Source: Actinomycetospora lemnae (GTDB taxonomy: Bacteria; Actinomycetota; Actinomycetes; Mycobacteriales; Pseudonocardiaceae). From it: a stretch of DNA of 64,000 bases. The notes beneath the pieces are model-generated. The model saw only the letters and a list, made by a program, of their open reading frames with translations. It had not been told where the DNA came from and made no database searches. How positions within the stretch are numbered: the first letter of the stretch is position 1; each line of letters starts with the position of its first letter. The stretch spans positions 124,001 through 188,000 of the forward strand of contig NZ_JAQZAO010000002.1 of NCBI RefSeq assembly GCF_028737315.1, read 5' to 3'. Both the position numbers and the translations under genes were made by a program. Shown here in pieces: positions 1-64,000 of the stretch.

Positions 1-1
1 A

Positions 2-283
2 CTACAGGTGCTTGTAGACCTCGGCGAGCGAGAGCCCGCGGCCGAGCATGATGACCTGGACGCGGTAGAGCAGCTGGGAGATCTCCTCGGCCAGCTTGTC
101 GTCGGTCTCGTACTCGGCCGCGATCCACACCTCGCCGGCCTCCTCGAGCACCTTCTTGCCCTGGGCGTGCACCCCGGCATCCAGAGCGGCCACGGTCCCG
201 GATCCGGCCGGTCGGTCCCGCGCCTTGCCCTCGAGCTCGTCGAAGAGCTCCTCGAACGTCTTCACGTCGAGGCATCGTCGCAC
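2..283 (-). CDS. hisE: Phosphoribosyl-ATP pyrophosphohydrolase HisE
   Basis: Complete 93-residue protein. HisE hydrolyses phosphoribosyl-ATP to phosphoribosyl-AMP and pyrophosphate, the second step of histidine synthesis, in the cytoplasm. The MazG-like all-alpha fold is visible in the acidic helices [11 protein letters not shown] and [11 protein letters not shown], which carry the metal-binding glutamates. The GTG start at 283 gives an N-terminus ([14 protein letters not shown]) that parallels mycobacterial HisE; an internal GTG six codons later is possible. hisG would be expected just beyond the left edge. The downstream HAD gene and metH are transcribed in the same direction. Confidence 0.93.
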
Positions 284-346
284 GGGTGTGGAACCGGTCG
301 CACACTGCCGGCCCCATCGGGGGTGCGCCGAACGGTCACCGAGCGC

Positions 347-1044
347 TCACCGTGCGCCGGCTCGCGACCGGTGGTCGTCCCTGCTCGTCCACAACGCCGC
401 GCGCAGCTCGTCGACGGACAGCCCGACGAGGCTCTCGCGCAGCACCCGGCGCTCCCCCGGCGGTACGGACACCTCCGAAGGGACCACGACGACGGTCGCG
501 CCCGCGGCCACCGCTGAGCGCGTACCGGTGGGCGAGTCCTCCACCGCGACGCACGCGCCGGGCACGACGCCGAGCAGCTCCGCGGCCCGCAGGTACGGCG
601 CGGGGTCCGGCTTGGTCGCCGACACCTCGTCGCCGCACACGGTGATGTCGAAGAACTCCCGCCCGATGGTGTCGAGCGCGACGTCGGTCAGCTCGCGGTA
701 GGTGCTGGTGACGAGGGCGGTCGGCAGCCCCGCCTCCCGCACCGCGGCGAGGGCCTCCCGCGCGCCGGGGCGCCAGGGGAGGTCCTCGGCGAAGAGCAGC
801 TTGGTGCGCTCGAGCAGCCACCGGCCGTCGGCGGCGACGCCGTCCTCGTGACCCGGGTCGAGCCCCGCCGCGGCGCGCACGGCCGACACCGAGCGCGGCA
901 GCGACGACCCGACGAGGTCCTCGCGCAGCTCGGCCGAGAGCTCGCCGCCGAGGTGGGCGGCGAGGTCGGCCAGGGACACGTCCCAGAGCCGCTCGGAGTC
1001 GACCAGCGTGCCGTCCATGTCCCAGAGGACCGCCTGCAGGTCGG

Positions 1045-1048
<4 letters not shown>
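347..1048 (-). CDS. HAD-superfamily phosphatase (subfamily IA)
   Basis: 233 residues. Motif I is DMDGTLVDS near the N-terminus with the two catalytic aspartates. Motif II is the VTSTY serine/threonine segment, motif III the lysine of SATKPDP, and motif IV VEDSPTG. The helical cap between motifs I and II is typical of beta-phosphoglucomutase or phosphoglycolate phosphatase-like enzymes. The substrate cannot be read from the sequence. The ATG overlaps the metH stop by four bases (ATGA), so it is probably translated with metH. It might be a housekeeping phosphatase clearing a sugar phosphate or nucleotide, but that is a guess. Confidence 0.85.
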
Positions 1049-4590
<3,542 letters not shown>

Positions 4591-4596
4591 CACACG

Positions 4597-4602
4597 ATCG
4601 TA
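4597..4602 (-). promoter_or_regulatory. -10 hexamer of metH (leaderless)
   Basis: TACGAT on the minus strand ends six bases before the metH ATG at 4590, so transcription should start at or very near the A of the start codon. No clear -35 box or Shine-Dalgarno sequence is seen. It is back to back with the promoter of the PAC2 gene. Confidence 0.55.
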
Positions 4603-4652
4603 ACGTGATCGAGGAGCAGCGCCGGGCGCACTGCGAGCCTCGTCACGACACG

Positions 4653-4658
4653 TAAGCT
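4653..4658 (+). promoter_or_regulatory. -10 hexamer of the PAC2 gene (leaderless)
   Basis: TAAGCT ends six bases before the GTG at 4665. There is no Shine-Dalgarno sequence, so a leaderless transcript is the simplest reading. Confidence 0.55.
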
Positions 4659-4664
4659 GGGCCG

Positions 4665-5594
4665 GTGTCAGTCTCCGACGACCCCGGGATCCCTGCTCGT
4701 GAACTGTCGGACCCGGTCATGCTGTGTGCGTTCGAGGGCTGGAACGACGCCGGTGACGCCGCCAGCACCGCGGTCGAGCACCTCGCCCTGAACTGGGACG
4801 CCACCGAGCTGGGCGCGATCGACCCCGAGGACTACTACGACTTCCAGGTCTCGCGTCCGACCGTGCGCCTGGTCGACGGCATCAGCCGGGCCATCGACTG
4901 GCCGACCACCCGTTTCACGCTCTGCCGCCCGCCCGGGTCCGAGCGCGACCTCGTCCTCGTGCGCGGTATCGAGCCGAACATGCGGTGGCGGTCGTTCGTC
5001 GCCGAGATCATCGCCAAGGCCGAGGAGCTCGGCGTCACCACCGTCATCACCCTCGGCGCCCTGCTGGCCGACACCCCGCACACCCGCCCCGTGCCGGTCA
5101 CCGGCTCGTCGTTCGACAAGGCCTCCGCGGCCCGCTACGGGCTCTCGAGCTCGCGCTACCAGGGCCCGACCGGCATCACGGGCGTGCTCAACGACGCTTG
5201 CGTGCAGGCCGGCATCCCCGCCATCTCGTTCTGGGCCGCGGTGCCGCACTACGTCTCGCAGCCGCCCGCGCCGAAGGCCACGATCGCCCTGCTCCAGCGC
5301 GTCGAGGAGGTCCTCGACGTCGAGGTGCCGCTCGGCGCGCTGCCCGAGCAGGCCGAGAAGTGGGAGCGCACGGTCTCGGAGATGGCCGACGAGGACGACG
5401 AGGTGCGCGAGTACGTCAAGGCGCTCGAGGAGGCCGGCGACGCCGAGACCGACCTCGAGGAGGCCTCGGGCGAGGAGATCGCCGCCGACTTCGAGCGCTA
5501 CCTGCGCCGGCGCGGCCCGGGCAGCGGCTCCGGCGGGCCCGGGGGTACGGCGGGCGGTCCGCCCGGTCCCGGCAAGGGCCCCTGGGAGCGGTGA
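4665..5594 (+). CDS. PAC2 family protein
   Basis: 309 residues. It belongs to the PAC2 (proteasome assembly chaperone-like) family found across actinobacteria next to metH; the M. tuberculosis counterpart would be Rv2125. The family signature FEGWNDAGDAAS lies near residue 25 and the alpha/beta core runs to about 230. The C-terminal 80 residues are acidic, then end in a Gly/Pro-rich tail (GSGSGGPGGTAGG). No catalytic residues are recognised and the biochemical role is unknown; a chaperone role is inferred only from the fold family. The GTG start is fixed by the leaderless promoter. Its stop overlaps the next gene (GTGA). Confidence 0.88.
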   Translation: MSVSDDPGIPARELSDPVMLCAFEGWNDAGDAASTAVEHLALNWDATELGAIDPEDYYDFQVSRPTVRLVDGISRAIDWPTTRFTLCRPPGSERDLVLVRGIEPNMRWRSFVAEIIAKAEELGVTTVITLGALLADTPHTRPVPVTGSSFDKASAARYGLSSSRYQGPTGITGVLNDACVQAGIPAISFWAAVPHYVSQPPAPKATIALLQRVEEVLDVEVPLGALPEQAEKWERTVSEMADEDDEVREYVKALEEAGDAETDLEEASGEEIAADFERYLRRRGPGSGSGGPGGTAGGPPGPGKGPWER

Positions 5595-6727
5595 CCCGCC
5601 CGACCTCCGCGGCACCACCTCGCCCAGCGCTCGACCGTGTCCGCGTCGCGGCGCTCTACGCTGGGGGCTTCCTCGGCCCCTTCGGCGGCGGGATCACCGC
5701 GTCGATGCTGCCCGAGCTCGGCGCGGACCTCGGCCTCTCGCCCGCGGCGGCGTCCGCGTCGCTGACGGCCTACCTGCTGCCGTTCGCCCTGCTCATGCTC
5801 GTGTCCGGGACGCTCGGGCAGCGCTGGGGCGCGGCCCGGACGGTGCGGATCGCCTACGTCGCCTACGTCGCGGTGTCGCTGCTCGCGGCGGTGGCCGGCA
5901 GCGGCTGGCTCTTCCTCGGCGCGCGGGCGCTGCAGGGCGCGGCCAACGCGTTCACCACCCCGCTGCTGCTCGCGGCGCTGGCGGCGGCCACCCCGTCGGA
6001 GCGGCTCGGGCGCGCGCTCGGGGTGATGGGCTCCCTGCAGGCGGCCGGGATGACGTTCGCGCCGCTGGTCGGCGGGCTCGCCGCCGAGGTCGACTGGCGG
6101 GGGGCGTTCGTCGGCGTCGCCGTCGTCGCGGCCCTGCTCGCGGCGGCCGGACTGCCCGCCGACGCGGCGGGTGCACGGGACGAGCGCCCGCGGCTGCGCG
6201 ACGCGTGGCGGCCGTCGGTGCTGCGGCTCGGGCTCGTCGCGGGGCTCGCCTGGGGCGCGCTGGGCGGGCTGGCGTTCCTCGTGGCGCTGCGGGTCGAGGA
6301 CGCGTTCGCCGTCGGCGCGGGGCTGCGCGGGGCGCTGCTCACCGGGTTCGGGATCGCCGGGCTCCTCACCGCGCGCGTGGTCGGCGGCGGGGTCGACCGG
6401 CTGGGGCCCGGGGTGCTCGTGCGCGCCGGTGCGGTCGGGGGCGCGCTGCTCGTGGCCGCGGTCGGGCTCCTGCCCTCGGTGGTGGCGATCGGGGCGGTGT
6501 GGGCGGCCGCGGGCGTCGCCGCGCAGTGCGTGCTGGTCGGCGTCAACACCCTCGTGCTGCGCGGGGGGACGGCGGGCGGGGTCTCGGTGGTCCAGGCGGG
6601 GCGGTTCCTCGGGGCCGCAGCCGCGCCGGCGATCTTCCTCGGGCCCTACCACCTCTCCCCCGTCGCGGCCTTCGGCCTCGCGGGTGTGCTGCTCCTCGGG
6701 GCCGCGGTGCTCGTGCCGCGGCGCTGA
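5591..6727 (+). CDS. MFS transporter
   Basis: 378 residues with about 12 hydrophobic segments, a major facilitator permease of the cytoplasmic membrane. The loop-2 motif is degenerate (GQRWGAART) and the central loop (DERPRLRDAWRP) is short. The GTG start overlaps the stop of the PAC2 gene in GTGA, implying translational coupling. The substrate is unknown; drug or metabolite efflux is the usual role for proteins of this size and shape. Confidence 0.85.
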   Translation: MTRPTSAAPPRPALDRVRVAALYAGGFLGPFGGGITASMLPELGADLGLSPAAASASLTAYLLPFALLMLVSGTLGQRWGAARTVRIAYVAYVAVSLLAAVAGSGWLFLGARALQGAANAFTTPLLLAALAAATPSERLGRALGVMGSLQAAGMTFAPLVGGLAAEVDWRGAFVGVAVVAALLAAAGLPADAAGARDERPRLRDAWRPSVLRLGLVAGLAWGALGGLAFLVALRVEDAFAVGAGLRGALLTGFGIAGLLTARVVGGGVDRLGPGVLVRAGAVGGALLVAAVGLLPSVVAIGAVWAAAGVAAQCVLVGVNTLVLRGGTAGGVSVVQAGRFLGAAAAPAIFLGPYHLSPVAAFGLAGVLLLGAAVLVPRR

Positions 6728-6758
6728 GTCGCGGGCCCCCTCGCTCCCACGCCGCCGA

Positions 6759-7955
6759 TCAGCGCGTGCCGAGGCGGCGGGCGGCGGGCAGGGCCAGGAG
6801 CGCGGCGACCACCGCGGCGGCGACGCCGAGCCCGGCGAGCGGGCCGGCGAGGCTGCCGTCCCCCGCGAGGGCCGAGAGCAGGAACGGCACCCCGAAGCCG
6901 AGGTAGGCGCAGGCGTAGAAGGTGCCGGTCAGGGCGCCGCGCTCGCTCGGCACGGCCAGGCGCGCGACGATCGCCAGCCCCGAGGCCAGGCACAGCCCGT
7001 ACCCCGCGCCGAGCAGCAGCGCGACCGGCAGCAGCAGCGGCCAGGCCGTCAGCACCAGCGAGAGCAGCGCGAGCCCGAGCCCCGCGGCGCCGAGCGCCAG
7101 CCCGACCGGCCCCGACCACGCGGCGCCGAGCCGGCGCTGCAGCGGGGGCACCAGCGCGCCCGTCGACAGCGTCACGCCGGCGACGATCCCCGCGACGGCC
7201 ACCGCGACGCCGGGCATCTGCGGGGTCAGCAGCAGCGGCAGCACCGTCACCGCCGTCGACGGGAAGGCGAACACCCCGAGCGCGATCGGCACCACGACCA
7301 GCACGAACGCCCACCGCGTGCCCGGCGGGACGCCGAGGTTGACGAGGGGCCCGCCCGCGCGCCGGCGCTCGGGGCCGAGCGTCTCCGGGATGCCCGGCAG
7401 CAGCGCGACCGCGCCGATCATCAGCGCGACGTGCACGAGGTAGGGCAGCACGGTCGGGAGCACCACCCACTGCCCGAGCAGCCCCGCCACCAGCGGCCCG
7501 CCGGCCCAGCCCATGGCGAGCGCGATCGTCGTCAGCCGGGCCGAGCGCCCGGGCTCGGCGACCAGCTCCCCCAGCCAGGCCGTGCCGACGCTGAACACCA
7601 CCCCGGACACCGCGCCCTGCAGGAACCGCCCGAGGAAGAGCACGAGCACCGACGAGCCGGCGGCGAGGAAGAGCACCGAGACGAGCCCGGCGAGCACGAC
7701 GAAGGGCACCACGACCGGGCGGCGCCCGAGGCGGTCCGACGCCGGGCCGGAGAGCAGGAGCGCGGGGATGAGGCCTGCGGCGTAGACCCCGAACGCCGCG
7801 GTGAGGGTCGTCGGGGCGAGCCCGAGCGTGTCGCGGTAGACCAGCAGCAGCGGCGTCGGGACGTTCGTGCCGAAGGCGACGACGAAGACCACGGTCCACA
7901 GCGCCCAGGCCGGGGAGAGCGCGCCCCGCCGCGCCGAGGTCCGCACGTCCGCCAT
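6759..7955 (-). CDS. MFS transporter
   Basis: 398 residues, about 12 membrane segments, convergent with the preceding permease. Motif A is clear in loop 2-3 (DRLGRRPVV), consistent with a proton-coupled efflux carrier. ATG 7955 is chosen because an AGG-rich stretch lies upstream at normal spacing; GTG 7964 is in frame and would add three residues. The two permeases are not close copies: their loops and motif A differ. The substrate is unknown. Confidence 0.85.
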   Translation of the reverse strand: MADVRTSARRGALSPAWALWTVVFVVAFGTNVPTPLLLVYRDTLGLAPTTLTAAFGVYAAGLIPALLLSGPASDRLGRRPVVVPFVVLAGLVSVLFLAAGSSVLVLFLGRFLQGAVSGVVFSVGTAWLGELVAEPGRSARLTTIALAMGWAGGPLVAGLLGQWVVLPTVLPYLVHVALMIGAVALLPGIPETLGPERRRAGGPLVNLGVPPGTRWAFVLVVVPIALGVFAFPSTAVTVLPLLLTPQMPGVAVAVAGIVAGVTLSTGALVPPLQRRLGAAWSGPVGLALGAAGLGLALLSLVLTAWPLLLPVALLLGAGYGLCLASGLAIVARLAVPSERGALTGTFYACAYLGFGVPFLLSALAGDGSLAGPLAGLGVAAAVVAALLALPAARRLGTR

Positions 7956-7982
7956 GCCCCGCACCCTGCCGGATGGGCGGCC

Positions 7983-9398
7983 TCAGCGGGCGGTCTGCGC
8001 GGCGAGCGGATCGAGGGTGGGCCCGCGCGGGAGGAGGTCGAGCACCGCGCGCGGCGCCGGACGCGGACCGCCGAGGCCGAGGGCGACCGCCGCGCCGGGG
8101 TCGGGGACGGCGAACACGCGCCCGCCGGGGTCGACGAGGACGCCGGTCGCGGGGTCACCCGCCCCTCCGGGCGCCACGGGGAGGGCGTACGCGCCCCCGC
8201 CCGCGACCCAGGCGCCGTCGAGCGGGGGCCCGACGAGCGGGGTCGGCTCGACCGGCCCGGGCAGCCCGGGACCGGCGAAGACGGCGGTGGTGCCCGCGGC
8301 GTCGGGGCGCGCGCAGACGGTGGTGGCCGTGTCGTAGGTGACCAGGCGCGGGAAGGTGGCCGGGTAGGCGGCGACGTCGACGACCGACACCCGCGGGGCG
8401 TCGGCCAGGCGCCCGGCCGGGACGGCGGCGATGCCGGGGTCGGCGGCCGGGTCGGGGTTGGCGAACCTCGCCAGCTGGGCGACGACCGCCGGTACCTCCT
8501 GCACCCCGTCGGCGGCCACGAGGTGGAAGCGGACGCCGTCCGGGCTGACGACGGCGCCCACGGGCACGCCCAGCGCGGCGGTGCGCGACTCGGTCGGGGT
8601 CGTGCCGGTGCCGGGCACCGTGACCGGTCGCAGCGGCGGCGCCTCGGGCAGCGTGCCGAGCAGCGCCGAGCTGGCGGTGCGGGCCCGCGCGCCGGTGAGC
8701 TCGAGGCCGCGGACCACGGAGCCGGCGTCCGGGAAGATCTGCGCGCGCCGACCCGCGGTGACCAGCCAGAACCCGTCCGGCCCGCGCAGGAGCAGCGCCT
8801 CTTCGCCCGCGAGCGGACGCCCGGGTGCGGGGAGCCCGCCGAGCGCGACGGTGGTGATCACGGGGTCGGCGGCGGGGTCGGGCACCGAGGGGTCGAGGGT
8901 CGCGCGGTCGCACACCGCCCAGGCGTCGGCGATCGGGGCGGCCGGGTCGGGCAGCACCGACGGCGCGCCGGGGATGCCGGCGGGCGCGGTGCGCGGGGCC
9001 TCGGCGAGGGCGTCGTCGCGCACCGGGACGGGCGGGCCGAGGAGCCCGCCGGCGTCCGGGGCGTTGCCCGCCGCCGCGGCGAGCAGGCGCGCGGAGGTCA
9101 GGTTGAGCGCGGGGACCAGGCGGTCGGGGCCGTGCGCGACCGCGTAGAGCGCGCCGGAGGGCTCCCCGCGCACCACGGCCTCGTCGCGCCAGCCCTCGTC
9201 GCCGCGGACGAGGCCGACGACCGCGAACCCGACGAGCGCCAGCACACCGAGGACCGCGCCCACGAGCAGGGCGCGGTCCTGCCGGCGGCCGGGGTCGTGG
9301 CGCGGCGTCGGGTCGCGGCCGACCAGCGCGGACTCCAGGCGGCGCACGGCGAACCGGTGCGCCTGGACCTGGGTCGCGGTGGGCGGGTCCGACGGCAC
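7983..9398 (-). CDS. eccB: Type VII secretion protein EccB, orphan
   Basis: 471 residues, close to the usual EccB length. The N-terminus carries the family signature (TQVQAHRFAVRRLESALV followed by RDP and HDPGRRQ), then a single membrane helix at about 44-64 and a large extracytoplasmic domain with two cysteines (near WAVCDR and TTVCAR) that could form the known disulphide. EccB is the periplasmic component of the ESX membrane complex. No eccC, eccD, eccE, mycP or WXG100 gene is nearby, so it is either a detached part of an ESX system encoded elsewhere or a relic. Confidence 0.9.
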   Translation of the reverse strand: MPSDPPTATQVQAHRFAVRRLESALVGRDPTPRHDPGRRQDRALLVGAVLGVLALVGFAVVGLVRGDEGWRDEAVVRGEPSGALYAVAHGPDRLVPALNLTSARLLAAAAGNAPDAGGLLGPPVPVRDDALAEAPRTAPAGIPGAPSVLPDPAAPIADAWAVCDRATLDPSVPDPAADPVITTVALGGLPAPGRPLAGEEALLLRGPDGFWLVTAGRRAQIFPDAGSVVRGLELTGARARTASSALLGTLPEAPPLRPVTVPGTGTTPTESRTAALGVPVGAVVSPDGVRFHLVAADGVQEVPAVVAQLARFANPDPAADPGIAAVPAGRLADAPRVSVVDVAAYPATFPRLVTYDTATTVCARPDAAGTTAVFAGPGLPGPVEPTPLVGPPLDGAWVAGGGAYALPVAPGGAGDPATGVLVDPGGRVFAVPDPGAAVALGLGGPRPAPRAVLDLLPRGPTLDPLAAQTAR

Positions 9399-9458
9399 AG
9401 GGCGATGCCTACCGCATCGCGGCGCGGCGTGTGGGGCGGTCGCGGGCAGGAGCCGCGT

Positions 9459-9815
9459 CTACTCCGGCGCGCGGTGGGCCTCCAGGTCGGCGAGGTCGAC
9501 CCACTCCAGCGTGCGGGCGTGGGTGGCCTCGAGGACGACGGGCGGGGCGACGCCGCCGTCCAGGGCCTCCTTCCACCGGGTCGCGCACAGGCACCAGCGG
9601 TCGCCGGGCTGCAGCCCCGGGAAGTCCGCGTCCGGGCGGGTGAGGTCGTTGCCGCGCTCCGCGGAGAACGACAGGAACTCCGCGGTGACGCGGGCGCACA
9701 CGGTGTGCACGCCCGCGTCGTCCGGGCCGGTCTCGCAGCAGCCGTCGCGGTAGAAGCCGGTCTTCGGGTCGTGACCGCAGTCGGCGAGCTCGCCGCCGAG
9801 GACGTTCTGAGCCAT
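9459..9815 (-). CDS. DUF2237 family protein
   Basis: 118 residues. Matches the DUF2237 pattern: an N-terminal NVLGG segment, cysteines in DGCCETG, a conserved TRPDADFPGLQPGDRWCLC block and the final RTLEWVDLADLEAH. The conserved cysteines suggest metal binding or redox chemistry, but no activity is known for the family. It lies between eccB and mshC on the same strand. Start ATG at 9815. Confidence 0.88.
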   Translation of the reverse strand: MAQNVLGGELADCGHDPKTGFYRDGCCETGPDDAGVHTVCARVTAEFLSFSAERGNDLTRPDADFPGLQPGDRWCLCATRWKEALDGGVAPPVVLEATHARTLEWVDLADLEAHRAPE

Positions 9816-9834
9816 GGCCCCCGCGTACCCGGCC

Positions 9835-11085
9835 TCAGCGCAGCGTGACCCCCAGCAGCGCGTCGACGGCGTCGGCGACGCGGGTGGGGCCCTCGGGAGT
9901 CCAGCCGGCGGCGTCGCGGCGCGCGAGCACCTCGTCGGCCCAGGCGTCGAGCGCGGCCAGCGCGCCCGGGGTGTCGAGGTCGTCGGCCAGGTGGGTACGC
10001 ACCCGGGCGATCGTGTCCTCGGGGTCCGGTCCGGTCGGCGCGGCGGCGGCCTCGCGCCAGCGGTGCAGGCGCGCCTGGCCCACGGTGAGGACGTCGGCGG
10101 TCCACGACCGGTCGGTGCGCCAGTGCCCCGCGAGCAGCGCGAGGCGGATCGCCATCGGGTCGACGCGGTCGCCGCGCAGACGGGAGACGAAGACGAGGTT
10201 GCCCTTCGACTTCGACATCTTCTCGCCGTCGAGCCCGATCATCCCGGCGTGGCAGTAGTGCCGGGCCAGCGGGTGCGCGCCGGTCAGGGCCTCGGCGTGC
10301 GCGGAGCCGTACTCGTGGTGCGGGAACGCGAGGTCCGAGCCGCCGCCCTGGAGGTCGTACTGGTCGCCGAGGCGGTTGAGCGCGATCGCGGCGCACTCGA
10401 CGTGCCAGCCGGGCCGGCCCTCGCCGAGGTCGGACGGCCACGAGGGCTCGCCGTCGCGGGCCATGCGCCACAGCAGGGCGTCGAGCGGGTCGCGCTTGCC
10501 GGGACGGTCGGGGTCGCCGCCGCGCTCCGGGAAGATCTCGCGCATGCGCGCGTCGGAGTACCGCGAGACGTAGCCGAAGTCCCGCGTCGCCGTGTGGTCG
10601 TGGTACACGTCCGGGTACTGCTCGTCGTCGGCGCGGTAGGCCGCCCCGCTGGCCAGCAGCTTGCCGACCAGCTCGCTGATCTCGTCGACGGCCTCGACGG
10701 CGCCGATGAAGTCGCGCGGCGGGAGGATCCGCAGCGCCGCCATGTCCTCGCGGAACAGCGCGGTCTCCCGCATGCCCAGCACGACCCAGTCGACGGAGTC
10801 GCGGTCGGCGCGCTCGAGCAGCGGGTCGTCGATGTCGGTGACGTTCTGGACGTAGTGCACGTCGTGGCCGGCGTCGAGCCAGAGGCGGTTGATGAGGTCG
10901 AACGCCAGGTAGGTCGCCGCGTGGCCGAGGTGGGTCGCGTCGTAGGGCGTGATGCCGCAGACGTACATCCGCGCGGTGGCCCCGGGCGAGGTGGGCCGGA
11001 CCCCGCCGCTGGCGGTGTCGTGCAGGCGCAACGGCGGTGCGCTGCCGGGGATCCGCGGGACGTCGACCGATGACCACGCTCGCAT
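9835..11085 (-). CDS. mshC: Mycothiol ligase MshC (cysteine:GlcN-Ins ligase)
   Basis: 416 residues. It joins L-cysteine to 1-D-myo-inositol 2-amino-2-deoxy-glucopyranoside with ATP, the third step of mycothiol synthesis. It is a cysteinyl-tRNA synthetase paralogue lacking the anticodon-binding domain. Visible motifs: a HIGH-type THLGHA, zinc-ligand candidates in CGITPYD and [17 protein letters not shown], and the KMSKS loop EKMSKSKGN. The leaderless-type hexamer TAGGCT lies seven bases before the ATG. The presence of mshC places the organism among mycothiol-producing actinobacteria. Confidence 0.95.
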
Positions 11086-11092
11086 GACCCCG

Positions 11093-11098
11093 AGCCTA
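11093..11098 (-). promoter_or_regulatory. -10 hexamer of mshC (near-leaderless)
   Basis: TAGGCT ends seven bases before the mshC ATG at 11085; no ribosome-binding site is visible. The rest of the gap up to 11381 holds no recognisable gene. Confidence 0.5.
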
Positions 11099-11381
11099 TG
11101 CCCGCTCCCGGCGAGAAGGGCCGTCCTGGTGGCGAACCGCTCGCCGGCGCTGGACCGAAGACCGATCGGGACCCCGGCCGGGTCGTGTCGGCGGGGCGCG
11201 GCGTGGGCGAGCACGCCGGCCCCGCACGGGATGACGGACCCGGCCGGGGTGGCCAGGAGCCGCGGGGGGGATCGGCTCCAGCCACCGTCGAGCCTACGCG
11301 CTGTTGCCCCTCGTGGTCGTGACGCCCGGTTGCCCGCGATTCGTCCACCCGGTTGGGGCACCCAGCTGTCCGCTGATGTGC

Positions 11382-13358
11382 TCAGCGTCGTCGGCGGCTC
11401 GCGAGGTAGTCGCTCACCACCGCCGCGCCGAGCCCGTCGAGGTCCGGGTTGACGACCCGCCCACCGGCCCGCCGGGCCACGAGGTCGACGAACGCCTCGA
11501 GCCGCGGGTCGTCGCCGAGCATGAACACGGTCATCGCCGCGTTGAGCCGCGCGAGCGCGTCGACCTCCCCGAGCGTCGCCCGCAGCGTCTCCGGGCTCGG
11601 CGGGTAGTCGAACGTCGCGTGCCCGTCCGGCTCGAGGTGCGCGGTCGGCTCGCCGTCGGTGACGACGAGGACGACCGGTGCCGCGTCGGCGTTCTTGCGC
11701 AGGTGCCGCCCGGCCAGCAGCAGCGCGTGGTGCAGGTTCGTGCCCTGCTCCCACGCCCCCTCCAGGGCGGTCAGCTCGCCGAGCTCGACCTCCTTCGCGT
11801 GCCGGCCGAACGTGACGAGCTGCAGCGCGTCGCCCCGGAACCGCGTCGAGACGAGGTGGTGCAGCGCCAGGGCGGTGCGCTTCATCGGCACCCAGCGGCC
11901 GTCGGCGACCATCGACCACGAGGTGTCGACGCAGAGCGCCACGGCCGCGCGGGTGCGCTGCTCGGTCTCGACGATCTCGACGTCGGTGACGTCGAGGGCC
12001 CGCGGGTCGCCCGAGGCGTGCCGCATCTCCGCGTTGAGCAGGGTCCGCGGCACGTCCCACTGCTCCGTGTCGCCGAACGACCAGGGCCGCGTGGCGCCCG
12101 TGGCCTCCCCCGCCGCTCCCGACCGCTGCGTCTCGCGCTCGCCACGCCGGGTCGACAGCGATCCCACCACGTCGCGCAGCGACGACTGCCCGAGCTGGCG
12201 CAGCGCCTTCGGCGAGAGCATCAACGAGCCGTCGGCCGCGCGTTGGAACACGCCCTGGCGTTCGAGCTCGCGCTGGAGCTCCGCGAGCCGCTGCGCGTCG
12301 ACCCGCGCCTGTTCACCGAGCGTGGCCTCGAGGGCCTCGAGGTCGATGTCCTCCATGCGCGCGCCCGGGTAGGACTGCGAGAGCTGCTCGGCCAGGGCGT
12401 CCATCTGCCCGAGCTCCTCCATGGCCCGGGTCGCCTCGCCCATGCCGAGCGGGTCCTCGCCGCGGAAGCGGCCGCGGCCCTGCCAGTCCTCGCCGGGCCG
12501 CAGGCCCTGCAGCTGCTGGTCGAGACGCCCGAGCTGCTCGGCCAGCCGCGGGTCACCGAAGGCCTGCTGCATGAGGCCCTCGAGCTCGGCACGCTGCTCG
12601 GCCGACAGCGAGTTCATCATCCGCTGGGCCGCCGCCGCGCGTTCGGCGAGCAGGTCGATCAGCTCGTCGGTGTTCTGCGGGTTCTCCGGGAAGAACTGGC
12701 CGTGCTTGCCCATGAACTCGCGGAACTGGTCCGTCGTGTCCTCGCCGCGGCCGTGCGCCTCGAGCAGGTCGTTGAGGTCGGAGATCATCTCGCGGACGGC
12801 CTCGACGTCCTCGGGCGTCGCGTTCTCCATCGCCTGCTTCATGCCCTGGAAGCGCTGGTCGAGCGCCTCCCGGCCGAGCAGGTCGCGGATCTGCTCGTAG
12901 GCCTGGCGCGCCTCGGCGTTGCGCCAGTCGTAGTCCTCCAGCTCGCGGACCGCGCCCGCCGGCGAGGGCGGCAGCGCGTCGAGCTGCATCTCGCGGAACC
13001 GGGCGTCGTCGGAGTCCTCGGCCTGCAGCGAGTTGCGCTCGGCCTCGAGCGCCTGCTCCAGCAGCTCGCGGACCTCCTGCAGGGTGCCGTCGAGCCGGTG
13101 GGTGCGCTGCAGCCGGCTGCGGCGCTCGTTGAGCCGGCGCATGAGGTCGTCGAGACCCCGCTGCTCCCCCAGCCCGCGGCGCATCAGCTCCTGCATGGCC
13201 TGCCGCGGCGACGTGCCCTCCATGACGTCGCGGCCCAGCTCGTCCATCGCCTCGCGCAGGTCGAACGGCGGGGCGAGCGGGTCCGGGCCGTCGTCGTACC
13301 GGCCGTAGGAGTAGCGGCCGCTGTGCGGGCCGCCCGGATCTGTCGGATCAGCCGCCAT
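11382..13358 (-). CDS. VWA-domain protein partner of an AAA+ ATPase
   Basis: 658 residues. The long N-terminal half (about 30-420) is helical and charged, rich in Glu, Gln and Arg, with coiled-coil character. The C-terminal 200 residues form a von Willebrand factor A domain with the MIDAS motif DTSWS and the downstream TDGEPT aspartate. It overlaps the upstream AAA+ gene by 11 bases. The pair resembles magnesium-chelatase subunits D and I and MoxR/VWA systems; Rv0959/Rv0958 of M. tuberculosis appear to be the counterparts. The likely role is ATP-driven remodelling or metal insertion on an unknown client. Confidence 0.85.
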
Positions 13359-14796
13359 ACGCCACCGTCCCGTCGTCGGCGTCCCCGCTGTTCAGGCTGT
13401 CCTTGGCCAGCTTGCGCGTGAGGTAGAGGTGCTCCAGCGCGAGCTCGACGGCGCTGGCCAGCGGCCCGGGGGCCTCCGTGCCGGCGGCGCCGAGGCGCTC
13501 GGCCACCGTGTAGACCACCGAGATCGACGGCAGGGCGTCGACCACCTGGCGCGCGGCCACCCGGTCGCCGGTGACGACCCGGCGCGAGCCCTCCAGCGCC
13601 GACACGCCGTCGGCGAGCGGCGTCAGGTCGACCCCGGCCAGGCGGGCGCGGGCGGTCTCCGTGATCGAGCGGCGCAGCAGGTGTGTGAGGAGCTCGGCCT
13701 CGCGGCCCTCCTCGCCCGACTCGAACTCGAGCTTGCCGCGCAGCACCGGCGGCACGGCTTCGAGGTCGACGGGCCGGGCGACGGCGGCCTCCTCGCCGGT
13801 CACCGCGGCACGGCGCAGCGCGGCGGCCGCGACGGTCTCGGCCGCGGCGATCGAGAAGCGGGCGGACACGCCGCTGCGCTGGTCGACCGCGCCGGACTGC
13901 CGCAGGTGGCGGGTGAAGCGCGCGAGCACCTCGACCAGGTGGTCGGGCACCTCGGCGACGAGGTGGGCCTCCTGGCGGACCAGGGCGACCTCGCCCTCGA
14001 CCTCGAGCGGGTAGTGGGTGCGGACCTCGGCACCGAACCGGTCCTTGAGCGGCGTGATGATCCGCCCGCGGTTCGTGTAGTCCTCGGGGTTCGCGCTGGC
14101 CACGAGCATGATGTCCAGCGGCAGGCGCAGCGTGTAGCCGCGGACCTGGATGTCGCGCTCCTCCATGACGTTGAGCAGCGCGACCTGGATGCGCTCGGCG
14201 AGGTCGGGCAGCTCGTTGATCGTCACGATCCCGCGGTGCGCGCGCGGGACGAGGCCGTAGTGGATCGTCTCCGGGTCGCCCAGGCTGCGGCCCTCGGCGA
14301 CCTTGACCGGGTCGACGTCGCCGATGAGGTCGGCCACCGAGGTGTCCGGCGTCGCCAGCTTCTCGGCATAGCGCTCGTCCCGGTGGCGCCAGGTGATCGG
14401 CAGGTCGTCGCCCATCTCGGCGACCCGCCGGCGGCTGGCCGGGATGATCGGCTCGGCGGGGTGCTCGCCCAGCTCGGAGCCCTCGATGACGGGCGTCCAC
14501 TCGTCGAGCAGGTTCACGAGGCTGCGCAGCAGCCGCGTCTTGCCCTGACCCCGCTCGCCGAGCAGCACCACGTCGTGTCCGGCGAGGACCGCGCGCTCGA
14601 ACTGCGGGAGCACGGTCCGGTCGAACCCGACGATCCCCGGCCAGGGATCCACGCCGTCCCGCAGGCGGGCCAGCAGGTTGTCACGCAGCTCGGTCCGCAC
14701 GCTGCGGACCGTCGCCGCCGGGTGGCCGCTGCGGGCCAGCTCACCGGCGGTGGTGGGGAGATCGGTGGGTACGGAGGGAGCAGAGGTGGAGCTCAC
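13348..14796 (-). CDS. AAA+ ATPase, magnesium-chelatase ChlI/MoxR-like
   Basis: 482 residues. Walker A is GERGQGKT, Walker B-like TINELPDL, and the sensor-1 region LVASANPEDYTNRG; a helical lid follows. These features put it with ChlI/MoxR ATPases that work with VWA-domain partners, here the overlapping downstream gene. GTG 14796 is chosen because TAGCGT lies seven bases upstream. No chlorophyll or cobalamin genes are present, so a true magnesium chelatase is unlikely. Confidence 0.85.
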   Translation of the reverse strand: MSSTSAPSVPTDLPTTAGELARSGHPAATVRSVRTELRDNLLARLRDGVDPWPGIVGFDRTVLPQFERAVLAGHDVVLLGERGQGKTRLLRSLVNLLDEWTPVIEGSELGEHPAEPIIPASRRRVAEMGDDLPITWRHRDERYAEKLATPDTSVADLIGDVDPVKVAEGRSLGDPETIHYGLVPRAHRGIVTINELPDLAERIQVALLNVMEERDIQVRGYTLRLPLDIMLVASANPEDYTNRGRIITPLKDRFGAEVRTHYPLEVEGEVALVRQEAHLVAEVPDHLVEVLARFTRHLRQSGAVDQRSGVSARFSIAAAETVAAAALRRAAVTGEEAAVARPVDLEAVPPVLRGKLEFESGEEGREAELLTHLLRRSITETARARLAGVDLTPLADGVSALEGSRRVVTGDRVAARQVVDALPSISVVYTVAERLGAAGTEAPGPLASAVELALEHLYLTRKLAKDSLNSGDADDGTVAYGG

Positions 14797-14803
14797 CTCC
14801 CCC

Positions 14804-14809
14804 ACGCTA
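14804..14809 (-). promoter_or_regulatory. -10 hexamer of the AAA+/VWA operon
   Basis: TAGCGT ends seven bases before GTG 14796. The intervening GGGGGAG would touch the start codon, too close to act as a normal ribosome-binding site, which favours leaderless initiation. Confidence 0.5.
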
Positions 14810-15003
14810 CGACGACGATCGCGATCCGGCCGCCGACAGCGGGGTACGGACGGTCCCGGGCAGCGCCGCCGAACGGACCCGGGCGACGAATCCCCCGAAG
14901 GTGGCCCGCGACGCGCCGTCACGCTGCGTGCTGTCTCGACACTCACCGGAGTTGACTGCGGGCCTCTCCCCGCGCGGGGCGGGGGGCGTCGTCGGGGGAG
15001 TTC

Positions 15004-15519
15004 ATGCAGCGATCCGTGCCGCGATCTGTGCCGCGATCCGTGCTGGTGACCGGGGTGTCGGCCCTCCTGCTGCTCGGTGGTGCCGGGCCCGCCCTTGCCG
15101 CGCTCGCCGTCGACGACGCGACCTGCACCGAGGCCTTCGCCGCCGGCGTCTCGAACATCCCGGCGGGCACGCCGGGCTACCGTCCCGCACTCGACCGCGA
15201 CGACGACGGGTTCGCCTGCGACCAGGGCGACCCGGCGAACACCGCGGGGGCCGAGGAGGTCGCGGACGAGATCGCGGACGAGATCGCGGACGAGATCGCG
15301 GACGAGGAGGTCGCCGACGGCGGGCAGGTGTCGGTGATCCCGGTGGGGTCCGCACCGACCGGCGACGGCTCGCGCGCCGACGTCACCCCGGAGGTGACCG
15401 CGCCCGAGGACGGGCTGGTGACGCCGTCGGTGGCGTGGTGGTCGGTGACCGGGCTCGTGCTGGTGGGCGTGGCCGCGCTGCGGGCCCGGTACGCCCGTCC
15501 GGCGTCGTCGCGGCGGTGA
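15004..15519 (+). CDS. Secreted Excalibur-domain protein with C-terminal membrane anchor
   Basis: 171 residues. A signal peptide (hydrophobic segment VTGVSALLLLGGAGPALA) precedes an Excalibur calcium-binding motif, DRDDDGFACDQ, with paired cysteine upstream (DATCTEAF). A low-complexity acidic stretch (four DEIA/DEEVA units) follows, then a C-terminal membrane helix (SVTGLVLVGVAALRARYA) and basic tail, the layout of a cell-wall-sorted protein but without an LPXTG motif. The start has a good ribosome-binding site (GGGGGAG). Its stop overlaps the sortase start in GTGA. Calcium-dependent surface binding is inferred from the domain family; the true function is unknown. Confidence 0.82.
   Translation: MQRSVPRSVPRSVLVTGVSALLLLGGAGPALAALAVDDATCTEAFAAGVSNIPAGTPGYRPALDRDDDGFACDQGDPANTAGAEEVADEIADEIADEIADEEVADGGQVSVIPVGSAPTGDGSRADVTPEVTAPEDGLVTPSVAWWSVTGLVLVGVAALRARYARPASSRR
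15262..15309 (+). repeat. 12-bp tandem repeat inside the Excalibur gene
   Basis: The unit GCGGACGAGATC is repeated almost four times and encodes Ala-Asp-Glu-Ile. It is in frame and probably varies in copy number by slippage. A second short 12-bp repeat encodes the N-terminal RSVPRSVPRSV. Confidence 0.85.
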
Positions 15520-16166
15520 GCCGGCATCGTCGCGCCCGACGGCGCCGCCCGCTCCCCGCCCCCGACTCCTCGCTCGTGGTGCGGGCGCTCGCCGTGCTCG
15601 CGTTCGTGCTGGCCGCCGGGTGCGCGGCGATGGGCGTCGCCACCGCCGCCCGCGCCGACCCCTGCCCGCCGGCGACGGCACCGTGGCGCGCCGGCGCGAC
15701 GCCGATGCCCGCGTCCGAGCCGGTCGCGCTGACCGTCGACCGGATCGACGCGTGCTCCTCGCTCGTGCCGGTCGGGGTGGACGAGCGGCGGCGCATCGAG
15801 GTGCCGTCGGTCCACACACCCGAGCAGGCCGCCTGGTACCGGCACGGACCGACCCCCGGCGAGCGGGGGCCCGCGGTGCTCGTCGGGCACGTCGACGGCG
15901 ACGGGCGGCGCGGCGTGTTCGCCGACCTCGCGGCGGCGACCGCGGGCGACCGGATCACCGTGACCCGCCGCGACGGGTCGGTCGCCGTGTTCGCGGTGGT
16001 CGGCACGGTGCAGGTGTCGAAGAACTGGTTCCCCACCCGCGACGTCTACGGCGACACCGCCGGCCCCGAACTGCGGCTGATCACGTGCGGCGGGGCGCTG
16101 GACCGCACCGGCCACTCGTACACCGACAACGTCATCGTCTACGCGCGCCTGGTCGGTCGGGGCTGA
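15516..16166 (+). CDS. Class F sortase
   Basis: 216 residues. An N-terminal hydrophobic segment (about 20-45) anchors or exports the protein. The catalytic triad is visible: His125 in LVGHVDG, Cys191 in LITCGG and Arg197 in LDRTG. Class F sortases of actinobacteria are cell-surface transpeptidases that attach proteins to the wall or pilus. It is translationally coupled (GTGA) to the Excalibur protein, which may be its substrate even though a canonical sorting motif is missing. The GTG start is set by the overlap. The stop lies in the first unit of an 11-bp tandem repeat. Confidence 0.87.
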   Translation: MSRHRRARRRRPLPAPDSSLVVRALAVLAFVLAAGCAAMGVATAARADPCPPATAPWRAGATPMPASEPVALTVDRIDACSSLVPVGVDERRRIEVPSVHTPEQAAWYRHGPTPGERGPAVLVGHVDGDGRRGVFADLAAATAGDRITVTRRDGSVAVFAVVGTVQVSKNWFPTRDVYGDTAGPELRLITCGGALDRTGHSYTDNVIVYARLVGRG

Positions 16167-16222
16167 CCCGGGGCTGACCCGGGGCTGACCCGGGGCTGAC
16201 CCGGGGCTGACCCGGGGCTGAC
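16159..16222 (+). repeat. 11-bp tandem repeat after the sortase gene
   Basis: Six copies of CTGACCCGGGG at an exact 11-bp period, beginning inside the sortase stop codon. Every unit carries a TGA, and CCCGGGG can pair with itself. It has no terminator-like U-tract. Confidence 0.9.
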
Positions 16223-16242
16223 GCTGTCCGCTCGCGCCGTGT

Positions 16243-16248
16243 CACGAT
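16243..16248 (+). promoter_or_regulatory. -10 hexamer of the SDR gene
   Basis: CACGAT ends seven bases before ATG 16256. It keeps the A2 and T6 positions of the actinobacterial TAnnnT box, and there is no ribosome-binding site. Confidence 0.4.
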
Positions 16249-16255
16249 CACCGGC

Positions 16256-17002
16256 ATGGGCAGGCTGGACGGTGCCGTCGCCGTCGTCACCGGGGCCGGG
16301 CGGGGCATCGGCCGCGGCATCGCCGAGGTGCTCGCCGCCGAGGGTGCGACGGTCGTGGCCACCGACGTCGACGGCACCGACGCCGAGGACACCGCCCGGA
16401 CCGTGGGCGGCGGAGCGATCGGCCTCGCCACCGACGTCGCGTCCCGCGCCTCGGTCGACGCGATGGTGGCCGACGTCCAGGAACGGCACGGGCGGATCGA
16501 CGTGCTGGTCAACAACGCCGGCATCGACGTCATCGGGCCGTTCGTCGAGTCCGACCCCGCCGACTGGGACCGCATCATCGCGGTCAACCTCTACGGCGTC
16601 CTGCACACCTCCCACGCCGTGCTGCCGCTCATGGTCGCCCAGGGCGGCGGGCGGGTGGTCAACCTCGCCTCCGACGCCGGGCGCGTGGGCTCGTCCGGCG
16701 AGGCCGTGTACTCCGCGGCCAAGGGCGGGATCATCGCGTTCACCAAGACCACGGCCCGCGAGATGGCCCGCCACGGCATCGGCGTCAACTGCGTGAGCCC
16801 CGGGCCGACCGACACCGCGCTCCTCGCCGCCGTCACCGAGCACGACCCGAAGCTGCACGACGCGCTGGTCCGGGCGATCCCCCTGCGCCGGCTCGCGCAG
16901 CCGGTCGACATCGCGCACGCCGTCGCCTTCCTCGCCTCGCCCGAGGCCGCCTACATCACCGGCCAGACGCTGTCGGTCAGCGGCGGCCTGTCGATGAGCT
17001 GA
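16256..17002 (+). CDS. Short-chain dehydrogenase/reductase (SDR)
   Basis: 248 residues, a classical SDR. The cofactor motif TGAGRGIG is near residue 12, followed by the NNAG motif, the active-site Ser near NLASDAG and YSAAK (Tyr/Lys). An Asp at the end of beta-2 (VVATDVDG) favours NAD over NADP. The sequence resembles FabG-like or BadH-like 3-hydroxyacyl-CoA dehydrogenases. The crotonase-fold gene 50 bp downstream suggests the pair acts on a CoA thioester. The substrate is not determined. Confidence 0.85.
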   Translation: MGRLDGAVAVVTGAGRGIGRGIAEVLAAEGATVVATDVDGTDAEDTARTVGGGAIGLATDVASRASVDAMVADVQERHGRIDVLVNNAGIDVIGPFVESDPADWDRIIAVNLYGVLHTSHAVLPLMVAQGGGRVVNLASDAGRVGSSGEAVYSAAKGGIIAFTKTTAREMARHGIGVNCVSPGPTDTALLAAVTEHDPKLHDALVRAIPLRRLAQPVDIAHAVAFLASPEAAYITGQTLSVSGGLSMS

Positions 17003-17034
17003 CCCCGATGAGCTGACCCCGACGAGCTGACCCC
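16993..17034 (+). repeat. 14-bp tandem repeat across the SDR stop codon
   Basis: Three copies of GATGAGCTGACCCC (the third with one change) start within the last codons of the SDR gene. Each copy regenerates the stop codon in one of the frames. Confidence 0.88.
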
Positions 17035-17051
17035 GACCCCGGGAGGTCCCC

Positions 17052-17852
<801 letters not shown>

Positions 17853-19134
17853 CCCGGGACCCGCCGTCGCGAGTGGGCGATCCCGAGGAGGGCCACCGCC
17901 CACACCGGTACCTGCACCAGCATCGCGACGCGGAAGGCCTCGAGCGTGTAGGTGTCCGGGGTGCCCGCGCCCTGCAGGTCGAGCGCGACGCCGACGAGCA
18001 GGACGACCAGCACGGTGGAGACGAAGCCGCCGACGTTGACGATCCCCGACGCACGCCCGATCCGTTGCGGCGGCACGGCGGCGCGGGCGATGTCGAACGC
18101 GACGAGCGAGGCCGGTCCCCCGCTGCCGAGCACCACCACGTGCAGCACGAGCAGGGCCAGGGGCGCGGGGCCGGGCCAGGCGAGGACGACGACCCACATC
18201 AGCGCCTGGGCGACGGTGCTGGCCACGACGAGCGTGACCCGGCGGTGCGGGAGGCGCCCGGCGAGGGTGCCGACCACCGGCCCGACCGCGATGCCCGCGA
18301 CGACGTAGAGCGCGAGCAGGCCGCGCGCGGTGCCGCTCGCGAGACCCTCGCCGCCGGTGAGGAACGGGAAGCCCCAGAGCAGCCCGAAGACGTTGCCGGG
18401 GAACGGGGACGCGAGGTGGCACCAGAACGCCAGCCGCACGCCGGGCTCGCGCAGCGCCGCCCCGAGGCCGCCCTGGACCGCCGGGCTGCCTGCGCTGGTC
18501 GAGCTCCGCTCCGCTCCGTCTCCCGCCGGCGCCGGCGCGCCGGCGGGCCCGTCGCGCACCACCGCGACGACGAGGACGGCGACGAGCACCGCGGTGCCGC
18601 CGGCCGCGAGGTAGGCGGGCGTCCAGCCGGTGCCGACGACGAGCGCGGCGAGCGGGACCGCCGAGACCACCTGCCCGAGCTGGCCGAGGATGCCCGCGAG
18701 CTGGTTGTAGAGCGGCACGCGGCGCGCCGGGAACCACGACGGGATGAGGCGCAGGACGCTGACGAAGGTCACCGCGTCGCCGGCGCCGACGAGCATCCGC
18801 CCGGCCACGGCGAGCCAGAACGGCGCCGCGAGCGCGAGCACGACCTGCCCGAGGGCGACGAGGACGGCCCCGCCGGCGATCACCCGGCGCGGGCCGACGC
18901 GGTCGACGAGCACGCCCGCCGGGATCTGCAGGGCGGCGTAGACGGCGAGCTGCACCACCGCGAGCAGCGAGAGCACGCCCGAGGAGACGTCGAAGCGCTC
19001 GGCGGCGGTGACGCCGGTCGCGGCGAGCGACGACCGGCCCAGCACGGCCGCGATGTAGGCGAGGACGGCGACGCCCCAGACGGCGAGGGCGCGACCGGAG
19101 CGACGTGGGGGGACGACGGGGCTGGTCGGCGAGC

Positions 19135-20076
<942 letters not shown>

Positions 20077-20100
20077 GGCGGGGCACCTCGGATCAGGGGG

Positions 20101-20148
20101 CCACGTGAGCGAACTTTCGAGCTATAGGTCGCAAGTCCGCTCACGTGG
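20101..20148. repeat. 48-bp imperfect palindrome (REP-like or terminator hairpin)
   Basis: Two 22-base arms with three mismatches flank a TATA loop. The outer 11 bases (CCACGTGAGCG / CGCTCACGTGG) pair perfectly. It lies between the end of the SCO1664-family gene and the start of the MBL-fold gene, both on the minus strand. It could act as a transcription terminator, but there is no U-tract; the shape also fits a dispersed extragenic palindrome. Confidence 0.8.
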
Positions 20149-20167
20149 GGTCGGTCAGGTCAGTGGC

Positions 20168-20998
20168 TCAGAACGCGGGCCACGGGATCGGGGGCCAGCG
20201 GCCCCCGGGGGCGGGCAGCTCGTTCGCGTCGAGGAGCCGCGAGACCCGCGAGCGCAGGGCACCGACCTCGGCGCGGGTCAGGTGCTCGTGCAGCGTGTCG
20301 TCCAGGCCGGCCGGGTTCCCGGGCGAGAGCTTGGCCCGCAGCGTGCGGAGGCACTCGACGACGTCCTCGGTCAGGGGCTCGCCCACCCAGCCCCACAGCA
20401 CCGTGCGCAGCTTCTCCTCGCGGTGCAGGCAGATGCCGTGGTCGACGCCGTAGACCCCGCCGTCGAGGCCCGCGAGGACGTGCCCGCCCTTGCGGTCGGC
20501 GTTGTTGACGACGACGTCGAGCGCCGCCATCCGCCGCAGCGCCGGGTCGTCCGCGTGCACGAGCAGCGCCGGGTCGCCATCCATCCCACGCGCGCGCAGC
20601 ACCGTGCGCCAGCCCTTGCCCACGTCCTTGGGGGCGAGGATGTCGACCAGCTCGCGCTCGTCGTCGGTCTCGATCCAGCGCTGGACCATGCCGGGCCCGA
20701 ACGGCCCGTCGCGCAGCACCGTCGGCGGCACGACGCCGAAGCCGGCCGCCTCGCTGACGAGGTACGTCGCCACCTCGCGGCCGGCGAGGGTGCCGTCCGG
20801 GAAGTCCCAGAGCGGGCGCTCGCCGCGCACCGGCTTGTAGACGCACCGCTCCTCGACGCCGCCCCACGAGATCGAGCACAGCAACGTCGTGTTCGACGCC
20901 TCGGTGAGGCGTCCCTCCACCTCGATGCGCCCGTGGAGCAGCAGCTCCTCGGACTCCGAGGTGTCGGGCCGGTGGGTCGGGTTCCGCTCCGCGTCCAC
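20168..20998 (-). CDS. SCO1664 family protein
   Basis: 276 residues. Matches the actinobacterial SCO1664 family, distantly related to PI3/PI4-kinase-like or HipA-like folds. Conserved blocks: CVYKPVRGERPLWDFPDGTLAGREVA near the N-terminus (the Lys could bind ATP), DVVVNNADRKGGHVL (a catalytic-loop-like N-N-x-D-R-K) and VYGVDHGICLH (a DFG-like Asp-His). This pattern suggests phosphotransfer, but no activity is established. It sits four bases from the DUF3090 gene in a conserved order with a histidine phosphatase and uppP. Confidence 0.85.
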   Translation of the reverse strand: MDAERNPTHRPDTSESEELLLHGRIEVEGRLTEASNTTLLCSISWGGVEERCVYKPVRGERPLWDFPDGTLAGREVATYLVSEAAGFGVVPPTVLRDGPFGPGMVQRWIETDDERELVDILAPKDVGKGWRTVLRARGMDGDPALLVHADDPALRRMAALDVVVNNADRKGGHVLAGLDGGVYGVDHGICLHREEKLRTVLWGWVGEPLTEDVVECLRTLRAKLSPGNPAGLDDTLHEHLTRAEVGALRSRVSRLLDANELPAPGGRWPPIPWPAF

Positions 20999-21002
20999 GC
21001 GC

Positions 21003-21572
21003 CTACTCGGGGCTGGTGACGCGGCGGAAGCCGTTCTGACGCGGGCAGATGTGACCCGCGGCGTCGAGCGGCTGGGTGCACAGGGGGCACAGGCGACGAC
21101 CGGCGGAGACGACCCGCTCGGCCCGCGTCGCGAACGCGCGGGCCCCGGCCGGCGACAGGAACACGCGCAGGGCGTCGGGGCCCTCGTCGGTGTCGTCGAG
21201 GACGACGGACTCGTCGATCTCCTCCTCGGTGACCGCGAGCAGCTCCACGACGACGTTGCGGGACTCGGCGTCCCAGCCCAGGCCCATCGTGCCGACCCGG
21301 AACTCCTCCTCGACCGGCACCTCGAGCGGCGAGGTGTCGACCTCCTCCTCGGGCACCGAGACGGGGACCTCGGCGCCGAAGCGGCGCGAGACCTCCTCGA
21401 GCAGGGTGCCGATCCGCTCCGAGAGCACCGAGACCTGCTGCTTCTCCAGCAGCACGCTCACCTTGCGGGCCTGCTCCGTGGCCTGCAGGTAGAAGGAGCG
21501 TTCACCGGGCTGCCCGACGGTCCCGGCGACGAACCGGTCGGGCTGGCGGAAGACGTGGATCACCCTGGGCAT
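21003..21572 (-). CDS. DUF3090 family protein
   Basis: 189 residues. The N-terminus PRVIHVFRQPDRFVAGTVG and the C-terminal zinc-ribbon-like CPLCTQPLDAAGHICPRQNG are hallmarks of DUF3090, found in actinobacteria beside the SCO1664 family. The middle is acidic. The four conserved Cys/His residues could bind zinc. The function is unknown. Co-transcription with the flanking genes is likely from strand and spacing. Confidence 0.87.
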   Translation of the reverse strand: MPRVIHVFRQPDRFVAGTVGQPGERSFYLQATEQARKVSVLLEKQQVSVLSERIGTLLEEVSRRFGAEVPVSVPEEEVDTSPLEVPVEEEFRVGTMGLGWDAESRNVVVELLAVTEEEIDESVVLDDTDEGPDALRVFLSPAGARAFATRAERVVSAGRRLCPLCTQPLDAAGHICPRQNGFRRVTSPE

Positions 21573-21642
21573 GGCATCTCGATCGTAGGACTCCGGGCGG
21601 GGCGCCGCCGAGGGACGGTGTCCTCTGACGTGGACGGCCGTC

Positions 21643-22377
21643 TCATGCTACTCCCGTCGATCCCCCGACGGTGGCCTCCGCGGGGACGGCGTCGTCGCCC
21701 GCGGCGGCCGTGCTCTCGTCGCCGCCCGGCTCCTCCGAGTCCGGCTTCGGCACCAGCGCGGACAGGTCCCCGCCGGTGTCGTTGACCCGCACGACGAAGG
21801 GCCGCGTCGGGGTGTAGCTGATGACGCTGACCGAGCAGGGGTCGACCACGATCCGCTGGAACGAGTCCAGGTGCAGGCCGAGGGCGTCGGCCACGGCGGC
21901 CTTGATCACATCGCCGTGGCTGCACGCCACCCACAGCGCCTTCTCGCCGTGCTCCGCCGCGATCCGCGCGGCATGGCGGCGGATCGCGGCGACCGCGCGG
22001 GCCTGCATGCCGGCCAGCCCCTCGCCGCCGGGGAACACCGCGGCGGACGGGTGGGCCTGGACGACCCTCCAGAGGTCCTCCTTGCCGAGCTCCCCGAGCT
22101 TGCGGCCGGTCCAGTCGCCGTAGTCGACCTCGGAGAGGTCCTCCTCCACGGTCGGCTCGAGCCCGCGGGCGGCGAGCAGCGGCTCGAGGGTCTCCCGGCA
22201 GCGCTGCAGGGGCGAGGTGACGGCCGCGGCCAGGGGCAGCTCGGCGAGCCGGTCGACGAGCTTCTCGGCCTGGGACCGCCCGTGGTCGTCCAGGCCGACG
22301 CCGGCGCTGCGACCGGCGAGCACGCCCGAGACGTTGGCCGTCGACCGGCCGTGGCGCAGGAGGATCACGGTGGTCAC
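21643..22377 (-). CDS. Histidine phosphatase family protein (MSMEG_4193 type)
   Basis: 244 residues. The phosphohistidine motif is LLRHGRS at the N-terminus; the second histidine lies in ACSHGDV and the acidic residue in EVDYGDW. This is the branch annotated as probable phosphomutase, MSMEG_4193 family; phosphatase activity is more likely than mutase. The C-terminal 45 residues are a disordered acidic tail. GTG 22377 is preferred because TAGGGT lies eight bases upstream; GTG 22383 would add two residues. It lies 12 bp after uppP. Confidence 0.87.
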   Translation of the reverse strand: MTTVILLRHGRSTANVSGVLAGRSAGVGLDDHGRSQAEKLVDRLAELPLAAAVTSPLQRCRETLEPLLAARGLEPTVEEDLSEVDYGDWTGRKLGELGKEDLWRVVQAHPSAAVFPGGEGLAGMQARAVAAIRRHAARIAAEHGEKALWVACSHGDVIKAAVADALGLHLDSFQRIVVDPCSVSVISYTPTRPFVVRVNDTGGDLSALVPKPDSEEPGGDESTAAAGDDAVPAEATVGGSTGVA

Positions 22378-22385
22378 GAGCACCG

Positions 22386-22391
22386 ACCCTA
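22386..22391 (-). promoter_or_regulatory. Possible -10 hexamer of the histidine phosphatase gene
   Basis: TAGGGT ends eight bases before GTG 22377 and overlaps the uppP stop codon. Co-transcription with uppP is an equally good explanation. Confidence 0.3.
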
Positions 22392-23237
22392 CGTGGCGGG
22401 GACGACCCCGTTGCTCACGGCGAGCAGCACGATCAGCCCGAGCAGCACGCGGTACCAGACGAAGACGTAGATCGTGTGGTTCTCGACGAAGCGCAGCAGC
22501 CAGGCGATCGAGGCGTAGCCGAGGACGAACGCGATGATCGTGGCGACGATCATCTGCGGGATGCTCGGCAGCACCACGAGGCTGCCCTGCACGTCGGCGG
22601 CGGACGGGTCGAGGATGTCGGGGATCTGGGTCAGCCCCGAGGCGAACACCGCCGGCAGCGCGAGCAGGAACGAGAACCGCACGGCGACCGCGCGCTCGAG
22701 CCCGAGGAACAGTCCGGCGGTGATCGTCCCGCCCGAGCGCGACACGCCGGGGATCAGCGCCATCGCCTGGGCACAGCCCATGACGAGGCCGTCGCGCAGC
22801 GTGAGCTGGTCGGGGCCCCGCCGCTGGCGTCCGTACCGCTCGGCGGCGGCGAGGACCAGCGCGAAGACGATCAGTACCGCGCCGTTGAGGTACAGGTTGC
22901 GCGCCGGCCCCTTGATGGCGTCCTCGAACGCCAGCCCGAGCACGCCGATCGGGATCGAGCCGAGGATCACGTACCAGGCGAGCTTGTAGTCGTAGCCGCG
23001 CTCCTCGCGCCTCGCGAGGCCGACGAACCAGGCCTTGAGCAGGCGCCAGATGTCGGAGAAGAAGTAGATGAGCACCGCGGTCTCGGTGCCGAGCTGGGTC
23101 ACCGCCGTGAAGGCCGCCCCCGCGTCGTTGCCGAAGAAGAAGGCCGAGGTGATCCGCAGGTGCGCCGACGACGAGACCGGCAGGAACTCGGTGAGTCCCT
23201 GCACGATGCCGAGGACCACCGCCTCGAGCCAGCCCAT
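22389..23237 (-). CDS. uppP: Undecaprenyl-diphosphatase UppP (BacA)
   Basis: 282 residues, an eight-helix integral membrane protein. It dephosphorylates undecaprenyl pyrophosphate to recycle the lipid carrier of cell-wall synthesis and confers bacitracin tolerance. The two family motifs are present: [14 protein letters not shown] near the N-terminus and the PGVSRSGGT loop with its Arg and Ser. Start ATG 23237 has AGGAG six bases upstream. It is followed by the histidine phosphatase, DUF3090 and SCO1664-family genes in the same direction, an order conserved in mycobacteria. Confidence 0.96.
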
Positions 23238-23325
23238 CGGTGCTCCTGCCGTCACGGCGACGGACGGTAGACCACCCGCGGTGACGTGACGGCGTGCCCC
23301 CGGGGGCTCCTCCGTGACCTCTTCG

Positions 23326-23331
23326 TAAGGT
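23326..23331 (+). promoter_or_regulatory. -10 hexamer of the aldo/keto reductase gene
   Basis: TAAGGT ends eight bases before GTG 23340. There is no ribosome-binding site. It lies in the divergent region with uppP. Confidence 0.45.
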
Positions 23332-23339
23332 GGATCCCC

Positions 23340-24329
23340 GTGGAGCAGCGACGCCTGGGCACTAGCGGGCTGCGGGTCTCGCGGCTGGCCCTGGGCACGA
23401 TGAGCTGGGGCCGCGACACCGACGCCGACGAGGCCGGCGCGTCCCTGCTCGCGTTCCTCGACGCCGGCGGCACGCTGGTGGACACCGCCGACGTCTACGC
23501 GGGCGGCGAGGCCGAGCGGATCCTCGGCGGCCTGTTCGACGACGTCATCCCGCGCAGCGAGGTCGTCGTGGCGACGAAGGCCGGCGCGCGCCGCGAGGAC
23601 GGTCCCTTCGGCGGCGGCGCCTCCCGCGCGGCCCTGCTCACGGCCCTCGACGACTCGCTGGACCGCCTCAACACCGACTACGTCGACCTCTGGCAGCTGC
23701 ACGCCTGGGACGACGACGTGCCGCTGGAGGAGACGCTCGCCGCGGTCGACGTGGCGCTGACCACCGGCCGCGCCCGCTACGCCGGCGTCGCGAACTACGC
23801 GGGCTGGCAGGTCGCGTCGGCGGCGACGCGGCAGTCGCTGACGTCGCTGCCGCTGGTGTCGGTGCAGTCGGAGTACTCGCTGCTCGAGCGCTCGGTGGAG
23901 TCCGAGGTGCTGCCGGCCGCCGAGCACCACGGCCTCGGCCTGCTGCCGTGGGCGCCGCTGGGCCGCGGGGTGCTCACCGGCAAGTACCGCGAGGGCGTGC
24001 CCGCCGACTCCCGCGGGGCCTCCGAGCACCTGGCGGGCTACGTCGGGCGGCACCGCACCGAGCGCACCGCGCGGATCGTGCAGGCCGTCGTCACCGCCGC
24101 GCACGGGCTCGGCACCTCGCCGCTGGCCGTCGCGCTCGCCTGGGTCCGCGACCGGCCCGGCGTCGTCGCGCCCGTCGTCGGGGCCCGGGACGGGGCCCAG
24201 CTGCTCGGGTCCCTGGCCGCCGAGGAGCTCGTGCTGCCCTCGGCGATCCGGGGTGCGCTCGACGACGTCAGCTCGCCCGTGGAGCCCGACGACGAGGCCG
24301 AGGAGCCCGACCTCCCGCCCTGGGAGTGA
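23340..24329 (+). CDS. Aldo/keto reductase
   Basis: 329 residues, a TIM-barrel NADPH-dependent carbonyl reductase. The start [20 protein letters not shown] is typical. Catalytic Asp and Tyr are in [10 protein letters not shown], the Lys in VATKAG and the His in LWQLHAW. The tail after residue 310 is acidic and disordered. GTG 23340 is chosen because the barrel begins there and a leaderless-type hexamer precedes it; upstream in-frame starts add only a non-conserved stretch. The physiological substrate is unknown. Confidence 0.9.
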
Positions 24330-24431
24330 TCCGATCCAGGGCCCACGGCCGGGCTCCGATGCGTGCGCGCGATGACCGCCTGTGCGTACGGTGGTTCCCG
24401 CTCCGTCAGGTGTCCCGGAGGTGGTCGGCTC

Positions 24432-24680
24432 GTGAACGACGCTGGTGCCCGCGATGGCGGGGCTCTCGTGGGTTCGGCGGTGGTCGAAGGGGACTGGGAG
24501 TACCAGCCCGTCCGGCTGCCTCCGGACGTGACGCGCATCTCGGCCACCGTGCAGCTCGGCATCCGCGCCGAGTTCGGCGGCTGGGAGCTCGCCCGCACGC
24601 TGCTCTACGCCGACGGCACCCGGAAGGTGTGGCTGCGGCGCAAGCTCTCCCGCTCGCTGGTCGCGGGGCTCGCGACCTGA
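24432..24680 (+). CDS. DUF5703 family protein
   Basis: 82 residues. The core [20 protein letters not shown] ... [24 protein letters not shown] matches the small actinobacterial DUF5703 family. There are no membrane segments and the function is unknown. GTG 24432 follows a GGAGG at longish spacing; a TACGGT hexamer about 45 bp upstream could be its promoter. In mycobacteria a similar gene lies beside uppP, so the position is conserved. Confidence 0.78.
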
Positions 24681-24944
24681 GACCCGGGGTGGCCCTCGGG
24701 AGACCTGGGCGCATGATCGCGTCGAGACCGACGCCCGCACAGGCCCCGTGATCGCGACCGGCCGCCGTGCGCCGGCTGAGCGAACTGCGTCGGTGGTGTC
24801 GACCTCGACGCGATCTTGCGCATCGGTGCTCCGGTCCGCCGCGGACGAGCTGTCGAGGGCCCGCTCGTCGCCCGGCTCAGGGACGCAGTCGAGGAGCTCC
24901 CGGGAACACCGCGGCGCGGCGACTGCGTCCGGACCGGTCGACGG

Positions 24945-26168
24945 TCAGAACAGCGCAGCGACCTGGTCCTCGACGCCCAGGAGCGCTCGGCCGTAGATCT
25001 CCCGGCCGAGGGCGGCGTTGAGCAGACCGTGCCGCGAGATGATCTCGATGTCGCGCCAGGTGCGCTGCAGCGGGCTGGACTGCGCGAAGCTGCTCGCGCC
25101 GCCGACGTCGAGCAGCAGTCCGACCGCCTCCCGGCACCGCGCGATCGCGACGGCGATGTCACTGCGCACCCGTGCGCGGGTCAACACGTCGAGCTGCACA
25201 CCACGCAGAGCGGCGGTGTCGATCGCTTCCGCCGACCGGTGGACGTGCATCGTCGCGGTGTCGATCAGACCGGCCGCGTCCGCGACGGCCAGCCGGTAGC
25301 TCGGGGCGTCGAGGGAGCGTTCGTAGACGGAGTACGCGATCGGCTTGCCCGTGCGCACGGTGTCGAGGACCTTCTCCAGGGCTGCCCGGGCCAGCCCGAG
25401 CAACGGACCCGTCATGGTCAACGTGAGGGCGCTGAAGCTGGTCGACCGGTACAGCGGCTCGTCATCGTGCTCGCGCCGTCCCCCGCCCTGTGCCATCTCC
25501 GGGATCGACAGGGTCCGGTGGTCCGGGACGAACACCTCGTCGGCGACGAAGGTGTTGCTGGCCGTGGCGGCCATCCCGGCCGCGAACCAGGTGTCCTCGA
25601 CGGTCATCGCCGAGGTGGGGATGAGGACGGCGCGCAGGTCCGCGAGCTCGCCCTGGGCGTCGAGCAGGGGGGCGCTCGACATCGACCAGGTCGCCCACGG
25701 ACTGCCCGACGCCCACGCCCACCGGCCACTCACGACGAACCCGCCGTCCACCGGGCGTGCGGTCGCCGTCGTCGCCAGCTGCGCGCACACCGCCGCGTGC
25801 GGGTCCGCGCCGAACACCTCGTCGCGGGCGCGGTCCGGGAGCTGGCCCACCAGGTAAGCACCGGTGTTCATGAGCGCCACGACCCAGGATGCGGATCCGT
25901 CTCCGCGGGCGAGCTCGGCGGACACGTCGATCAAGGTCCGGGTGTCGACCTCGTCGCCACCGACGCGTCGGGGTGCGCTCAGCCGGAACATGCCGGCACC
26001 ACGTAGCGCGGCGACGGCCTCATCGGTCAGCCGACGGTCCCGCTCACCCTGTGCTGCGTTCCCAGCGAGCACCGGCACGAGGGCGCGGGCCCGCGTCACC
26101 AGTGCCTCCCGGGTGGGGGCCACGCCGACGGTGGTCCCCGTGCGGGCACGTACTCCGAGGTCGGTCAT
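24945..26168 (-). CDS. Acyl-CoA dehydrogenase-fold flavin monooxygenase-like protein
   Basis: 407 residues with three domains: N-terminal helices (about 25-135), middle beta domain (about 138-235, GRWAWASGSPWATW) and C-terminal helices (about 255-395). The C-terminal DIEIISRHG and GRALLG blocks resemble the HpaB/HsaA/DszC group of flavin-dependent monooxygenases rather than fatty-acyl-CoA dehydrogenases. ATG 26168 is preceded by GGAGG at five bases. No dedicated flavin reductase is adjacent. It may hydroxylate an aromatic or oxidise a small molecule; the substrate is unknown. Confidence 0.8.
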   Translation of the reverse strand: MTDLGVRARTGTTVGVAPTREALVTRARALVPVLAGNAAQGERDRRLTDEAVAALRGAGMFRLSAPRRVGGDEVDTRTLIDVSAELARGDGSASWVVALMNTGAYLVGQLPDRARDEVFGADPHAAVCAQLATTATARPVDGGFVVSGRWAWASGSPWATWSMSSAPLLDAQGELADLRAVLIPTSAMTVEDTWFAAGMAATASNTFVADEVFVPDHRTLSIPEMAQGGGRREHDDEPLYRSTSFSALTLTMTGPLLGLARAALEKVLDTVRTGKPIAYSVYERSLDAPSYRLAVADAAGLIDTATMHVHRSAEAIDTAALRGVQLDVLTRARVRSDIAVAIARCREAVGLLLDVGGASSFAQSSPLQRTWRDIEIISRHGLLNAALGREIYGRALLGVEDQVAALF

Positions 26169-26285
26169 GGCGTCCTCCACCCCTGGCTGCTGCTCGGTGC
26201 CGTCCGCGAGGAGGTCTCACGGACAGGGGCACGGTCGCGCGGGGCATTGCGCGCCCGTTGCGCGACGTCGGACTGGGCCCTCGGG

Positions 26286-27233
26286 TCAGGGAGCGAGGAG
26301 CACCACGCGGCCGGTCGTCCGGCGGGCCGCGAGCTCGGTCATGGCCGCGGGCAGGTCGTCGAACGCATACTCGGCGCCCACGAGCGGGTCGATCGCGCGC
26401 CGGTCCCACAACGCCTCGATCTCGCGCTGCCAGCTCGCCACGAGGTCCGGTGAGCGCTGCTGGTAGGCGGCCCAGTGGACGCCCACCACGTCGTAGTTCT
26501 TCACCAGCGCGTGGTTGGTGGGCGCGTCGGCGGGACGTCCGCCGGCGAAGCCGATGACGAGCAGCCGTCCCTCCCACGCCACCGCGCGGCGGACGGCGTC
26601 GAAGGTGTCGCCGCCCACGGGGTCGTAGACGACGTCGGCGCCGCGGCCGTCGGTGAGCTCCCGCACGGCGGTGACCAGGTCGTCCGGGTCGACGAGCACC
26701 TCGTGCGCGCCCAGACGCCACGCCACGGCGGCCTTGTCCTCGTCGCCCACCACGGCGATGACGCGCGCCCCGGCGGCCGTGCCCAGCTGGACGGCGGCCG
26801 CGCCGACCCCGCCCGCCGCGGCGAGGACGAGCAGCGTCTCCCCCGCCCGCAGCGTCGTGCGGTGGTGCAGCGCGCACCAGCCGGTCTGGTACGCGACGAA
26901 GAACCCCGCCGCCTGGGCCGCGCTCATCCCCTCGGGCCAGGTCCACGTCGTGCGCAGCAGCGCCTCTTCGGCGAACCCGCCGTGCGGCATGACCACGGGC
27001 CCGAACACGCGCCGGCCGTCGTCGGTCACCCCGGCCACCTCGAGGCCGGGCGTGAACGGCGGCGGCACCCGGTCCTGGTACTCGCCCGAGACGTGGAGGA
27101 TGTCGGCGAAGTTCAGGGCGGCCGCGGCGACCCGCACCCGCGTCTGCCCCTCCCCCGGCTCGGGGCGCGGGACGTCGGCGACCTCGAGGACCTCGGCGAA
27201 CGGGCCGAGCCGCGGCACCCGCCAGGCGCGCAT
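26286..27233 (-). CDS. Zinc-free quinone oxidoreductase (MDR superfamily)
   Basis: 315 residues of the medium-chain dehydrogenase/reductase superfamily. The GroES-like N-terminal domain (LNFADILHVSGEYQ) lacks zinc ligands. The Rossmann motif is AAAGGVGAAAVQLG, followed by GADVVYDPVGG. This is the NADPH:quinone reductase/QorA type. Its ATG overlaps the stop of the M20 peptidase gene by one base (TGATG), so the two are co-translated. Confidence 0.9.
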   Translation of the reverse strand: MRAWRVPRLGPFAEVLEVADVPRPEPGEGQTRVRVAAAALNFADILHVSGEYQDRVPPPFTPGLEVAGVTDDGRRVFGPVVMPHGGFAEEALLRTTWTWPEGMSAAQAAGFFVAYQTGWCALHHRTTLRAGETLLVLAAAGGVGAAAVQLGTAAGARVIAVVGDEDKAAVAWRLGAHEVLVDPDDLVTAVRELTDGRGADVVYDPVGGDTFDAVRRAVAWEGRLLVIGFAGGRPADAPTNHALVKNYDVVGVHWAAYQQRSPDLVASWQREIEALWDRRAIDPLVGAEYAFDDLPAAMTELAARRTTGRVVLLAP

Positions 27234-28549
27234 CAGGCGCGCAGCAGGACGCGCTCGAGCACCCGCGTGCCGAACTGCAGGGCGTCGACCGGCACCCGCT
27301 CGTCGATGCCGTGGAAGAGCGCGGTGAAGTCGAGGTCCGGGGGCAGGCGCAGCGGGGCGAACCCCAAGCAGCGCATCCCGAGCTTCACGAACGCCTTGGC
27401 GTCGGTCCCGCCCGACATCATGTAGGGCAGCGTGTGCGCCTGCGGGTCCTCCTCCTGCACCGCGCGCGTGATGACGTCGACGAGCTCGCCGTCGAAGGAG
27501 GTCTCGACGGCCTCGAGGTTGCGGATCCACTCGCGCTCGACGTCGGGCCCCAGCAGCTCGTCGAGCTCCCGCTCGAAGGCCTCCTGACGGCCCGGCAGCA
27601 CGCGGCAGTCGACGGTCGCCTCGGCCACCGACGGGATGACGTTGGCCTTGTAGCCGGCCTGCAGCATCGTCGGGTTCGCGGTGTCGCGGGTCGTCGCGCC
27701 CACCACCCGGGCCACCCCGCCGAGCTTGGCGACGGCGCCGTCGAGGGCCGCGGCGGAGTCGGTGGGGAACTCGATGCCCGTCAGCGCCGAGACCTCGTCG
27801 AAGAAGCCCTGCACCGACTCGGTGAGCACCAGCGGGAAGCGGTGGCGGCCGAGGCGCGCGACGGCCTCGGAGAGGATCGTCACGGCGTTCTCGTCGTGGA
27901 CCATCGAGCCGTGGCCGGGACGCGAGCGCACCCGCAGCTTCATCCAGGCGATCGACTTCTCGGCGGTCATCACCGGGTAGACGCGCACGTCCTCGCCGAG
28001 CGTCAGCGAGAAGCCGCCGACCTCGCCGAGGGCCTCCGTGCAGCCGGCGAACAGGTCGGGGCGGTTCTCCGCGAGCCAGTGCGAGCCGTAGGCGCCGCCC
28101 GCCTCCTCGTCGGCGAGGAACGCGAAGACCAGGTCGCGCGGCGGCACCGTGCCCTCGACCGCGAACTGGCGCGCCAGCGCCAGGATCATCGCGTCCATGT
28201 CCTTCATGTCCACCGCGCCGCGGCCCCAGACGTAGCCGTCCTGGACCGAGCCGGACAGCGGGTGGACCGACCACTCGCTCTCGTCGAACGGCACGACGTC
28301 GAGGTGGCCGTGCACCAGCAGCGCCGGCCGGTCGGGGTCCGCCCCCGCGAGCCGGGCGAACACGTTGTGCCGCCCCGGCGCCCCCGACTCGACCACCTCC
28401 GTCTCGTAGCCCACCTCCCGCAGCTTCGCGTCGACGTAGGCGGCGGCCTCGGCCTCGCCCGTCGTCGTCGCGAGATCGCCGGTGTTCTGGCTGTCGATCT
28501 GGATGAGCTCGCTGGTCAGCGTCACGACCTCGTCCTCGGCACGACCCAT
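27233..28549 (-). CDS. M20 family metallopeptidase (DapE/ArgE-like)
   Basis: 438 residues. Zinc ligands are visible: HGHLDVVP (His, catalytic Asp), the Asp of GRGAVDMKD, the Glu pair of LADEEAGG and the final HGIDERV. The dimerisation domain holds the HGSM histidine. The closest known relative appears to be M. tuberculosis Rv2141c, often called DapE2-like; an aminoacylase or dipeptidase is as likely as succinyl-diaminopimelate desuccinylase. ATG 28549 is preferred; ATG 28558 is in frame. Confidence 0.88.
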   Translation of the reverse strand: MGRAEDEVVTLTSELIQIDSQNTGDLATTTGEAEAAAYVDAKLREVGYETEVVESGAPGRHNVFARLAGADPDRPALLVHGHLDVVPFDESEWSVHPLSGSVQDGYVWGRGAVDMKDMDAMILALARQFAVEGTVPPRDLVFAFLADEEAGGAYGSHWLAENRPDLFAGCTEALGEVGGFSLTLGEDVRVYPVMTAEKSIAWMKLRVRSRPGHGSMVHDENAVTILSEAVARLGRHRFPLVLTESVQGFFDEVSALTGIEFPTDSAAALDGAVAKLGGVARVVGATTRDTANPTMLQAGYKANVIPSVAEATVDCRVLPGRQEAFERELDELLGPDVEREWIRNLEAVETSFDGELVDVITRAVQEEDPQAHTLPYMMSGGTDAKAFVKLGMRCLGFAPLRLPPDLDFTALFHGIDERVPVDALQFGTRVLERVLLRA

Positions 28550-28595
28550 GCGCCGCATCCTGCCACCCACCGTGATCGGTCGGCGCGGCGTCGTC

Positions 28596-28601
28596 TACGC
28601 T
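28596..28601 (+). promoter_or_regulatory. -10 hexamer of the tRNA-Leu gene
   Basis: TACGCT lies 13 bases before the mature 5' end of the tRNA, which leaves a short leader for RNase P to remove. Confidence 0.55.
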
Positions 28602-28614
28602 GTGCTCCACGCAA

Positions 28615-28698
28615 GTCCGAGTGGCGGAATGGCAGACGCGCTAGCTTGAGGTGCTAGTGCCCTAGTAGGGCGTGGGGGTTCAAGTCCCCCCTCGGACA
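28615..28698 (+). tRNA. tRNA-Leu (GAG)
   Basis: 84 nt. Acceptor arms GTCCGAG and CTCGGAC pair perfectly, with A as discriminator. The anticodon stem CTAGC/GCTAG encloses TTGAGGT, giving anticodon GAG, which reads CUC and CUU codons. The long variable arm (GCCCTAGTAGGGC) is class II, as expected for Leu, and the T arm is GGGGGTTCAAGTCCCCC. CCA is not encoded. Confidence 0.97.
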
Positions 28699-28750
28699 CA
28701 CTTCTCTCTTCTCTTCCCGGGGCGGGTCTCCGACCGGGGACCGACGGCCG

Positions 28751-30235
28751 TCAGTCGTCGGCGTCCTCGTCCTCGCGGTCTTCACGGTCGCGGTCACCGT
28801 CGCGGTGCCGGTCCCGCTCCTCGTGCTCGGCGTCGTCCTCGTCGGTCTGCTCGTCGGCCTCGTCCTCGGCCTGCCGCTCCTCGGCCCGCTCCTCGCGGTC
28901 CCGCGACCGGGGCGACGGGGAGGGCCGCTCGCGCACCGGCGACGCGGCGGTGGTCTCCAGCCGTGTCGAGGGCGGTGGCGCGGACTCGCGGGTCGGAGCC
29001 GCCTCCGGCGGGTCGGTCTCGTCGGCATCCGGACGTCCGGTGGGGTCGGGGCGCTCGGTGGTGTCGGGGCGCGCTGGGCGCTCCTGGTTGTCGGGGCGCT
29101 CGGTGTCGGGGCGCGCCCGGCGCTCCTGGCCGTCCGGGCGCTCGTGGCTGTCCGGGCGCTCGCGCGTGTGCGGGCGCTCGCGGGTGTCGGGGCGCTCGGG
29201 CGTGTCCGGACGCTCCGCGCGCGGGCGGGTGACCGGCTCGGGCTCCCGGTCCGTCCCCGAGCCCGGGCTCTCCTCCCGGCTCGACCCGGTGCTCGGGTCG
29301 GTGCTCGGGTCGGGGTCGTCCGTGTCACCCGGCCCGAGCGGGGGCCGGACCGAGGGCGTGTGTGTCGGCGTGCGGGACGGGTGTTCCGCGGACGATCCCG
29401 TCTCGGGCGCGGCAGCCAGCGCGCTCTCCGGCGAGCGCGGCGAGGTCCGCGGGGATCCCGAGGATCGCGAGGGCTCCGACGTCCGCGAGGGCTCCGACGT
29501 CCGCGAGGGCTCCGACGTCCGCGAGGGCTCCGACGTCCGCGAGGGCTCCGGCGTCCGCGACGGCTCCGACCCCCGCGGTGCGCTCCCGGAGCCGGGCGTG
29601 GACCGGCGCGTCGGGTCCGGCCGGGTCTCCACCTCGTCGTGCAGCGCCCGCCAGCGGGCGCGGACCTCGGAGGCCTCGCGGTCGTCGCCGGTCGGCGGCA
29701 CCACGGCGAGCCGTCGGTCGGCCCGGGCCAGCGCGTCGTTCGCCTGGTCGAGGTCACCGCGCCGCATCGCCGCCGCGGCCTGGTCGAGGTCCGCCGACGC
29801 CAGCACGACGGCGTCGTCGACCGTCGGCGCGGACGGGCTCGAGCCGGGGCCCGACCACACGATCACCACCACCAGGCCGACCAGCGCCGCGGCGGTGAGG
29901 GTGCGGCGAGGGGTGAGCCGACGGGGACGATCCGCCGCGCGGGCCCGCGCGACCAGCGCCGCCGCCCGGTCGACGTCGATCGACCACGTCTGCGGGCACC
30001 GGCACACGCTCCCCCGCCACGCCAGGAGGGTCGCGGCGAGCTCCCGCTCCACCTCCTCGTCGAGGTGGTCGACCGCCGGCTCGGCGACCGCGTGCGTCCC
30101 GGCGGCGACGTCGTCGAGGAAGGCGTCGTCGTCGATGAGCCCGTGCCGCCACCGGAGGTGGTCGCACGACTCCGGTCCCTTGCCCGCGGGACCGCAGCCG
30201 GCGCAGTCCGCGCAGCCGGGGGAGTCGCCGATCAC
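28751..30235 (-). CDS. RsdA-like membrane anti-sigma factor with long disordered exterior
   Basis: 494 residues. The cytoplasmic N-terminus carries CADCAGCG and further cysteines (ESCDH, SVCRCP), then DDDAFLDDVAAG and ELAATLLAWRG, which resemble the SigD-binding region of RsdA. One membrane helix follows (TAAALVGLVVVIVWSG, about 135-150). The outer 340 residues are almost entirely Pro/Ser/Arg/Glu/Asp and include EPSRTS repeats and RPDxxER repeats. It is coupled by GTGA to the upstream sigma factor, which it should sequester at the membrane. The CxxCxxC extension might bind zinc or sense redox state. Confidence 0.75.
   Translation of the reverse strand: MIGDSPGCADCAGCGPAGKGPESCDHLRWRHGLIDDDAFLDDVAAGTHAVAEPAVDHLDEEVERELAATLLAWRGSVCRCPQTWSIDVDRAAALVARARAADRPRRLTPRRTLTAAALVGLVVVIVWSGPGSSPSAPTVDDAVVLASADLDQAAAAMRRGDLDQANDALARADRRLAVVPPTGDDREASEVRARWRALHDEVETRPDPTRRSTPGSGSAPRGSEPSRTPEPSRTSEPSRTSEPSRTSEPSRTSEPSRSSGSPRTSPRSPESALAAAPETGSSAEHPSRTPTHTPSVRPPLGPGDTDDPDPSTDPSTGSSREESPGSGTDREPEPVTRPRAERPDTPERPDTRERPHTRERPDSHERPDGQERRARPDTERPDNQERPARPDTTERPDPTGRPDADETDPPEAAPTRESAPPPSTRLETTAASPVRERPSPSPRSRDREERAEERQAEDEADEQTDEDDAEHEERDRHRDGDRDREDREDEDADD
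29466..29573 (-). repeat. 18-bp tandem repeat in the anti-sigma gene
   Basis: Six contiguous copies of an 18-bp unit (plus-strand CGCGAGGGCTCCGACGTC, the last two diverged), encoding the EPSRTS hexapeptide in the extracytoplasmic region. There are no spacers, so it is not a CRISPR array. Confidence 0.9.
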
Positions 30236-30885
30236 CCGACACCGCCGGTGCGCACCGCGGGGTCGCGGACGGCGCGGTCCTGGGGGCCGACGCCCCGCGC
30301 CGGGCGCCGGCCCGCGGCGAGGTCGCCCTCCAGCACGCGGCGCAGCCGGCAGAGCGCCCGGTGCTGCGCGATGCGCACCGCGCCGGCCGTGATGCCGGTG
30401 GCGTGGGCGACCTCGTCGACCGAGAGCCCCACGACCGTGCGCAGGACCAGGACCTCGCGCTGCCGGTCGGGCAGGTACTCGAGCAGGCGCCCCAGTCGGT
30501 AGCGGGTCCAGGCGTCGATGGCCTGCTGCTCGGGACCGGAGGCGACCTCGGCGGTGTCGAGCAGCTCGGGCACGTCGGAGGTGGCGGCGCTGCGGTCCCG
30601 ACCGAGCGAGCGGAAGGCGTTCGAGACCTTGTGGGCCGCGATCCCGTAGACGAAGGCGAGGAAGGGCCCGTCGCCGCGGCGCCACCGCGGCAGCGCCGTG
30701 ATGACGGAGAGCAACACGTCCTGGGTCAGGTCCTCGGTCGAGGTGATCGGCCGCTCCTGGCCGCCGAACCGCGCCCGGCAATAGCGCTCGACGACCGGTG
30801 TCAGGATGCCGAGCAATTCCTCGAGCGCCGGGCGGTCGCCCCGCGACGCCCTTTCTGCCTGCCCGTCGAGGTCGTCGATCAACAC
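30232..30885 (-). CDS. ECF-type RNA polymerase sigma factor, SigD/ShbA-like
   Basis: 217 residues. Region 2 (DLTQDVLLSVITALPRW, FVYGIAAHKVSNAFRS) and region 4 (LPDRQREVLVLRTVVGLSVDEVAHATG, GAVRIAQHRALCRLRR) are complete. The AHKVSNAFR block is typical of the SigD/ShbA group. It is coupled by GTGA to the RsdA-like anti-sigma factor. The start is uncertain: GTG 30885 sits three bases after GGGGGAG; GTG 30897 and TTG 30882 are alternatives. Confidence 0.85.
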   Translation of the reverse strand: MLIDDLDGQAERASRGDRPALEELLGILTPVVERYCRARFGGQERPITSTEDLTQDVLLSVITALPRWRRGDGPFLAFVYGIAAHKVSNAFRSLGRDRSAATSDVPELLDTAEVASGPEQQAIDAWTRYRLGRLLEYLPDRQREVLVLRTVVGLSVDEVAHATGITAGAVRIAQHRALCRLRRVLEGDLAAGRRPARGVGPQDRAVRDPAVRTGGVG

Positions 30886-31637
30886 GGTCTCCCCCACCCA
30901 CGGCGCCTGCGGTGCACCGATTTCCCCGCGTGACGGTCGCACTTCGCGACGGCGGAACCGGAGGTGGCGGCACCACACGAGTGATCGCCCGCACGTCGGG
31001 GAGCCCCGACTGTGCACCCGCCGGTCGGCGACGACAAGGAATCGTTATCGCTCCGAGGCCGTGGGACCGCGGACGTCCACGTCGCCGGGCGGGACGAGCA
31101 CGGGCGGGCCCCGGGGGGGGACGCCTCGGCCTCCGTCGGAGTACGCCTGGCCCCAGGGACGCCGGCGCGTCGAGCGGCGGTCCGCACCGACCGCGGAGGG
31201 GGACATCGAGCGAGCGCGGTGACCCCGAGCGGACGACTCACCTGTCATGAGGTCGTCACTCACGGCGAGCGGATGGCCCCGGATACAGCGCAGTACAGCA
31301 GAATCTGCACGTCGTGCTACGCCGAATGAGTGAACAACGAGGCTAGATCTGCACCGGTGAGTAACGAAGCAGGGAGTCCCGGTGAATTGGAACACGAGAG
31401 CCGGCACGACGGAGTGCGGGGGGTCGCCATGGGTGGGGCGAGCGGAGGACGGGCACGACGCCGGGGGTGCCGGGCGGTCGGGATGCGCCTCGGGACGCCG
31501 CGCGGCGAGGACCCCGGTCGGCCTGCCCCCCGGTGGCCCGAACGCATTCCGGCCCACGCCGGGTCATCGATTCCGTGTGCGCGGGTCAACCATTCTCCGT
31601 CGTCGGTCGAGCACGCAACGCAACGGGGGGAACCGTC
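30886..31637. other. Long non-coding gap between the sigma factor and the biosynthetic cluster
   Basis: About 750 bp without a convincing gene, clearly less GC-rich than its surroundings in its right half (about 31240-31400). It should contain the sigma-factor promoter (minus) and the cluster promoter (plus). An imperfect 14-bp direct repeat, GTGAACAACGAGGC at 31330 and GTGAGTAACGAAGC at 31357, is visible. A weak 103-codon frame (31330-31641) ends exactly at the PLP-enzyme start in a GTGA overlap, but its third codon positions are much less GC-rich than real genes here. Confidence 0.5.
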
Positions 31638-32624
31638 GTGACCATCATCTCCGATCCCCTCCAGTACAACGAGGACGAGCTGTTCGTCGACCTGCGCGCG
31701 ATGACCGGTCACTCGCTCTTCCTCAAGTGCGAGGGATTCAACTTCGCCGGGTCCATCAAATTGAAGGCCGCCCTCGGGATGGTCGAGGCGGCCGAGCGCG
31801 ACGGGCTCCTCAACCAGTGGTCGATCCTCGTCGAGTCGTCGTCCGGGAACCTCGGTGTGGCGCTGGCGATGGTCGCGGCGAGCAAGGGCTACCGGTTCCT
31901 CTGCGTGACCGACCCGCGCTGCAACGAGACCACCAGCCGGCTCATCCGCACGCTCGGCAGCGACGTCCACACCGTCACCGAGCCGAACCCGGTGACCGGC
32001 TTCCTCGGTGCGCGCCTCGACCACATCCAGCGGCTCTGCGCCTCGAGCCCTCGATACGTCTGGCTCGACCAGTACGCCAACCCGGCCAACTGGCGGGCAC
32101 ACCACCGCACGACGGCGCCGGCGATCGCCCGCCAGTTCCCCGAGCTCGACGTGCTGTTCGTCGGCGCGGGCACCACCGGGACGCTGATGGGCTGCGCGCG
32201 GTGGTTCCGCTGGTGGAACCCGGACGTGCGCATCGTCGCCGTCGACGCCGTGGGCTCGGTGAGCTTCGGCGGCCCGGCCTCGCGGCGGCTGATCCCCGGT
32301 CTCGGCATGAGCGTGCCGCCACCGCAGCTCGACACGTCGCTCGTCGACGACGTCGTGCGCGTCGAGGAGGAGGACACCGTCCGCGCCTGCCACCGTCTGG
32401 CCTCGCGCGGCTTCCTGTTCGGCGGCTCGACGGGGACGGTGGTCAGCGGCGCCACGGCGTGGCTCGAGCGGCACGGCGTGCCCGGTCTCACGGCGGTCGC
32501 GATCGCCCCGGACATGGGCGAGCGGTACCTCGACACCGTCTACTCGCGCTCCTGGGTGCTCGAGCACTACGGCGACTCCGTGCTCGGGCGGGAGGCACCC
32601 GTCGTCGACGCCCGATCGGCCTGA
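31638..32624 (+). CDS. CysK2/SbnA-like PLP-dependent cysteine synthase family enzyme
   Basis: 328 residues, fold-type II PLP enzyme. The PLP lysine lies in FNFAGSIKLKAA, the phosphate-binding loop is GAGTTGT, and SSSGNLG replaces the usual substrate loop. FNFAGSIKLK and GGSTGTV resemble the O-phosphoserine-using CysK2 (S-sulfocysteine synthase) and proteins annotated as SbnA. SbnA condenses O-phosphoserine with glutamate toward 2,3-diaminopropionate; its partner SbnB is not in this window. Start GTG has GGGGGG upstream. It is followed three bases later by the Pls-like NRPS and probably supplies its building block. Confidence 0.83.
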   Translation: MTIISDPLQYNEDELFVDLRAMTGHSLFLKCEGFNFAGSIKLKAALGMVEAAERDGLLNQWSILVESSSGNLGVALAMVAASKGYRFLCVTDPRCNETTSRLIRTLGSDVHTVTEPNPVTGFLGARLDHIQRLCASSPRYVWLDQYANPANWRAHHRTTAPAIARQFPELDVLFVGAGTTGTLMGCARWFRWWNPDVRIVAVDAVGSVSFGGPASRRLIPGLGMSVPPPQLDTSLVDDVVRVEEEDTVRACHRLASRGFLFGGSTGTVVSGATAWLERHGVPGLTAVAIAPDMGERYLDTVYSRSWVLEHYGDSVLGREAPVVDARSA

Positions 32625-32627
32625 CCG

Positions 32628-35600
32628 ATGGCGTCCCGGTTGCCGATCCCGCCGACGGGATCCGACACGGGGCGCCCGCTGCTCCGCCTCGCGGGGCCGC
32701 CGGCGCCCGACCCGTCCCACGCCGACCACGTCCTCATCGACGGGCGGGAGGCCCAGGGCCCCCGTGCCCGCGCCGGGGAACGCCTCGACGACCTCGTCGC
32801 GGTGCGCTGCGCGTCGTTGCGGGACGCCGACCGGCTCGACACGGCCGCGCTGGAGATCCCTGACCGCACCCTGTCGTACGGGGAGCTCGACGCGGACGCG
32901 AACCGCCTCGCGCGCTACCTGCGCCTCCACGGGGTGCGCGGGGGCGACCGCGTGGCGCTGCGGCTCGACAGCCCGGACGCCGCCCACCTCGCGCTGCTCG
33001 CCCTCGCACGGCTGGGCGCGGCGACGGTCACGGTCGCCCCCGGCCTGTCCCCCGACGACACGACGACGCTGCTCGCCGACGTCGGGGCCACGACCCTGCT
33101 CGCCACCGACCGGGACACCCCGGAGCTGACGGGGCCCGCGCTCGCGGCGGGCGCGGACGTCGTCGCCGTCGACCGGGCCGCCGCCCTGATCGCCGAGCAG
33201 GACCCCCGCGCGCTGCTCGAGGTGGAGTCCGGTCCCCGCCGGGACGCGCTCGCCTACGTCGTCCCCACCACCGACGACGCCGGGCTGCGGGCCACGGCCG
33301 TCGACCACACCGCGGCCGTGGCGCTGGTGCGGGTGCTCGCCGACGTGCTCGGCCTGCGGCCCGGGGACCGCGTGCACCGCGGTGCGGCGCCGGGCTCCGA
33401 CCTCGCGGTGCTCGAGACGTGGCTCCCGTGGGCGCGCGGGGCCACGGTGGTCGTCCCGCCGAGCGGCGTCGAGCGGGCGCCGGCCGCCCTCGGCCGCCAC
33501 CTGCGTGCCCAGCACGTGTCCGTGCTGTGCGCCGCCCCGGACCTGCTCGCCGGGATCGACGAGGACCTGCCGGACCTGCGCCTCGTCGTCGTCCCGGGCC
33601 CGGCGTACCCCCAGGACCTCGTCGCGCGCTGGCACCGCCCGGGCCGCCGTCTCGTCGGGATCTACGGCCCGCCCGAGGCGACCGTCGCGGCGCTGTGGAC
33701 CGAGCTCCGGCCCGACGGGGCCGCCACGCTCGGCGTGCCGCTGCCCACCGGTCGGGTCGTCGTCCTCGACCCCGGCCGGCCGGCCCGCACCCTGCCACCG
33801 GGCGCGGTCGGCGAGATCGGCCTCGCCGGGGCCGGGGTGGCCCGCGGCTACGTCGGGCGCGCCGAGCTCGACCGCGAGACCTTCGTCCCCGACCCCCTCG
33901 GCATCCCGGGCAACCCCTCGGGCCGCGTCGTCCGGACCGGCGACCTCGGCCGCGCCACCGAGGACGGCGAGGTCGAGTTCCTCGGGCGGCTCGTCGACGC
34001 CGGTGGTCGGGGCTCCCGTCCGACGGCGATGACCGTCCCGCGGCGGGCCGCGGTGACGGTCCCGGTGGTGCCGCCGCTCCCGCCGCTCCCGCCGCCACTC
34101 CCGCCGTCGCCACCGCTCCCCTCGCTCCCGCCCTCCTCGCGCCCTCGCGTCCGGGTCACGACCTCCGCGCCCCCGGCCGACAGCGCCCCCACCGTCGCCC
34201 TGTCCGTCGCGGCTCTCGCGCCCCCGCCGACGGCACCGCCCGCGCCCCCGCCGACGGCACCGCCCGCGACCCCGCCGGCACCGCCCGCGACCGCGCCGGC
34301 TCCCCCCGATCGCACGCAGGCCCTGCTCGCCGAGATCCTCGCCGGGGCGCTCGACCGCGACGACGTCCCCGTCGACGCGCACGTGTTCGACGACCTCGGC
34401 GCCGACTCGATGCTCATGGCCCGCTTCTGCGCCCGGGTCCGCAAGCACCCCGACCTGCCCTCGATCGCGATGCAGGACGTCTACGCCCACCCCACCGTCG
34501 CTCAGCTGGCGACCGCCCTCGCGCCGACGACCACACTGACCACGACGACCACGACGACCACGACGACCACCCCGGCGCCCCGGGCGGACGAGCCGGCACC
34601 CGAGCCGGACCCGGAGCCGGAGCCCGTCCCCCGCGCCGGCCGCGTCGCCTACGTGCTCTGCGGCGCGGCGCAGCTGCTCTTCGTCCTCGGCTACACGTAC
34701 GTTGCCGCGACGATCGTGACCTGGGCGTTCGAGTGGCTCGCGCTCGCGCCCGACGAGCTGCACCTCTACCTGCGGTCGGTGGCCGTCGGCTCCTTCGCCT
34801 TCGCCGTGCTCTCGATCCTGCCGATCGCGCTCAAGTGGCTGCTCGTCGGGCGGTGGCGGCCCCGCGAGTTCCCGATCTGGGGGCTGACCTACCTGCGACT
34901 GTGGATCGTCCGGGTCCTCGTGCAGTCGAGCCCGCTGGTGCTGTTCGTCGGCACGCCGATCTACCCGTTCTACCTCCGGGCGCTGGGGGCGCGGGTCGGC
35001 AAGGGCGCCGTGCTGCTCTCCGGACCCGTGCCGGTCTGCGCCGACCTCCTGACCGTCGGGGCGGGCGCCCTCGTCCGCAACGACGTGTTCCTCGCCGGCT
35101 ACCGCGCCCACGACGGCCGGATCCAGACCGGGCCGGTGACCATCGGGCGGGACGCCGTCGTCGGCGAGAACGTCGTGCTCGACATCGACACCACGATCGG
35201 CGACGGTGCGACCCTCGGGCACAGCTCGTCGCTGCACCGCGGACAGTCCGTGCCCGCCGGCGCGACCTGGCACGGCTCCCCCGCCCGCGAGGCGCCCACG
35301 GCGTACCCGACCGTCCCGCCGATGCGGTGCGGGGCGCTGCGCAAGGTCGCCTACTCGGTGGTCTCGCTGGCCGTCCTGCTCGCCGTGGTCCTGCCGCTCG
35401 CCGCCGGCGGCACGGCCCTGCTGGTGCTGGAGATCCCGCAGCTCCGGGCACTCATCGAGCCCGGTCCCGGGGCCCTGACGAGCCGCCTGTTCTGGATGGA
35501 GACCCTGCTCGTGTCGGTGATCGGGGTCTTCGGGCTCGTGCTGGTCGGCCTGCTGGTCGTCACCACGCTGCCCCGGCTCTTCGCCCTGGGGGTCCGTCCC

Positions 35601-36800
35601 GATCGCGTCTACGCCCTCTACGGCGTGCACTACTGGTGCCACCGCTGGGTCTCCGGCCTGACCAACGTCACGGCGTTCACCTACCTGTTCGGTGACAGCT
35701 CCGCCATCGCCCACTACCTGGGCCGGCTCGGCTACCGGTTGCGACCGCTGGTGCAGACCGGCTCGAACTTCGGGATGGCGGTCAAGCAGGAGAACCCGTA
35801 CCTCACGCGGGTCGGGAGCGGGACGGTCGTCGCCGACGGCCTGTCGGTGATGAACGCCGACTACTCGGCCACGTCGTTCCGCGTGTCGACGACGGGGATC
35901 GGCGCCCGCAACTTCCTCGGCAACCGGATCCACTACCCGCCCCAGGGGCGCACCGGCGACGACTGCCTGCTCGCGACCAAGGTGATGGTCCCGGTGGACG
36001 GCCCGGTCCGGGAGGGCGTGGGGCTGCTCGGCTCGCCGAGCTTCGAGATCCCCCGCTCCGTCGCCCGCGACGACGCCCTCGACCTCGGCGGCGACGAGCT
36101 CGCCCGTGGCCTGCGGCGCAAGAACCGGCACAACGCGACGACGATGGCGCTGTTCCTGCTCGTGCGCTGGTGGCTCTTCCTCGGCATGGCGGCCCTCGTC
36201 GCGTGCATCGCGTCGGTCCCCGTGCGCCTCGGGGCGATCGAGATGCTCGTGGCGCAGCTGCTCATCTTCGTCTTCGGGACGCTGTGGCTGGTGCTGGTCG
36301 AGCGCAGCGTGGCGCGGCTGCAGTGCCGGGCGCCCGAGGGCCGCTCGATCTACGACCCCTCCTTCTGGCGGCACGAGCGGTTCTGGAAGGTGGCGCTGCC
36401 GGACTGGGTCGTGGTGTTCAACGGCACGCCCTACAAGAACCTCGTCTGGCGGATGCTCGGCGTCCGGATCGGCAAGCGCGTCTTCGACGACGGCGTGAAC
36501 CTCACCGAGCGGACCTTCACCACCATCGGCGACGAGTGCACGTTCAACGCCCAGACGGTGCTGCAGTGCCACTCGCAGGAGGACGGCGCCTTCAAGTCCG
36601 AGGTGATCACGGTCGGCGCCGGCGTGACGCTCGGCGTCGGCGCCTTCGCGCACTACGGCACGACGATCGGCGACGGCGCGGTCCTCGCCCCCGACACGTT
36701 CCTCATGAAGGGTGAGGAGGTGCCGCCCGGCGAGTACTGGGGCGGCAACCCGGCCCGCGCGATGGCGCCCGGCACGATCCCGACGGGGGGACGACGATGA
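32628..36800 (+). CDS. Pls/PosA-type single-module NRPS with degenerate adenylation domain
   Basis: 1390 residues. Order: adenylation domain (about 60-465), Pro-rich linker (470-560), carrier domain (DDLGADSM, Ser594), poly-Thr linker, then about 700 residues of alternating membrane helices and left-handed beta-helix (hexapeptide) acyltransferase-like units, as in epsilon-poly-lysine synthetase-type enzymes. The A domain keeps A2 (LSYGEL), A5 (IYGPPEA, near 344) and A7 (RTGDLGR, near 433). The P-loop A3 is replaced by LAYVVPTTDDAGLRATAV, and the C-terminal subdomain with the A10 lysine is missing. It probably cannot adenylate by itself. It is coupled to the next gene (ATGA). Confidence 0.85.
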   Translation: MASRLPIPPTGSDTGRPLLRLAGPPAPDPSHADHVLIDGREAQGPRARAGERLDDLVAVRCASLRDADRLDTAALEIPDRTLSYGELDADANRLARYLRLHGVRGGDRVALRLDSPDAAHLALLALARLGAATVTVAPGLSPDDTTTLLADVGATTLLATDRDTPELTGPALAAGADVVAVDRAAALIAEQDPRALLEVESGPRRDALAYVVPTTDDAGLRATAVDHTAAVALVRVLADVLGLRPGDRVHRGAAPGSDLAVLETWLPWARGATVVVPPSGVERAPAALGRHLRAQHVSVLCAAPDLLAGIDEDLPDLRLVVVPGPAYPQDLVARWHRPGRRLVGIYGPPEATVAALWTELRPDGAATLGVPLPTGRVVVLDPGRPARTLPPGAVGEIGLAGAGVARGYVGRAELDRETFVPDPLGIPGNPSGRVVRTGDLGRATEDGEVEFLGRLVDAGGRGSRPTAMTVPRRAAVTVPVVPPLPPLPPPLPPSPPLPSLPPSSRPRVRVTTSAPPADSAPTVALSVAALAPPPTAPPAPPPTAPPATPPAPPATAPAPPDRTQALLAEILAGALDRDDVPVDAHVFDDLGADSMLMARFCARVRKHPDLPSIAMQDVYAHPTVAQLATALAPTTTLTTTTTTTTTTTPAPRADEPAPEPDPEPEPVPRAGRVAYVLCGAAQLLFVLGYTYVAATIVTWAFEWLALAPDELHLYLRSVAVGSFAFAVLSILPIALKWLLVGRWRPREFPIWGLTYLRLWIVRVLVQSSPLVLFVGTPIYPFYLRALGARVGKGAVLLSGPVPVCADLLTVGAGALVRNDVFLAGYRAHDGRIQTGPVTIGRDAVVGENVVLDIDTTIGDGATLGHSSSLHRGQSVPAGATWHGSPAREAPTAYPTVPPMRCGALRKVAYSVVSLAVLLAVVLPLAAGGTALLVLEIPQLRALIEPGPGALTSRLFWMETLLVSVIGVFGLVLVGLLVVTTLPRLFALGVRPDRVYALYGVHYWCHRWVSGLTNVTAFTYLFGDSSAIAHYLGRLGYRLRPLVQTGSNFGMAVKQENPYLTRVGSGTVVADGLSVMNADYSATSFRVSTTGIGARNFLGNRIHYPPQGRTGDDCLLATKVMVPVDGPVREGVGLLGSPSFEIPRSVARDDALDLGGDELARGLRRKNRHNATTMALFLLVRWWLFLGMAALVACIASVPVRLGAIEMLVAQLLIFVFGTLWLVLVERSVARLQCRAPEGRSIYDPSFWRHERFWKVALPDWVVVFNGTPYKNLVWRMLGVRIGKRVFDDGVNLTERTFTTIGDECTFNAQTVLQCHSQEDGAFKSEVITVGAGVTLGVGAFAHYGTTIGDGAVLAPDTFLMKGEEVPPGEYWGGNPARAMAPGTIPTGGRR
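34529..34570 (+). repeat. ACGACC repeat encoding a poly-Thr linker
   Basis: A run of ACGACC hexamers encodes about 12 consecutive threonines between the carrier domain and the membrane part of the synthetase. Prone to slippage but in frame. Confidence 0.8.
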
Positions 36801-37777
36801 CACCGACCGAGCGGCGGCTGGCCGCGGTGTGGGCGCCGCTGCTCGGGGTGGACGCGGACGCGATCGGGCGTCACGACCACTTCTTCGACCGGGGCGGCTC
36901 GTCGCTGCAGGCCGTCACGATGGTGCTGCGCCTGGGCAAGGAGGTGTCGCTCTCCGAGGTCACCCGCCACCCGGTCCTCGCCGACCTCGCCGCGCTCATC
37001 GACCAGCGCCCGGCCCCGACGACCGGGCTGCTCCACGCCCTCTCCGACCCCGGCGAGGGCGGGCGCGGCACGCTCGTCGGGCTGCCGCCCGCGGGCGGGC
37101 ACGCGGTGAACTTCCGGCCGCTGGCCACGGCGCTGCGCGGCAGCGGGCTCGCGGTGCACGCCGTCGAGCTGCCCGGGCACGACCCGGACGGCGGGGACGG
37201 TGCCCTGGCCGGGCTCGACGAGGTCGCCGACCGGGTCGCCGCCGAGGTCGCCGACCGCGCCGCGCCCGTCGTCCTGTGGGGCCACTCCGCCGGTGCCGCG
37301 ATGGCCGTCGCGGTGGCCCGGCGCCTGGAGGACCGGGGCACGCCCGCGCGCCGGGTCGTGATCGGCGCGCAGCTGCTCGGCGACGCCGACGCCCGGCGCC
37401 GGGACGCCGCCGAACTGGCGGCCCGCAGCGACGCGGACCTGCTGGCCGGGAACGCGGTGCAGCCCCACCTCGACCCCCGCTCCGCCGCGCGGGCGGCGGC
37501 GGCCTTCCGCCACGACTGCCTGGCCGCGCACGCGTACCTGGTCGGCGCCCTCGAGGACCCGCCGGCCGTCCGCCTCGCGACGCCGATCTCCGTGGTGCTC
37601 GCCGCCGACGACCCGAGCACCGCCGGGCGCGAGGCGAGCCACCGGGACTGGGCGCTGTTCGCCCGGCACGTCGAGCTGCACGTCCTCGACGACGGTGGCC
37701 ACCACTTCCTCCGCACCCGCCCGGCCGCCGCCGCCGGCATCGTGCGCACCGCCGCCGACCTCGTCCCCGCGTCCTGA
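36797..37777 (+). CDS. Carrier-thioesterase protein (T-TE)
   Basis: 326 residues. An N-terminal phosphopantetheine carrier domain (DHFFDRGGSSLQAV, Ser36) is joined to a type I-like alpha/beta-hydrolase thioesterase with GHSAG (Ser164), a late Asp (AADDPS) and His (GGHHF). This is the last part of an NRPS module without its own C and A domains. It begins by ATGA overlap with the Pls-like synthetase. It may accept the amino acid or short peptide from the synthetase or from a free ligase and release it after modification by the oxygenase downstream. Confidence 0.87.
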   Translation: MTPTERRLAAVWAPLLGVDADAIGRHDHFFDRGGSSLQAVTMVLRLGKEVSLSEVTRHPVLADLAALIDQRPAPTTGLLHALSDPGEGGRGTLVGLPPAGGHAVNFRPLATALRGSGLAVHAVELPGHDPDGGDGALAGLDEVADRVAAEVADRAAPVVLWGHSAGAAMAVAVARRLEDRGTPARRVVIGAQLLGDADARRRDAAELAARSDADLLAGNAVQPHLDPRSAARAAAAFRHDCLAAHAYLVGALEDPPAVRLATPISVVLAADDPSTAGREASHRDWALFARHVELHVLDDGGHHFLRTRPAAAAGIVRTAADLVPAS

Positions 37778-37799
37778 CGTCCACCCCGGAGGAACCGCG

Positions 37800-38807
37800 A
37801 TGTCCCACCCCGACCTCGCCGTGCAGCGCCCGCCCGGCCGTCCCCCGCAGCTGGTCGTGGACGCCGACGGCGACCCGGTCGGCTGGCTCGGCCGGCACCG
37901 CGACGCCCTGCGCGGCGCGGTCCTGGCCCACGGCGCGGTCCTGCTGCGCGGCCTCGGGCTGCGCGACGACGTCGACGCCGGCGCCGCGCTGCGCGCCCTC
38001 GCCCCCGGCGGGCTGCTGCCCGAGCGGGAGGCGTTCGCGCCGCGCCAGCCCTACCCGGGCGGCGCGTACTCGTCGACGAAGTGGCCGGCGCAGCAGCGGA
38101 TGTGCCTGCACCACGAGCTGAGCTACGGGCTGCAGTTCCCCGGCACGATGATGTTCGCCTGCCTCGTCGCCCCGACCGCGGGCGGCGAGACGGCGATCGC
38201 CGACGCCGCCGCGGTGCTCGAGGCCCTGCCGCCCGAGCTCGTCGCACGCTGCGACCGGGAGGGCTGGCGCCTCGACCGCTCCTACGGCGACGAGATCGGC
38301 GCGGCCTGGAGCGAGGCCTTCGGCACCGACGACCCGCGCGCCGTCGAGCACTACTGCCGCAGCCACGGCATCGAGTTCGCGTGGCGCGACGACGGCGGGC
38401 TGCGGACACGGCAGCGGCGCCCCGCGATCGCCCGGCATCCGGTCACCGGGGTGCGGTGCTGGTTCAACCAGATCGCCTTCCTCAACGCCCACACCCTCGA
38501 CGACGAGGTGCGCGCGTTCCTCCTGGAGGTGTTCGGCGAGGAGGGGCTGCCGTTCACCACCCGCTTCGGCGACGGCGAGGAGGTCGGTGCGGACGTGGTC
38601 GCCCTGGTCAACGAGGTCTACGAACGGCACACGCTCCGCGAGCCGTGGGAGGCCGGCGACCTGCTGCTCGTCGACAACGTGCGGACCGCCCACGGCCGCG
38701 AGCCCTACGTCGGGACGCGCGCGGTGCTCGTCGGCATGGCCGATCCACTGCACGTCGCGCAGCTCGCCCCGACCGCCGCCCCGACCGCCACCGCGGCCGC
38801 GTCGTGA
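37800..38807 (+). CDS. TauD/TfdA-family Fe(II)/2-oxoglutarate oxygenase, SyrP-like
   Basis: 335 residues. The iron ligands are His104 and Glu106 in CLHHELSYG, and His298 in VRTAHGR, with Arg for 2-oxoglutarate nearby (GTRAVL). The segment after the ligands (FFAC-like MFACLVAPTAGGETAIAD) resembles SyrP and other NRPS-associated beta-hydroxylases that act on carrier-bound amino acids. GGAGG stands seven bases before ATG. It probably hydroxylates the residue held on the carrier protein upstream. The GTGA overlap couples it to the lipoprotein. Confidence 0.87.
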   Translation: MSHPDLAVQRPPGRPPQLVVDADGDPVGWLGRHRDALRGAVLAHGAVLLRGLGLRDDVDAGAALRALAPGGLLPEREAFAPRQPYPGGAYSSTKWPAQQRMCLHHELSYGLQFPGTMMFACLVAPTAGGETAIADAAAVLEALPPELVARCDREGWRLDRSYGDEIGAAWSEAFGTDDPRAVEHYCRSHGIEFAWRDDGGLRTRQRRPAIARHPVTGVRCWFNQIAFLNAHTLDDEVRAFLLEVFGEEGLPFTTRFGDGEEVGADVVALVNEVYERHTLREPWEAGDLLLVDNVRTAHGREPYVGTRAVLVGMADPLHVAQLAPTAAPTATAAAS

Positions 38808-39400
38808 CCGCCGCCCGGACCGCGCGATGCCTGCTCGCCGGGGTGGCGGCCGCGGTGCTGCTCCTCGGTGCGGCGTGCTCGTCGCCGCCGGCCGCCCCGC
38901 CCGCACCGCCCGCCACACCGGCTCCGTCGGCGGCTCCGGCCGGGGAAGCCCCCGACTCACCAGCCGACGACGCCGCCCCCGACGTGGTGCCCCTCACGTT
39001 CGGCGCGACGCACGCATTCCCCGACGGCAACACGGTCACCGTCGGCTCGCCCGTCGTGGGTCCGCCGCCGCCGGGGACGCCGTTCCCGCGCAGCCTCGAG
39101 GTGACCGTCACCGTCCGGAACGGGACGCCGGCGGCCGAGGACCTGTCCCGCTTCGGGTTCGACGCGACCGTGCCGGGCGAGCCCGAGGACCGGGAGGCGC
39201 CGCCCGTCGGCGACGGCCCCGACGGCCCCCTCGGACCGGGTGAGGAACGCACCTTCCCCGTGCGCTTCGCCCTGCCCGACCCCGGGCCCACCGAGGCCAC
39301 GGTCGAGGTCTCGAAGGCCGACCAGACCCCCGCCGGCGAGGACGTCCCGGGCAGCGACGAGGCCCCGGGCGCGGTCGTCGCGTTCGCCGGGCAGGTCTGA
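38804..39400 (+). CDS. Predicted lipoprotein, DUF4352-like
   Basis: 198 residues. A signal peptide ends in LLLGAACSS, a weak lipobox with the cysteine near 25. A Pro/Ala-rich spacer (to about 60) leads to an Ig-like beta domain (FGATHAFPDGNTVTVGSP, LEVTVTVRNGT) of the type found in DUF4352 proteins of Gram-positive cell envelopes. It is coupled to the oxygenase (GTGA), so it may belong to the biosynthetic cluster, for example in binding or immunity at the surface; that is inference only. Confidence 0.75.
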   Translation: MTAARTARCLLAGVAAAVLLLGAACSSPPAAPPAPPATPAPSAAPAGEAPDSPADDAAPDVVPLTFGATHAFPDGNTVTVGSPVVGPPPPGTPFPRSLEVTVTVRNGTPAAEDLSRFGFDATVPGEPEDREAPPVGDGPDGPLGPGEERTFPVRFALPDPGPTEATVEVSKADQTPAGEDVPGSDEAPGAVVAFAGQV

Positions 39401-39468
39401 CGCGCTTCCCCGCCGCCACGGGCCGGGTCACACTGAGGCCCGCTGCCGTCGGACAGGAGTGCCGCGCG

Positions 39469-39876
39469 ATGAGCGATGCGCGCGGTGTGCCGTGCTTCGC
39501 CGAGCTCGACGTCGACGACCCGGACGCGGCGGCCGCCTTCTACGCCGCGGTGCTGGGCTGGACGGTCGACGACGCGGTGCGCGCCGACCACCAGCACCGC
39601 CTCCTGCGCCACGACGGCGTGGCGGTCGCGGCGCGCTGGGTCGAGGACGGGGCGCCGGGCCGGCTCGTCGGTCACGGGCCCGACGGACCGCTCGCCGGGC
39701 TCGCGCTCGCCGGTGACGCGCTCCCACTGGCTCCCGTGTTCGGCGTCGCCGACGTCGACGTCACCCTGCGCGCCGCGCAGGCCGCGGGCGAGACGGTGCT
39801 GGCGGGTGTCGAGGACGGCCGGGCCACCCTCGCCGACCCCGCGGGCGCGGCCTTCGGTGTCCTCCGCCTCGACTGA
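39469..39876 (+). CDS. VOC family (glyoxalase/bleomycin-resistance fold) protein
   Basis: 135 residues, two beta-alpha-beta-beta-beta units: CFAELDVDDPDAAAAFYAAVLGW and VFGVADVDVTLRAAQAAG. The ending DPAGAAFGVLRLD is typical of small VOC proteins. No full metal triad is obvious, so a binding or resistance role is as likely as catalysis. ATG follows AGGAG. Confidence 0.85.
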   Translation: MSDARGVPCFAELDVDDPDAAAAFYAAVLGWTVDDAVRADHQHRLLRHDGVAVAARWVEDGAPGRLVGHGPDGPLAGLALAGDALPLAPVFGVADVDVTLRAAQAAGETVLAGVEDGRATLADPAGAAFGVLRLD

Positions 39877-39900
39877 CGGTCTCCCACACGTCCGGGTCGG

Positions 39901-39906
39901 TACCGT
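39901..39906 (+). promoter_or_regulatory. -10 hexamer of the EEP-family gene
   Basis: TACCGT ends seven bases before GTG 39914; no ribosome-binding site. Confidence 0.45.
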
Positions 39907-39913
39907 CGATCAG

Positions 39914-40855
39914 GTGGAGCGGGACACCGTCAGGCCCGTGCGCTCCCGTCGTCTCCGCTCCTCGCCGTGGTGGTGGCTGCTGCTCGCCGCGCTGCCCTGG
40001 GCGTGGTTTCCGGTGCGCGACGGGCTGGGCCTCGTCGGCGACACCCTCGCGATCGTGCTGCCCCTGGTCGTCGGCCTCGCGGTCGTGGCGTCGGTCGCGC
40101 TCGGGCGGTGGTGGGGCGTCGTCACCGCGGTCTCGCTGCTGGTGGCGGGCACGGTGGCGGTGGTCGGGCCGTGGACCCCCGACGACGCCGGACCGGTGGC
40201 GCCCGGCCGGGGCGTCACCGTCGCGAGCGCCAACGTCACGGGTCTGACCTCGACGGTCACGCCGCTGCGCGCGGCGGACGCCGAGGTGCTCGTGGTCGTC
40301 GAGAACTCGCCGCGCATCGACGCCGGCCTCGGAGCCGCCTACCCGTTCCGCGTCTTCGTCGACGGCACCCCGTCGGTGGGGGTGTACAGCCGGGTCCCCG
40401 TGCGGCTGCTGGAGGCCCAGGGCCCCGACTTCCCGGGGCTGCGCGCGGCGGTCGAGGGCCGGTCGCCGTTCGTGCTCTACGCGATGCACGTGCCCCGGCC
40501 CTGGTGGACGGGCAGCGGCAGCTACCAGGCCACGCCCGCCGAGCACCACCGTCTCGTCGAGGCCGCCGTCGCGCGCGTCGACCGCGAGCCCGGACCGGTG
40601 GTCGTCGCCGGCGACCTCAACTCGACCGACCGGGCCCGCGACTACCGCCTGCTCGTCGACCAGGGCCTCACCGACGCGATGCGGTCGGGGTGGGCCGGAC
40701 CGACGTCGGTGACGCAGTGGCGCCTGTTCCTGCTGCGCATCGACCACCTGCTCGCCGGGCCCGGCTGGTGCGGCGACGACGCGCGGCGCTTCCCGCTGCC
40801 CGGCTCCGACCACGACGGCATCGCGGCCACCGTCGGGCCCTGCGCGAGCCGCTAG
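39914..40855 (+). CDS. Membrane-anchored endonuclease/exonuclease/phosphatase (EEP) family protein
   Basis: 313 residues. Three membrane helices (about 15-95) precede a DNase I-like EEP domain with VASANV, the Glu of VVVENS, AGDLNSTD (catalytic Asp-Asn) and the terminal SDHDGI (Asp-His). Similar proteins in actinobacteria are called endonuclease/exonuclease/phosphatase; lipid phosphodiesterase or nuclease activity at the outer face of the membrane is possible. The stop overlaps the convergent MOSC stop in CTAG. Confidence 0.83.
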   Translation: MERDTVRPVRSRRLRSSPWWWLLLAALPWAWFPVRDGLGLVGDTLAIVLPLVVGLAVVASVALGRWWGVVTAVSLLVAGTVAVVGPWTPDDAGPVAPGRGVTVASANVTGLTSTVTPLRAADAEVLVVVENSPRIDAGLGAAYPFRVFVDGTPSVGVYSRVPVRLLEAQGPDFPGLRAAVEGRSPFVLYAMHVPRPWWTGSGSYQATPAEHHRLVEAAVARVDREPGPVVVAGDLNSTDRARDYRLLVDQGLTDAMRSGWAGPTSVTQWRLFLLRIDHLLAGPGWCGDDARRFPLPGSDHDGIAATVGPCASR

Positions 40856-41301
40856 GCGGCCGGGACCTCGACCTCGTCGCCGACGGTGATCGTGCCCGAG
40901 GTGAGCACGCGGCAGATGGAGCCGCCGCGGTCGTGCAGCGCGGCGCGGGCGCCCGGGCCGATCTCGGTGTCCATCACCCGGCACGGCGCCGCGCGGCGGA
41001 CGACCTCGAGCACCACGTCGCCCTCCTCGCCCCTGACGACCAGCCGCGCGCCCGGCGTCGTCGGCACCGCGCCGTGGTCGAGGGTGAGGGTGCGCCGGGT
41101 CAGCTCCTCGGGCACGGACGCGCCGAACGCCGCGGTCGCGGCCGCGAGCTCGTCGCGGCTCTGCACCGAGACGTGCCGGTGCCGCGTGCCGTGGTGCCGG
41201 TCGCCGACGAGGCCCCGGCCCGCCTCGGCCTCCACGCTCGCCACCGGCACCATGGGCGCCTTCCGCTCGGGCGCGACGTACAGCGCGGCCACCCGGCTCA
41301 C
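40852..41301 (-). CDS. MOSC domain protein
   Basis: 149 residues. The MOSC domain (as in molybdenum cofactor sulfurase C-termini, YiiM and mARC) is seen from RGLVGDRHHG to the conserved cysteine in AAPCRVMD and GGSICRV. Family members bind molybdenum cofactor or transfer sulfur. Stand-alone forms such as this are thought to act in detoxification. The GTG start at 41301 is best supported. Confidence 0.86.
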   Translation of the reverse strand: MSRVAALYVAPERKAPMVPVASVEAEAGRGLVGDRHHGTRHRHVSVQSRDELAAATAAFGASVPEELTRRTLTLDHGAVPTTPGARLVVRGEEGDVVLEVVRRAAPCRVMDTEIGPGARAALHDRGGSICRVLTSGTITVGDEVEVPAA

Positions 41302-41397
41302 GGTCTGCCTCCCCTCGACGGTCCACCGGTGTCAGCTCGCGACGCCCGCCGGGCATTCCGGTTTCCCACGACCGGTCCGGCGGGAAGCACCCGTCCC

Positions 41398-42945
41398 ATG
41401 GCCCGATCGGACGTGGTCGCCCGACCGACCCTGCCCGCCGCCGCCGACACCTACCGGCAGGCCGGGCACTGGCGGGACCGCACCCACCTCGACGACCTGC
41501 GCGACGAGCTCGCCCGCGACCCCGACCGCACGATCCTCGTCGACCGGTCCCGCGGCGGCCGTCGCGTGCTGTCGGTCCGCGACCTCGCCGAGGGCGTCGA
41601 GCGCCTCGCCGCCGCCCTGCACCGCCACGTCGCACCCGGCGATCGCCTGGCCTACCGGCTGTCGAACCGCTGGGAGACCGTGGCGCTGTTCCACGCCTGC
41701 GCGCGCCTCGGGGCCGTCGCCGTGCCGCTGCCCGCCTCGCTCGGGCCGTCGCAGGTCGAGCAGCGGATCGCGGCCACCGACGCGGTGCTCGTCGCCGACG
41801 ACGACGGCGCCGGCCTGCTCGACCTCGACGACCTGCCCGCCGGCGACCCACCGCCCCGCGGCCGGGAGATCGGGCCCGACGACGTGGCCCTGGTGCTGTT
41901 CACCTCGGGCACCACCGGCACCGCGAAGGCCGTCCTGCACACCGCGAACACCCTGCACGCGAGCACCCGCGGCACGCTCGGCGCGCTGGTGTGCGAGGAC
42001 CCCGGCCCCGACCCGCGCGTCATGACCCCCTCGGTGGCGACGCACGCGATCGGGGTCATGACCAGCGTGCTCAGCCCCCTGCTGCACGCCCACTGCGCGG
42101 TGCTCGACGACGACGGCTCGCCGCAGGCGGTCCTGCGCGCGGTGCACGAGGAGCAGGTCACGCACCTGCTCGTCGGCCCCAGCGGCTACGACGCCCTGCT
42201 CGACGCCCTCGGGCCCGACGGCGCCGTCGACGCGCCGGCGAGCCTGCGGATGATCGCGCTCGGCGGCGCCCCGCTGTCCCGGGCGGTCCTGCGCAAGGCC
42301 GACCGGCTGCCCGCGGTGCTGCGCATCCACTGGGGCATGACCGAGGTGCCCGGCGGCGGCGTCTCGCGCGGGCAGGAGGTGCCGGGCACGTCCTGGCACA
42401 CCATGGGCCACGCCGTTCCCGGCCTCGAGCGCGAGCTGCGCACCGTCCCCGGCGGGGACGAGGGGCTCGGGGAGGTCGCCGTCCGCGGGCCGCAGGTGAC
42501 GATCGGACTCCTCGACTCGAGCGACGGACGCCAGGTCTGGTCCCCGCTCGACGACGACGGCTGGTACGCCACCGGGGACATCGCCGAGCGCGACGCCACC
42601 GGCGAGCTGGAGTTCGTCGACCGCGACTCCGACGAGATCAAGGGCTCCAGCGGGATGATCATCCCGGGCGCCGAGGTCGAGGACCTCATCGCCACCCACC
42701 CCGACGTCGCCGAGGTCGTGCTCGTCGCCTACCACCCCGGCGACCAGGCCGAGGCGCCGGCCGCGGTCGTCGTCCCCGTCGACGGGCGCGACCCGACCCT
42801 CGACGGGCTCCGCGCTCACCTGCTCGACCAGGGCACGACCGAGTGGTACCTGCCCGAGCGCCTCGAGATCGTCGAGGCGCTGCCCCGCGACGTCGGCGGG
42901 AAGGTCGACAAGAAGGCCCTGCGGGCCCGGATCGACGGGGACTGA
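41398..42945 (+). CDS. AMP-forming acyl-CoA synthetase / ligase (ANL family)
   Basis: 515 residues, a complete ANL enzyme. The P-loop is LFTSGTTGTAK, A5 HWGMTE, A7 WYATGD, the hinge EFVDRDSDEIK and the A10 lysine PRDVGGKVDKKALR. It activates a carboxylic acid as its adenylate, then usually forms a CoA or carrier thioester; some relatives are annotated cyclohexanecarboxylate-CoA ligase. It carries no carrier domain. It lies about 2 kb from the NRPS-like cluster, with unrelated genes between, so participation in that pathway is possible but not shown. Confidence 0.87.
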   Translation: MARSDVVARPTLPAAADTYRQAGHWRDRTHLDDLRDELARDPDRTILVDRSRGGRRVLSVRDLAEGVERLAAALHRHVAPGDRLAYRLSNRWETVALFHACARLGAVAVPLPASLGPSQVEQRIAATDAVLVADDDGAGLLDLDDLPAGDPPPRGREIGPDDVALVLFTSGTTGTAKAVLHTANTLHASTRGTLGALVCEDPGPDPRVMTPSVATHAIGVMTSVLSPLLHAHCAVLDDDGSPQAVLRAVHEEQVTHLLVGPSGYDALLDALGPDGAVDAPASLRMIALGGAPLSRAVLRKADRLPAVLRIHWGMTEVPGGGVSRGQEVPGTSWHTMGHAVPGLERELRTVPGGDEGLGEVAVRGPQVTIGLLDSSDGRQVWSPLDDDGWYATGDIAERDATGELEFVDRDSDEIKGSSGMIIPGAEVEDLIATHPDVAEVVLVAYHPGDQAEAPAAVVVPVDGRDPTLDGLRAHLLDQGTTEWYLPERLEIVEALPRDVGGKVDKKALRARIDGD

Positions 42946-42952
42946 CCCGCCG

Positions 42953-43996
42953 TCAGCCCTTCTCCACCAGCGGCGCGACCTCGGTGCCCAGCAGCTCGAT
43001 GGAGTGCAACAGGTCCGCGTGGCGCAGGCGCGGGTTGGTCATCTGCAGGTTGATCCGCTCGACGCCGCCGAGCTGCTCGGAGACCCGCAGGACCTTGTCC
43101 GCCACAGTCTTCGGGTCCCCGACGAAGAACGCCCCGTCCGGCCCGCGCATGGCGTCGAACGCGCGACGGGTCGGCGGCATCCCGCCCCGCTCGGCCGCCA
43201 CCGTCGTGAACATCTCCTCCCACCCCGGGTAGAAGGCGTTGGTCGCCTTCGCGACGTCGTCGCCGACGAACCCGAAGCAGTGCAGGCCCACGCGCAGCGC
43301 CTCCGGCGGGTGCCCCGCGTGCTCGCCCGCGCGCCGGTAGAGGTCGACGAGCGGCGCGAACTGCCGCGGCTCGCCCCCGATGATCGCGACCATGAGCGGC
43401 AGCCCGAGCAGGCCGGCGCGGGCGAACGACTCGGGCGTGCCACCGACGCCGACCCAGATCGGCAGGCGCTCCTGCGACGGCCGCGGGTAGACGGGCTGGT
43501 TGCTCAGTGCCGGGCGGTGCTTGCCGGACCACGTCACCGTCGGCGACTCGTTGATCTTGAGCAGCAGGTCGAGCTTCTCGGTGAAGAGGTCGTCGTAGTC
43601 CTCGAACGCCAGCCCGAACAGCGGGAACGCCTCGACGAACGACCCGCGCCCGACGACCAGGTCGACCCGGCCGCGCGAGATGAGGTCGATCGTCGCGAAC
43701 TCCTGGAACACCCGCACCGGGTCGGCCGCCGAGAGCACGGTGACCGCGCTGCGCAGGCGGATGTTCTCGGTGCGCGCAGCGGCCGCGGCGAGGATCACCG
43801 GCGGCGCGGCGTCGAAGTACTCGCTGCGGTGGTGCTCGCCGATGCCGTAGGAGTGGAGGCCCACCCGGTCGGCGAGCGCGATCTCGTCGAGGAGGTGCTC
43901 GAAGCGCTCCTCGGGGCCGACGACCCGCTCGGTGTCGGGGTCGGTGACCCGGGCGACGAAGCTGTCGACGCCGAGGAGGACGGGGGCGTCGCTCAC
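42953..43996 (-). CDS. LLM-class flavin-dependent oxidoreductase
   Basis: 347 residues, luciferase-like (bacterial luciferase/alkanal monooxygenase) TIM barrel. Conserved parts include GIGEHHRSEYFDAAP near residue 50, the FATIDLISRGRVDLVVGRGS block and WVGVGGTPESFARAG. It belongs to the F420- or FMN-linked group; the cofactor cannot be decided from the sequence. The GTG start overlaps the htpG stop (GTGA), so it is translated after HtpG. Confidence 0.88.
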   Translation of the reverse strand: MSDAPVLLGVDSFVARVTDPDTERVVGPEERFEHLLDEIALADRVGLHSYGIGEHHRSEYFDAAPPVILAAAAARTENIRLRSAVTVLSAADPVRVFQEFATIDLISRGRVDLVVGRGSFVEAFPLFGLAFEDYDDLFTEKLDLLLKINESPTVTWSGKHRPALSNQPVYPRPSQERLPIWVGVGGTPESFARAGLLGLPLMVAIIGGEPRQFAPLVDLYRRAGEHAGHPPEALRVGLHCFGFVGDDVAKATNAFYPGWEEMFTTVAAERGGMPPTRRAFDAMRGPDGAFFVGDPKTVADKVLRVSEQLGGVERINLQMTNPRLRHADLLHSIELLGTEVAPLVEKG

Positions 43997-45834
43997 AGCG
44001 TCTTCTGCAGACGCTCGGCCAGGGTGTTGACGAACGCCGTCGGCTCCTTGAGGTCGCCGCCCTCGGCCAGCAGCGCCATGCCGTAGAGCAGGCGCGCGAC
44101 GTCCGGGTCGGCCTCGCCGGCGCCCTGCTTGTCGCGCAGGCCGCTGACCAGCGCGTGCTTCGGGTTGAGCTCGAGGGTCCGCTTGGTCACCGGCGGCTCC
44201 TGGCCCATCGCCCGGTACATCTTCTCGAGCATCGGCGAGAGGTCGCCGGGGTCGCCGACGAGGCAGGCCGGCGAGCTCGTCAGCCGCGACGACAGGCGGA
44301 CCTCCTTGACGTCGTCGGCGAGCTCGGTGCCCATCCAGCTCAGGAGGTCGTCGAAGCCCTCCGGGACGTCCTCGTCGCCGAGGTCGACGTCGCCCTTGGC
44401 GATCGAGGCCATCGGGGTGCCGTCGAACTCGCTGACGGTGTCGGTCCAGACCTCGTCGACCTGGTCGGTGAGCAGGAGGACCTCGTAGCCCTTGGCCCGG
44501 AACGCCTCGATGTGCGGGGAGTTCTCGATGCTGCTGCGGCTGGCGCCGGTGAGGTAGTAGATCGCCTCCTGGCCCTCGGGCATCCGCTCCTTGTACGCCG
44601 TGAGGGTGGTGTCCTCGTCGGCGGAGTGGGTCGAGGGGAACGAGCTGGCGGCGAGGATCGCCTCCCGGTTGTCCGGGTCGGTGATCAGGCCCTCCTTGAA
44701 CGCCCGGCCCAGCTCGCCCCAGAAGGTGCGGTACTTCTCCGGCTCGTTCTCCTGCAGGGCCTTGACGGTCTGGAGCACCTTGCGGACCAGCCGCTTGCGG
44801 ATGGCCTGGATCTGGCGGTCCTGCTGGAGGATCTCGCGCGAGACGTTGAGCGAGAGGTCCGCGGCGTCGACGACGCCCTTGACGAAGCGCAGGTACTCGG
44901 GGACGAGCGCCTCGCAGTCGTCCATGACGAACACGCGCTTGACGTAGAGCTGCACCCCGCGCCGGGCCTCGCGCATGAACAGGTCCATCGGCGCATGGCT
45001 CGGGAGGAACAGCAGGCCCTGGTACTCGAACGTGCCCTCGCCGGAGAGCCGCATCGTCTCCAGCGGCTCCTGCCAGTCGTGGCTGACGTGGCGGTAGAAC
45101 TCGGTGAGCTCCTCGTCGGTCACCTCCGAGGGCGGCCGCGCCCAGAGGGCCTTGCGCGAGTTGACGGGATCGGTGTCGCCCTCGTCCTCGCCGCTGAGCA
45201 GGCGGATCGGCCAGGTGATGAAGTCCGAGTAGCGCTTGACGATGCGCCGGACGACGTCGGGCTTCGCGTAGTCGTGGAGGCTGTCCTCCGCGTCCTCGGC
45301 CTTGAGGTGCAGCGTGATCGCGGTGCCCTGCGGGGCGTCCGCGACGGGCTCGAGGGTGTAGGTGCCCTCGCCGGTCGACTCCCAGTGCACGCCCTCGGCG
45401 GCGCCGGCCTTGCGCGTCACCATCTCGACGCGGTCGGCGACCATGAAGCTCGAGTAGAAGCCGATGCCGAACTGGCCGATGAGGTCCTCGGCCTGCGCCT
45501 CCTGCGACTCGCGCATCTGGCGCAGCATCTCGGCGGTGCCCGACTTCGCGATGGTGCCGATGAGCTCGACGACCTCGTCGCGCGTCATGCCGATGCCGTT
45601 GTCGCGGACGGTCAGCGTGCGGGCCTCGGCGTCCTGCTCCAGCTCGATGCGCAGGTCGGACGTGTCGACCTCGAGGTCCTTGTCGCGGTAGGACTCGAGC
45701 CGCAGCTTGTCCAGCGCGTCCGAGGCGTTCGAGATCAGCTCCCGCAGGAAGACGTCCTTGTCGGAGTAGATCGAGTGGATCATCAGCTGGAGCAGCTGAC
45801 GGGCCTCGGCCTGGAACTCGATCGTCTCGCTCAT
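43993..45834 (-). CDS. htpG: Molecular chaperone HtpG (Hsp90)
   Basis: 613 residues. The N-terminal GHKL ATPase domain has the Glu of LISNASDAL, RDNGIGM and GQFGIGFYS. The middle domain holds the catalytic Arg loop (LNVSREILQ), and the C-terminal domain is shorter but complete, ending in FVNTLAERL. It folds and remodels client proteins in the cytoplasm. ATG 45834 follows GGGAGAGG; a TATCCT hexamer about 45 bp upstream could be its promoter. No CIRCE or HAIR element is seen. Confidence 0.97.
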   Translation of the reverse strand: MSETIEFQAEARQLLQLMIHSIYSDKDVFLRELISNASDALDKLRLESYRDKDLEVDTSDLRIELEQDAEARTLTVRDNGIGMTRDEVVELIGTIAKSGTAEMLRQMRESQEAQAEDLIGQFGIGFYSSFMVADRVEMVTRKAGAAEGVHWESTGEGTYTLEPVADAPQGTAITLHLKAEDAEDSLHDYAKPDVVRRIVKRYSDFITWPIRLLSGEDEGDTDPVNSRKALWARPPSEVTDEELTEFYRHVSHDWQEPLETMRLSGEGTFEYQGLLFLPSHAPMDLFMREARRGVQLYVKRVFVMDDCEALVPEYLRFVKGVVDAADLSLNVSREILQQDRQIQAIRKRLVRKVLQTVKALQENEPEKYRTFWGELGRAFKEGLITDPDNREAILAASSFPSTHSADEDTTLTAYKERMPEGQEAIYYLTGASRSSIENSPHIEAFRAKGYEVLLLTDQVDEVWTDTVSEFDGTPMASIAKGDVDLGDEDVPEGFDDLLSWMGTELADDVKEVRLSSRLTSSPACLVGDPGDLSPMLEKMYRAMGQEPPVTKRTLELNPKHALVSGLRDKQGAGEADPDVARLLYGMALLAEGGDLKEPTAFVNTLAERLQKTL

Positions 45835-46102
45835 GCGTCCTCTCCCGCGGTGGTCGTGGCGTGCACCGTCGAGGATATCCGCCGGCCGCAGTGGGCCGGG
45901 TGGCCCAGCCACCCGCGGGGTCACGCCGCGAGCTCGCTCGGGAGGGCGCGGAGGTGCAGGACAGTCCTGCGCGGCCACCGACAGCGCCTCGCGATCGCGG
46001 CGGTCCGGTCGGGAGTGCAGGGACGGCGTCAGGCACCGCTCATCTGCGGCGAGATCGCCCCAGGTGCTCCACGCACCCGCTGCGCGCTGCGTCGAAGCCC
46101 GT

Positions 46103-46752
46103 GTGCACACCGAGAACGACCTCGCCGCCCTCCTGCGCCGACAGGACGGCGTGATCTCCCGTGCGCAGGCCCTGGCCTGCGGTCTGACCCGCGGAGCGAT
46201 CGACCACCGCCTCGCCCACGGACTGTGGACGCTGCGGTGGCCTCGCGTCTACCTGTCGACGGCCCACCAGCTCGGCCCGCGGGGACGGGTGCGAGCGGCG
46301 TCGCTGTGGCTCGGTCCCTCGGCGACGCTGATCGGTGCCGGCGCGGCCTGGTGGTGGCGGCTCCTCGACGAATCCCCGGACGTCCTGCGCTTCGCCGTGC
46401 CCCCGACGCGGAGGGTGCGATCGCGCGGCGACGTGAAGGTCGTGCGTCGGACGGTGGAGGTGTGCGCCACGGTGCAGGGCGTGCGGGTGGTGCCGAAGGC
46501 CGGCGCGGTGGTCGACGCCGCCGCCGAGCTGGGCCTGCACCACGGTGCCGAGCTCATGGACCGCGCGTGCTCGTCGAGGTCGACGGCTGGGCGTACCACC
46601 GCGAGCTACCGGCCTTCCGCCGCGATCACGCACGCCAGAACGCCCTCGTCCTCGCCGGCTGGACGGTGCTGCGCGTCGACTGGCACGCCCTCGACGCCGA
46701 CCCGGCCGCCGTCCTCGCGACGATCACGGCCGCGACCGCCACCGCCGCATGA
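46103..46752 (+). pseudogene. AbiEi/DUF559-type protein, disrupted by an internal deletion and frameshift
   Basis: The first 153 codons encode an N-terminal AbiEi-like antitoxin/helix-turn-helix domain (LLRRQDGVISRAQALACGL, YLSTAHQLGP) and a second domain ending ...GAELMDRA. At about 46562 the frame shifts: the other frame continues as VLVEVDGWAYHRE ... ALVLAGWTVLRVDW, the C-terminal half of a DUF559 restriction-endonuclease-like domain. The helical region normally between them (about 90-100 residues) is missing. In family members the two parts are joined, so this is a remnant. GTG start. Confidence 0.75.
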
Positions 46753-46780
46753 TCCGCCCCGCTGCTCCATCGACCCGCTC

Positions 46781-47206
46781 TCACCGGGTCCGCGGAGCAC
46801 CCGCAACGATCACGGGTCCCCGGGTCGCTCGAGTCACCGGCCGCGCCCGCACCGCCCAGCACGCCAGCCCCACCGCGGCGCCGACGATCGCCACGCCCAG
46901 CGGGACGTGCACGGCCAGCACGCCGGTGGCGCCCAGCGCGACCTGCGCCGTCTCGACCACCACCAGGCCCACCGACACCGCGACCGGCCAGGCCGGCAGG
47001 CGTCCGGGGCGCCAGGCGAGCACCGCGAACGGGACCTGCACGAACGCCACGAGCAGCAGGACGCCGCCGACCGCCTGGTGCACGGCCAGCCCGAGCGTCG
47101 AGGCCTGGAGGATCGCGCCGGCCGCGACCGGCTGGGCGAGGGCCATCGCCGCGTGCAGCACCACGACCACCCGGAACAGCGTCCGGACGACGCCGCCCTC
47201 ACCCAT
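46781..47206 (-). CDS. Small four-helix membrane protein, unknown
   Basis: 141 residues with four predicted membrane helices (LFRVVVVLHAAMAL, LAVHQAVGGVLLLVAFVQ, WPVAVSVGLVVVETAQVAL, VHVPLGVAIVGAAVGLACW). Histidines in helices 1, 2 and 4 could hold haem or metal. It starts inside the end of the multicopper oxidase gene (8-bp overlap), so it may work with that enzyme. No family is recognised. Confidence 0.7.
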   Translation of the reverse strand: MGEGGVVRTLFRVVVVLHAAMALAQPVAAGAILQASTLGLAVHQAVGGVLLLVAFVQVPFAVLAWRPGRLPAWPVAVSVGLVVVETAQVALGATGVLAVHVPLGVAIVGAAVGLACWAVRARPVTRATRGPVIVAGAPRTR

Positions 47207-48665
47207 GGTCGTGCCCCGCGGCGATCGTCGTCGCCGGCCGCTGACCGGGCCCGACGACGAGGAACTGCAACATCATGCCGTCGTCCTCGTGGCGCAGCAG
47301 GTGGCAGTGGAGCATGTAGGGCACCTCCGGGTCGGCGTACGGGCCCACGCGCACCAGCGCCCGCACCGTGGTCCCCGGCGCGACGGCGACCGTGTCCTTC
47401 CACGCCCGCGCGGCGGCCGGGACGTCGAGCACCTGCAGGCGGGCGTCGTGGACGTGGATGTTGTGCGGCAGCGTGTGCCGGTTGGTGAACTCCCAGGTCT
47501 CGGTCGCGCCGACCGGCACCACCTCGTCGACGCGGGTCGGGTCCATCGCGAGGCCGTTGATCCGGTTGTTCGCCAGGACGAAGCGCCGCACCGTCGAGCC
47601 CTCGGTCAGCGGGGCCTCCCGCGACAGCACGGCGGGCACCGGGGGCGAGGCCTCCAGCCGATCGGCGGGGCGGAGCTCGAGGAGGTCGAGGCTGTCCGCG
47701 CCGCCCGCAGCCGCGGCGACGCCGTTGACCGCCCCCAGGTCGTCGGGCAGGGAGCGCAGCACCATGCGCCGGCCGGGCGCGCACTCGACGACGATCTCCG
47801 CGCGCTCCCCCGGCGTCAGCAGGACGTCGTCCACCACCCGCGGGGCCGGCAGCAGGCCGCCATCGACGCCGACGAGGGAGACCGGGGCGCCGACCGACAG
47901 GCGGTAGCTCCGCGCCGGCGACGCGTTGAGCACCCGCAGGCGCACCCGGCTGGTGCGCACGTCGAGGTAGGGCGCCACCGTGCCGTTGGCCAGCACCGTG
48001 TCGCCGAGCAGGCCGACGGCGTTGCGGTGCTGCTCGTCGAACGCGCCGTCCGGGGCGAGGCCGCGGTCGGTGAGGACCACCGGGACGTCGTCGACGCCGT
48101 AGCGGTCGGGCAGGTCAACGGGGACGTCGTCGTCGACGAGGAAGAGGCCGGACAGGCCGCGGTGGACGTGGCGCTCGGTCGCCCCGTGCGGGTGCGGGTG
48201 GTACCAGAGCGTCGCGGCGGGCTGCTCGACGCGCCACGACGCCTCCCACGTCTCGCCGGGCGCGATCGGCTGGTGCGGGCCGCCGTCCATCCGTGCCGGC
48301 AGGGTCATGCCGTGCCAGTGGGTGGTCGTGGTCTCGGGCAGACGGTTGGTGACCCGCACGACGACCTCCTCCCCGCGCCGCGCCCGGAGCGTCGGCCCGC
48401 CGAAGGGCATGCCGCCGTAGCCCCAGGTCGGGGTGGCGAGGCCGTCGAGGAACGCGGACGTGCCGGGCGCGGCGGTCAGCCCGAACACCCGCCGGCCGCC
48501 GGCGTCGACGGACGACGGCGCGAGCGGCGGGATCGCGAGCGGGCGCGCGGCCGGCCGGGGCCGGACCGGCGGCGCGCCGGTGGAGCAGCCGGACGCGGCG
48601 AGCCCGGCCGCGACACCGGCCGCGAGCGTGGCGCCGAGGAAGGAGCGCCGGGACAGGGGGGACAC
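47199..48665 (-). CDS. Multicopper oxidase, Tat-exported
   Basis: 488 residues. The twin-arginine signal SRRSFLGATLAAG with a following AASGC may make it a lipoprotein. The copper ligands are clear: HWHG and HPHPHG in the first cupredoxin domain, HNIHVHD and HCHLLRHEDDGM in the last, giving T1, T2 and T3 sites; Met is the axial T1 ligand. This is the CueO/laccase/bilirubin-oxidase type. It probably oxidises Cu(I), a phenol or another small substrate outside the membrane. GTG start. Confidence 0.9.
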   Translation of the reverse strand: MSPLSRRSFLGATLAAGVAAGLAASGCSTGAPPVRPRPAARPLAIPPLAPSSVDAGGRRVFGLTAAPGTSAFLDGLATPTWGYGGMPFGGPTLRARRGEEVVVRVTNRLPETTTTHWHGMTLPARMDGGPHQPIAPGETWEASWRVEQPAATLWYHPHPHGATERHVHRGLSGLFLVDDDVPVDLPDRYGVDDVPVVLTDRGLAPDGAFDEQHRNAVGLLGDTVLANGTVAPYLDVRTSRVRLRVLNASPARSYRLSVGAPVSLVGVDGGLLPAPRVVDDVLLTPGERAEIVVECAPGRRMVLRSLPDDLGAVNGVAAAAGGADSLDLLELRPADRLEASPPVPAVLSREAPLTEGSTVRRFVLANNRINGLAMDPTRVDEVVPVGATETWEFTNRHTLPHNIHVHDARLQVLDVPAAARAWKDTVAVAPGTTVRALVRVGPYADPEVPYMLHCHLLRHEDDGMMLQFLVVGPGQRPATTIAAGHDHG

Positions 48666-48781
48666 GGCGAGCAGCGTCGCCGCGGGCGTGGTGCCGGGGC
48701 GTCGGCGCGACGACGTGTCCGCGGCGTACGCGCGGGGGCGTAGCGACCCCGAGGTGCGCCTCCGGCACTCGTGAGCAGAAG

Positions 48782-48799
48782 GGAGTGCTCCAGCACTCC
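48782..48799. promoter_or_regulatory. 18-bp palindrome upstream of the multicopper oxidase gene
   Basis: GGAGTGCT-CC-AGCACTCC, perfect 8-base arms, in the 140 bp between the response regulator stop and the oxidase start. A further GCACTC half site lies about 18 bp to the left. It looks like an operator for a dimeric repressor. The half sites resemble HrcA's, but the orientation and spacing are wrong for CIRCE. Confidence 0.45.
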
Positions 48800-48806
48800 G
48801 AAGCGC

Positions 48807-49466
48807 TCACCTGCGCGCAGCGCACACCCCGGTCTCGTAGGCGATCACCACGAGGGCCGGGCGGTCGCGGGCGTCGAGCTTGGTGAGCAGCCGCCCGACG
48901 TGGGTGCGGGCGGTGGCGGTGCTGATGACGAGGCGCGCGGCGATCTCGTCGTTGGTGAGCCCGGCGCCGACCAGCGCGAGCACCTCCCGCTCGCGCGGGG
49001 TGAGGACGTCCAGGCGCGCCGCGGACACGTGCGGCTGGGGCCGGCGGGCGAACTCGCCGATGAGCCGGCGGGTCACGGTGGGGGCCAGCAGCGCGTCGCC
49101 GCGCGCCACCAGGGCGAGGGCGCGCACGAGGTCGGCGGGCTCGGCGTCCTTGAGCAGGAAGCCCGAGGCGCCGGCGCGCAGCGCGCGGTAGACGTACTCG
49201 TCGAGGTCGAAGGTGGTCAGGACGAGCACGGCGGTGGTCGCGAGCTCCGGGTCGGCGACGATCGTCTCCAGCGCGGTGAGCCCGTCGACGCCCGGCATCC
49301 GCACGTCCATGACGACGACGTCGGGGCGGGTGGCGCGGACGAGCGCGACCGCTTCCTCGCCGTCGGCGGCCTCGCCGACCACGGTGAAGCCGTCCTCGGT
49401 CTCGAGCAGGACGCGCAGCCCGGCGCGGACGAGCTGCTGGTCGTCGGCCAGCGCGACGGTGATCAC
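48807..49466 (-). CDS. NarL/LuxR-family response regulator
   Basis: 219 residues. The receiver domain has the acidic pair ADDQ, the phosphorylated Asp in VVMDVRMP, and the Thr/Lys in LTTF and LLKDAEP. The C-terminal LuxR helix-turn-helix is LTPREREVLALVGAGLTNDEIAARLVIS. The GTG overlaps the stop of the sensor kinase gene (GTGA), so it is its cognate regulator. The adjacent multicopper oxidase is a possible target. Confidence 0.92.
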   Translation of the reverse strand: MITVALADDQQLVRAGLRVLLETEDGFTVVGEAADGEEAVALVRATRPDVVVMDVRMPGVDGLTALETIVADPELATTAVLVLTTFDLDEYVYRALRAGASGFLLKDAEPADLVRALALVARGDALLAPTVTRRLIGEFARRPQPHVSAARLDVLTPREREVLALVGAGLTNDEIAARLVISTATARTHVGRLLTKLDARDRPALVVIAYETGVCAARR

Positions 49467-50575
49467 CGGGACACCGCCGGCAGCACCGCCTCGACGACCA
49501 CCCCGTCCGGGCCGGGCGCCACCGACGACCGCCCGCCCACCGCGGCGGCGTGCTCGGCGAGGCCGCGCAGGCCGTGGCCCGGTGTCACGGCGTCGACCGG
49601 CCCGCCGTCGTCGGCCACCCGGACCTGCACGTCCCCGCCGTCGTGGGCGAGGTCGACGACCACCCGGCGCGCCTGCCGCGCGTGGCGCACGACGTTGGTG
49701 ACCGCCTCGCGCACGATCCGGAACGCCGCCCCGTCGACCGCCGGGTCCGGCCGCCCCGCGCTCCCCCGGACCTCGACCTCGACGCCCGCCAGGCCCGCGA
49801 CCCGCGCGACCTCGTCGAGGCGCGCGAGGCCCGGCGCGTCGCCGGGCTCGCACTCGCGCAGCACGTCGAGCGTGCTGCGCAGCTCGGCGAGCGCCGCGCG
49901 GCTGGCCTCCTTGATCTCGAGCAGCGCGGCGACCGCCTGCTCGGGGCGGCGGTCGGCGACGTACGCGCCCACGCCCGCCTGCACCGCGATCATCGCGAGG
50001 CTGTGCGAGACCACGTCGTGGACCTCGCGGGCCAGGCGCAGCCGCTCCTGCTCCACCCGGCGCCGCGCCTGCTCCTGCGCTCGCTCGGTGGCCGCGGTCT
50101 GGGCGCGACGCAGACCCCCGACGGCGACGCCCACGGCGACGATGACGACCACCCACATGAGGTGGTCGCGGTCGGTGGACGGCGGGGCGCCCTCGCGCGC
50201 GGCGACGACGTGCTCGACGCCGACCCACGCCGCGAACAGGACCACGCCGACCCCGACCGAGCGCGGCCAGCTCAGCCGGCTGGCCACCGTGTACGTGGCG
50301 ACGGCGACCATGAGCGACGCCGGGCCGTCGGGGTGGCCGAGCCAGTAGTAGGGCGCGACGCACAGGAACACCAGCGCCAGCACGACCACCGGCGCGCGGC
50401 GCCGCCACGCGAGCACGACCGCACCGGCGACGATGAGCGCCGCCCCACCGGGCCACCACGGCCGGTCCGCCGGGGTCGCGGTCAGCGCCGTGCCCGCGAG
50501 GCACACGGCACCGAGCAGCGCGCCGAGCCCCACATCGGCCGCGGACGGCCACCAGGACCGGACATCCAGGGTCAC
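49463..50575 (-). CDS. Sensor histidine kinase (HisKA_3 / NarX-DesK type)
   Basis: 370 residues. Five or so membrane helices (about 10-145) form the sensor; there is no large external domain. The H-box is AREVHDVVSHSLAMI, followed by an HATPase domain (N box AVTNVVRHA, G box GHGLRGL). GTG 50575 is chosen because TAGCGT lies seven bases upstream; the longer frame to 50677 lacks support. The stimulus is unknown; membrane state is common for this architecture. Confidence 0.9.
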   Translation of the reverse strand: MTLDVRSWWPSAADVGLGALLGAVCLAGTALTATPADRPWWPGGAALIVAGAVVLAWRRRAPVVVLALVFLCVAPYYWLGHPDGPASLMVAVATYTVASRLSWPRSVGVGVVLFAAWVGVEHVVAAREGAPPSTDRDHLMWVVVIVAVGVAVGGLRRAQTAATERAQEQARRRVEQERLRLAREVHDVVSHSLAMIAVQAGVGAYVADRRPEQAVAALLEIKEASRAALAELRSTLDVLRECEPGDAPGLARLDEVARVAGLAGVEVEVRGSAGRPDPAVDGAAFRIVREAVTNVVRHARQARRVVVDLAHDGGDVQVRVADDGGPVDAVTPGHGLRGLAEHAAAVGGRSSVAPGPDGVVVEAVLPAVSR

Positions 50576-50582
50576 CCCGGGC

Positions 50583-50588
50583 ACGCTA
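50583..50588 (-). promoter_or_regulatory. -10 hexamer of the two-component operon
   Basis: TAGCGT ends seven bases before GTG 50575; leaderless type. Confidence 0.5.
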
Positions 50589-50678
50589 GGGGCCGGGCGC
50601 GCCGCTGTCGTCAGCGTCTCGACGTACGCGACCCGGGCATCTCTCGGGGTCCGGCCGGGCCGCGCCTCCGGGGGCACC

Positions 50679-50684
50679 TACCAT
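50679..50684 (+). promoter_or_regulatory. -10 hexamer of ilvA
   Basis: TACCAT lies about 50 bp before the ilvA ATG. The resulting leader carries AGGAG ten bases before the start, so unlike many genes here this one is led. Confidence 0.4.
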
Positions 50685-50733
50685 CGATGGATCAACCCCT
50701 GGTGACAGCCGGTAGGACAGGAGCGGGACCCCC

Positions 50734-52011
50734 ATGGCGCGCGACGGCGGTACGACCTTCGAGAAGCAGGTGCTCGAGGCGTCGGAGCGTCTGTCCGGTA
50801 TTGCCGAGCGCACCCCGCTGCAGCGCAACGCCCGCCTGTCGGCCGCCACGGGCACCGAGGTGTGGTTCAAGCGCGAGGACCTGCAGGTCGGCCGCTCCTA
50901 CAAGCTGCGCGGCGCCTACAACCTCATCAGCCAGCTCGACGAGGACGCCCGCGCCGCCGGCGTCGTGTGCGCCAGCGCCGGCAACCACGCGCAGGGCTTC
51001 GCGTTCGCGTGTGCCGCGCACCGGGTGGCCGGGCGCGTCGTCATCCCCTCGACGACGCCGAGGCAGAAGCGCGAGCGCATCGTCGCGCTCGGCGGCGAGA
51101 TGATCGACCTGGTCGTCGACGGCGACACCTACGACGAGTCGTCGGCCGCGGCGACACGGTGGGCCGAGGAGACGGGCGCGACGCTCGTCCCGGCCTTCGA
51201 CGACACCCGCACGGTCGCCGGCCAGGCCACGGTGATGGCCGAGATCGTCGAGCAGCTCGACGGCGAGGCGCCGGACACGGTGGTCGTCCCGGTCGGCGGT
51301 GGCGGGCTGCTCGCCGGCACCGCGACCTGGCTGCAGGCCACCCACCCGCGCACCCGGGTCATCGGCGTCGAGCCCGCCGGCGCGCGCAACGTGGCCGCCG
51401 CCCTGCACGCGGGCAGCCCGGTGGTGCTCGACGAGCACGGCTTCGACCGGTTCGTCGACGGCGCCGCGGTGCGCAAGGCCGGCGCCGTGACCTACCCGCT
51501 GATCCGCCGCTCGGGCGCCGAGCTCGTCGCCGTCGACGAGGGCCTGGTCTGCACCGAGATGCTCGCGCTCTACCAGACCGACGGGATCATCGCCGAGCCC
51601 GCGGGGGCGCTCGCCGGCGCCGCGATCCGCCCCGACGGCCCCGGCCTCGACCTCGTGCCGGGCGAGCGGGTCGTCGTCGTCCTCTCCGGCGGCAACAACG
51701 ACGTCTCGCGCTACGCCGAGGTCATCGAGCGCTCGCTGCGCTTCCAGGGCCTCAAGCACTACTTCCTCGTCGAGTTCCCGCAGGAGCCGGGCGCGCTGCG
51801 GCGCTTCCTCGACGAGGTGCTGGGCCCCGACGACGACGTCACGCGCTTCGAGTACGTCAAGAAGGACAACCGCGAGTCGGGCCCGGCGCTCGTCGGCGTG
51901 GAGATCGGGTCGCGGGACGACCTGGAGCCCCTGCTCGAGCGCATGGCCCGCTCGCCGCTGCAGATCGAGGCGCTCGAGCCGGGGTCGCCGGCATTCCGGT
52001 TCCTGGTCTGA
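50734..52011 (+). CDS. ilvA: Threonine ammonia-lyase (threonine dehydratase)
   Basis: 425 residues. Converts L-threonine to 2-oxobutanoate and ammonia, the first step of isoleucine synthesis. The PLP lysine is in RSYKLRGAYN, and the phosphate loop is VGGGGLLAG. The C-terminal 90 residues (HYFLVEFPQEPGALRRF) form one ACT-like regulatory domain, which fits isoleucine inhibition; the length matches the one-domain form. Start ATG 50734. Confidence 0.95.
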   Translation: MARDGGTTFEKQVLEASERLSGIAERTPLQRNARLSAATGTEVWFKREDLQVGRSYKLRGAYNLISQLDEDARAAGVVCASAGNHAQGFAFACAAHRVAGRVVIPSTTPRQKRERIVALGGEMIDLVVDGDTYDESSAAATRWAEETGATLVPAFDDTRTVAGQATVMAEIVEQLDGEAPDTVVVPVGGGGLLAGTATWLQATHPRTRVIGVEPAGARNVAAALHAGSPVVLDEHGFDRFVDGAAVRKAGAVTYPLIRRSGAELVAVDEGLVCTEMLALYQTDGIIAEPAGALAGAAIRPDGPGLDLVPGERVVVVLSGGNNDVSRYAEVIERSLRFQGLKHYFLVEFPQEPGALRRFLDEVLGPDDDVTRFEYVKKDNRESGPALVGVEIGSRDDLEPLLERMARSPLQIEALEPGSPAFRFLV

Positions 52012-52018
52012 CGGGGGT

Positions 52019-52540
52019 CTAGAGCTCCTTCGCCCACCGCGTCGCCGGCGCCGACCAGCCCGGGCCCAGGTAGGGCTCGCCGTCGGCGTACCAGCCGCGG
52101 TGGGCGTAGAACGCCTGGGCGCTCGTGTTCGCGGTGTAGACCCACAGCGTGGCGCGGGCGAAGCCGGCCGCCGCGAGGTGGGCGACGCCGGCGTCGTGGA
52201 GCAGCCCGCCCGCGCCGGTGCCGATGACCTCGGGGTCGAGGTAGAGGGTGTACAGCACGCCGCTCACTCCGGTGGTGTCGCCGGCGAGGTCCGGATCGGT
52301 CGACGGCCCGACGGTGCAGTAACCCCGCACCCGGCCCTGCTCGTCGACGGCCACGAACACCGCCATCGGCTCCCGCGCCGCGATCACCTCGCGGCGGCGC
52401 TCCGCGACCTCGGCGGGGTCGAGGGCGTCGAGGCGGTCGTCGGCGACGATGCCGCGGTAGGCGTGGCGCCATCCGGCCACGGTGATCTCGCCGATGCGCT
52501 CGGCGTCGGCGTCGACCGCGCGCCGGAGGGTCCAGGGCAC
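52019..52540 (-). CDS. GNAT family N-acetyltransferase
   Basis: 173 residues. The acetyl-CoA loop is VIGTGAGGLLHD, preceded by the beta-4 strand LYTLYLDPE and followed by ATLWVYTANTSAQAFYAHRGW. The substrate is unknown. The GTG start overlaps nothing. Convergent with ilvA, seven bases apart. Confidence 0.9.
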   Translation of the reverse strand: MPWTLRRAVDADAERIGEITVAGWRHAYRGIVADDRLDALDPAEVAERRREVIAAREPMAVFVAVDEQGRVRGYCTVGPSTDPDLAGDTTGVSGVLYTLYLDPEVIGTGAGGLLHDAGVAHLAAAGFARATLWVYTANTSAQAFYAHRGWYADGEPYLGPGWSAPATRWAKEL

Positions 52541-52544
52541 GCGA

Positions 52545-53771
52545 TCAGTCTCCGCCGTCCGGCCCCGCGGGACCCGCCGCCGCGCGGGCCGCGACCCGCT
52601 CCGGGACGGGCTCCGACGCGACCGGGGTGACGATGATGGCCGCGAGCGGCGCCAGGGCGGCGAGGGCGAACCCGGCAGCGTAGCTCGAGACGCCGATGAT
52701 CACGCCGAGCACCGGCGGCGCGGCGGTGGCCACGATGTTCTGGGTGGTGTTCTGCACGCCCAGCGCACGCCCGGACCAGGCGGTGCCGGCGATCTCGGCG
52801 GTGGCCGTGAACGCGAGGCCGTTGTCGGCGACGGTGATGACGGACCCGGCGGCGATCGCGGCGACCGCGACGAGCCCGAGGGTGAGGTCGCCGAGGGCGA
52901 ACACGAGCAGCACCCCGGCGCTCGCGATCGCGAGCAGGCGCATCGGGCGCAGCCGGGAGCCCACGCGGTCGGACCACCATCCGCTCGCGATCCGCCCGCC
53001 CGCGCCCGCGAGCTGCGCGACGGCCACGAACACGCCTGCGGCGCCCGGCGACCAGCCCTGTTCGCGGACCAGGTACTCCAGCGAGAACGCCGACACCGCG
53101 AACTGCGGCAGCACGAGCAGCGCGCTCGCCGCGTGCACCCGGGGCAGGACCGCGCTGCGGTACGGCGAGGCGGGCGGGGCCTCGCCGGCGGCGCGGGGGG
53201 TGCGCGGCGGGTCGACGGCGACGATCACGACGACGACCGCGCACACCACGCAGGCGATCGCGGGCCAGCCCAGGGCGGGCAGCGAGCCCTCGCGCGCGGC
53301 GAGGGTCGGCAGCACGAGCCCGGCCGCGGCGACCCCGAGGGGCTGCGCGGTCTGCCGGATGCCCATCGCGAGGCCGCGCTCCTCGACGTCGAACCAGCCC
53401 ATGATGAGACGTCCGCTCGCGGCGTTGACCGACGCCGCCCCGATGCCCGCGAGCACCAGCAGCACGACCGCGACCGTCAGCGACGACGGGGCGAGGAGCG
53501 CGAGCCCGCCGGTGAGGAGGCCGCAGGCGCCGAGACCGAGCGCCATCGGCAGGCGCTCGCCGACCCGGTCGACCACGGCGCCCCAGGCGATCAGCGCGAC
53601 GAGGAGCCCGAGCGTCGGGGCCGCGACGACCACGCCGACCGCGGCGAGGGAGAGCCCGCGCTCGTCGCGCAGGCTCGGCACGAGGAAGGGCACGCCGTAG
53701 ACCACGGCGGACGCGGCGGTCTGCGCCGCCACCCCCGCGGCGAGGACGGCCCAGCGTCGACGGGATCGCAC
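52545..53771 (-). CDS. MFS transporter
   Basis: 408 residues with about 12 membrane helices and short loops; motif A is weak (DRVGERLPM). It resembles the CynX/NimT or oxalate:formate antiporter-like permeases. GTG 53771 gives an N-terminus of RSRRRWAVLAAG before the first helix. Substrate unknown. Confidence 0.86.
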   Translation of the reverse strand: MRSRRRWAVLAAGVAAQTAASAVVYGVPFLVPSLRDERGLSLAAVGVVVAAPTLGLLVALIAWGAVVDRVGERLPMALGLGACGLLTGGLALLAPSSLTVAVVLLVLAGIGAASVNAASGRLIMGWFDVEERGLAMGIRQTAQPLGVAAAGLVLPTLAAREGSLPALGWPAIACVVCAVVVVIVAVDPPRTPRAAGEAPPASPYRSAVLPRVHAASALLVLPQFAVSAFSLEYLVREQGWSPGAAGVFVAVAQLAGAGGRIASGWWSDRVGSRLRPMRLLAIASAGVLLVFALGDLTLGLVAVAAIAAGSVITVADNGLAFTATAEIAGTAWSGRALGVQNTTQNIVATAAPPVLGVIIGVSSYAAGFALAALAPLAAIIVTPVASEPVPERVAARAAAGPAGPDGGD

Positions 53772-53835
53772 GGGTACTTGTTCTACGCGAGCGAGGCCCA
53801 CTCCGCAGGAAAGTCCTCCCACATGGCGAGACGGT

Positions 53836-55731
53836 TCAGCGTGATCCGAGCCCCAGGAGGACGTCGGCGTGCTCGGTCCGGGTGCGCCGCGACCACGCGA
53901 CGAGCACGGCGAGCACCGCGGCGAGCAGCGGGAGGTCGCCGAGCAGCCAGGTCAGGACGCCGGCGAGGTGCTGGTCGGCGAGCAGGTCCGGTGCCCACGG
54001 CAGGCGCAGGCGCACGAAGAAGTCGTCGACGAAGATCTGCCCGCTCCCCCCGTCGGCGGGCAGCACCGGCGTCCGCGACACCGGGTGGTCCGCGGCCAGC
54101 AGCGCCAGCCCGACCAGCGCGTGCACCGGCATCGACGCCAGCAGGAAGGTCAGCCGCGCGAGGTGCGGCAGACCCGGCCCGTCGGGTGGCCCGGCGACCA
54201 GCGGGCCGAGGAAGAGCACCCCGACCAGCAGCAACCACAGGGTCATGAGCGGCTGGAGCCAGCCCAGCGGCTGCGTCAGCGCGAACACCGGGGTGAGGTA
54301 GAGCAGCGCCGGCGAGCCGACGACGAGGGCGAGGGCCACGACGGGGTGGCTCGCCCACCGCAGGGTCGGCGCGGCGAGCAGGTGCTCCAGCCACTCCGCG
54401 GGACCCTCCGGTCCGCCGGGCGGCGCCTCGGGCAGCGTCCGGCGCGCGAGCACGACGGGCGCGCCGAGCACCCAGAGCAGCGGCACGGCCGTGGCGACGA
54501 GCATGTGGCCCGCGATGTGGACGCTGAGCACCGCCGGCCCGTAACGCCCGAGCCCCGACGAGGTGGCGACGACGAGCAGCGCGCACCCCGCGAACCACGC
54601 GGCGCTGCGCCCGAGCGGCCAGCGCGCACCCTCGCGGGCGAGTCGCCGCAGGCCCCCGGCGTAGAGCGCGGCGAGGAGGACCGCCGGCGTGAGCGCCGCG
54701 AGCTCGGGCCGCCAGGACGTGGCGAGGACCTCCGGGGTCGGCGCCGCGGCCAGCCCGTAGCCGAGGACCGCCGTCGGCGTGGTCGCGGCGCCGGGCGCCT
54801 GGACCGGCGGCACCGCCCGCGTCGCGACCGCCGACAGGCCCGTGACGACGGCGAGCACCGCGAGCTCGACCGGCCACGCCGCCCGCCCGGTGCGCCGGCG
54901 CCACAGCGCCCCGCCCGCGACCACGCCGAGTGCGGCCGTGAGCAGGACGAGGACGGTCCAGTCGAGGCCCGCGGCCGGTCCGCCGGGGCCGGTGACGGCG
55001 ACGACGGCGGCGAGCGTTCCCGACGCGATCGTGACCACCCCGGCCGCGGTGCCGATCCGCGCGGCCCGCCAGCGGGCCCGGGCGTCGCCGCCGACGAGCG
55101 CGAGCACCCCGAGCGTGCCGGTCCAGACCGCGGCGGCGACCACGTGCGCGGCCGTCGCCGGCAGGGCGAGGTCGTGGCCGACGCCGTCCGCCGCGTGCCC
55201 CGTGGCCACCGGGACGAGCAGCGCCGCCACGGCCACCGCGAGCACGCCCGCGCCGCCGCTCCAACGCCGGACCTCCCCCGCCGCGACCGCCGTCACCACG
55301 CCCAGCACGGCGGCGAGGAGCCAGCTCACCGGCTCGCCGCGCGCGAGCATGACGGTGACGAGGTCCGGGCCCGAGGGGAGCCGCCCGCCCGTCGAGTCGG
55401 CCAGCGTCGCGGGCACCGACAGCGCCGCGGCGCCCGCGCCGGTCCAGGCGGTCCAGCGGGCGACGCCGAGGGCCCGCCGGCCGGTGTCGCCGAACGCGCC
55501 GGTGCCCGCCGCGGGCGTGGCGACCACCAGCGCGACGAGCAGCCCGCCGATCGTCCCCGCCGCCGCGAGGTCGACGACCGTCCGCAGCAGCGGCACGAGC
55601 ACCCGCGTCACCACACCGGGATCCGGCAGACCCAGCTCCGGGTAGCCGACCGGCCCGCGGACGACGACCGCCACGGCCGCCGCGAGCAGGCCGAGCGCGG
55701 CCGTGCCCGCCACGATCGCGCGGCGAGTCAC
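53836..55731 (-). CDS. CopD-CtaG fusion membrane protein (copper resistance / cytochrome oxidase assembly)
   Basis: 631 residues, about 15 membrane helices. The N-terminal half (to about 310) is a CopD-like copper-transport domain with conserved histidines (TGHAADGVGHD, TAAHVVAAAVWTG). The C-terminal half is a caa3_CtaG domain (SVHIAGHMLVATAVPLL, DFFVRLRLPWAPDLLADQHLAGVL). This fusion is common in actinobacteria and thought to deliver copper across the membrane to oxidases. The GTG overlaps the stop of the DUF4190-like gene. Confidence 0.9.
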   Translation of the reverse strand: MTRRAIVAGTAALGLLAAAVAVVVRGPVGYPELGLPDPGVVTRVLVPLLRTVVDLAAAGTIGGLLVALVVATPAAGTGAFGDTGRRALGVARWTAWTGAGAAALSVPATLADSTGGRLPSGPDLVTVMLARGEPVSWLLAAVLGVVTAVAAGEVRRWSGGAGVLAVAVAALLVPVATGHAADGVGHDLALPATAAHVVAAAVWTGTLGVLALVGGDARARWRAARIGTAAGVVTIASGTLAAVVAVTGPGGPAAGLDWTVLVLLTAALGVVAGGALWRRRTGRAAWPVELAVLAVVTGLSAVATRAVPPVQAPGAATTPTAVLGYGLAAAPTPEVLATSWRPELAALTPAVLLAALYAGGLRRLAREGARWPLGRSAAWFAGCALLVVATSSGLGRYGPAVLSVHIAGHMLVATAVPLLWVLGAPVVLARRTLPEAPPGGPEGPAEWLEHLLAAPTLRWASHPVVALALVVGSPALLYLTPVFALTQPLGWLQPLMTLWLLLVGVLFLGPLVAGPPDGPGLPHLARLTFLLASMPVHALVGLALLAADHPVSRTPVLPADGGSGQIFVDDFFVRLRLPWAPDLLADQHLAGVLTWLLGDLPLLAAVLAVLVAWSRRTRTEHADVLLGLGSR

Positions 55732-56234
55732 GGGTCGAGCCGGTCCGGGTAGCGGGCGCGGTACTCGTCGAGGTGCTGCGACTTGCAGACGTGCTGTTCC
55801 TTCTCGTTCTGCGCCTGGCGCATGCACTCGTCGAGGGTGCGGACCCCGCCGGTCTCCAGGTACGTGACCGCCCCGGCCAGCGTGCTCCACTCCACCGCGA
55901 CGGCGATCGCCACGGCGACGGCCCCCAGCGCGAGGCCGACCACCGGCCCGCGCCGGCCGGGACGTCCGCGCAGGCGGGCCAGGGCGGCGAGCGCGACCAC
56001 CACCGCGAGCAGGCCCAGCGCGAGCCCGCCCCAGCCGGTCCACGCGCTGACCAGCGCCATCACGCCGAGGACCAGCGCGGCGACGGCGATCCCGGGCCGC
56101 CGGTGCCCGTCGGTGCCCGGGTCCCGCGGGCTGTCCGCCGGGTGCGTCGGGCTCGGCACCGAGGTCGGCGCGGGGGTCGGCGCGGGGGTCGGCGCGGGGG
56201 TCGAGGCCGGGGTCGGCACGGGGTCGGAGGGCAC
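55728..56234 (-). CDS. DUF4190-like small membrane protein
   Basis: 168 residues. A Pro/Thr/Ala-rich N-terminus (TPAPTPAPTPAPTS) is followed by a DUF4190-type pair of helices (GIAVAALVLGVMALVSAW, LALGLLAVVVALAALARL) and a third helix. A C-terminal tail holds two cysteines (DECMRQ, HVCKSQ). It is coupled to the CopD-CtaG gene, so a role in copper handling is possible. GTG 56234 has CACGAT six bases upstream. Confidence 0.75.
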   Translation of the reverse strand: MPSDPVPTPASTPAPTPAPTPAPTSVPSPTHPADSPRDPGTDGHRRPGIAVAALVLGVMALVSAWTGWGGLALGLLAVVVALAALARLRGRPGRRGPVVGLALGAVAVAIAVAVEWSTLAGAVTYLETGGVRTLDECMRQAQNEKEQHVCKSQHLDEYRARYPDRLDP

Positions 56235-56240
56235 GGCCCG

Positions 56241-56246
56241 ATCGTG
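56241..56246 (-). promoter_or_regulatory. -10 hexamer of the DUF4190-like gene
   Basis: CACGAT on the minus strand ends six bases before GTG 56234, keeping the A2 and T6 positions; no ribosome-binding site. Confidence 0.4.
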
Positions 56247-56409
56247 ACAAGCCGCGGTCCCGGGCCGTGCTCCGGGGTCGGGCCGGGTCACGTCCTCGCG
56301 ATGCTTCGGTTGCCGATGCGTTCCCGGTGGACGACCCGGCGCCCGACGGCGGGCGGGAAGGGGTGCTCCCCTCGAGGCGATGCCTTCGTTCCTCGACGCG
56401 TCGTCCGGC

Positions 56410-57336
56410 TCAGCTCGGCGGGGCGAACCCGCCCGATGTCGGCGCGGGGTCGGCGCCGCGGGGCGGGGTGTCCGCCGGACCAGCGGGCCGGCCGTCCGCA
56501 CCGGGCCGGCCGTCCGCACCGGGCCCGCCCGCAGGAGGGCCGAACGGTGACGCCGGCGTCGCCCCCGCACCCCACGCGGATCCGCCGAGCCGCGCCGACT
56601 CCCGCCGGCGGCGCTCCCCCAGCACGGCGAGGAGGTAGGCCTCCGGCGGGACCCCGGGCGGCGGGGGCGGGGCGACGCGGGCGGCGACGTCGGCGGCCAG
56701 CCGTCCCCCGAGCTCGGCGCGGCGCGGACCGGCGAGCTGGCCGGCACGGACGAGGAACTGGCGAGCGGCGAGCGCGAGGTCGTCGGGGAGCTTCGCGAGC
56801 TCGCACTGCTGCGCCCAGGCGGCGAGGCGCGGGTCGGCCGGCGGGAGGCTGTCGAGGCCGGACCGGGGCAGGCGCTCGCGGACGACGAGGGTGCCGGCCA
56901 GCAGGTCGCCGACCCGTTGACCGCGGGCCGAGCTCGCCGACACCACGACGCCGATCAGCCCCGTGAACAGCGACAGCAGGCCGAAGTCGACGATGAAGCC
57001 GGCCAGCGCGCGGGCCAGGGCGTGGCGGAAGACGATCGGCCCGCCGTCGGTGCGCACCACCCGCAGCCCCATCGCGTACTTCCCGGGCGAGCGGCCGCGC
57101 GTCAGCGTCTCCCACAGCAGCGGGTAGCCGACGAACACCCCGACCGTGATCACGATGCTGACCGCCGCGCCGAGCGCCTCGTCGACCTCGGCCCCGGCGA
57201 GCGACATCGTCAGCAGCACCGTCACGAGCAGCGCGGCCATGATGACCACGTCGAGCGCGAGGCCCAGCGCACGGCTGGGCAGGCGGGCGGTGCGGACGTC
57301 CAGCTCGACGGCCTCGCCGATCACCACCCGGTCCAC
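56410..57336 (-). CDS. RDD family membrane protein
   Basis: 308 residues. The RDD domain (RALGLALDVVIM, GRSPGKYAMGLRV, ALARALAGFIVDF) has four helices in the first 170 residues. The rest is a cytoplasmic helical region and a disordered Gly/Pro/Ala tail with GADGRP repeats. RDD proteins are of uncertain, possibly transport-related function. GTG 57336 has CACGAT six bases upstream. It diverges from the SpoIIM-like gene. Confidence 0.84.
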   Translation of the reverse strand: MDRVVIGEAVELDVRTARLPSRALGLALDVVIMAALLVTVLLTMSLAGAEVDEALGAAVSIVITVGVFVGYPLLWETLTRGRSPGKYAMGLRVVRTDGGPIVFRHALARALAGFIVDFGLLSLFTGLIGVVVSASSARGQRVGDLLAGTLVVRERLPRSGLDSLPPADPRLAAWAQQCELAKLPDDLALAARQFLVRAGQLAGPRRAELGGRLAADVAARVAPPPPPGVPPEAYLLAVLGERRRRESARLGGSAWGAGATPASPFGPPAGGPGADGRPGADGRPAGPADTPPRGADPAPTSGGFAPPS

Positions 57337-57342
57337 GGCGCC

Positions 57343-57348
57343 ATCGTG
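57343..57348 (-). promoter_or_regulatory. -10 hexamer of the RDD gene
   Basis: CACGAT on the minus strand ends six bases before GTG 57336, the same variant box as for the DUF4190-like gene. Confidence 0.4.
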
Positions 57349-57385
57349 CCAGCGGGCGCGCGGTTCGGTGGGAGGATCGGCGATC

Positions 57386-58393
57386 GTGGACGTCGACGCG
57401 TACGTGGCCGCGCACCGGCCCGAGTGGGACCGCCTGGCGGACCTGCTCGACCGGCGTCGGTGGACCGGCGACGAGGTCGACGAGGTCGTCGCGCTGTACG
57501 AGCGGACGGCCACCCACCTGTCGGTCGTGCGGTCCACCTCGCCGGATCCCGCCCTGGTCGCGCGGCTCTCGACGCTGGTCGCACGCGCCCGGACGGCGAT
57601 CACCGGGTCGACGTCGGCGTCGTGGCGCGACCTCACCCGCTTCGCCGGCGTCGGCTTCGCCGTCGCGCTCGCCGCGTCGTGGCGGTGGTGGCTGACGACG
57701 CTGACGGTGTGCTCGGTCGTCATGGTCGCGGTCGGGGTGTGGGTCGCGCGCTCCCCCGACGTGCAGGCGGCGCTGCTGCCCCCGGCGGAGACCCGGCAGC
57801 TGGTGGAACAGGACTTCGCCGCGTACTACAGCTCGAACCCGGCGTCGTCGTTCGCGGCCCGGGTGTGGACGAACAACGCCTGGCTCGCCGCGGTCTGCCT
57901 CGTCTCGGGGGTGCTGGTCCTGCCGGTGCTCTGGGTGCTGCTGCAGAACGTCGTCAACATCGGGATCTCCGGCGGCATCCTCGCCGCGAACGGGCGCGCG
58001 GACCTGTTCTTCGGCCTGATCACCCCGCACGGCCTGCTCGAGCTCACCGCGGTGTTCGTGGCGGCCGGGGCGGGGCTGCGGCTGGGGTGGTCGTGGATCG
58101 ACCCCGGCCCGCTGAGCCGGTCGGAGTCGCTCGCGCGCCAGGGCCGCACGACCGTCGGGGTGGCGCTCGGCGTCGGGGTGCTGCTGCTGATCTCCGGCGT
58201 GATCGAGGCGTTCGTGACGCCGTCGGGGCTGCCGACCGCGGCGCGGATCGGGATCGGTGTGGTCGCCGAGCTCGGGTTCGTCGCGTACGTGCTCTGGGGC
58301 GTCACGCTGGTGCGCCGCCACGGCGCGACCGCCCCGGCGCTCGCCGACCTCGCCGCCGACCGTCGCGGGGCTGCCCTGCCGGCGGCGGGGTGA
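57386..58393 (+). CDS. Stage II sporulation protein M-like (DUF95) membrane protein
   Basis: 335 residues. An N-terminal cytoplasmic helical region (VDVDAYVAAHRPEWDRLADLL) leads to about six membrane helices, with the SpoIIM/DUF95 signature around NNAWLAAVCLVSGVL and NVVNIGISGG. In non-sporulating actinobacteria this gene accompanies RDD, DUF58 and MoxR genes and is thought to take part in membrane complexes. Its stop overlaps the AraC gene (GTGA). Confidence 0.87.
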   Translation: MDVDAYVAAHRPEWDRLADLLDRRRWTGDEVDEVVALYERTATHLSVVRSTSPDPALVARLSTLVARARTAITGSTSASWRDLTRFAGVGFAVALAASWRWWLTTLTVCSVVMVAVGVWVARSPDVQAALLPPAETRQLVEQDFAAYYSSNPASSFAARVWTNNAWLAAVCLVSGVLVLPVLWVLLQNVVNIGISGGILAANGRADLFFGLITPHGLLELTAVFVAAGAGLRLGWSWIDPGPLSRSESLARQGRTTVGVALGVGVLLLISGVIEAFVTPSGLPTAARIGIGVVAELGFVAYVLWGVTLVRRHGATAPALADLAADRRGAALPAAG

Positions 58394-58953
58394 CGACGGT
58401 GGTCCCCGAGGACCTGCTCGTCGGCCTGCGCCGCGCCCGCGACCGCATCGACCGGTACTACGCCGAGCCGCTCGACCTCGACGCGCTCGCCACGACCGCG
58501 GGGCTGTCGAAGTACCACTTCCTGCGCTGCTTCGCCCGCACCTACGGCCGCACCCCGCACGCCTACCTCACCGAGCGCCGCGTCGAGCGCGCCCAGGACC
58601 TGCTGCGCGCCACGAACCTCACCGTCACCGAGGTGTGCTGGCTCGTCGGGTACTCGGCGCTCGGGTCGTTCTCGACGCGGTTCCGCCGGCTCGTCGGCTG
58701 CAGCCCGTCGGAGTACCAGGCACGCTGGGCCGCCACCGGACCGCCGCGCATCCCGGGCTGCTTCGTGTTGATGCACGGGCTCTCCGACCGCGCAGCGGAG
58801 CGGAGCCGGTCCATCGATCCCGACCGCGCAGCGGAGCGGAGCCGGTCCATCGATCCCGACCGCGCAGCGGAGCGGAGCCGGTCCATCGATCCCGACCGAG
58901 CAACTTCGGAGAAGCCGACGGCTGAGCCTGCGCGAGGAGAATCCTCCGCATGA
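58390..58953 (+). CDS. AraC-family regulator with triplicated C-terminal repeat
   Basis: 187 residues. The AraC-type double helix-turn-helix is at about 12-105 (DLDALATTAGLSKYHFLRCF, VTEVCWLVGYSALGSFSTRF). There is no N-terminal sensing domain. After GCFVLMHGLS come three copies of DRAAERSRSIDP (a 36-bp tandem repeat) and a short acidic end. It is coupled to SpoIIM upstream (GTGA) and to the VOC gene downstream (ATGA); regulation of the VOC gene is likely. Confidence 0.85.
   Translation: MTTVVPEDLLVGLRRARDRIDRYYAEPLDLDALATTAGLSKYHFLRCFARTYGRTPHAYLTERRVERAQDLLRATNLTVTEVCWLVGYSALGSFSTRFRRLVGCSPSEYQARWAATGPPRIPGCFVLMHGLSDRAAERSRSIDPDRAAERSRSIDPDRAAERSRSIDPDRATSEKPTAEPARGESSA
58786..58893 (+). 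repeat. 36-bp tandem repeat, three copies, in the AraC gene
   Basis: Three perfect copies beginning GACCGCGCAGCGGAGCGGAG, and a partial fourth. The CGGAGC core recurs in an MFS gene at about 18506-18525 (reverse orientation), suggesting a dispersed repeat family. Confidence 0.9.
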
Positions 58954-59378
58954 TCACCAACATCTCGCTGTTCACGCTGTACGTCACCGACCAGGACGAG
59001 GCCAAGAAGTTCTACTGCGACGTGATGGGGTTCGTGGAGGGCACCGACGTCAGCATGGGCGAGGGCTTCCGCTGGGTGACGGTCAAGCACCCGGAGCAGC
59101 CCGAGCTCGAGGTGACGTTGATGGTCCCCGGCCCGCCGCTGGACGAGGAGATGGCGGGCGCCGTCCGCCGCGCGCTCGCGAGCGGGTCCATGGGCGGGTT
59201 CGGGCTCACCACCGACGACTGCCGCGCGGAGTACGAGCGCCTGACGAAGCTCGGCGTCGAGTTCACCCAGGAGCCCGCCGAGCGTCCCTACGGCATCGAG
59301 GCGGTCATGCGCGACAACTCCGGGAACTGGCTGGTGCTGGTCGAGCCGCGCGCGTTCTCCCCCGCCGACTTCGGCTAG
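58950..59378 (+). CDS. VOC family protein
   Basis: 142 residues, glyoxalase/extradiol-dioxygenase fold with two beta-alpha-beta-beta-beta modules (LYVTDQDEAKKFYCDVMGF and GLTTDDCRAEYERLTKLGVEF). The C-terminal RDNSGNWLVLVEP block contains the metal-ligand position occupied by Glu. The activity is unknown. It is coupled by ATGA to the AraC regulator, and its stop overlaps the convergent DUF58 stop in CTAG. Confidence 0.88.
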   Translation: MITNISLFTLYVTDQDEAKKFYCDVMGFVEGTDVSMGEGFRWVTVKHPEQPELEVTLMVPGPPLDEEMAGAVRRALASGSMGGFGLTTDDCRAEYERLTKLGVEFTQEPAERPYGIEAVMRDNSGNWLVLVEPRAFSPADFG

Positions 59379-60676
59379 AGCCGGCCCGCGGCCTTGAGCG
59401 CCAGGTAGCGGTCGGCGACGGCCGGGGGCAGGTCGTCGGGAGCCGCGTCGACGATCTCGACACCGCGGCGGGCCAGCCGCTCGGCGGTGCGACGGCGCGC
59501 GTCGCGGGCGGCGCCGGCCGCGGCGGCGGTGTAGACGGCCTCGGCGTCGCCGCGGCCCGCGGCCATGGTCGCGAGCTCGGGGTCGGCGACGGCGGCGAGC
59601 AGCAGCGTGTGCCGGCGCAGCAGGGGTCCGAGGACGGGGTCGAGGCCCTCGCTGACCGCCGCCTCGTCCAGCCCGGTGACGAGCACGACGAGGCTGCGCC
59701 GCCCCGCCCGCGCCAGCGCCGCGGACGCCAGCAGGCGCATGTCGGTCTCGACGAGGCGGGGCTCCAGCGGCGCCATGGCCGTGACCAGCGCGGGGAGCAG
59801 GTCGCCCGCCGTCGCCCCGAGCACCGAGGCCCGCACCTCGCGGTCGAGGGCGAGCAGGTCGACGCGGTCGCCGCCCCGGGACGCGAGGGCGGCGAGCAGC
59901 AGCGCGGTGTCGAGCGCCGCGTCGAGCCGGGGTGCGTCGCCGACCCGGCCCGCGGCGCTGCGGCCGGTGTCGATGACGACGAGGACGTGCCGGTCGCGCT
60001 CGGGACGCCAGGTGCGCACGACCAGCTCGCTCGACCGCGCCGACGCCCGCCAGTCGATCGAGCGCACGTCGTCGCCGGCGACGTATTCGCGCAGCGAGTC
60101 GAACTCGGTGCCCTGCCCGCGGATCTGCACCGCCCGCCGGCCGTCGAGCTCGCGCAGCCGGGCGAGCCGCGACGGGAGGTGGCGCCGCGACCCGAACGCC
60201 GGCAGCACCCGCACGCGCGCCGGGACGTCGCGGCGCCCCTGGCGGGCGGCGAGCCCGAGCGGGCCGATGGAGCGGACGGTGACCCGCACGGCGTCCCGGT
60301 CGCCCCGCCGCGTCGGGGTCAGCGTCGTCACCACCCGGCGCCGCTCCCCCGGCGGCACGATCAGCCGGTGGCGCGACGGCACCGCGCCCGCCGAGGGTTC
60401 CCACGCGTCGCGCAGCACCAGCACCGCCCGCCGCCGGCCCGGGTTCGCGACGCGCAGCGCGACGTCCAGCGACGTCCCGAGGCGCACGGTCGCGATCCCC
60501 TCGCGCTCGCGCTCCAGCCGCAGGCTCCGGACCGGCACCGCGACGAGCGCGTCGACGAGCGCGGCGAGCGCCAGCACCCCGGAGACCACGAGCACCCCGG
60601 TGCCCGAGGGCCAGAGCAGGCCCACGACCAGCGCACCCAGCGCGACGAGCAGCGCCAGGCGCCCGGTGACGGCCAT
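59375..60676 (-). CDS. DUF58 domain protein
   Basis: 433 residues. Two membrane helices at the N-terminus (to about 45), then the DUF58 block GQGTEFDSLREYVAGDDVRSIDWRASAR and a VWA-like fold with DTGRSA. It is the usual partner of MoxR ATPases, forming a complex of unknown role, often tied to cell-envelope assembly. ATG 60676 is 15 bp after the MoxR stop. Confidence 0.9.
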   Translation of the reverse strand: MAVTGRLALLVALGALVVGLLWPSGTGVLVVSGVLALAALVDALVAVPVRSLRLEREREGIATVRLGTSLDVALRVANPGRRRAVLVLRDAWEPSAGAVPSRHRLIVPPGERRRVVTTLTPTRRGDRDAVRVTVRSIGPLGLAARQGRRDVPARVRVLPAFGSRRHLPSRLARLRELDGRRAVQIRGQGTEFDSLREYVAGDDVRSIDWRASARSSELVVRTWRPERDRHVLVVIDTGRSAAGRVGDAPRLDAALDTALLLAALASRGGDRVDLLALDREVRASVLGATAGDLLPALVTAMAPLEPRLVETDMRLLASAALARAGRRSLVVLVTGLDEAAVSEGLDPVLGPLLRRHTLLLAAVADPELATMAAGRGDAEAVYTAAAAGAARDARRRTAERLARRGVEIVDAAPDDLPPAVADRYLALKAAGRL

Positions 60677-60691
60677 CTCGTCGAGCCTCGT

Positions 60692-61708
<1,017 letters not shown>

Positions 61709-61758
61709 GCGGCCCTCCCTCCCCGGGAACCCCGCGGTCCCCGCCGTGCGCCATCCGA

Positions 61759-63030
61759 TCACGGCGCCGGATCCCGTCCGTCGCGCGGTGCTGGTCCGGT
61801 CGCGTCCCGCACGCCCCGGCGCAGCGCGTCGAGGTCTCCGGCGAGGGTGACGAGCGCGGGGTCGTCGGCGGGCACCGGGCCGTCGAGGACCGCCCCGACC
61901 TCCCCCACCGGCCGGCCCGTCCGCGCGGCGACGGCGTCGACCACCGCCCGCGTCCCCGCGCCGCGCGGGACCCCGAGCCGCGCCGCGAGGTCGCGCACGG
62001 CGTCGCCGCGCAGGGCCGCCGCCGCGCGGTCGCGGGCCCCGGCGCGCCGGTAGAGGCGCGCCCGGCCCCGCACGGTCTCCCCGGCGGGCACGACGACCGG
62101 GAGGTCCTCGGTGACGACCGGACCGAGCCGCCGCCCCCGCCACAGCGCCACGGCGAGCCCCGCCACGAGCAGCTGCACCGGACCCCAGACCCAGCCGCTC
62201 GGTAGGAGCTCGGTGGTGCTCCGCTCCTGGCCGGGCTCGGCCGGCGGCGGGACCGGGAGGTACCAGAGCAGGTCGGGGTGTGCGCCGAGGAGGTTGAGGG
62301 CGAGCGCGGCGTTGCCCTGCTCGTCGAGGACATCGTTGGTGAACGGGGCGGCGTCGCCGACGACGGTGACGGTGCGCCCGCGGTCGCGGACCGCCACCAG
62401 GGAGCTCGCGCCGACCGGCTCCTCCACGGGGTAGCAGCGCTGGGCGGCCGGGTCGTCGGTGGCGTAGGCGGCGCCGACGAGGTCGACCGGGCCGGCGCGG
62501 ACGGCCGCGGGCAGCCCGCAGGCGGGGTCGGTGGGTTCGGGGAGCGCGAGCAGCTCGGTGCGCACGGCCGGGGCCAGAGCGGCGAGGGAGCGCTCGTCGG
62601 GGCGGACGAGGACGAGGTCCGCGCCCGCCGCCGCGAGGGTCTCGCGCTGGCGGGTGCTCATCCGCTCCGGGAAGGTCACGAACACCGTGCGGCCGCGCGC
62701 GGCGGTGGCGGCGTCGAGGTCGGCGACGGGCTCGACGCGCACCCCCTGCCCCTCGAGCAGGCGGGCCAGGGCCATCGAGCCCTCGGGCGACGCGGCCTCC
62801 GGGTCCAGCCCGCCCGTGCGGGGCGCGGCGCCGAGCAGGGCGATGACCAGCGCGCCGAGCAGCACCGCGGCCACCACCAGCACCGGCCCGCGCCAGCGGC
62901 GGATCCCGCCCCTGTTGGCAGCGAACGGCCTGTTCGCTGCTTCTACGCGTCGGAAGTCTCCGTTGATCACCGCGCCGGGCGGCGATTCGGTCACCGGGGT
63001 GCTCGTCGGGCCGGGCGCTCCGGCGGTCAC
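61759..63030 (-). CDS. DUF4350 domain membrane protein
   Basis: 423 residues. One N-terminal membrane helix (GPVLVVAAVLLGALVIALLG), a DUF4350 domain (EGSMALARLLEGQGV, VVGDAAPFTNDVLDEQGNAALALNLLG) facing outside and a second helix near 290. It is the standard partner in MoxR-DUF58 loci. Residues about 20-42 come from a lower-GC insert with a 9-base inverted repeat. GTGA overlaps join it to both neighbours. Confidence 0.87.
   Translation of the reverse strand: MTAGAPGPTSTPVTESPPGAVINGDFRRVEAANRPFAANRGGIRRWRGPVLVVAAVLLGALVIALLGAAPRTGGLDPEAASPEGSMALARLLEGQGVRVEPVADLDAATAARGRTVFVTFPERMSTRQRETLAAAGADLVLVRPDERSLAALAPAVRTELLALPEPTDPACGLPAAVRAGPVDLVGAAYATDDPAAQRCYPVEEPVGASSLVAVRDRGRTVTVVGDAAPFTNDVLDEQGNAALALNLLGAHPDLLWYLPVPPPAEPGQERSTTELLPSGWVWGPVQLLVAGLAVALWRGRRLGPVVTEDLPVVVPAGETVRGRARLYRRAGARDRAAAALRGDAVRDLAARLGVPRGAGTRAVVDAVAARTGRPVGEVGAVLDGPVPADDPALVTLAGDLDALRRGVRDATGPAPRDGRDPAP
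62918..62940. repeat. Palindromic insert within the DUF4350 gene
   Basis: Perfect 9-base inverted repeat GCAGCGAAC/GTTCGCTGC with a GGCCT loop, within a stretch (62911-62970) of about 60% GC against roughly 78% around it. It is in frame (INGDFRRVEAANRPFAANRGG). Confidence 0.7.
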
Positions 63031-63686
63031 GCGGGCTCCACCGCGCGGGTGGCGGCGACGGCGGCGTCGACCGCGCGCAGGCGGGCGTCGGTGTCGGCGT
63101 CGGCCGGGCGACCGCCGTAGACGGTCTCGTCGAACCGGCGCGCGGCCTCTCGCAGCTCGCCGGCCGCGGTGGGCAGCACCCGCCCGCCCTCCCGCGCGGC
63201 GTCGCCGGCCGTGCGCCCCTGGCGGGGCTCGAGGATCGTGCGCTCCTCGAGCGCGCGCACGATCGCCCGCATCCGCTCGCGCACCGCGTCGTCGTAGGCG
63301 CCGGCGGCGGCGTGGCGGTCGGCGAGGCGGCGGTGCTCGGCGGCGGTGCGCTCGGTGTCGCCGAGCACCGCACCGGGTGCGGCCGCCGCGCGCGCCACCC
63401 GACCGAACCGGCGCCGGACCAGCACCACCACGACCACCAGCACCACCACGAGCACCAGCAGCCCCCACCCACCACCCGGCGAGACGGCGGACGCCGCGCG
63501 CAGCAGCTCGTCGAGGCGCCGGGCGAGCCACTGCAGCGCGGCCGTGACCGGGTCCGGGGCGGCCTCCTGGTACGCCCGCCAGGCCAGCTCCTCGCGGGCC
63601 AGCTCGCGGGCGGGGTCGGCGCCGATGTCGATCGGGACCGCGCCCGGGCCCGGCGCGCCGGGCGGGACGGGCCCCACCGGGTCCAT
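63027..63686 (-). CDS. DUF4129 domain protein
   Basis: 219 residues. One membrane helix (GWGLLVLVVVLVVVVVLV, about 73-90) and the DUF4129 domain (DAVRERMRAIVRALEERTILEPRQGRTAGDAARE) toward the C-terminus. A usual member of DUF4350-MoxR-DUF58 gene sets. The ATG overlaps the upstream stop by one base. Confidence 0.89.
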   Translation of the reverse strand: MDPVGPVPPGAPGPGAVPIDIGADPARELAREELAWRAYQEAAPDPVTAALQWLARRLDELLRAASAVSPGGGWGLLVLVVVLVVVVVLVRRRFGRVARAAAAPGAVLGDTERTAAEHRRLADRHAAAGAYDDAVRERMRAIVRALEERTILEPRQGRTAGDAAREGGRVLPTAAGELREAARRFDETVYGGRPADADTDARLRAVDAAVAATRAVEPA

Positions 63687-64000
63687 CAGCGTCCGCCGGC
63701 CGCGGCCCGCTGCAGCTCGATGTCGAAGCCCTCGCGGCGCATGCGCTGGTCGACGTAGAGGAGGCCGGTGACCCCGGACTGGAAGGGCGTGGTCAGCGTG
63801 CTCGCGATGATCCCGCCGAGCGCGGTGAGCAGCAGCAGCGGCAGCGGCGTCGCGCCCCCGCCGGCGCCACCGCCGAACGCCGCGATGCCGCCGATGATGC
63901 CGAACGGCACCGCGATGATCGCCGAGACGACGAACGCGATGATCGCGCCGAGCAGCTGGATGCCCAGCACCGGCCAGAAGCGTCCCTTGACGAGGAACCA
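63686..64000 (-). CDS. Integral membrane protein, C-terminal part (runs off the window)
   Basis: 104 residues of the C-terminus; the start lies beyond the right edge. Two or three membrane helices (VLGIQLLGAIIAFVVSAIIAVPFGIIGG and PLPLLLLTALGGIIASTLTTPF) and an ending with YVDQRMRREGFDIELQ are typical of the glycerophosphodiester phosphodiesterase membrane-domain-like proteins at the head of such loci. The function is unknown. Confidence 0.78.
   Translation of the reverse strand, partial: WFLVKGRFWPVLGIQLLGAIIAFVVSAIIAVPFGIIGGIAAFGGGAGGGATPLPLLLLTALGGIIASTLTTPFQSGVTGLLYVDQRMRREGFDIELQRAAAGGR

Follow-up and report, generated by a model that had tools for sequence, protein, structure and literature searches.

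The Pls/PosA-type synthetases described in the available portions of three papers (PMC4668381, PMC8117764, PMC10522769) carry an adenylation (A) domain of their own. The poly(L-diaminopropionic acid) synthetase of Streptomyces albulus PD-1, which is accompanied by NjxA/NjxB, has an A domain that activates diaminopropionate (Dap), and the accessible text mentions no T-TE protein or TauD oxygenase in that system (PMC4668381). The delta-poly-L-ornithine synthetase PosA, characterized by its membrane condensation domain, has its own working A domain, as stated in the accessible part of the source (PMC10522769). In capreomycin biosynthesis, by contrast, the A domain CmnA-A1 loads L-Dap in trans onto the A-less module CmnI, all within one pathway (PMC12400406, available portion). 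The TE domain of SulM, from sulfazecin biosynthesis, uses a cysteine to close the beta-lactam ring (PMC11298585, available portion).

The locus described here resembles each of these systems in part. It lies in the window, i.e., the whole 64,000-nucleotide stretch of DNA that was analyzed, which corresponds to positions 124001–188000 of contig C21 in the 6.06-Mb genome of a soil actinobacterium. As in S. albulus PD-1, a Pls-type synthetase would be fed by SbnA/SbnB-like Dap enzymes; however, the window has both a T-TE protein and a TauD oxygenase, and its Pls, which shares the membrane condensation domain of PosA, has only a vestigial A domain. As in capreomycin, one Dap A domain may load A-less partners in trans, but the proposed acceptors, the Pls carrier and the T-TE, belong to a different cluster from the A domain. 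If this is true, there is a widespread clade of Pls proteins with a vestigial or lost A domain, in which the Dap activator is a separate protein, encoded in some genomes at a separate locus. The prediction and engineering of Pls polymerases would change, and a cluster-by-cluster search for intact modules would be expected to miss dependencies between clusters.

The five genes of the window locus

Five open reading frames were read from the sequence, with the domains of the second listed separately:

31638..32624, + strand: SbnA-type PLP enzyme, predicted first step of Dap synthesis (TIGR03945, structure neighbors, residues, dN/dS)
32628..36800, + strand: Pls/PosA-type synthetase with pseudo-A, Pro-rich linker, one T and membrane Pls condensation region (TIGR02353, Pfam)
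32838..33989, + strand: vestigial A domain within Pls, lacking the A3 P-loop and C-terminal subdomain (translation, A3 pattern scan)
34323..34520, + strand: Pls carrier (T) domain with GADSM motif (PF00550, residues 566–631)
34659..36755, + strand: Pls C-terminal condensation/membrane region (TIGR02353, residues 678–1376)
36797..37777, + strand: T-TE protein left over from a C'-A-T-TE NRPS (Pfam PP-binding and Thioesterase; alignment with the A. cinnamomea C'-A-T-TE)
37800..38807, + strand: TauD/clavaminate-synthase-like Fe(II)/2-oxoglutarate oxygenase (PF02668, 144.9)
38804..39400, + strand: small lipoprotein; five Actinomycetospora genomes have it, each time as the terminal gene of the locus (translation)

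The junctions are, in order, a 3-bp gap, an ATGA overlap, a 22-bp gap and a GTGA overlap. The original prediction had placed five same-strand genes at these positions and spacings, all of which the sequence bears out, and the tight arrangement favors the single operon that it proposed. Its assignments of a Pls-type synthetase, a T-TE, an oxygenase and a lipoprotein were recovered by domain searches or from the translation. Since the Pls stop overlaps the T-TE start, there is no room between them for a C'-A portion and, because TauD overlaps the lipoprotein gene, none for SbnB.

The first gene product scored 381.9 bits against the PALP/SbnA model TIGR03945 (cut-off 349.95), and its nearest solved chains were those of SbnA (5d84–5d87), followed by CmnB. 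All 13 rows compared, the window among them, retained the PLP lysine and residues equivalent to Arg132 and Tyr152 of SbnA, and had Gly at the Ser185 position. Thus, two of the three presumed specificity residues of SbnA are kept in the window; the gene product is a candidate SbnA, one of the two types (CysK2/SbnA) named in the original prediction. A divergent PLP protein at another locus (L021) has an SbnB-like gene (34%) alongside and may therefore itself be an SbnA.

The T-TE protein has an intact carrier serine and intact GHSAG/D/H residues. It had been thought of as a second carrier with thioesterase added to the synthetase, but is instead the leftover of a C'-A-T-TE NRPS after loss of C'-A. 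Its carrier is 69% identical to the T domain in cis with a Dap-type A domain on another contig of the same genome, C28. Ring closure of the monobactam type was considered and rejected, as the window TE has the GHSAG serine and not the catalytic cysteine of a SulM-type TE. In contrast to sulfazecin, the recurrent genes seen with the cassette described below included no sulfotransferase. The predicted oxygenase gene does encode a TauD oxygenase, in which the fold and the HxE...H residues, presumably the metal ligands, are present. The last gene reads as a lipoprotein (VTAARTARCLLAGVAAAVLLLGAAC) and had no family match in Pfam or NCBIfam; homologues are found at L063/L103, L064, L065 and L102, and it is a genus-specific part of the locus.

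The predicted Pls-type condensation domain was confirmed: the three-part membrane domain at the C-terminus of Pls scored 690.7 bits against TIGR02353 (cut-off 423.1). Upstream, Pfam detected AMP-binding and PP-binding, but a Pro-rich linker occupies the expected place of the C-terminal A subdomain. AMP-binding_C (PF13193) was not found in Pfam searches of either the window Pls or the Pls on contig C26, whereas the intact controls, namely the NRPSs of L073 and L070 and the canonical C10 Pls, contained it. The A3 loop of the window Pls reads AYVVPTTDDAGLRATAVDH, and the A10 lysine is absent. When the window clade was defined as Pls proteins with a C-terminal part at least 59% identical, the strict A3 motif was matched by 0/20 members (contig ends truncate two of these, L070 and L102) and by all 13 of the other Pls proteins compared in the genus. 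(Only A3 was scored, as the A10 pattern matched no row, intact controls included.) The A. straminea Pls shows the identical A3 degeneration, and the A. cinnamomea Pls has two T domains and no A domain. In relatives from other genera, the point at which the vestige is cut or has degenerated varies (L078, L083, L111, L128, L130, L159 and L163), and no A-domain match was seen beside Pls in the Streptomyces loci. With A3 and the C-terminal subdomain missing, the window Pls should not load itself, and its clade, judged by sequence, does not appear to do so. Synthesis of a homopoly-amino acid by this protein alone, as originally implied, thus cannot be assumed. That prediction overlooked both the degenerate A domain and the absence of parts present in most relatives.

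The wider cassette and the missing parts

A TauD profile scan with one genome per species gave at least 522 relatives, of which the best 80 were mapped; among these, the nearest named loci by TauD were those of Actinomycetospora straminea (92%) and A. cinnamomea (80%). SbnA, SbnB, a cognate A-T NRPS, TauD and Pls were all present in 56 of these best 80 loci, and in 50 of the 54 named loci among them that were untruncated (at least 9 kb either side of TauD); the untruncated loci short of the full set were L112, L140, L141 and L178. A TE was detected in 37/54 of the same untruncated loci. The typical set consists of a T(-T)-Pls, a C'-A-T-TE NRPS (1,083 residues in L073), TauD, SbnB and SbnA. The C' part is incomplete: the Pfam Condensation model matched the L073 protein only at profile positions 193–279 of 456, under its cut-off.

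Many hosts of the cassette are Streptomyces or members of the Pseudonocardiaceae, Geodermatophilaceae and Micrococcaceae; genera represented include Pseudonocardia, Geodermatophilus, Blastococcus, Arthrobacter and Kutzneria. It was also found in Ktedonosporobacter rubrisoli, of the Chloroflexota, and on a few MAG contigs labeled as other phyla. A full-text literature search, with most subscription papers outside its scope, yielded no description recognized as this gene set, and literature searches for A-domain signature code strings and by PDB codes found nothing, in line with the original statement that no characterized product is known for this combination of genes. The window operon is a reduced form of this widespread cassette, for which we found no product description: T-Pls, T(-TE), TauD and SbnA are clustered there, and C'-A and SbnB are absent from the cluster. 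In S. scabies, an SbnB homologue is reported close to an NRPS and a homologue of sbnA (PMC11479980, available portion). The S. coelicolor "dipeptide" cluster SCO6429-38 was considered as a counterpart, and we do not claim its identity with the cassette. The commonest neighbors in the regions flanking 92 loci were a threonine-synthase-like PLP gene and its seeming antisense frame (10/92 each), and an Sfp-type phosphopantetheinyl transferase was present in 9/92; no transporter was apparent as a part of the cassette among the 21 recurrent flank families listed, which were named by eye from partial sequences.

The five-gene order of the window, for which conservation had been posed as a check, recurs in close Actinomycetospora relatives and, among the loci examined, nowhere else. 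A. straminea (G015) has the same content and order, split over two contigs (L062 and L102), with GTGA overlaps at the Pls/T-TE and TauD/lipoprotein junctions in a separate assembly (L102), and genome G011 (L064) has them minus the pseudo-A; this recurrence indicates that the set did not come together by chance. In all relatives compared (L062–L065, L102 and L103), window-type loci adjoin the gene for a sigma factor resembling ShbA, the gene at window positions 43993–46110, or both.

The sole cognate C'-A and the sole SbnB found in the window genome (G000) are both on contig C28 (L070). Within the genus, the cognate C'-A (at least 67% identity) was present in 14/18 genomes and SbnB (at least 72%) in 13/18, one copy each; G016 has C'-A and no close SbnB. 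Reduced loci, in which C'-A (or A) and SbnB are gone, were seen in 5 of the 18 genomes (G000, G001, G011, G015 and G017). In G001, only sbnA, T-T-Pls and the lipoprotein remain, while the locus in G017 (on its own contig C28) retains a C'-T-TE protein that lacks A. Each of the five has its only C'-A and its only SbnB in a second cluster of about 65% identity (L070 in the window genome; L234, L235, L236 and L237 in the others); the NRPS of this cluster is C'-A-T and gave no TE match. A. cinnamomea (G004) has a complete window-type locus, which holds its only C'-A and SbnB, and no second cluster. Outside the genus, the Amycolatopsis taiwanensis locus L112 has Pls and TauD and no cognate A; a 66% identical cognate A is on another contig, and a different A domain downstream (30% identical) could also serve the locus. 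For the Microtetraspora locus L141, which has no C'-A, a genome-wide search at E ≤ 1e-90 found no cognate A; there, Pls is truncated and sbnA is split, and the locus thus looks broken.

The code of the cognate A domain is DIWQ(S/A)TADD at what we take to be the signature positions. Along the substrate-binding stretch, the domain came closest to the Dap-specific A domain of sulfazecin SulM module 3 in its Dap-bound form (PDB 9n1u/9n1v), which topped the structural list by a small margin. Over the whole A region, 9n1u scored 262 bits and was not at the top (Txo2 322, PvdL 303, and LgrA 549 over two domains), which counts slightly against Dap; the 9n1u chain lacks the C-terminal subdomain. The sequence comparison shows, then, that the cognate A domain resembles a Dap-binding one over the substrate-binding stretch, which supports the Dap connection made earlier.

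Loss and constraint at the reduced loci

In the sbnA tree, G004 (full) grouped with G011 (reduced; 100/98) and the window with G015 (100/99). (The row G017second, with erroneous coordinates and an extremely long branch, was disregarded.) The same pairs were found in the tauD tree (98/94 and 100/99, respectively; G001 not included), while the plsC tree did not resolve the placement of G004, G011 and the window pair. As two of the three gene trees pair a complete with a reduced locus, the losses look repeated. If the full form is ancestral, there were two or three losses at the window-type locus and one more in G017. Alternatively, the missing parts may have moved back into G004 by transfer. Since the loss events are few, the association between a reduced locus and a donor cluster is only suggestive.

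The main rival to a functioning operon is a decaying relic that became redundant after the second cluster arrived, has been shedding genes, and now makes nothing. The stepwise loss across the genus, from the full locus of G004 through G000, G015 and G011, which lack C'-A and SbnB, to the three genes of G001, would fit such decay, as would the broken Microtetraspora copy and a mid-gene frame change in the G011 Pls, which means that not every reduced copy need be functional. However, all five window genes are open, and the catalytic residues checked in SbnA, the T and TE domains and TauD are retained. Nei–Gojobori comparison of the window with A. straminea (G015 for SbnA and the pseudo-A; L102 for the Pls C-terminal part, T-TE and the lipoprotein) gave dN/dS values of 0.16 for SbnA, 0.25 for the pseudo-A (460 codons), 0.37 for the Pls C-terminal part, 0.25 for T-TE, 0.22 for TauD and 0.34 for the lipoprotein; against G004, G011 and G001 the values were 0.18–0.50. 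All five genes are thus under purifying selection and, as the window and A. straminea share the reduced form, the constraint seems to have acted after the loss. We therefore consider a relic unlikely.

Proposed pathway and alternatives

The reading that we favor, with moderate confidence, is that the window holds a reduced satellite operon that depends on the second cluster on C28 for Dap (through SbnB) and for loading in trans, and that makes a short Dap (iso)peptide. The operon has probably been maintained despite its losses because the second cluster supplies the missing parts. The product of SbnA, from the window or from C28, would be converted to L-Dap by the C28 SbnB. The A domain of the C28 C'-A-T protein would activate Dap and load it onto its own T domain and, in trans, onto the carriers of the window T-TE and Pls. 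The membrane domain of Pls would then join the Dap units, TauD would hydroxylate an intermediate, either free or bound to a carrier, and release by the TE would give a Dap (iso)peptide that is short and possibly hydroxylated. We infer trans-loading, the target of hydroxylation and the product, like every other step, from protein families and gene content. With the cassette so widespread and no assigned product found, a loading test in vitro at one locus would be informative for many others.

It is less probable still than a relic that the operon has an autonomous chemistry, in which the SbnA product is not Dap (but, e.g., a derivative of cysteine or the glutamate conjugate that SbnA itself forms) and an unrelated A domain does the loading. 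The operon is without SbnB, its SbnA is a predicted one, and the genome has other A domains, including that of the intact canonical Pls on C10 (L233). The Gly at the Ser185 position could also be read this way, but it is likewise found in SbnA copies with SbnB nearby, and the similarity of the T-TE carrier to the T domain beside the C28 Dap-type A argues for a Dap partner. Self-loading of the window Pls with synthesis of a homopolymer is very improbable, and we rejected a self-sufficient synthetase: Pfam AMP-binding still matches residues 71–408 (149 bits) and TIGR01733 matches positions 1–377 of 409, under its cut-off, but this is a pseudo-A with A3 replaced and the A10 lysine and C-terminal subdomain absent, the A. 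cinnamomea Pls has no A domain at all, and the Streptomyces loci gave no A-domain match beside Pls.

Dependence of the window operon on C28 might extend further, in that the same donor may also serve the orphan A-less Pls on contig C26 (L232). As a tentative extension, on which we would not wager at even odds, one Dap A domain and one SbnB could serve A-less Pls proteins at three loci (C21, C28 and C26), giving several oligo-Dap products; loading would then be shared across the genome among membrane polymerases that have given up activation domains of their own. The PLP protein on C26 scored 348.0 against TIGR03945, just under the cut-off of 349.95.

Upstream flank of the operon

Two features lie upstream of the operon in the window:

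28615-28699, tRNA-Leu (gag)
30232-31017, divergent from the operon, ShbA-like sigma factor gene

The sigma factor gene scores 207.1 bits, below the cut-off of 209, and its position beside the operon is kept in the genus.

Further Pls and SbnA genes in the genus

The A. lemnae genome carries other Pls genes besides that of the window. The one on contig C26 (L232, 12945-17270) is an orphan that has two T domains and whose A domain is vestigial; in the 20 kb around it, the sole part of the cassette (T-Pls, C'-A-T(-TE) NRPS, TauD, SbnB and SbnA) recovered by the queries was a distant cysteine-synthase-like gene (38% identity). A Pls resembling this copy is also present in two other Actinomycetospora genomes (G001 and G003), at 61-62% to the window Pls. 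The gene on contig C10 (L233, 6898-11034) is a canonical Pls with an intact A domain; the C-terminal part of this Pls shows about 31% identity to the window Pls, and a gene that by eye looks like a glutamine amidotransferase lies 3' of L233.

A third SbnA copy was found on contig C13 (L071, 9785-10720), scoring 359.6 bits against TIGR03945 (cut-off 349.95), with no other queried cassette part in the 20 kb examined. In the second, intact cluster of this genome (L070), two genes, both assigned by eye, lie between sbnB and sbnA:

6819-7472 (-), FHA-like gene
7534-9408, Ser/Thr protein-kinase-like gene

G006, an Actinomycetospora genome without the cassette, encodes a divergent SbnA-like protein (L021, contig C12; 42% to the window SbnA), the gene for which adjoins an SbnB-like gene (34%).

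Incomplete cassette copies outside the genus

In the cassette copy of Microtetraspora sp. NBRC 13810 (L141, 6727-13038), sbnA is split and a deletion has removed the stretch between the end of Pls and a point inside the A domain. No cognate A domain was found elsewhere in that genome at E<=1e-90. The loci labeled Rokuibacteriota (L178) and Acidobacteria (L179) come from MAGs. Neither SbnB nor a close SbnA was found on the DNA examined, which in L179 ends close to TauD. Both loci carry the NRPS and TauD, and L178 additionally has Pls.
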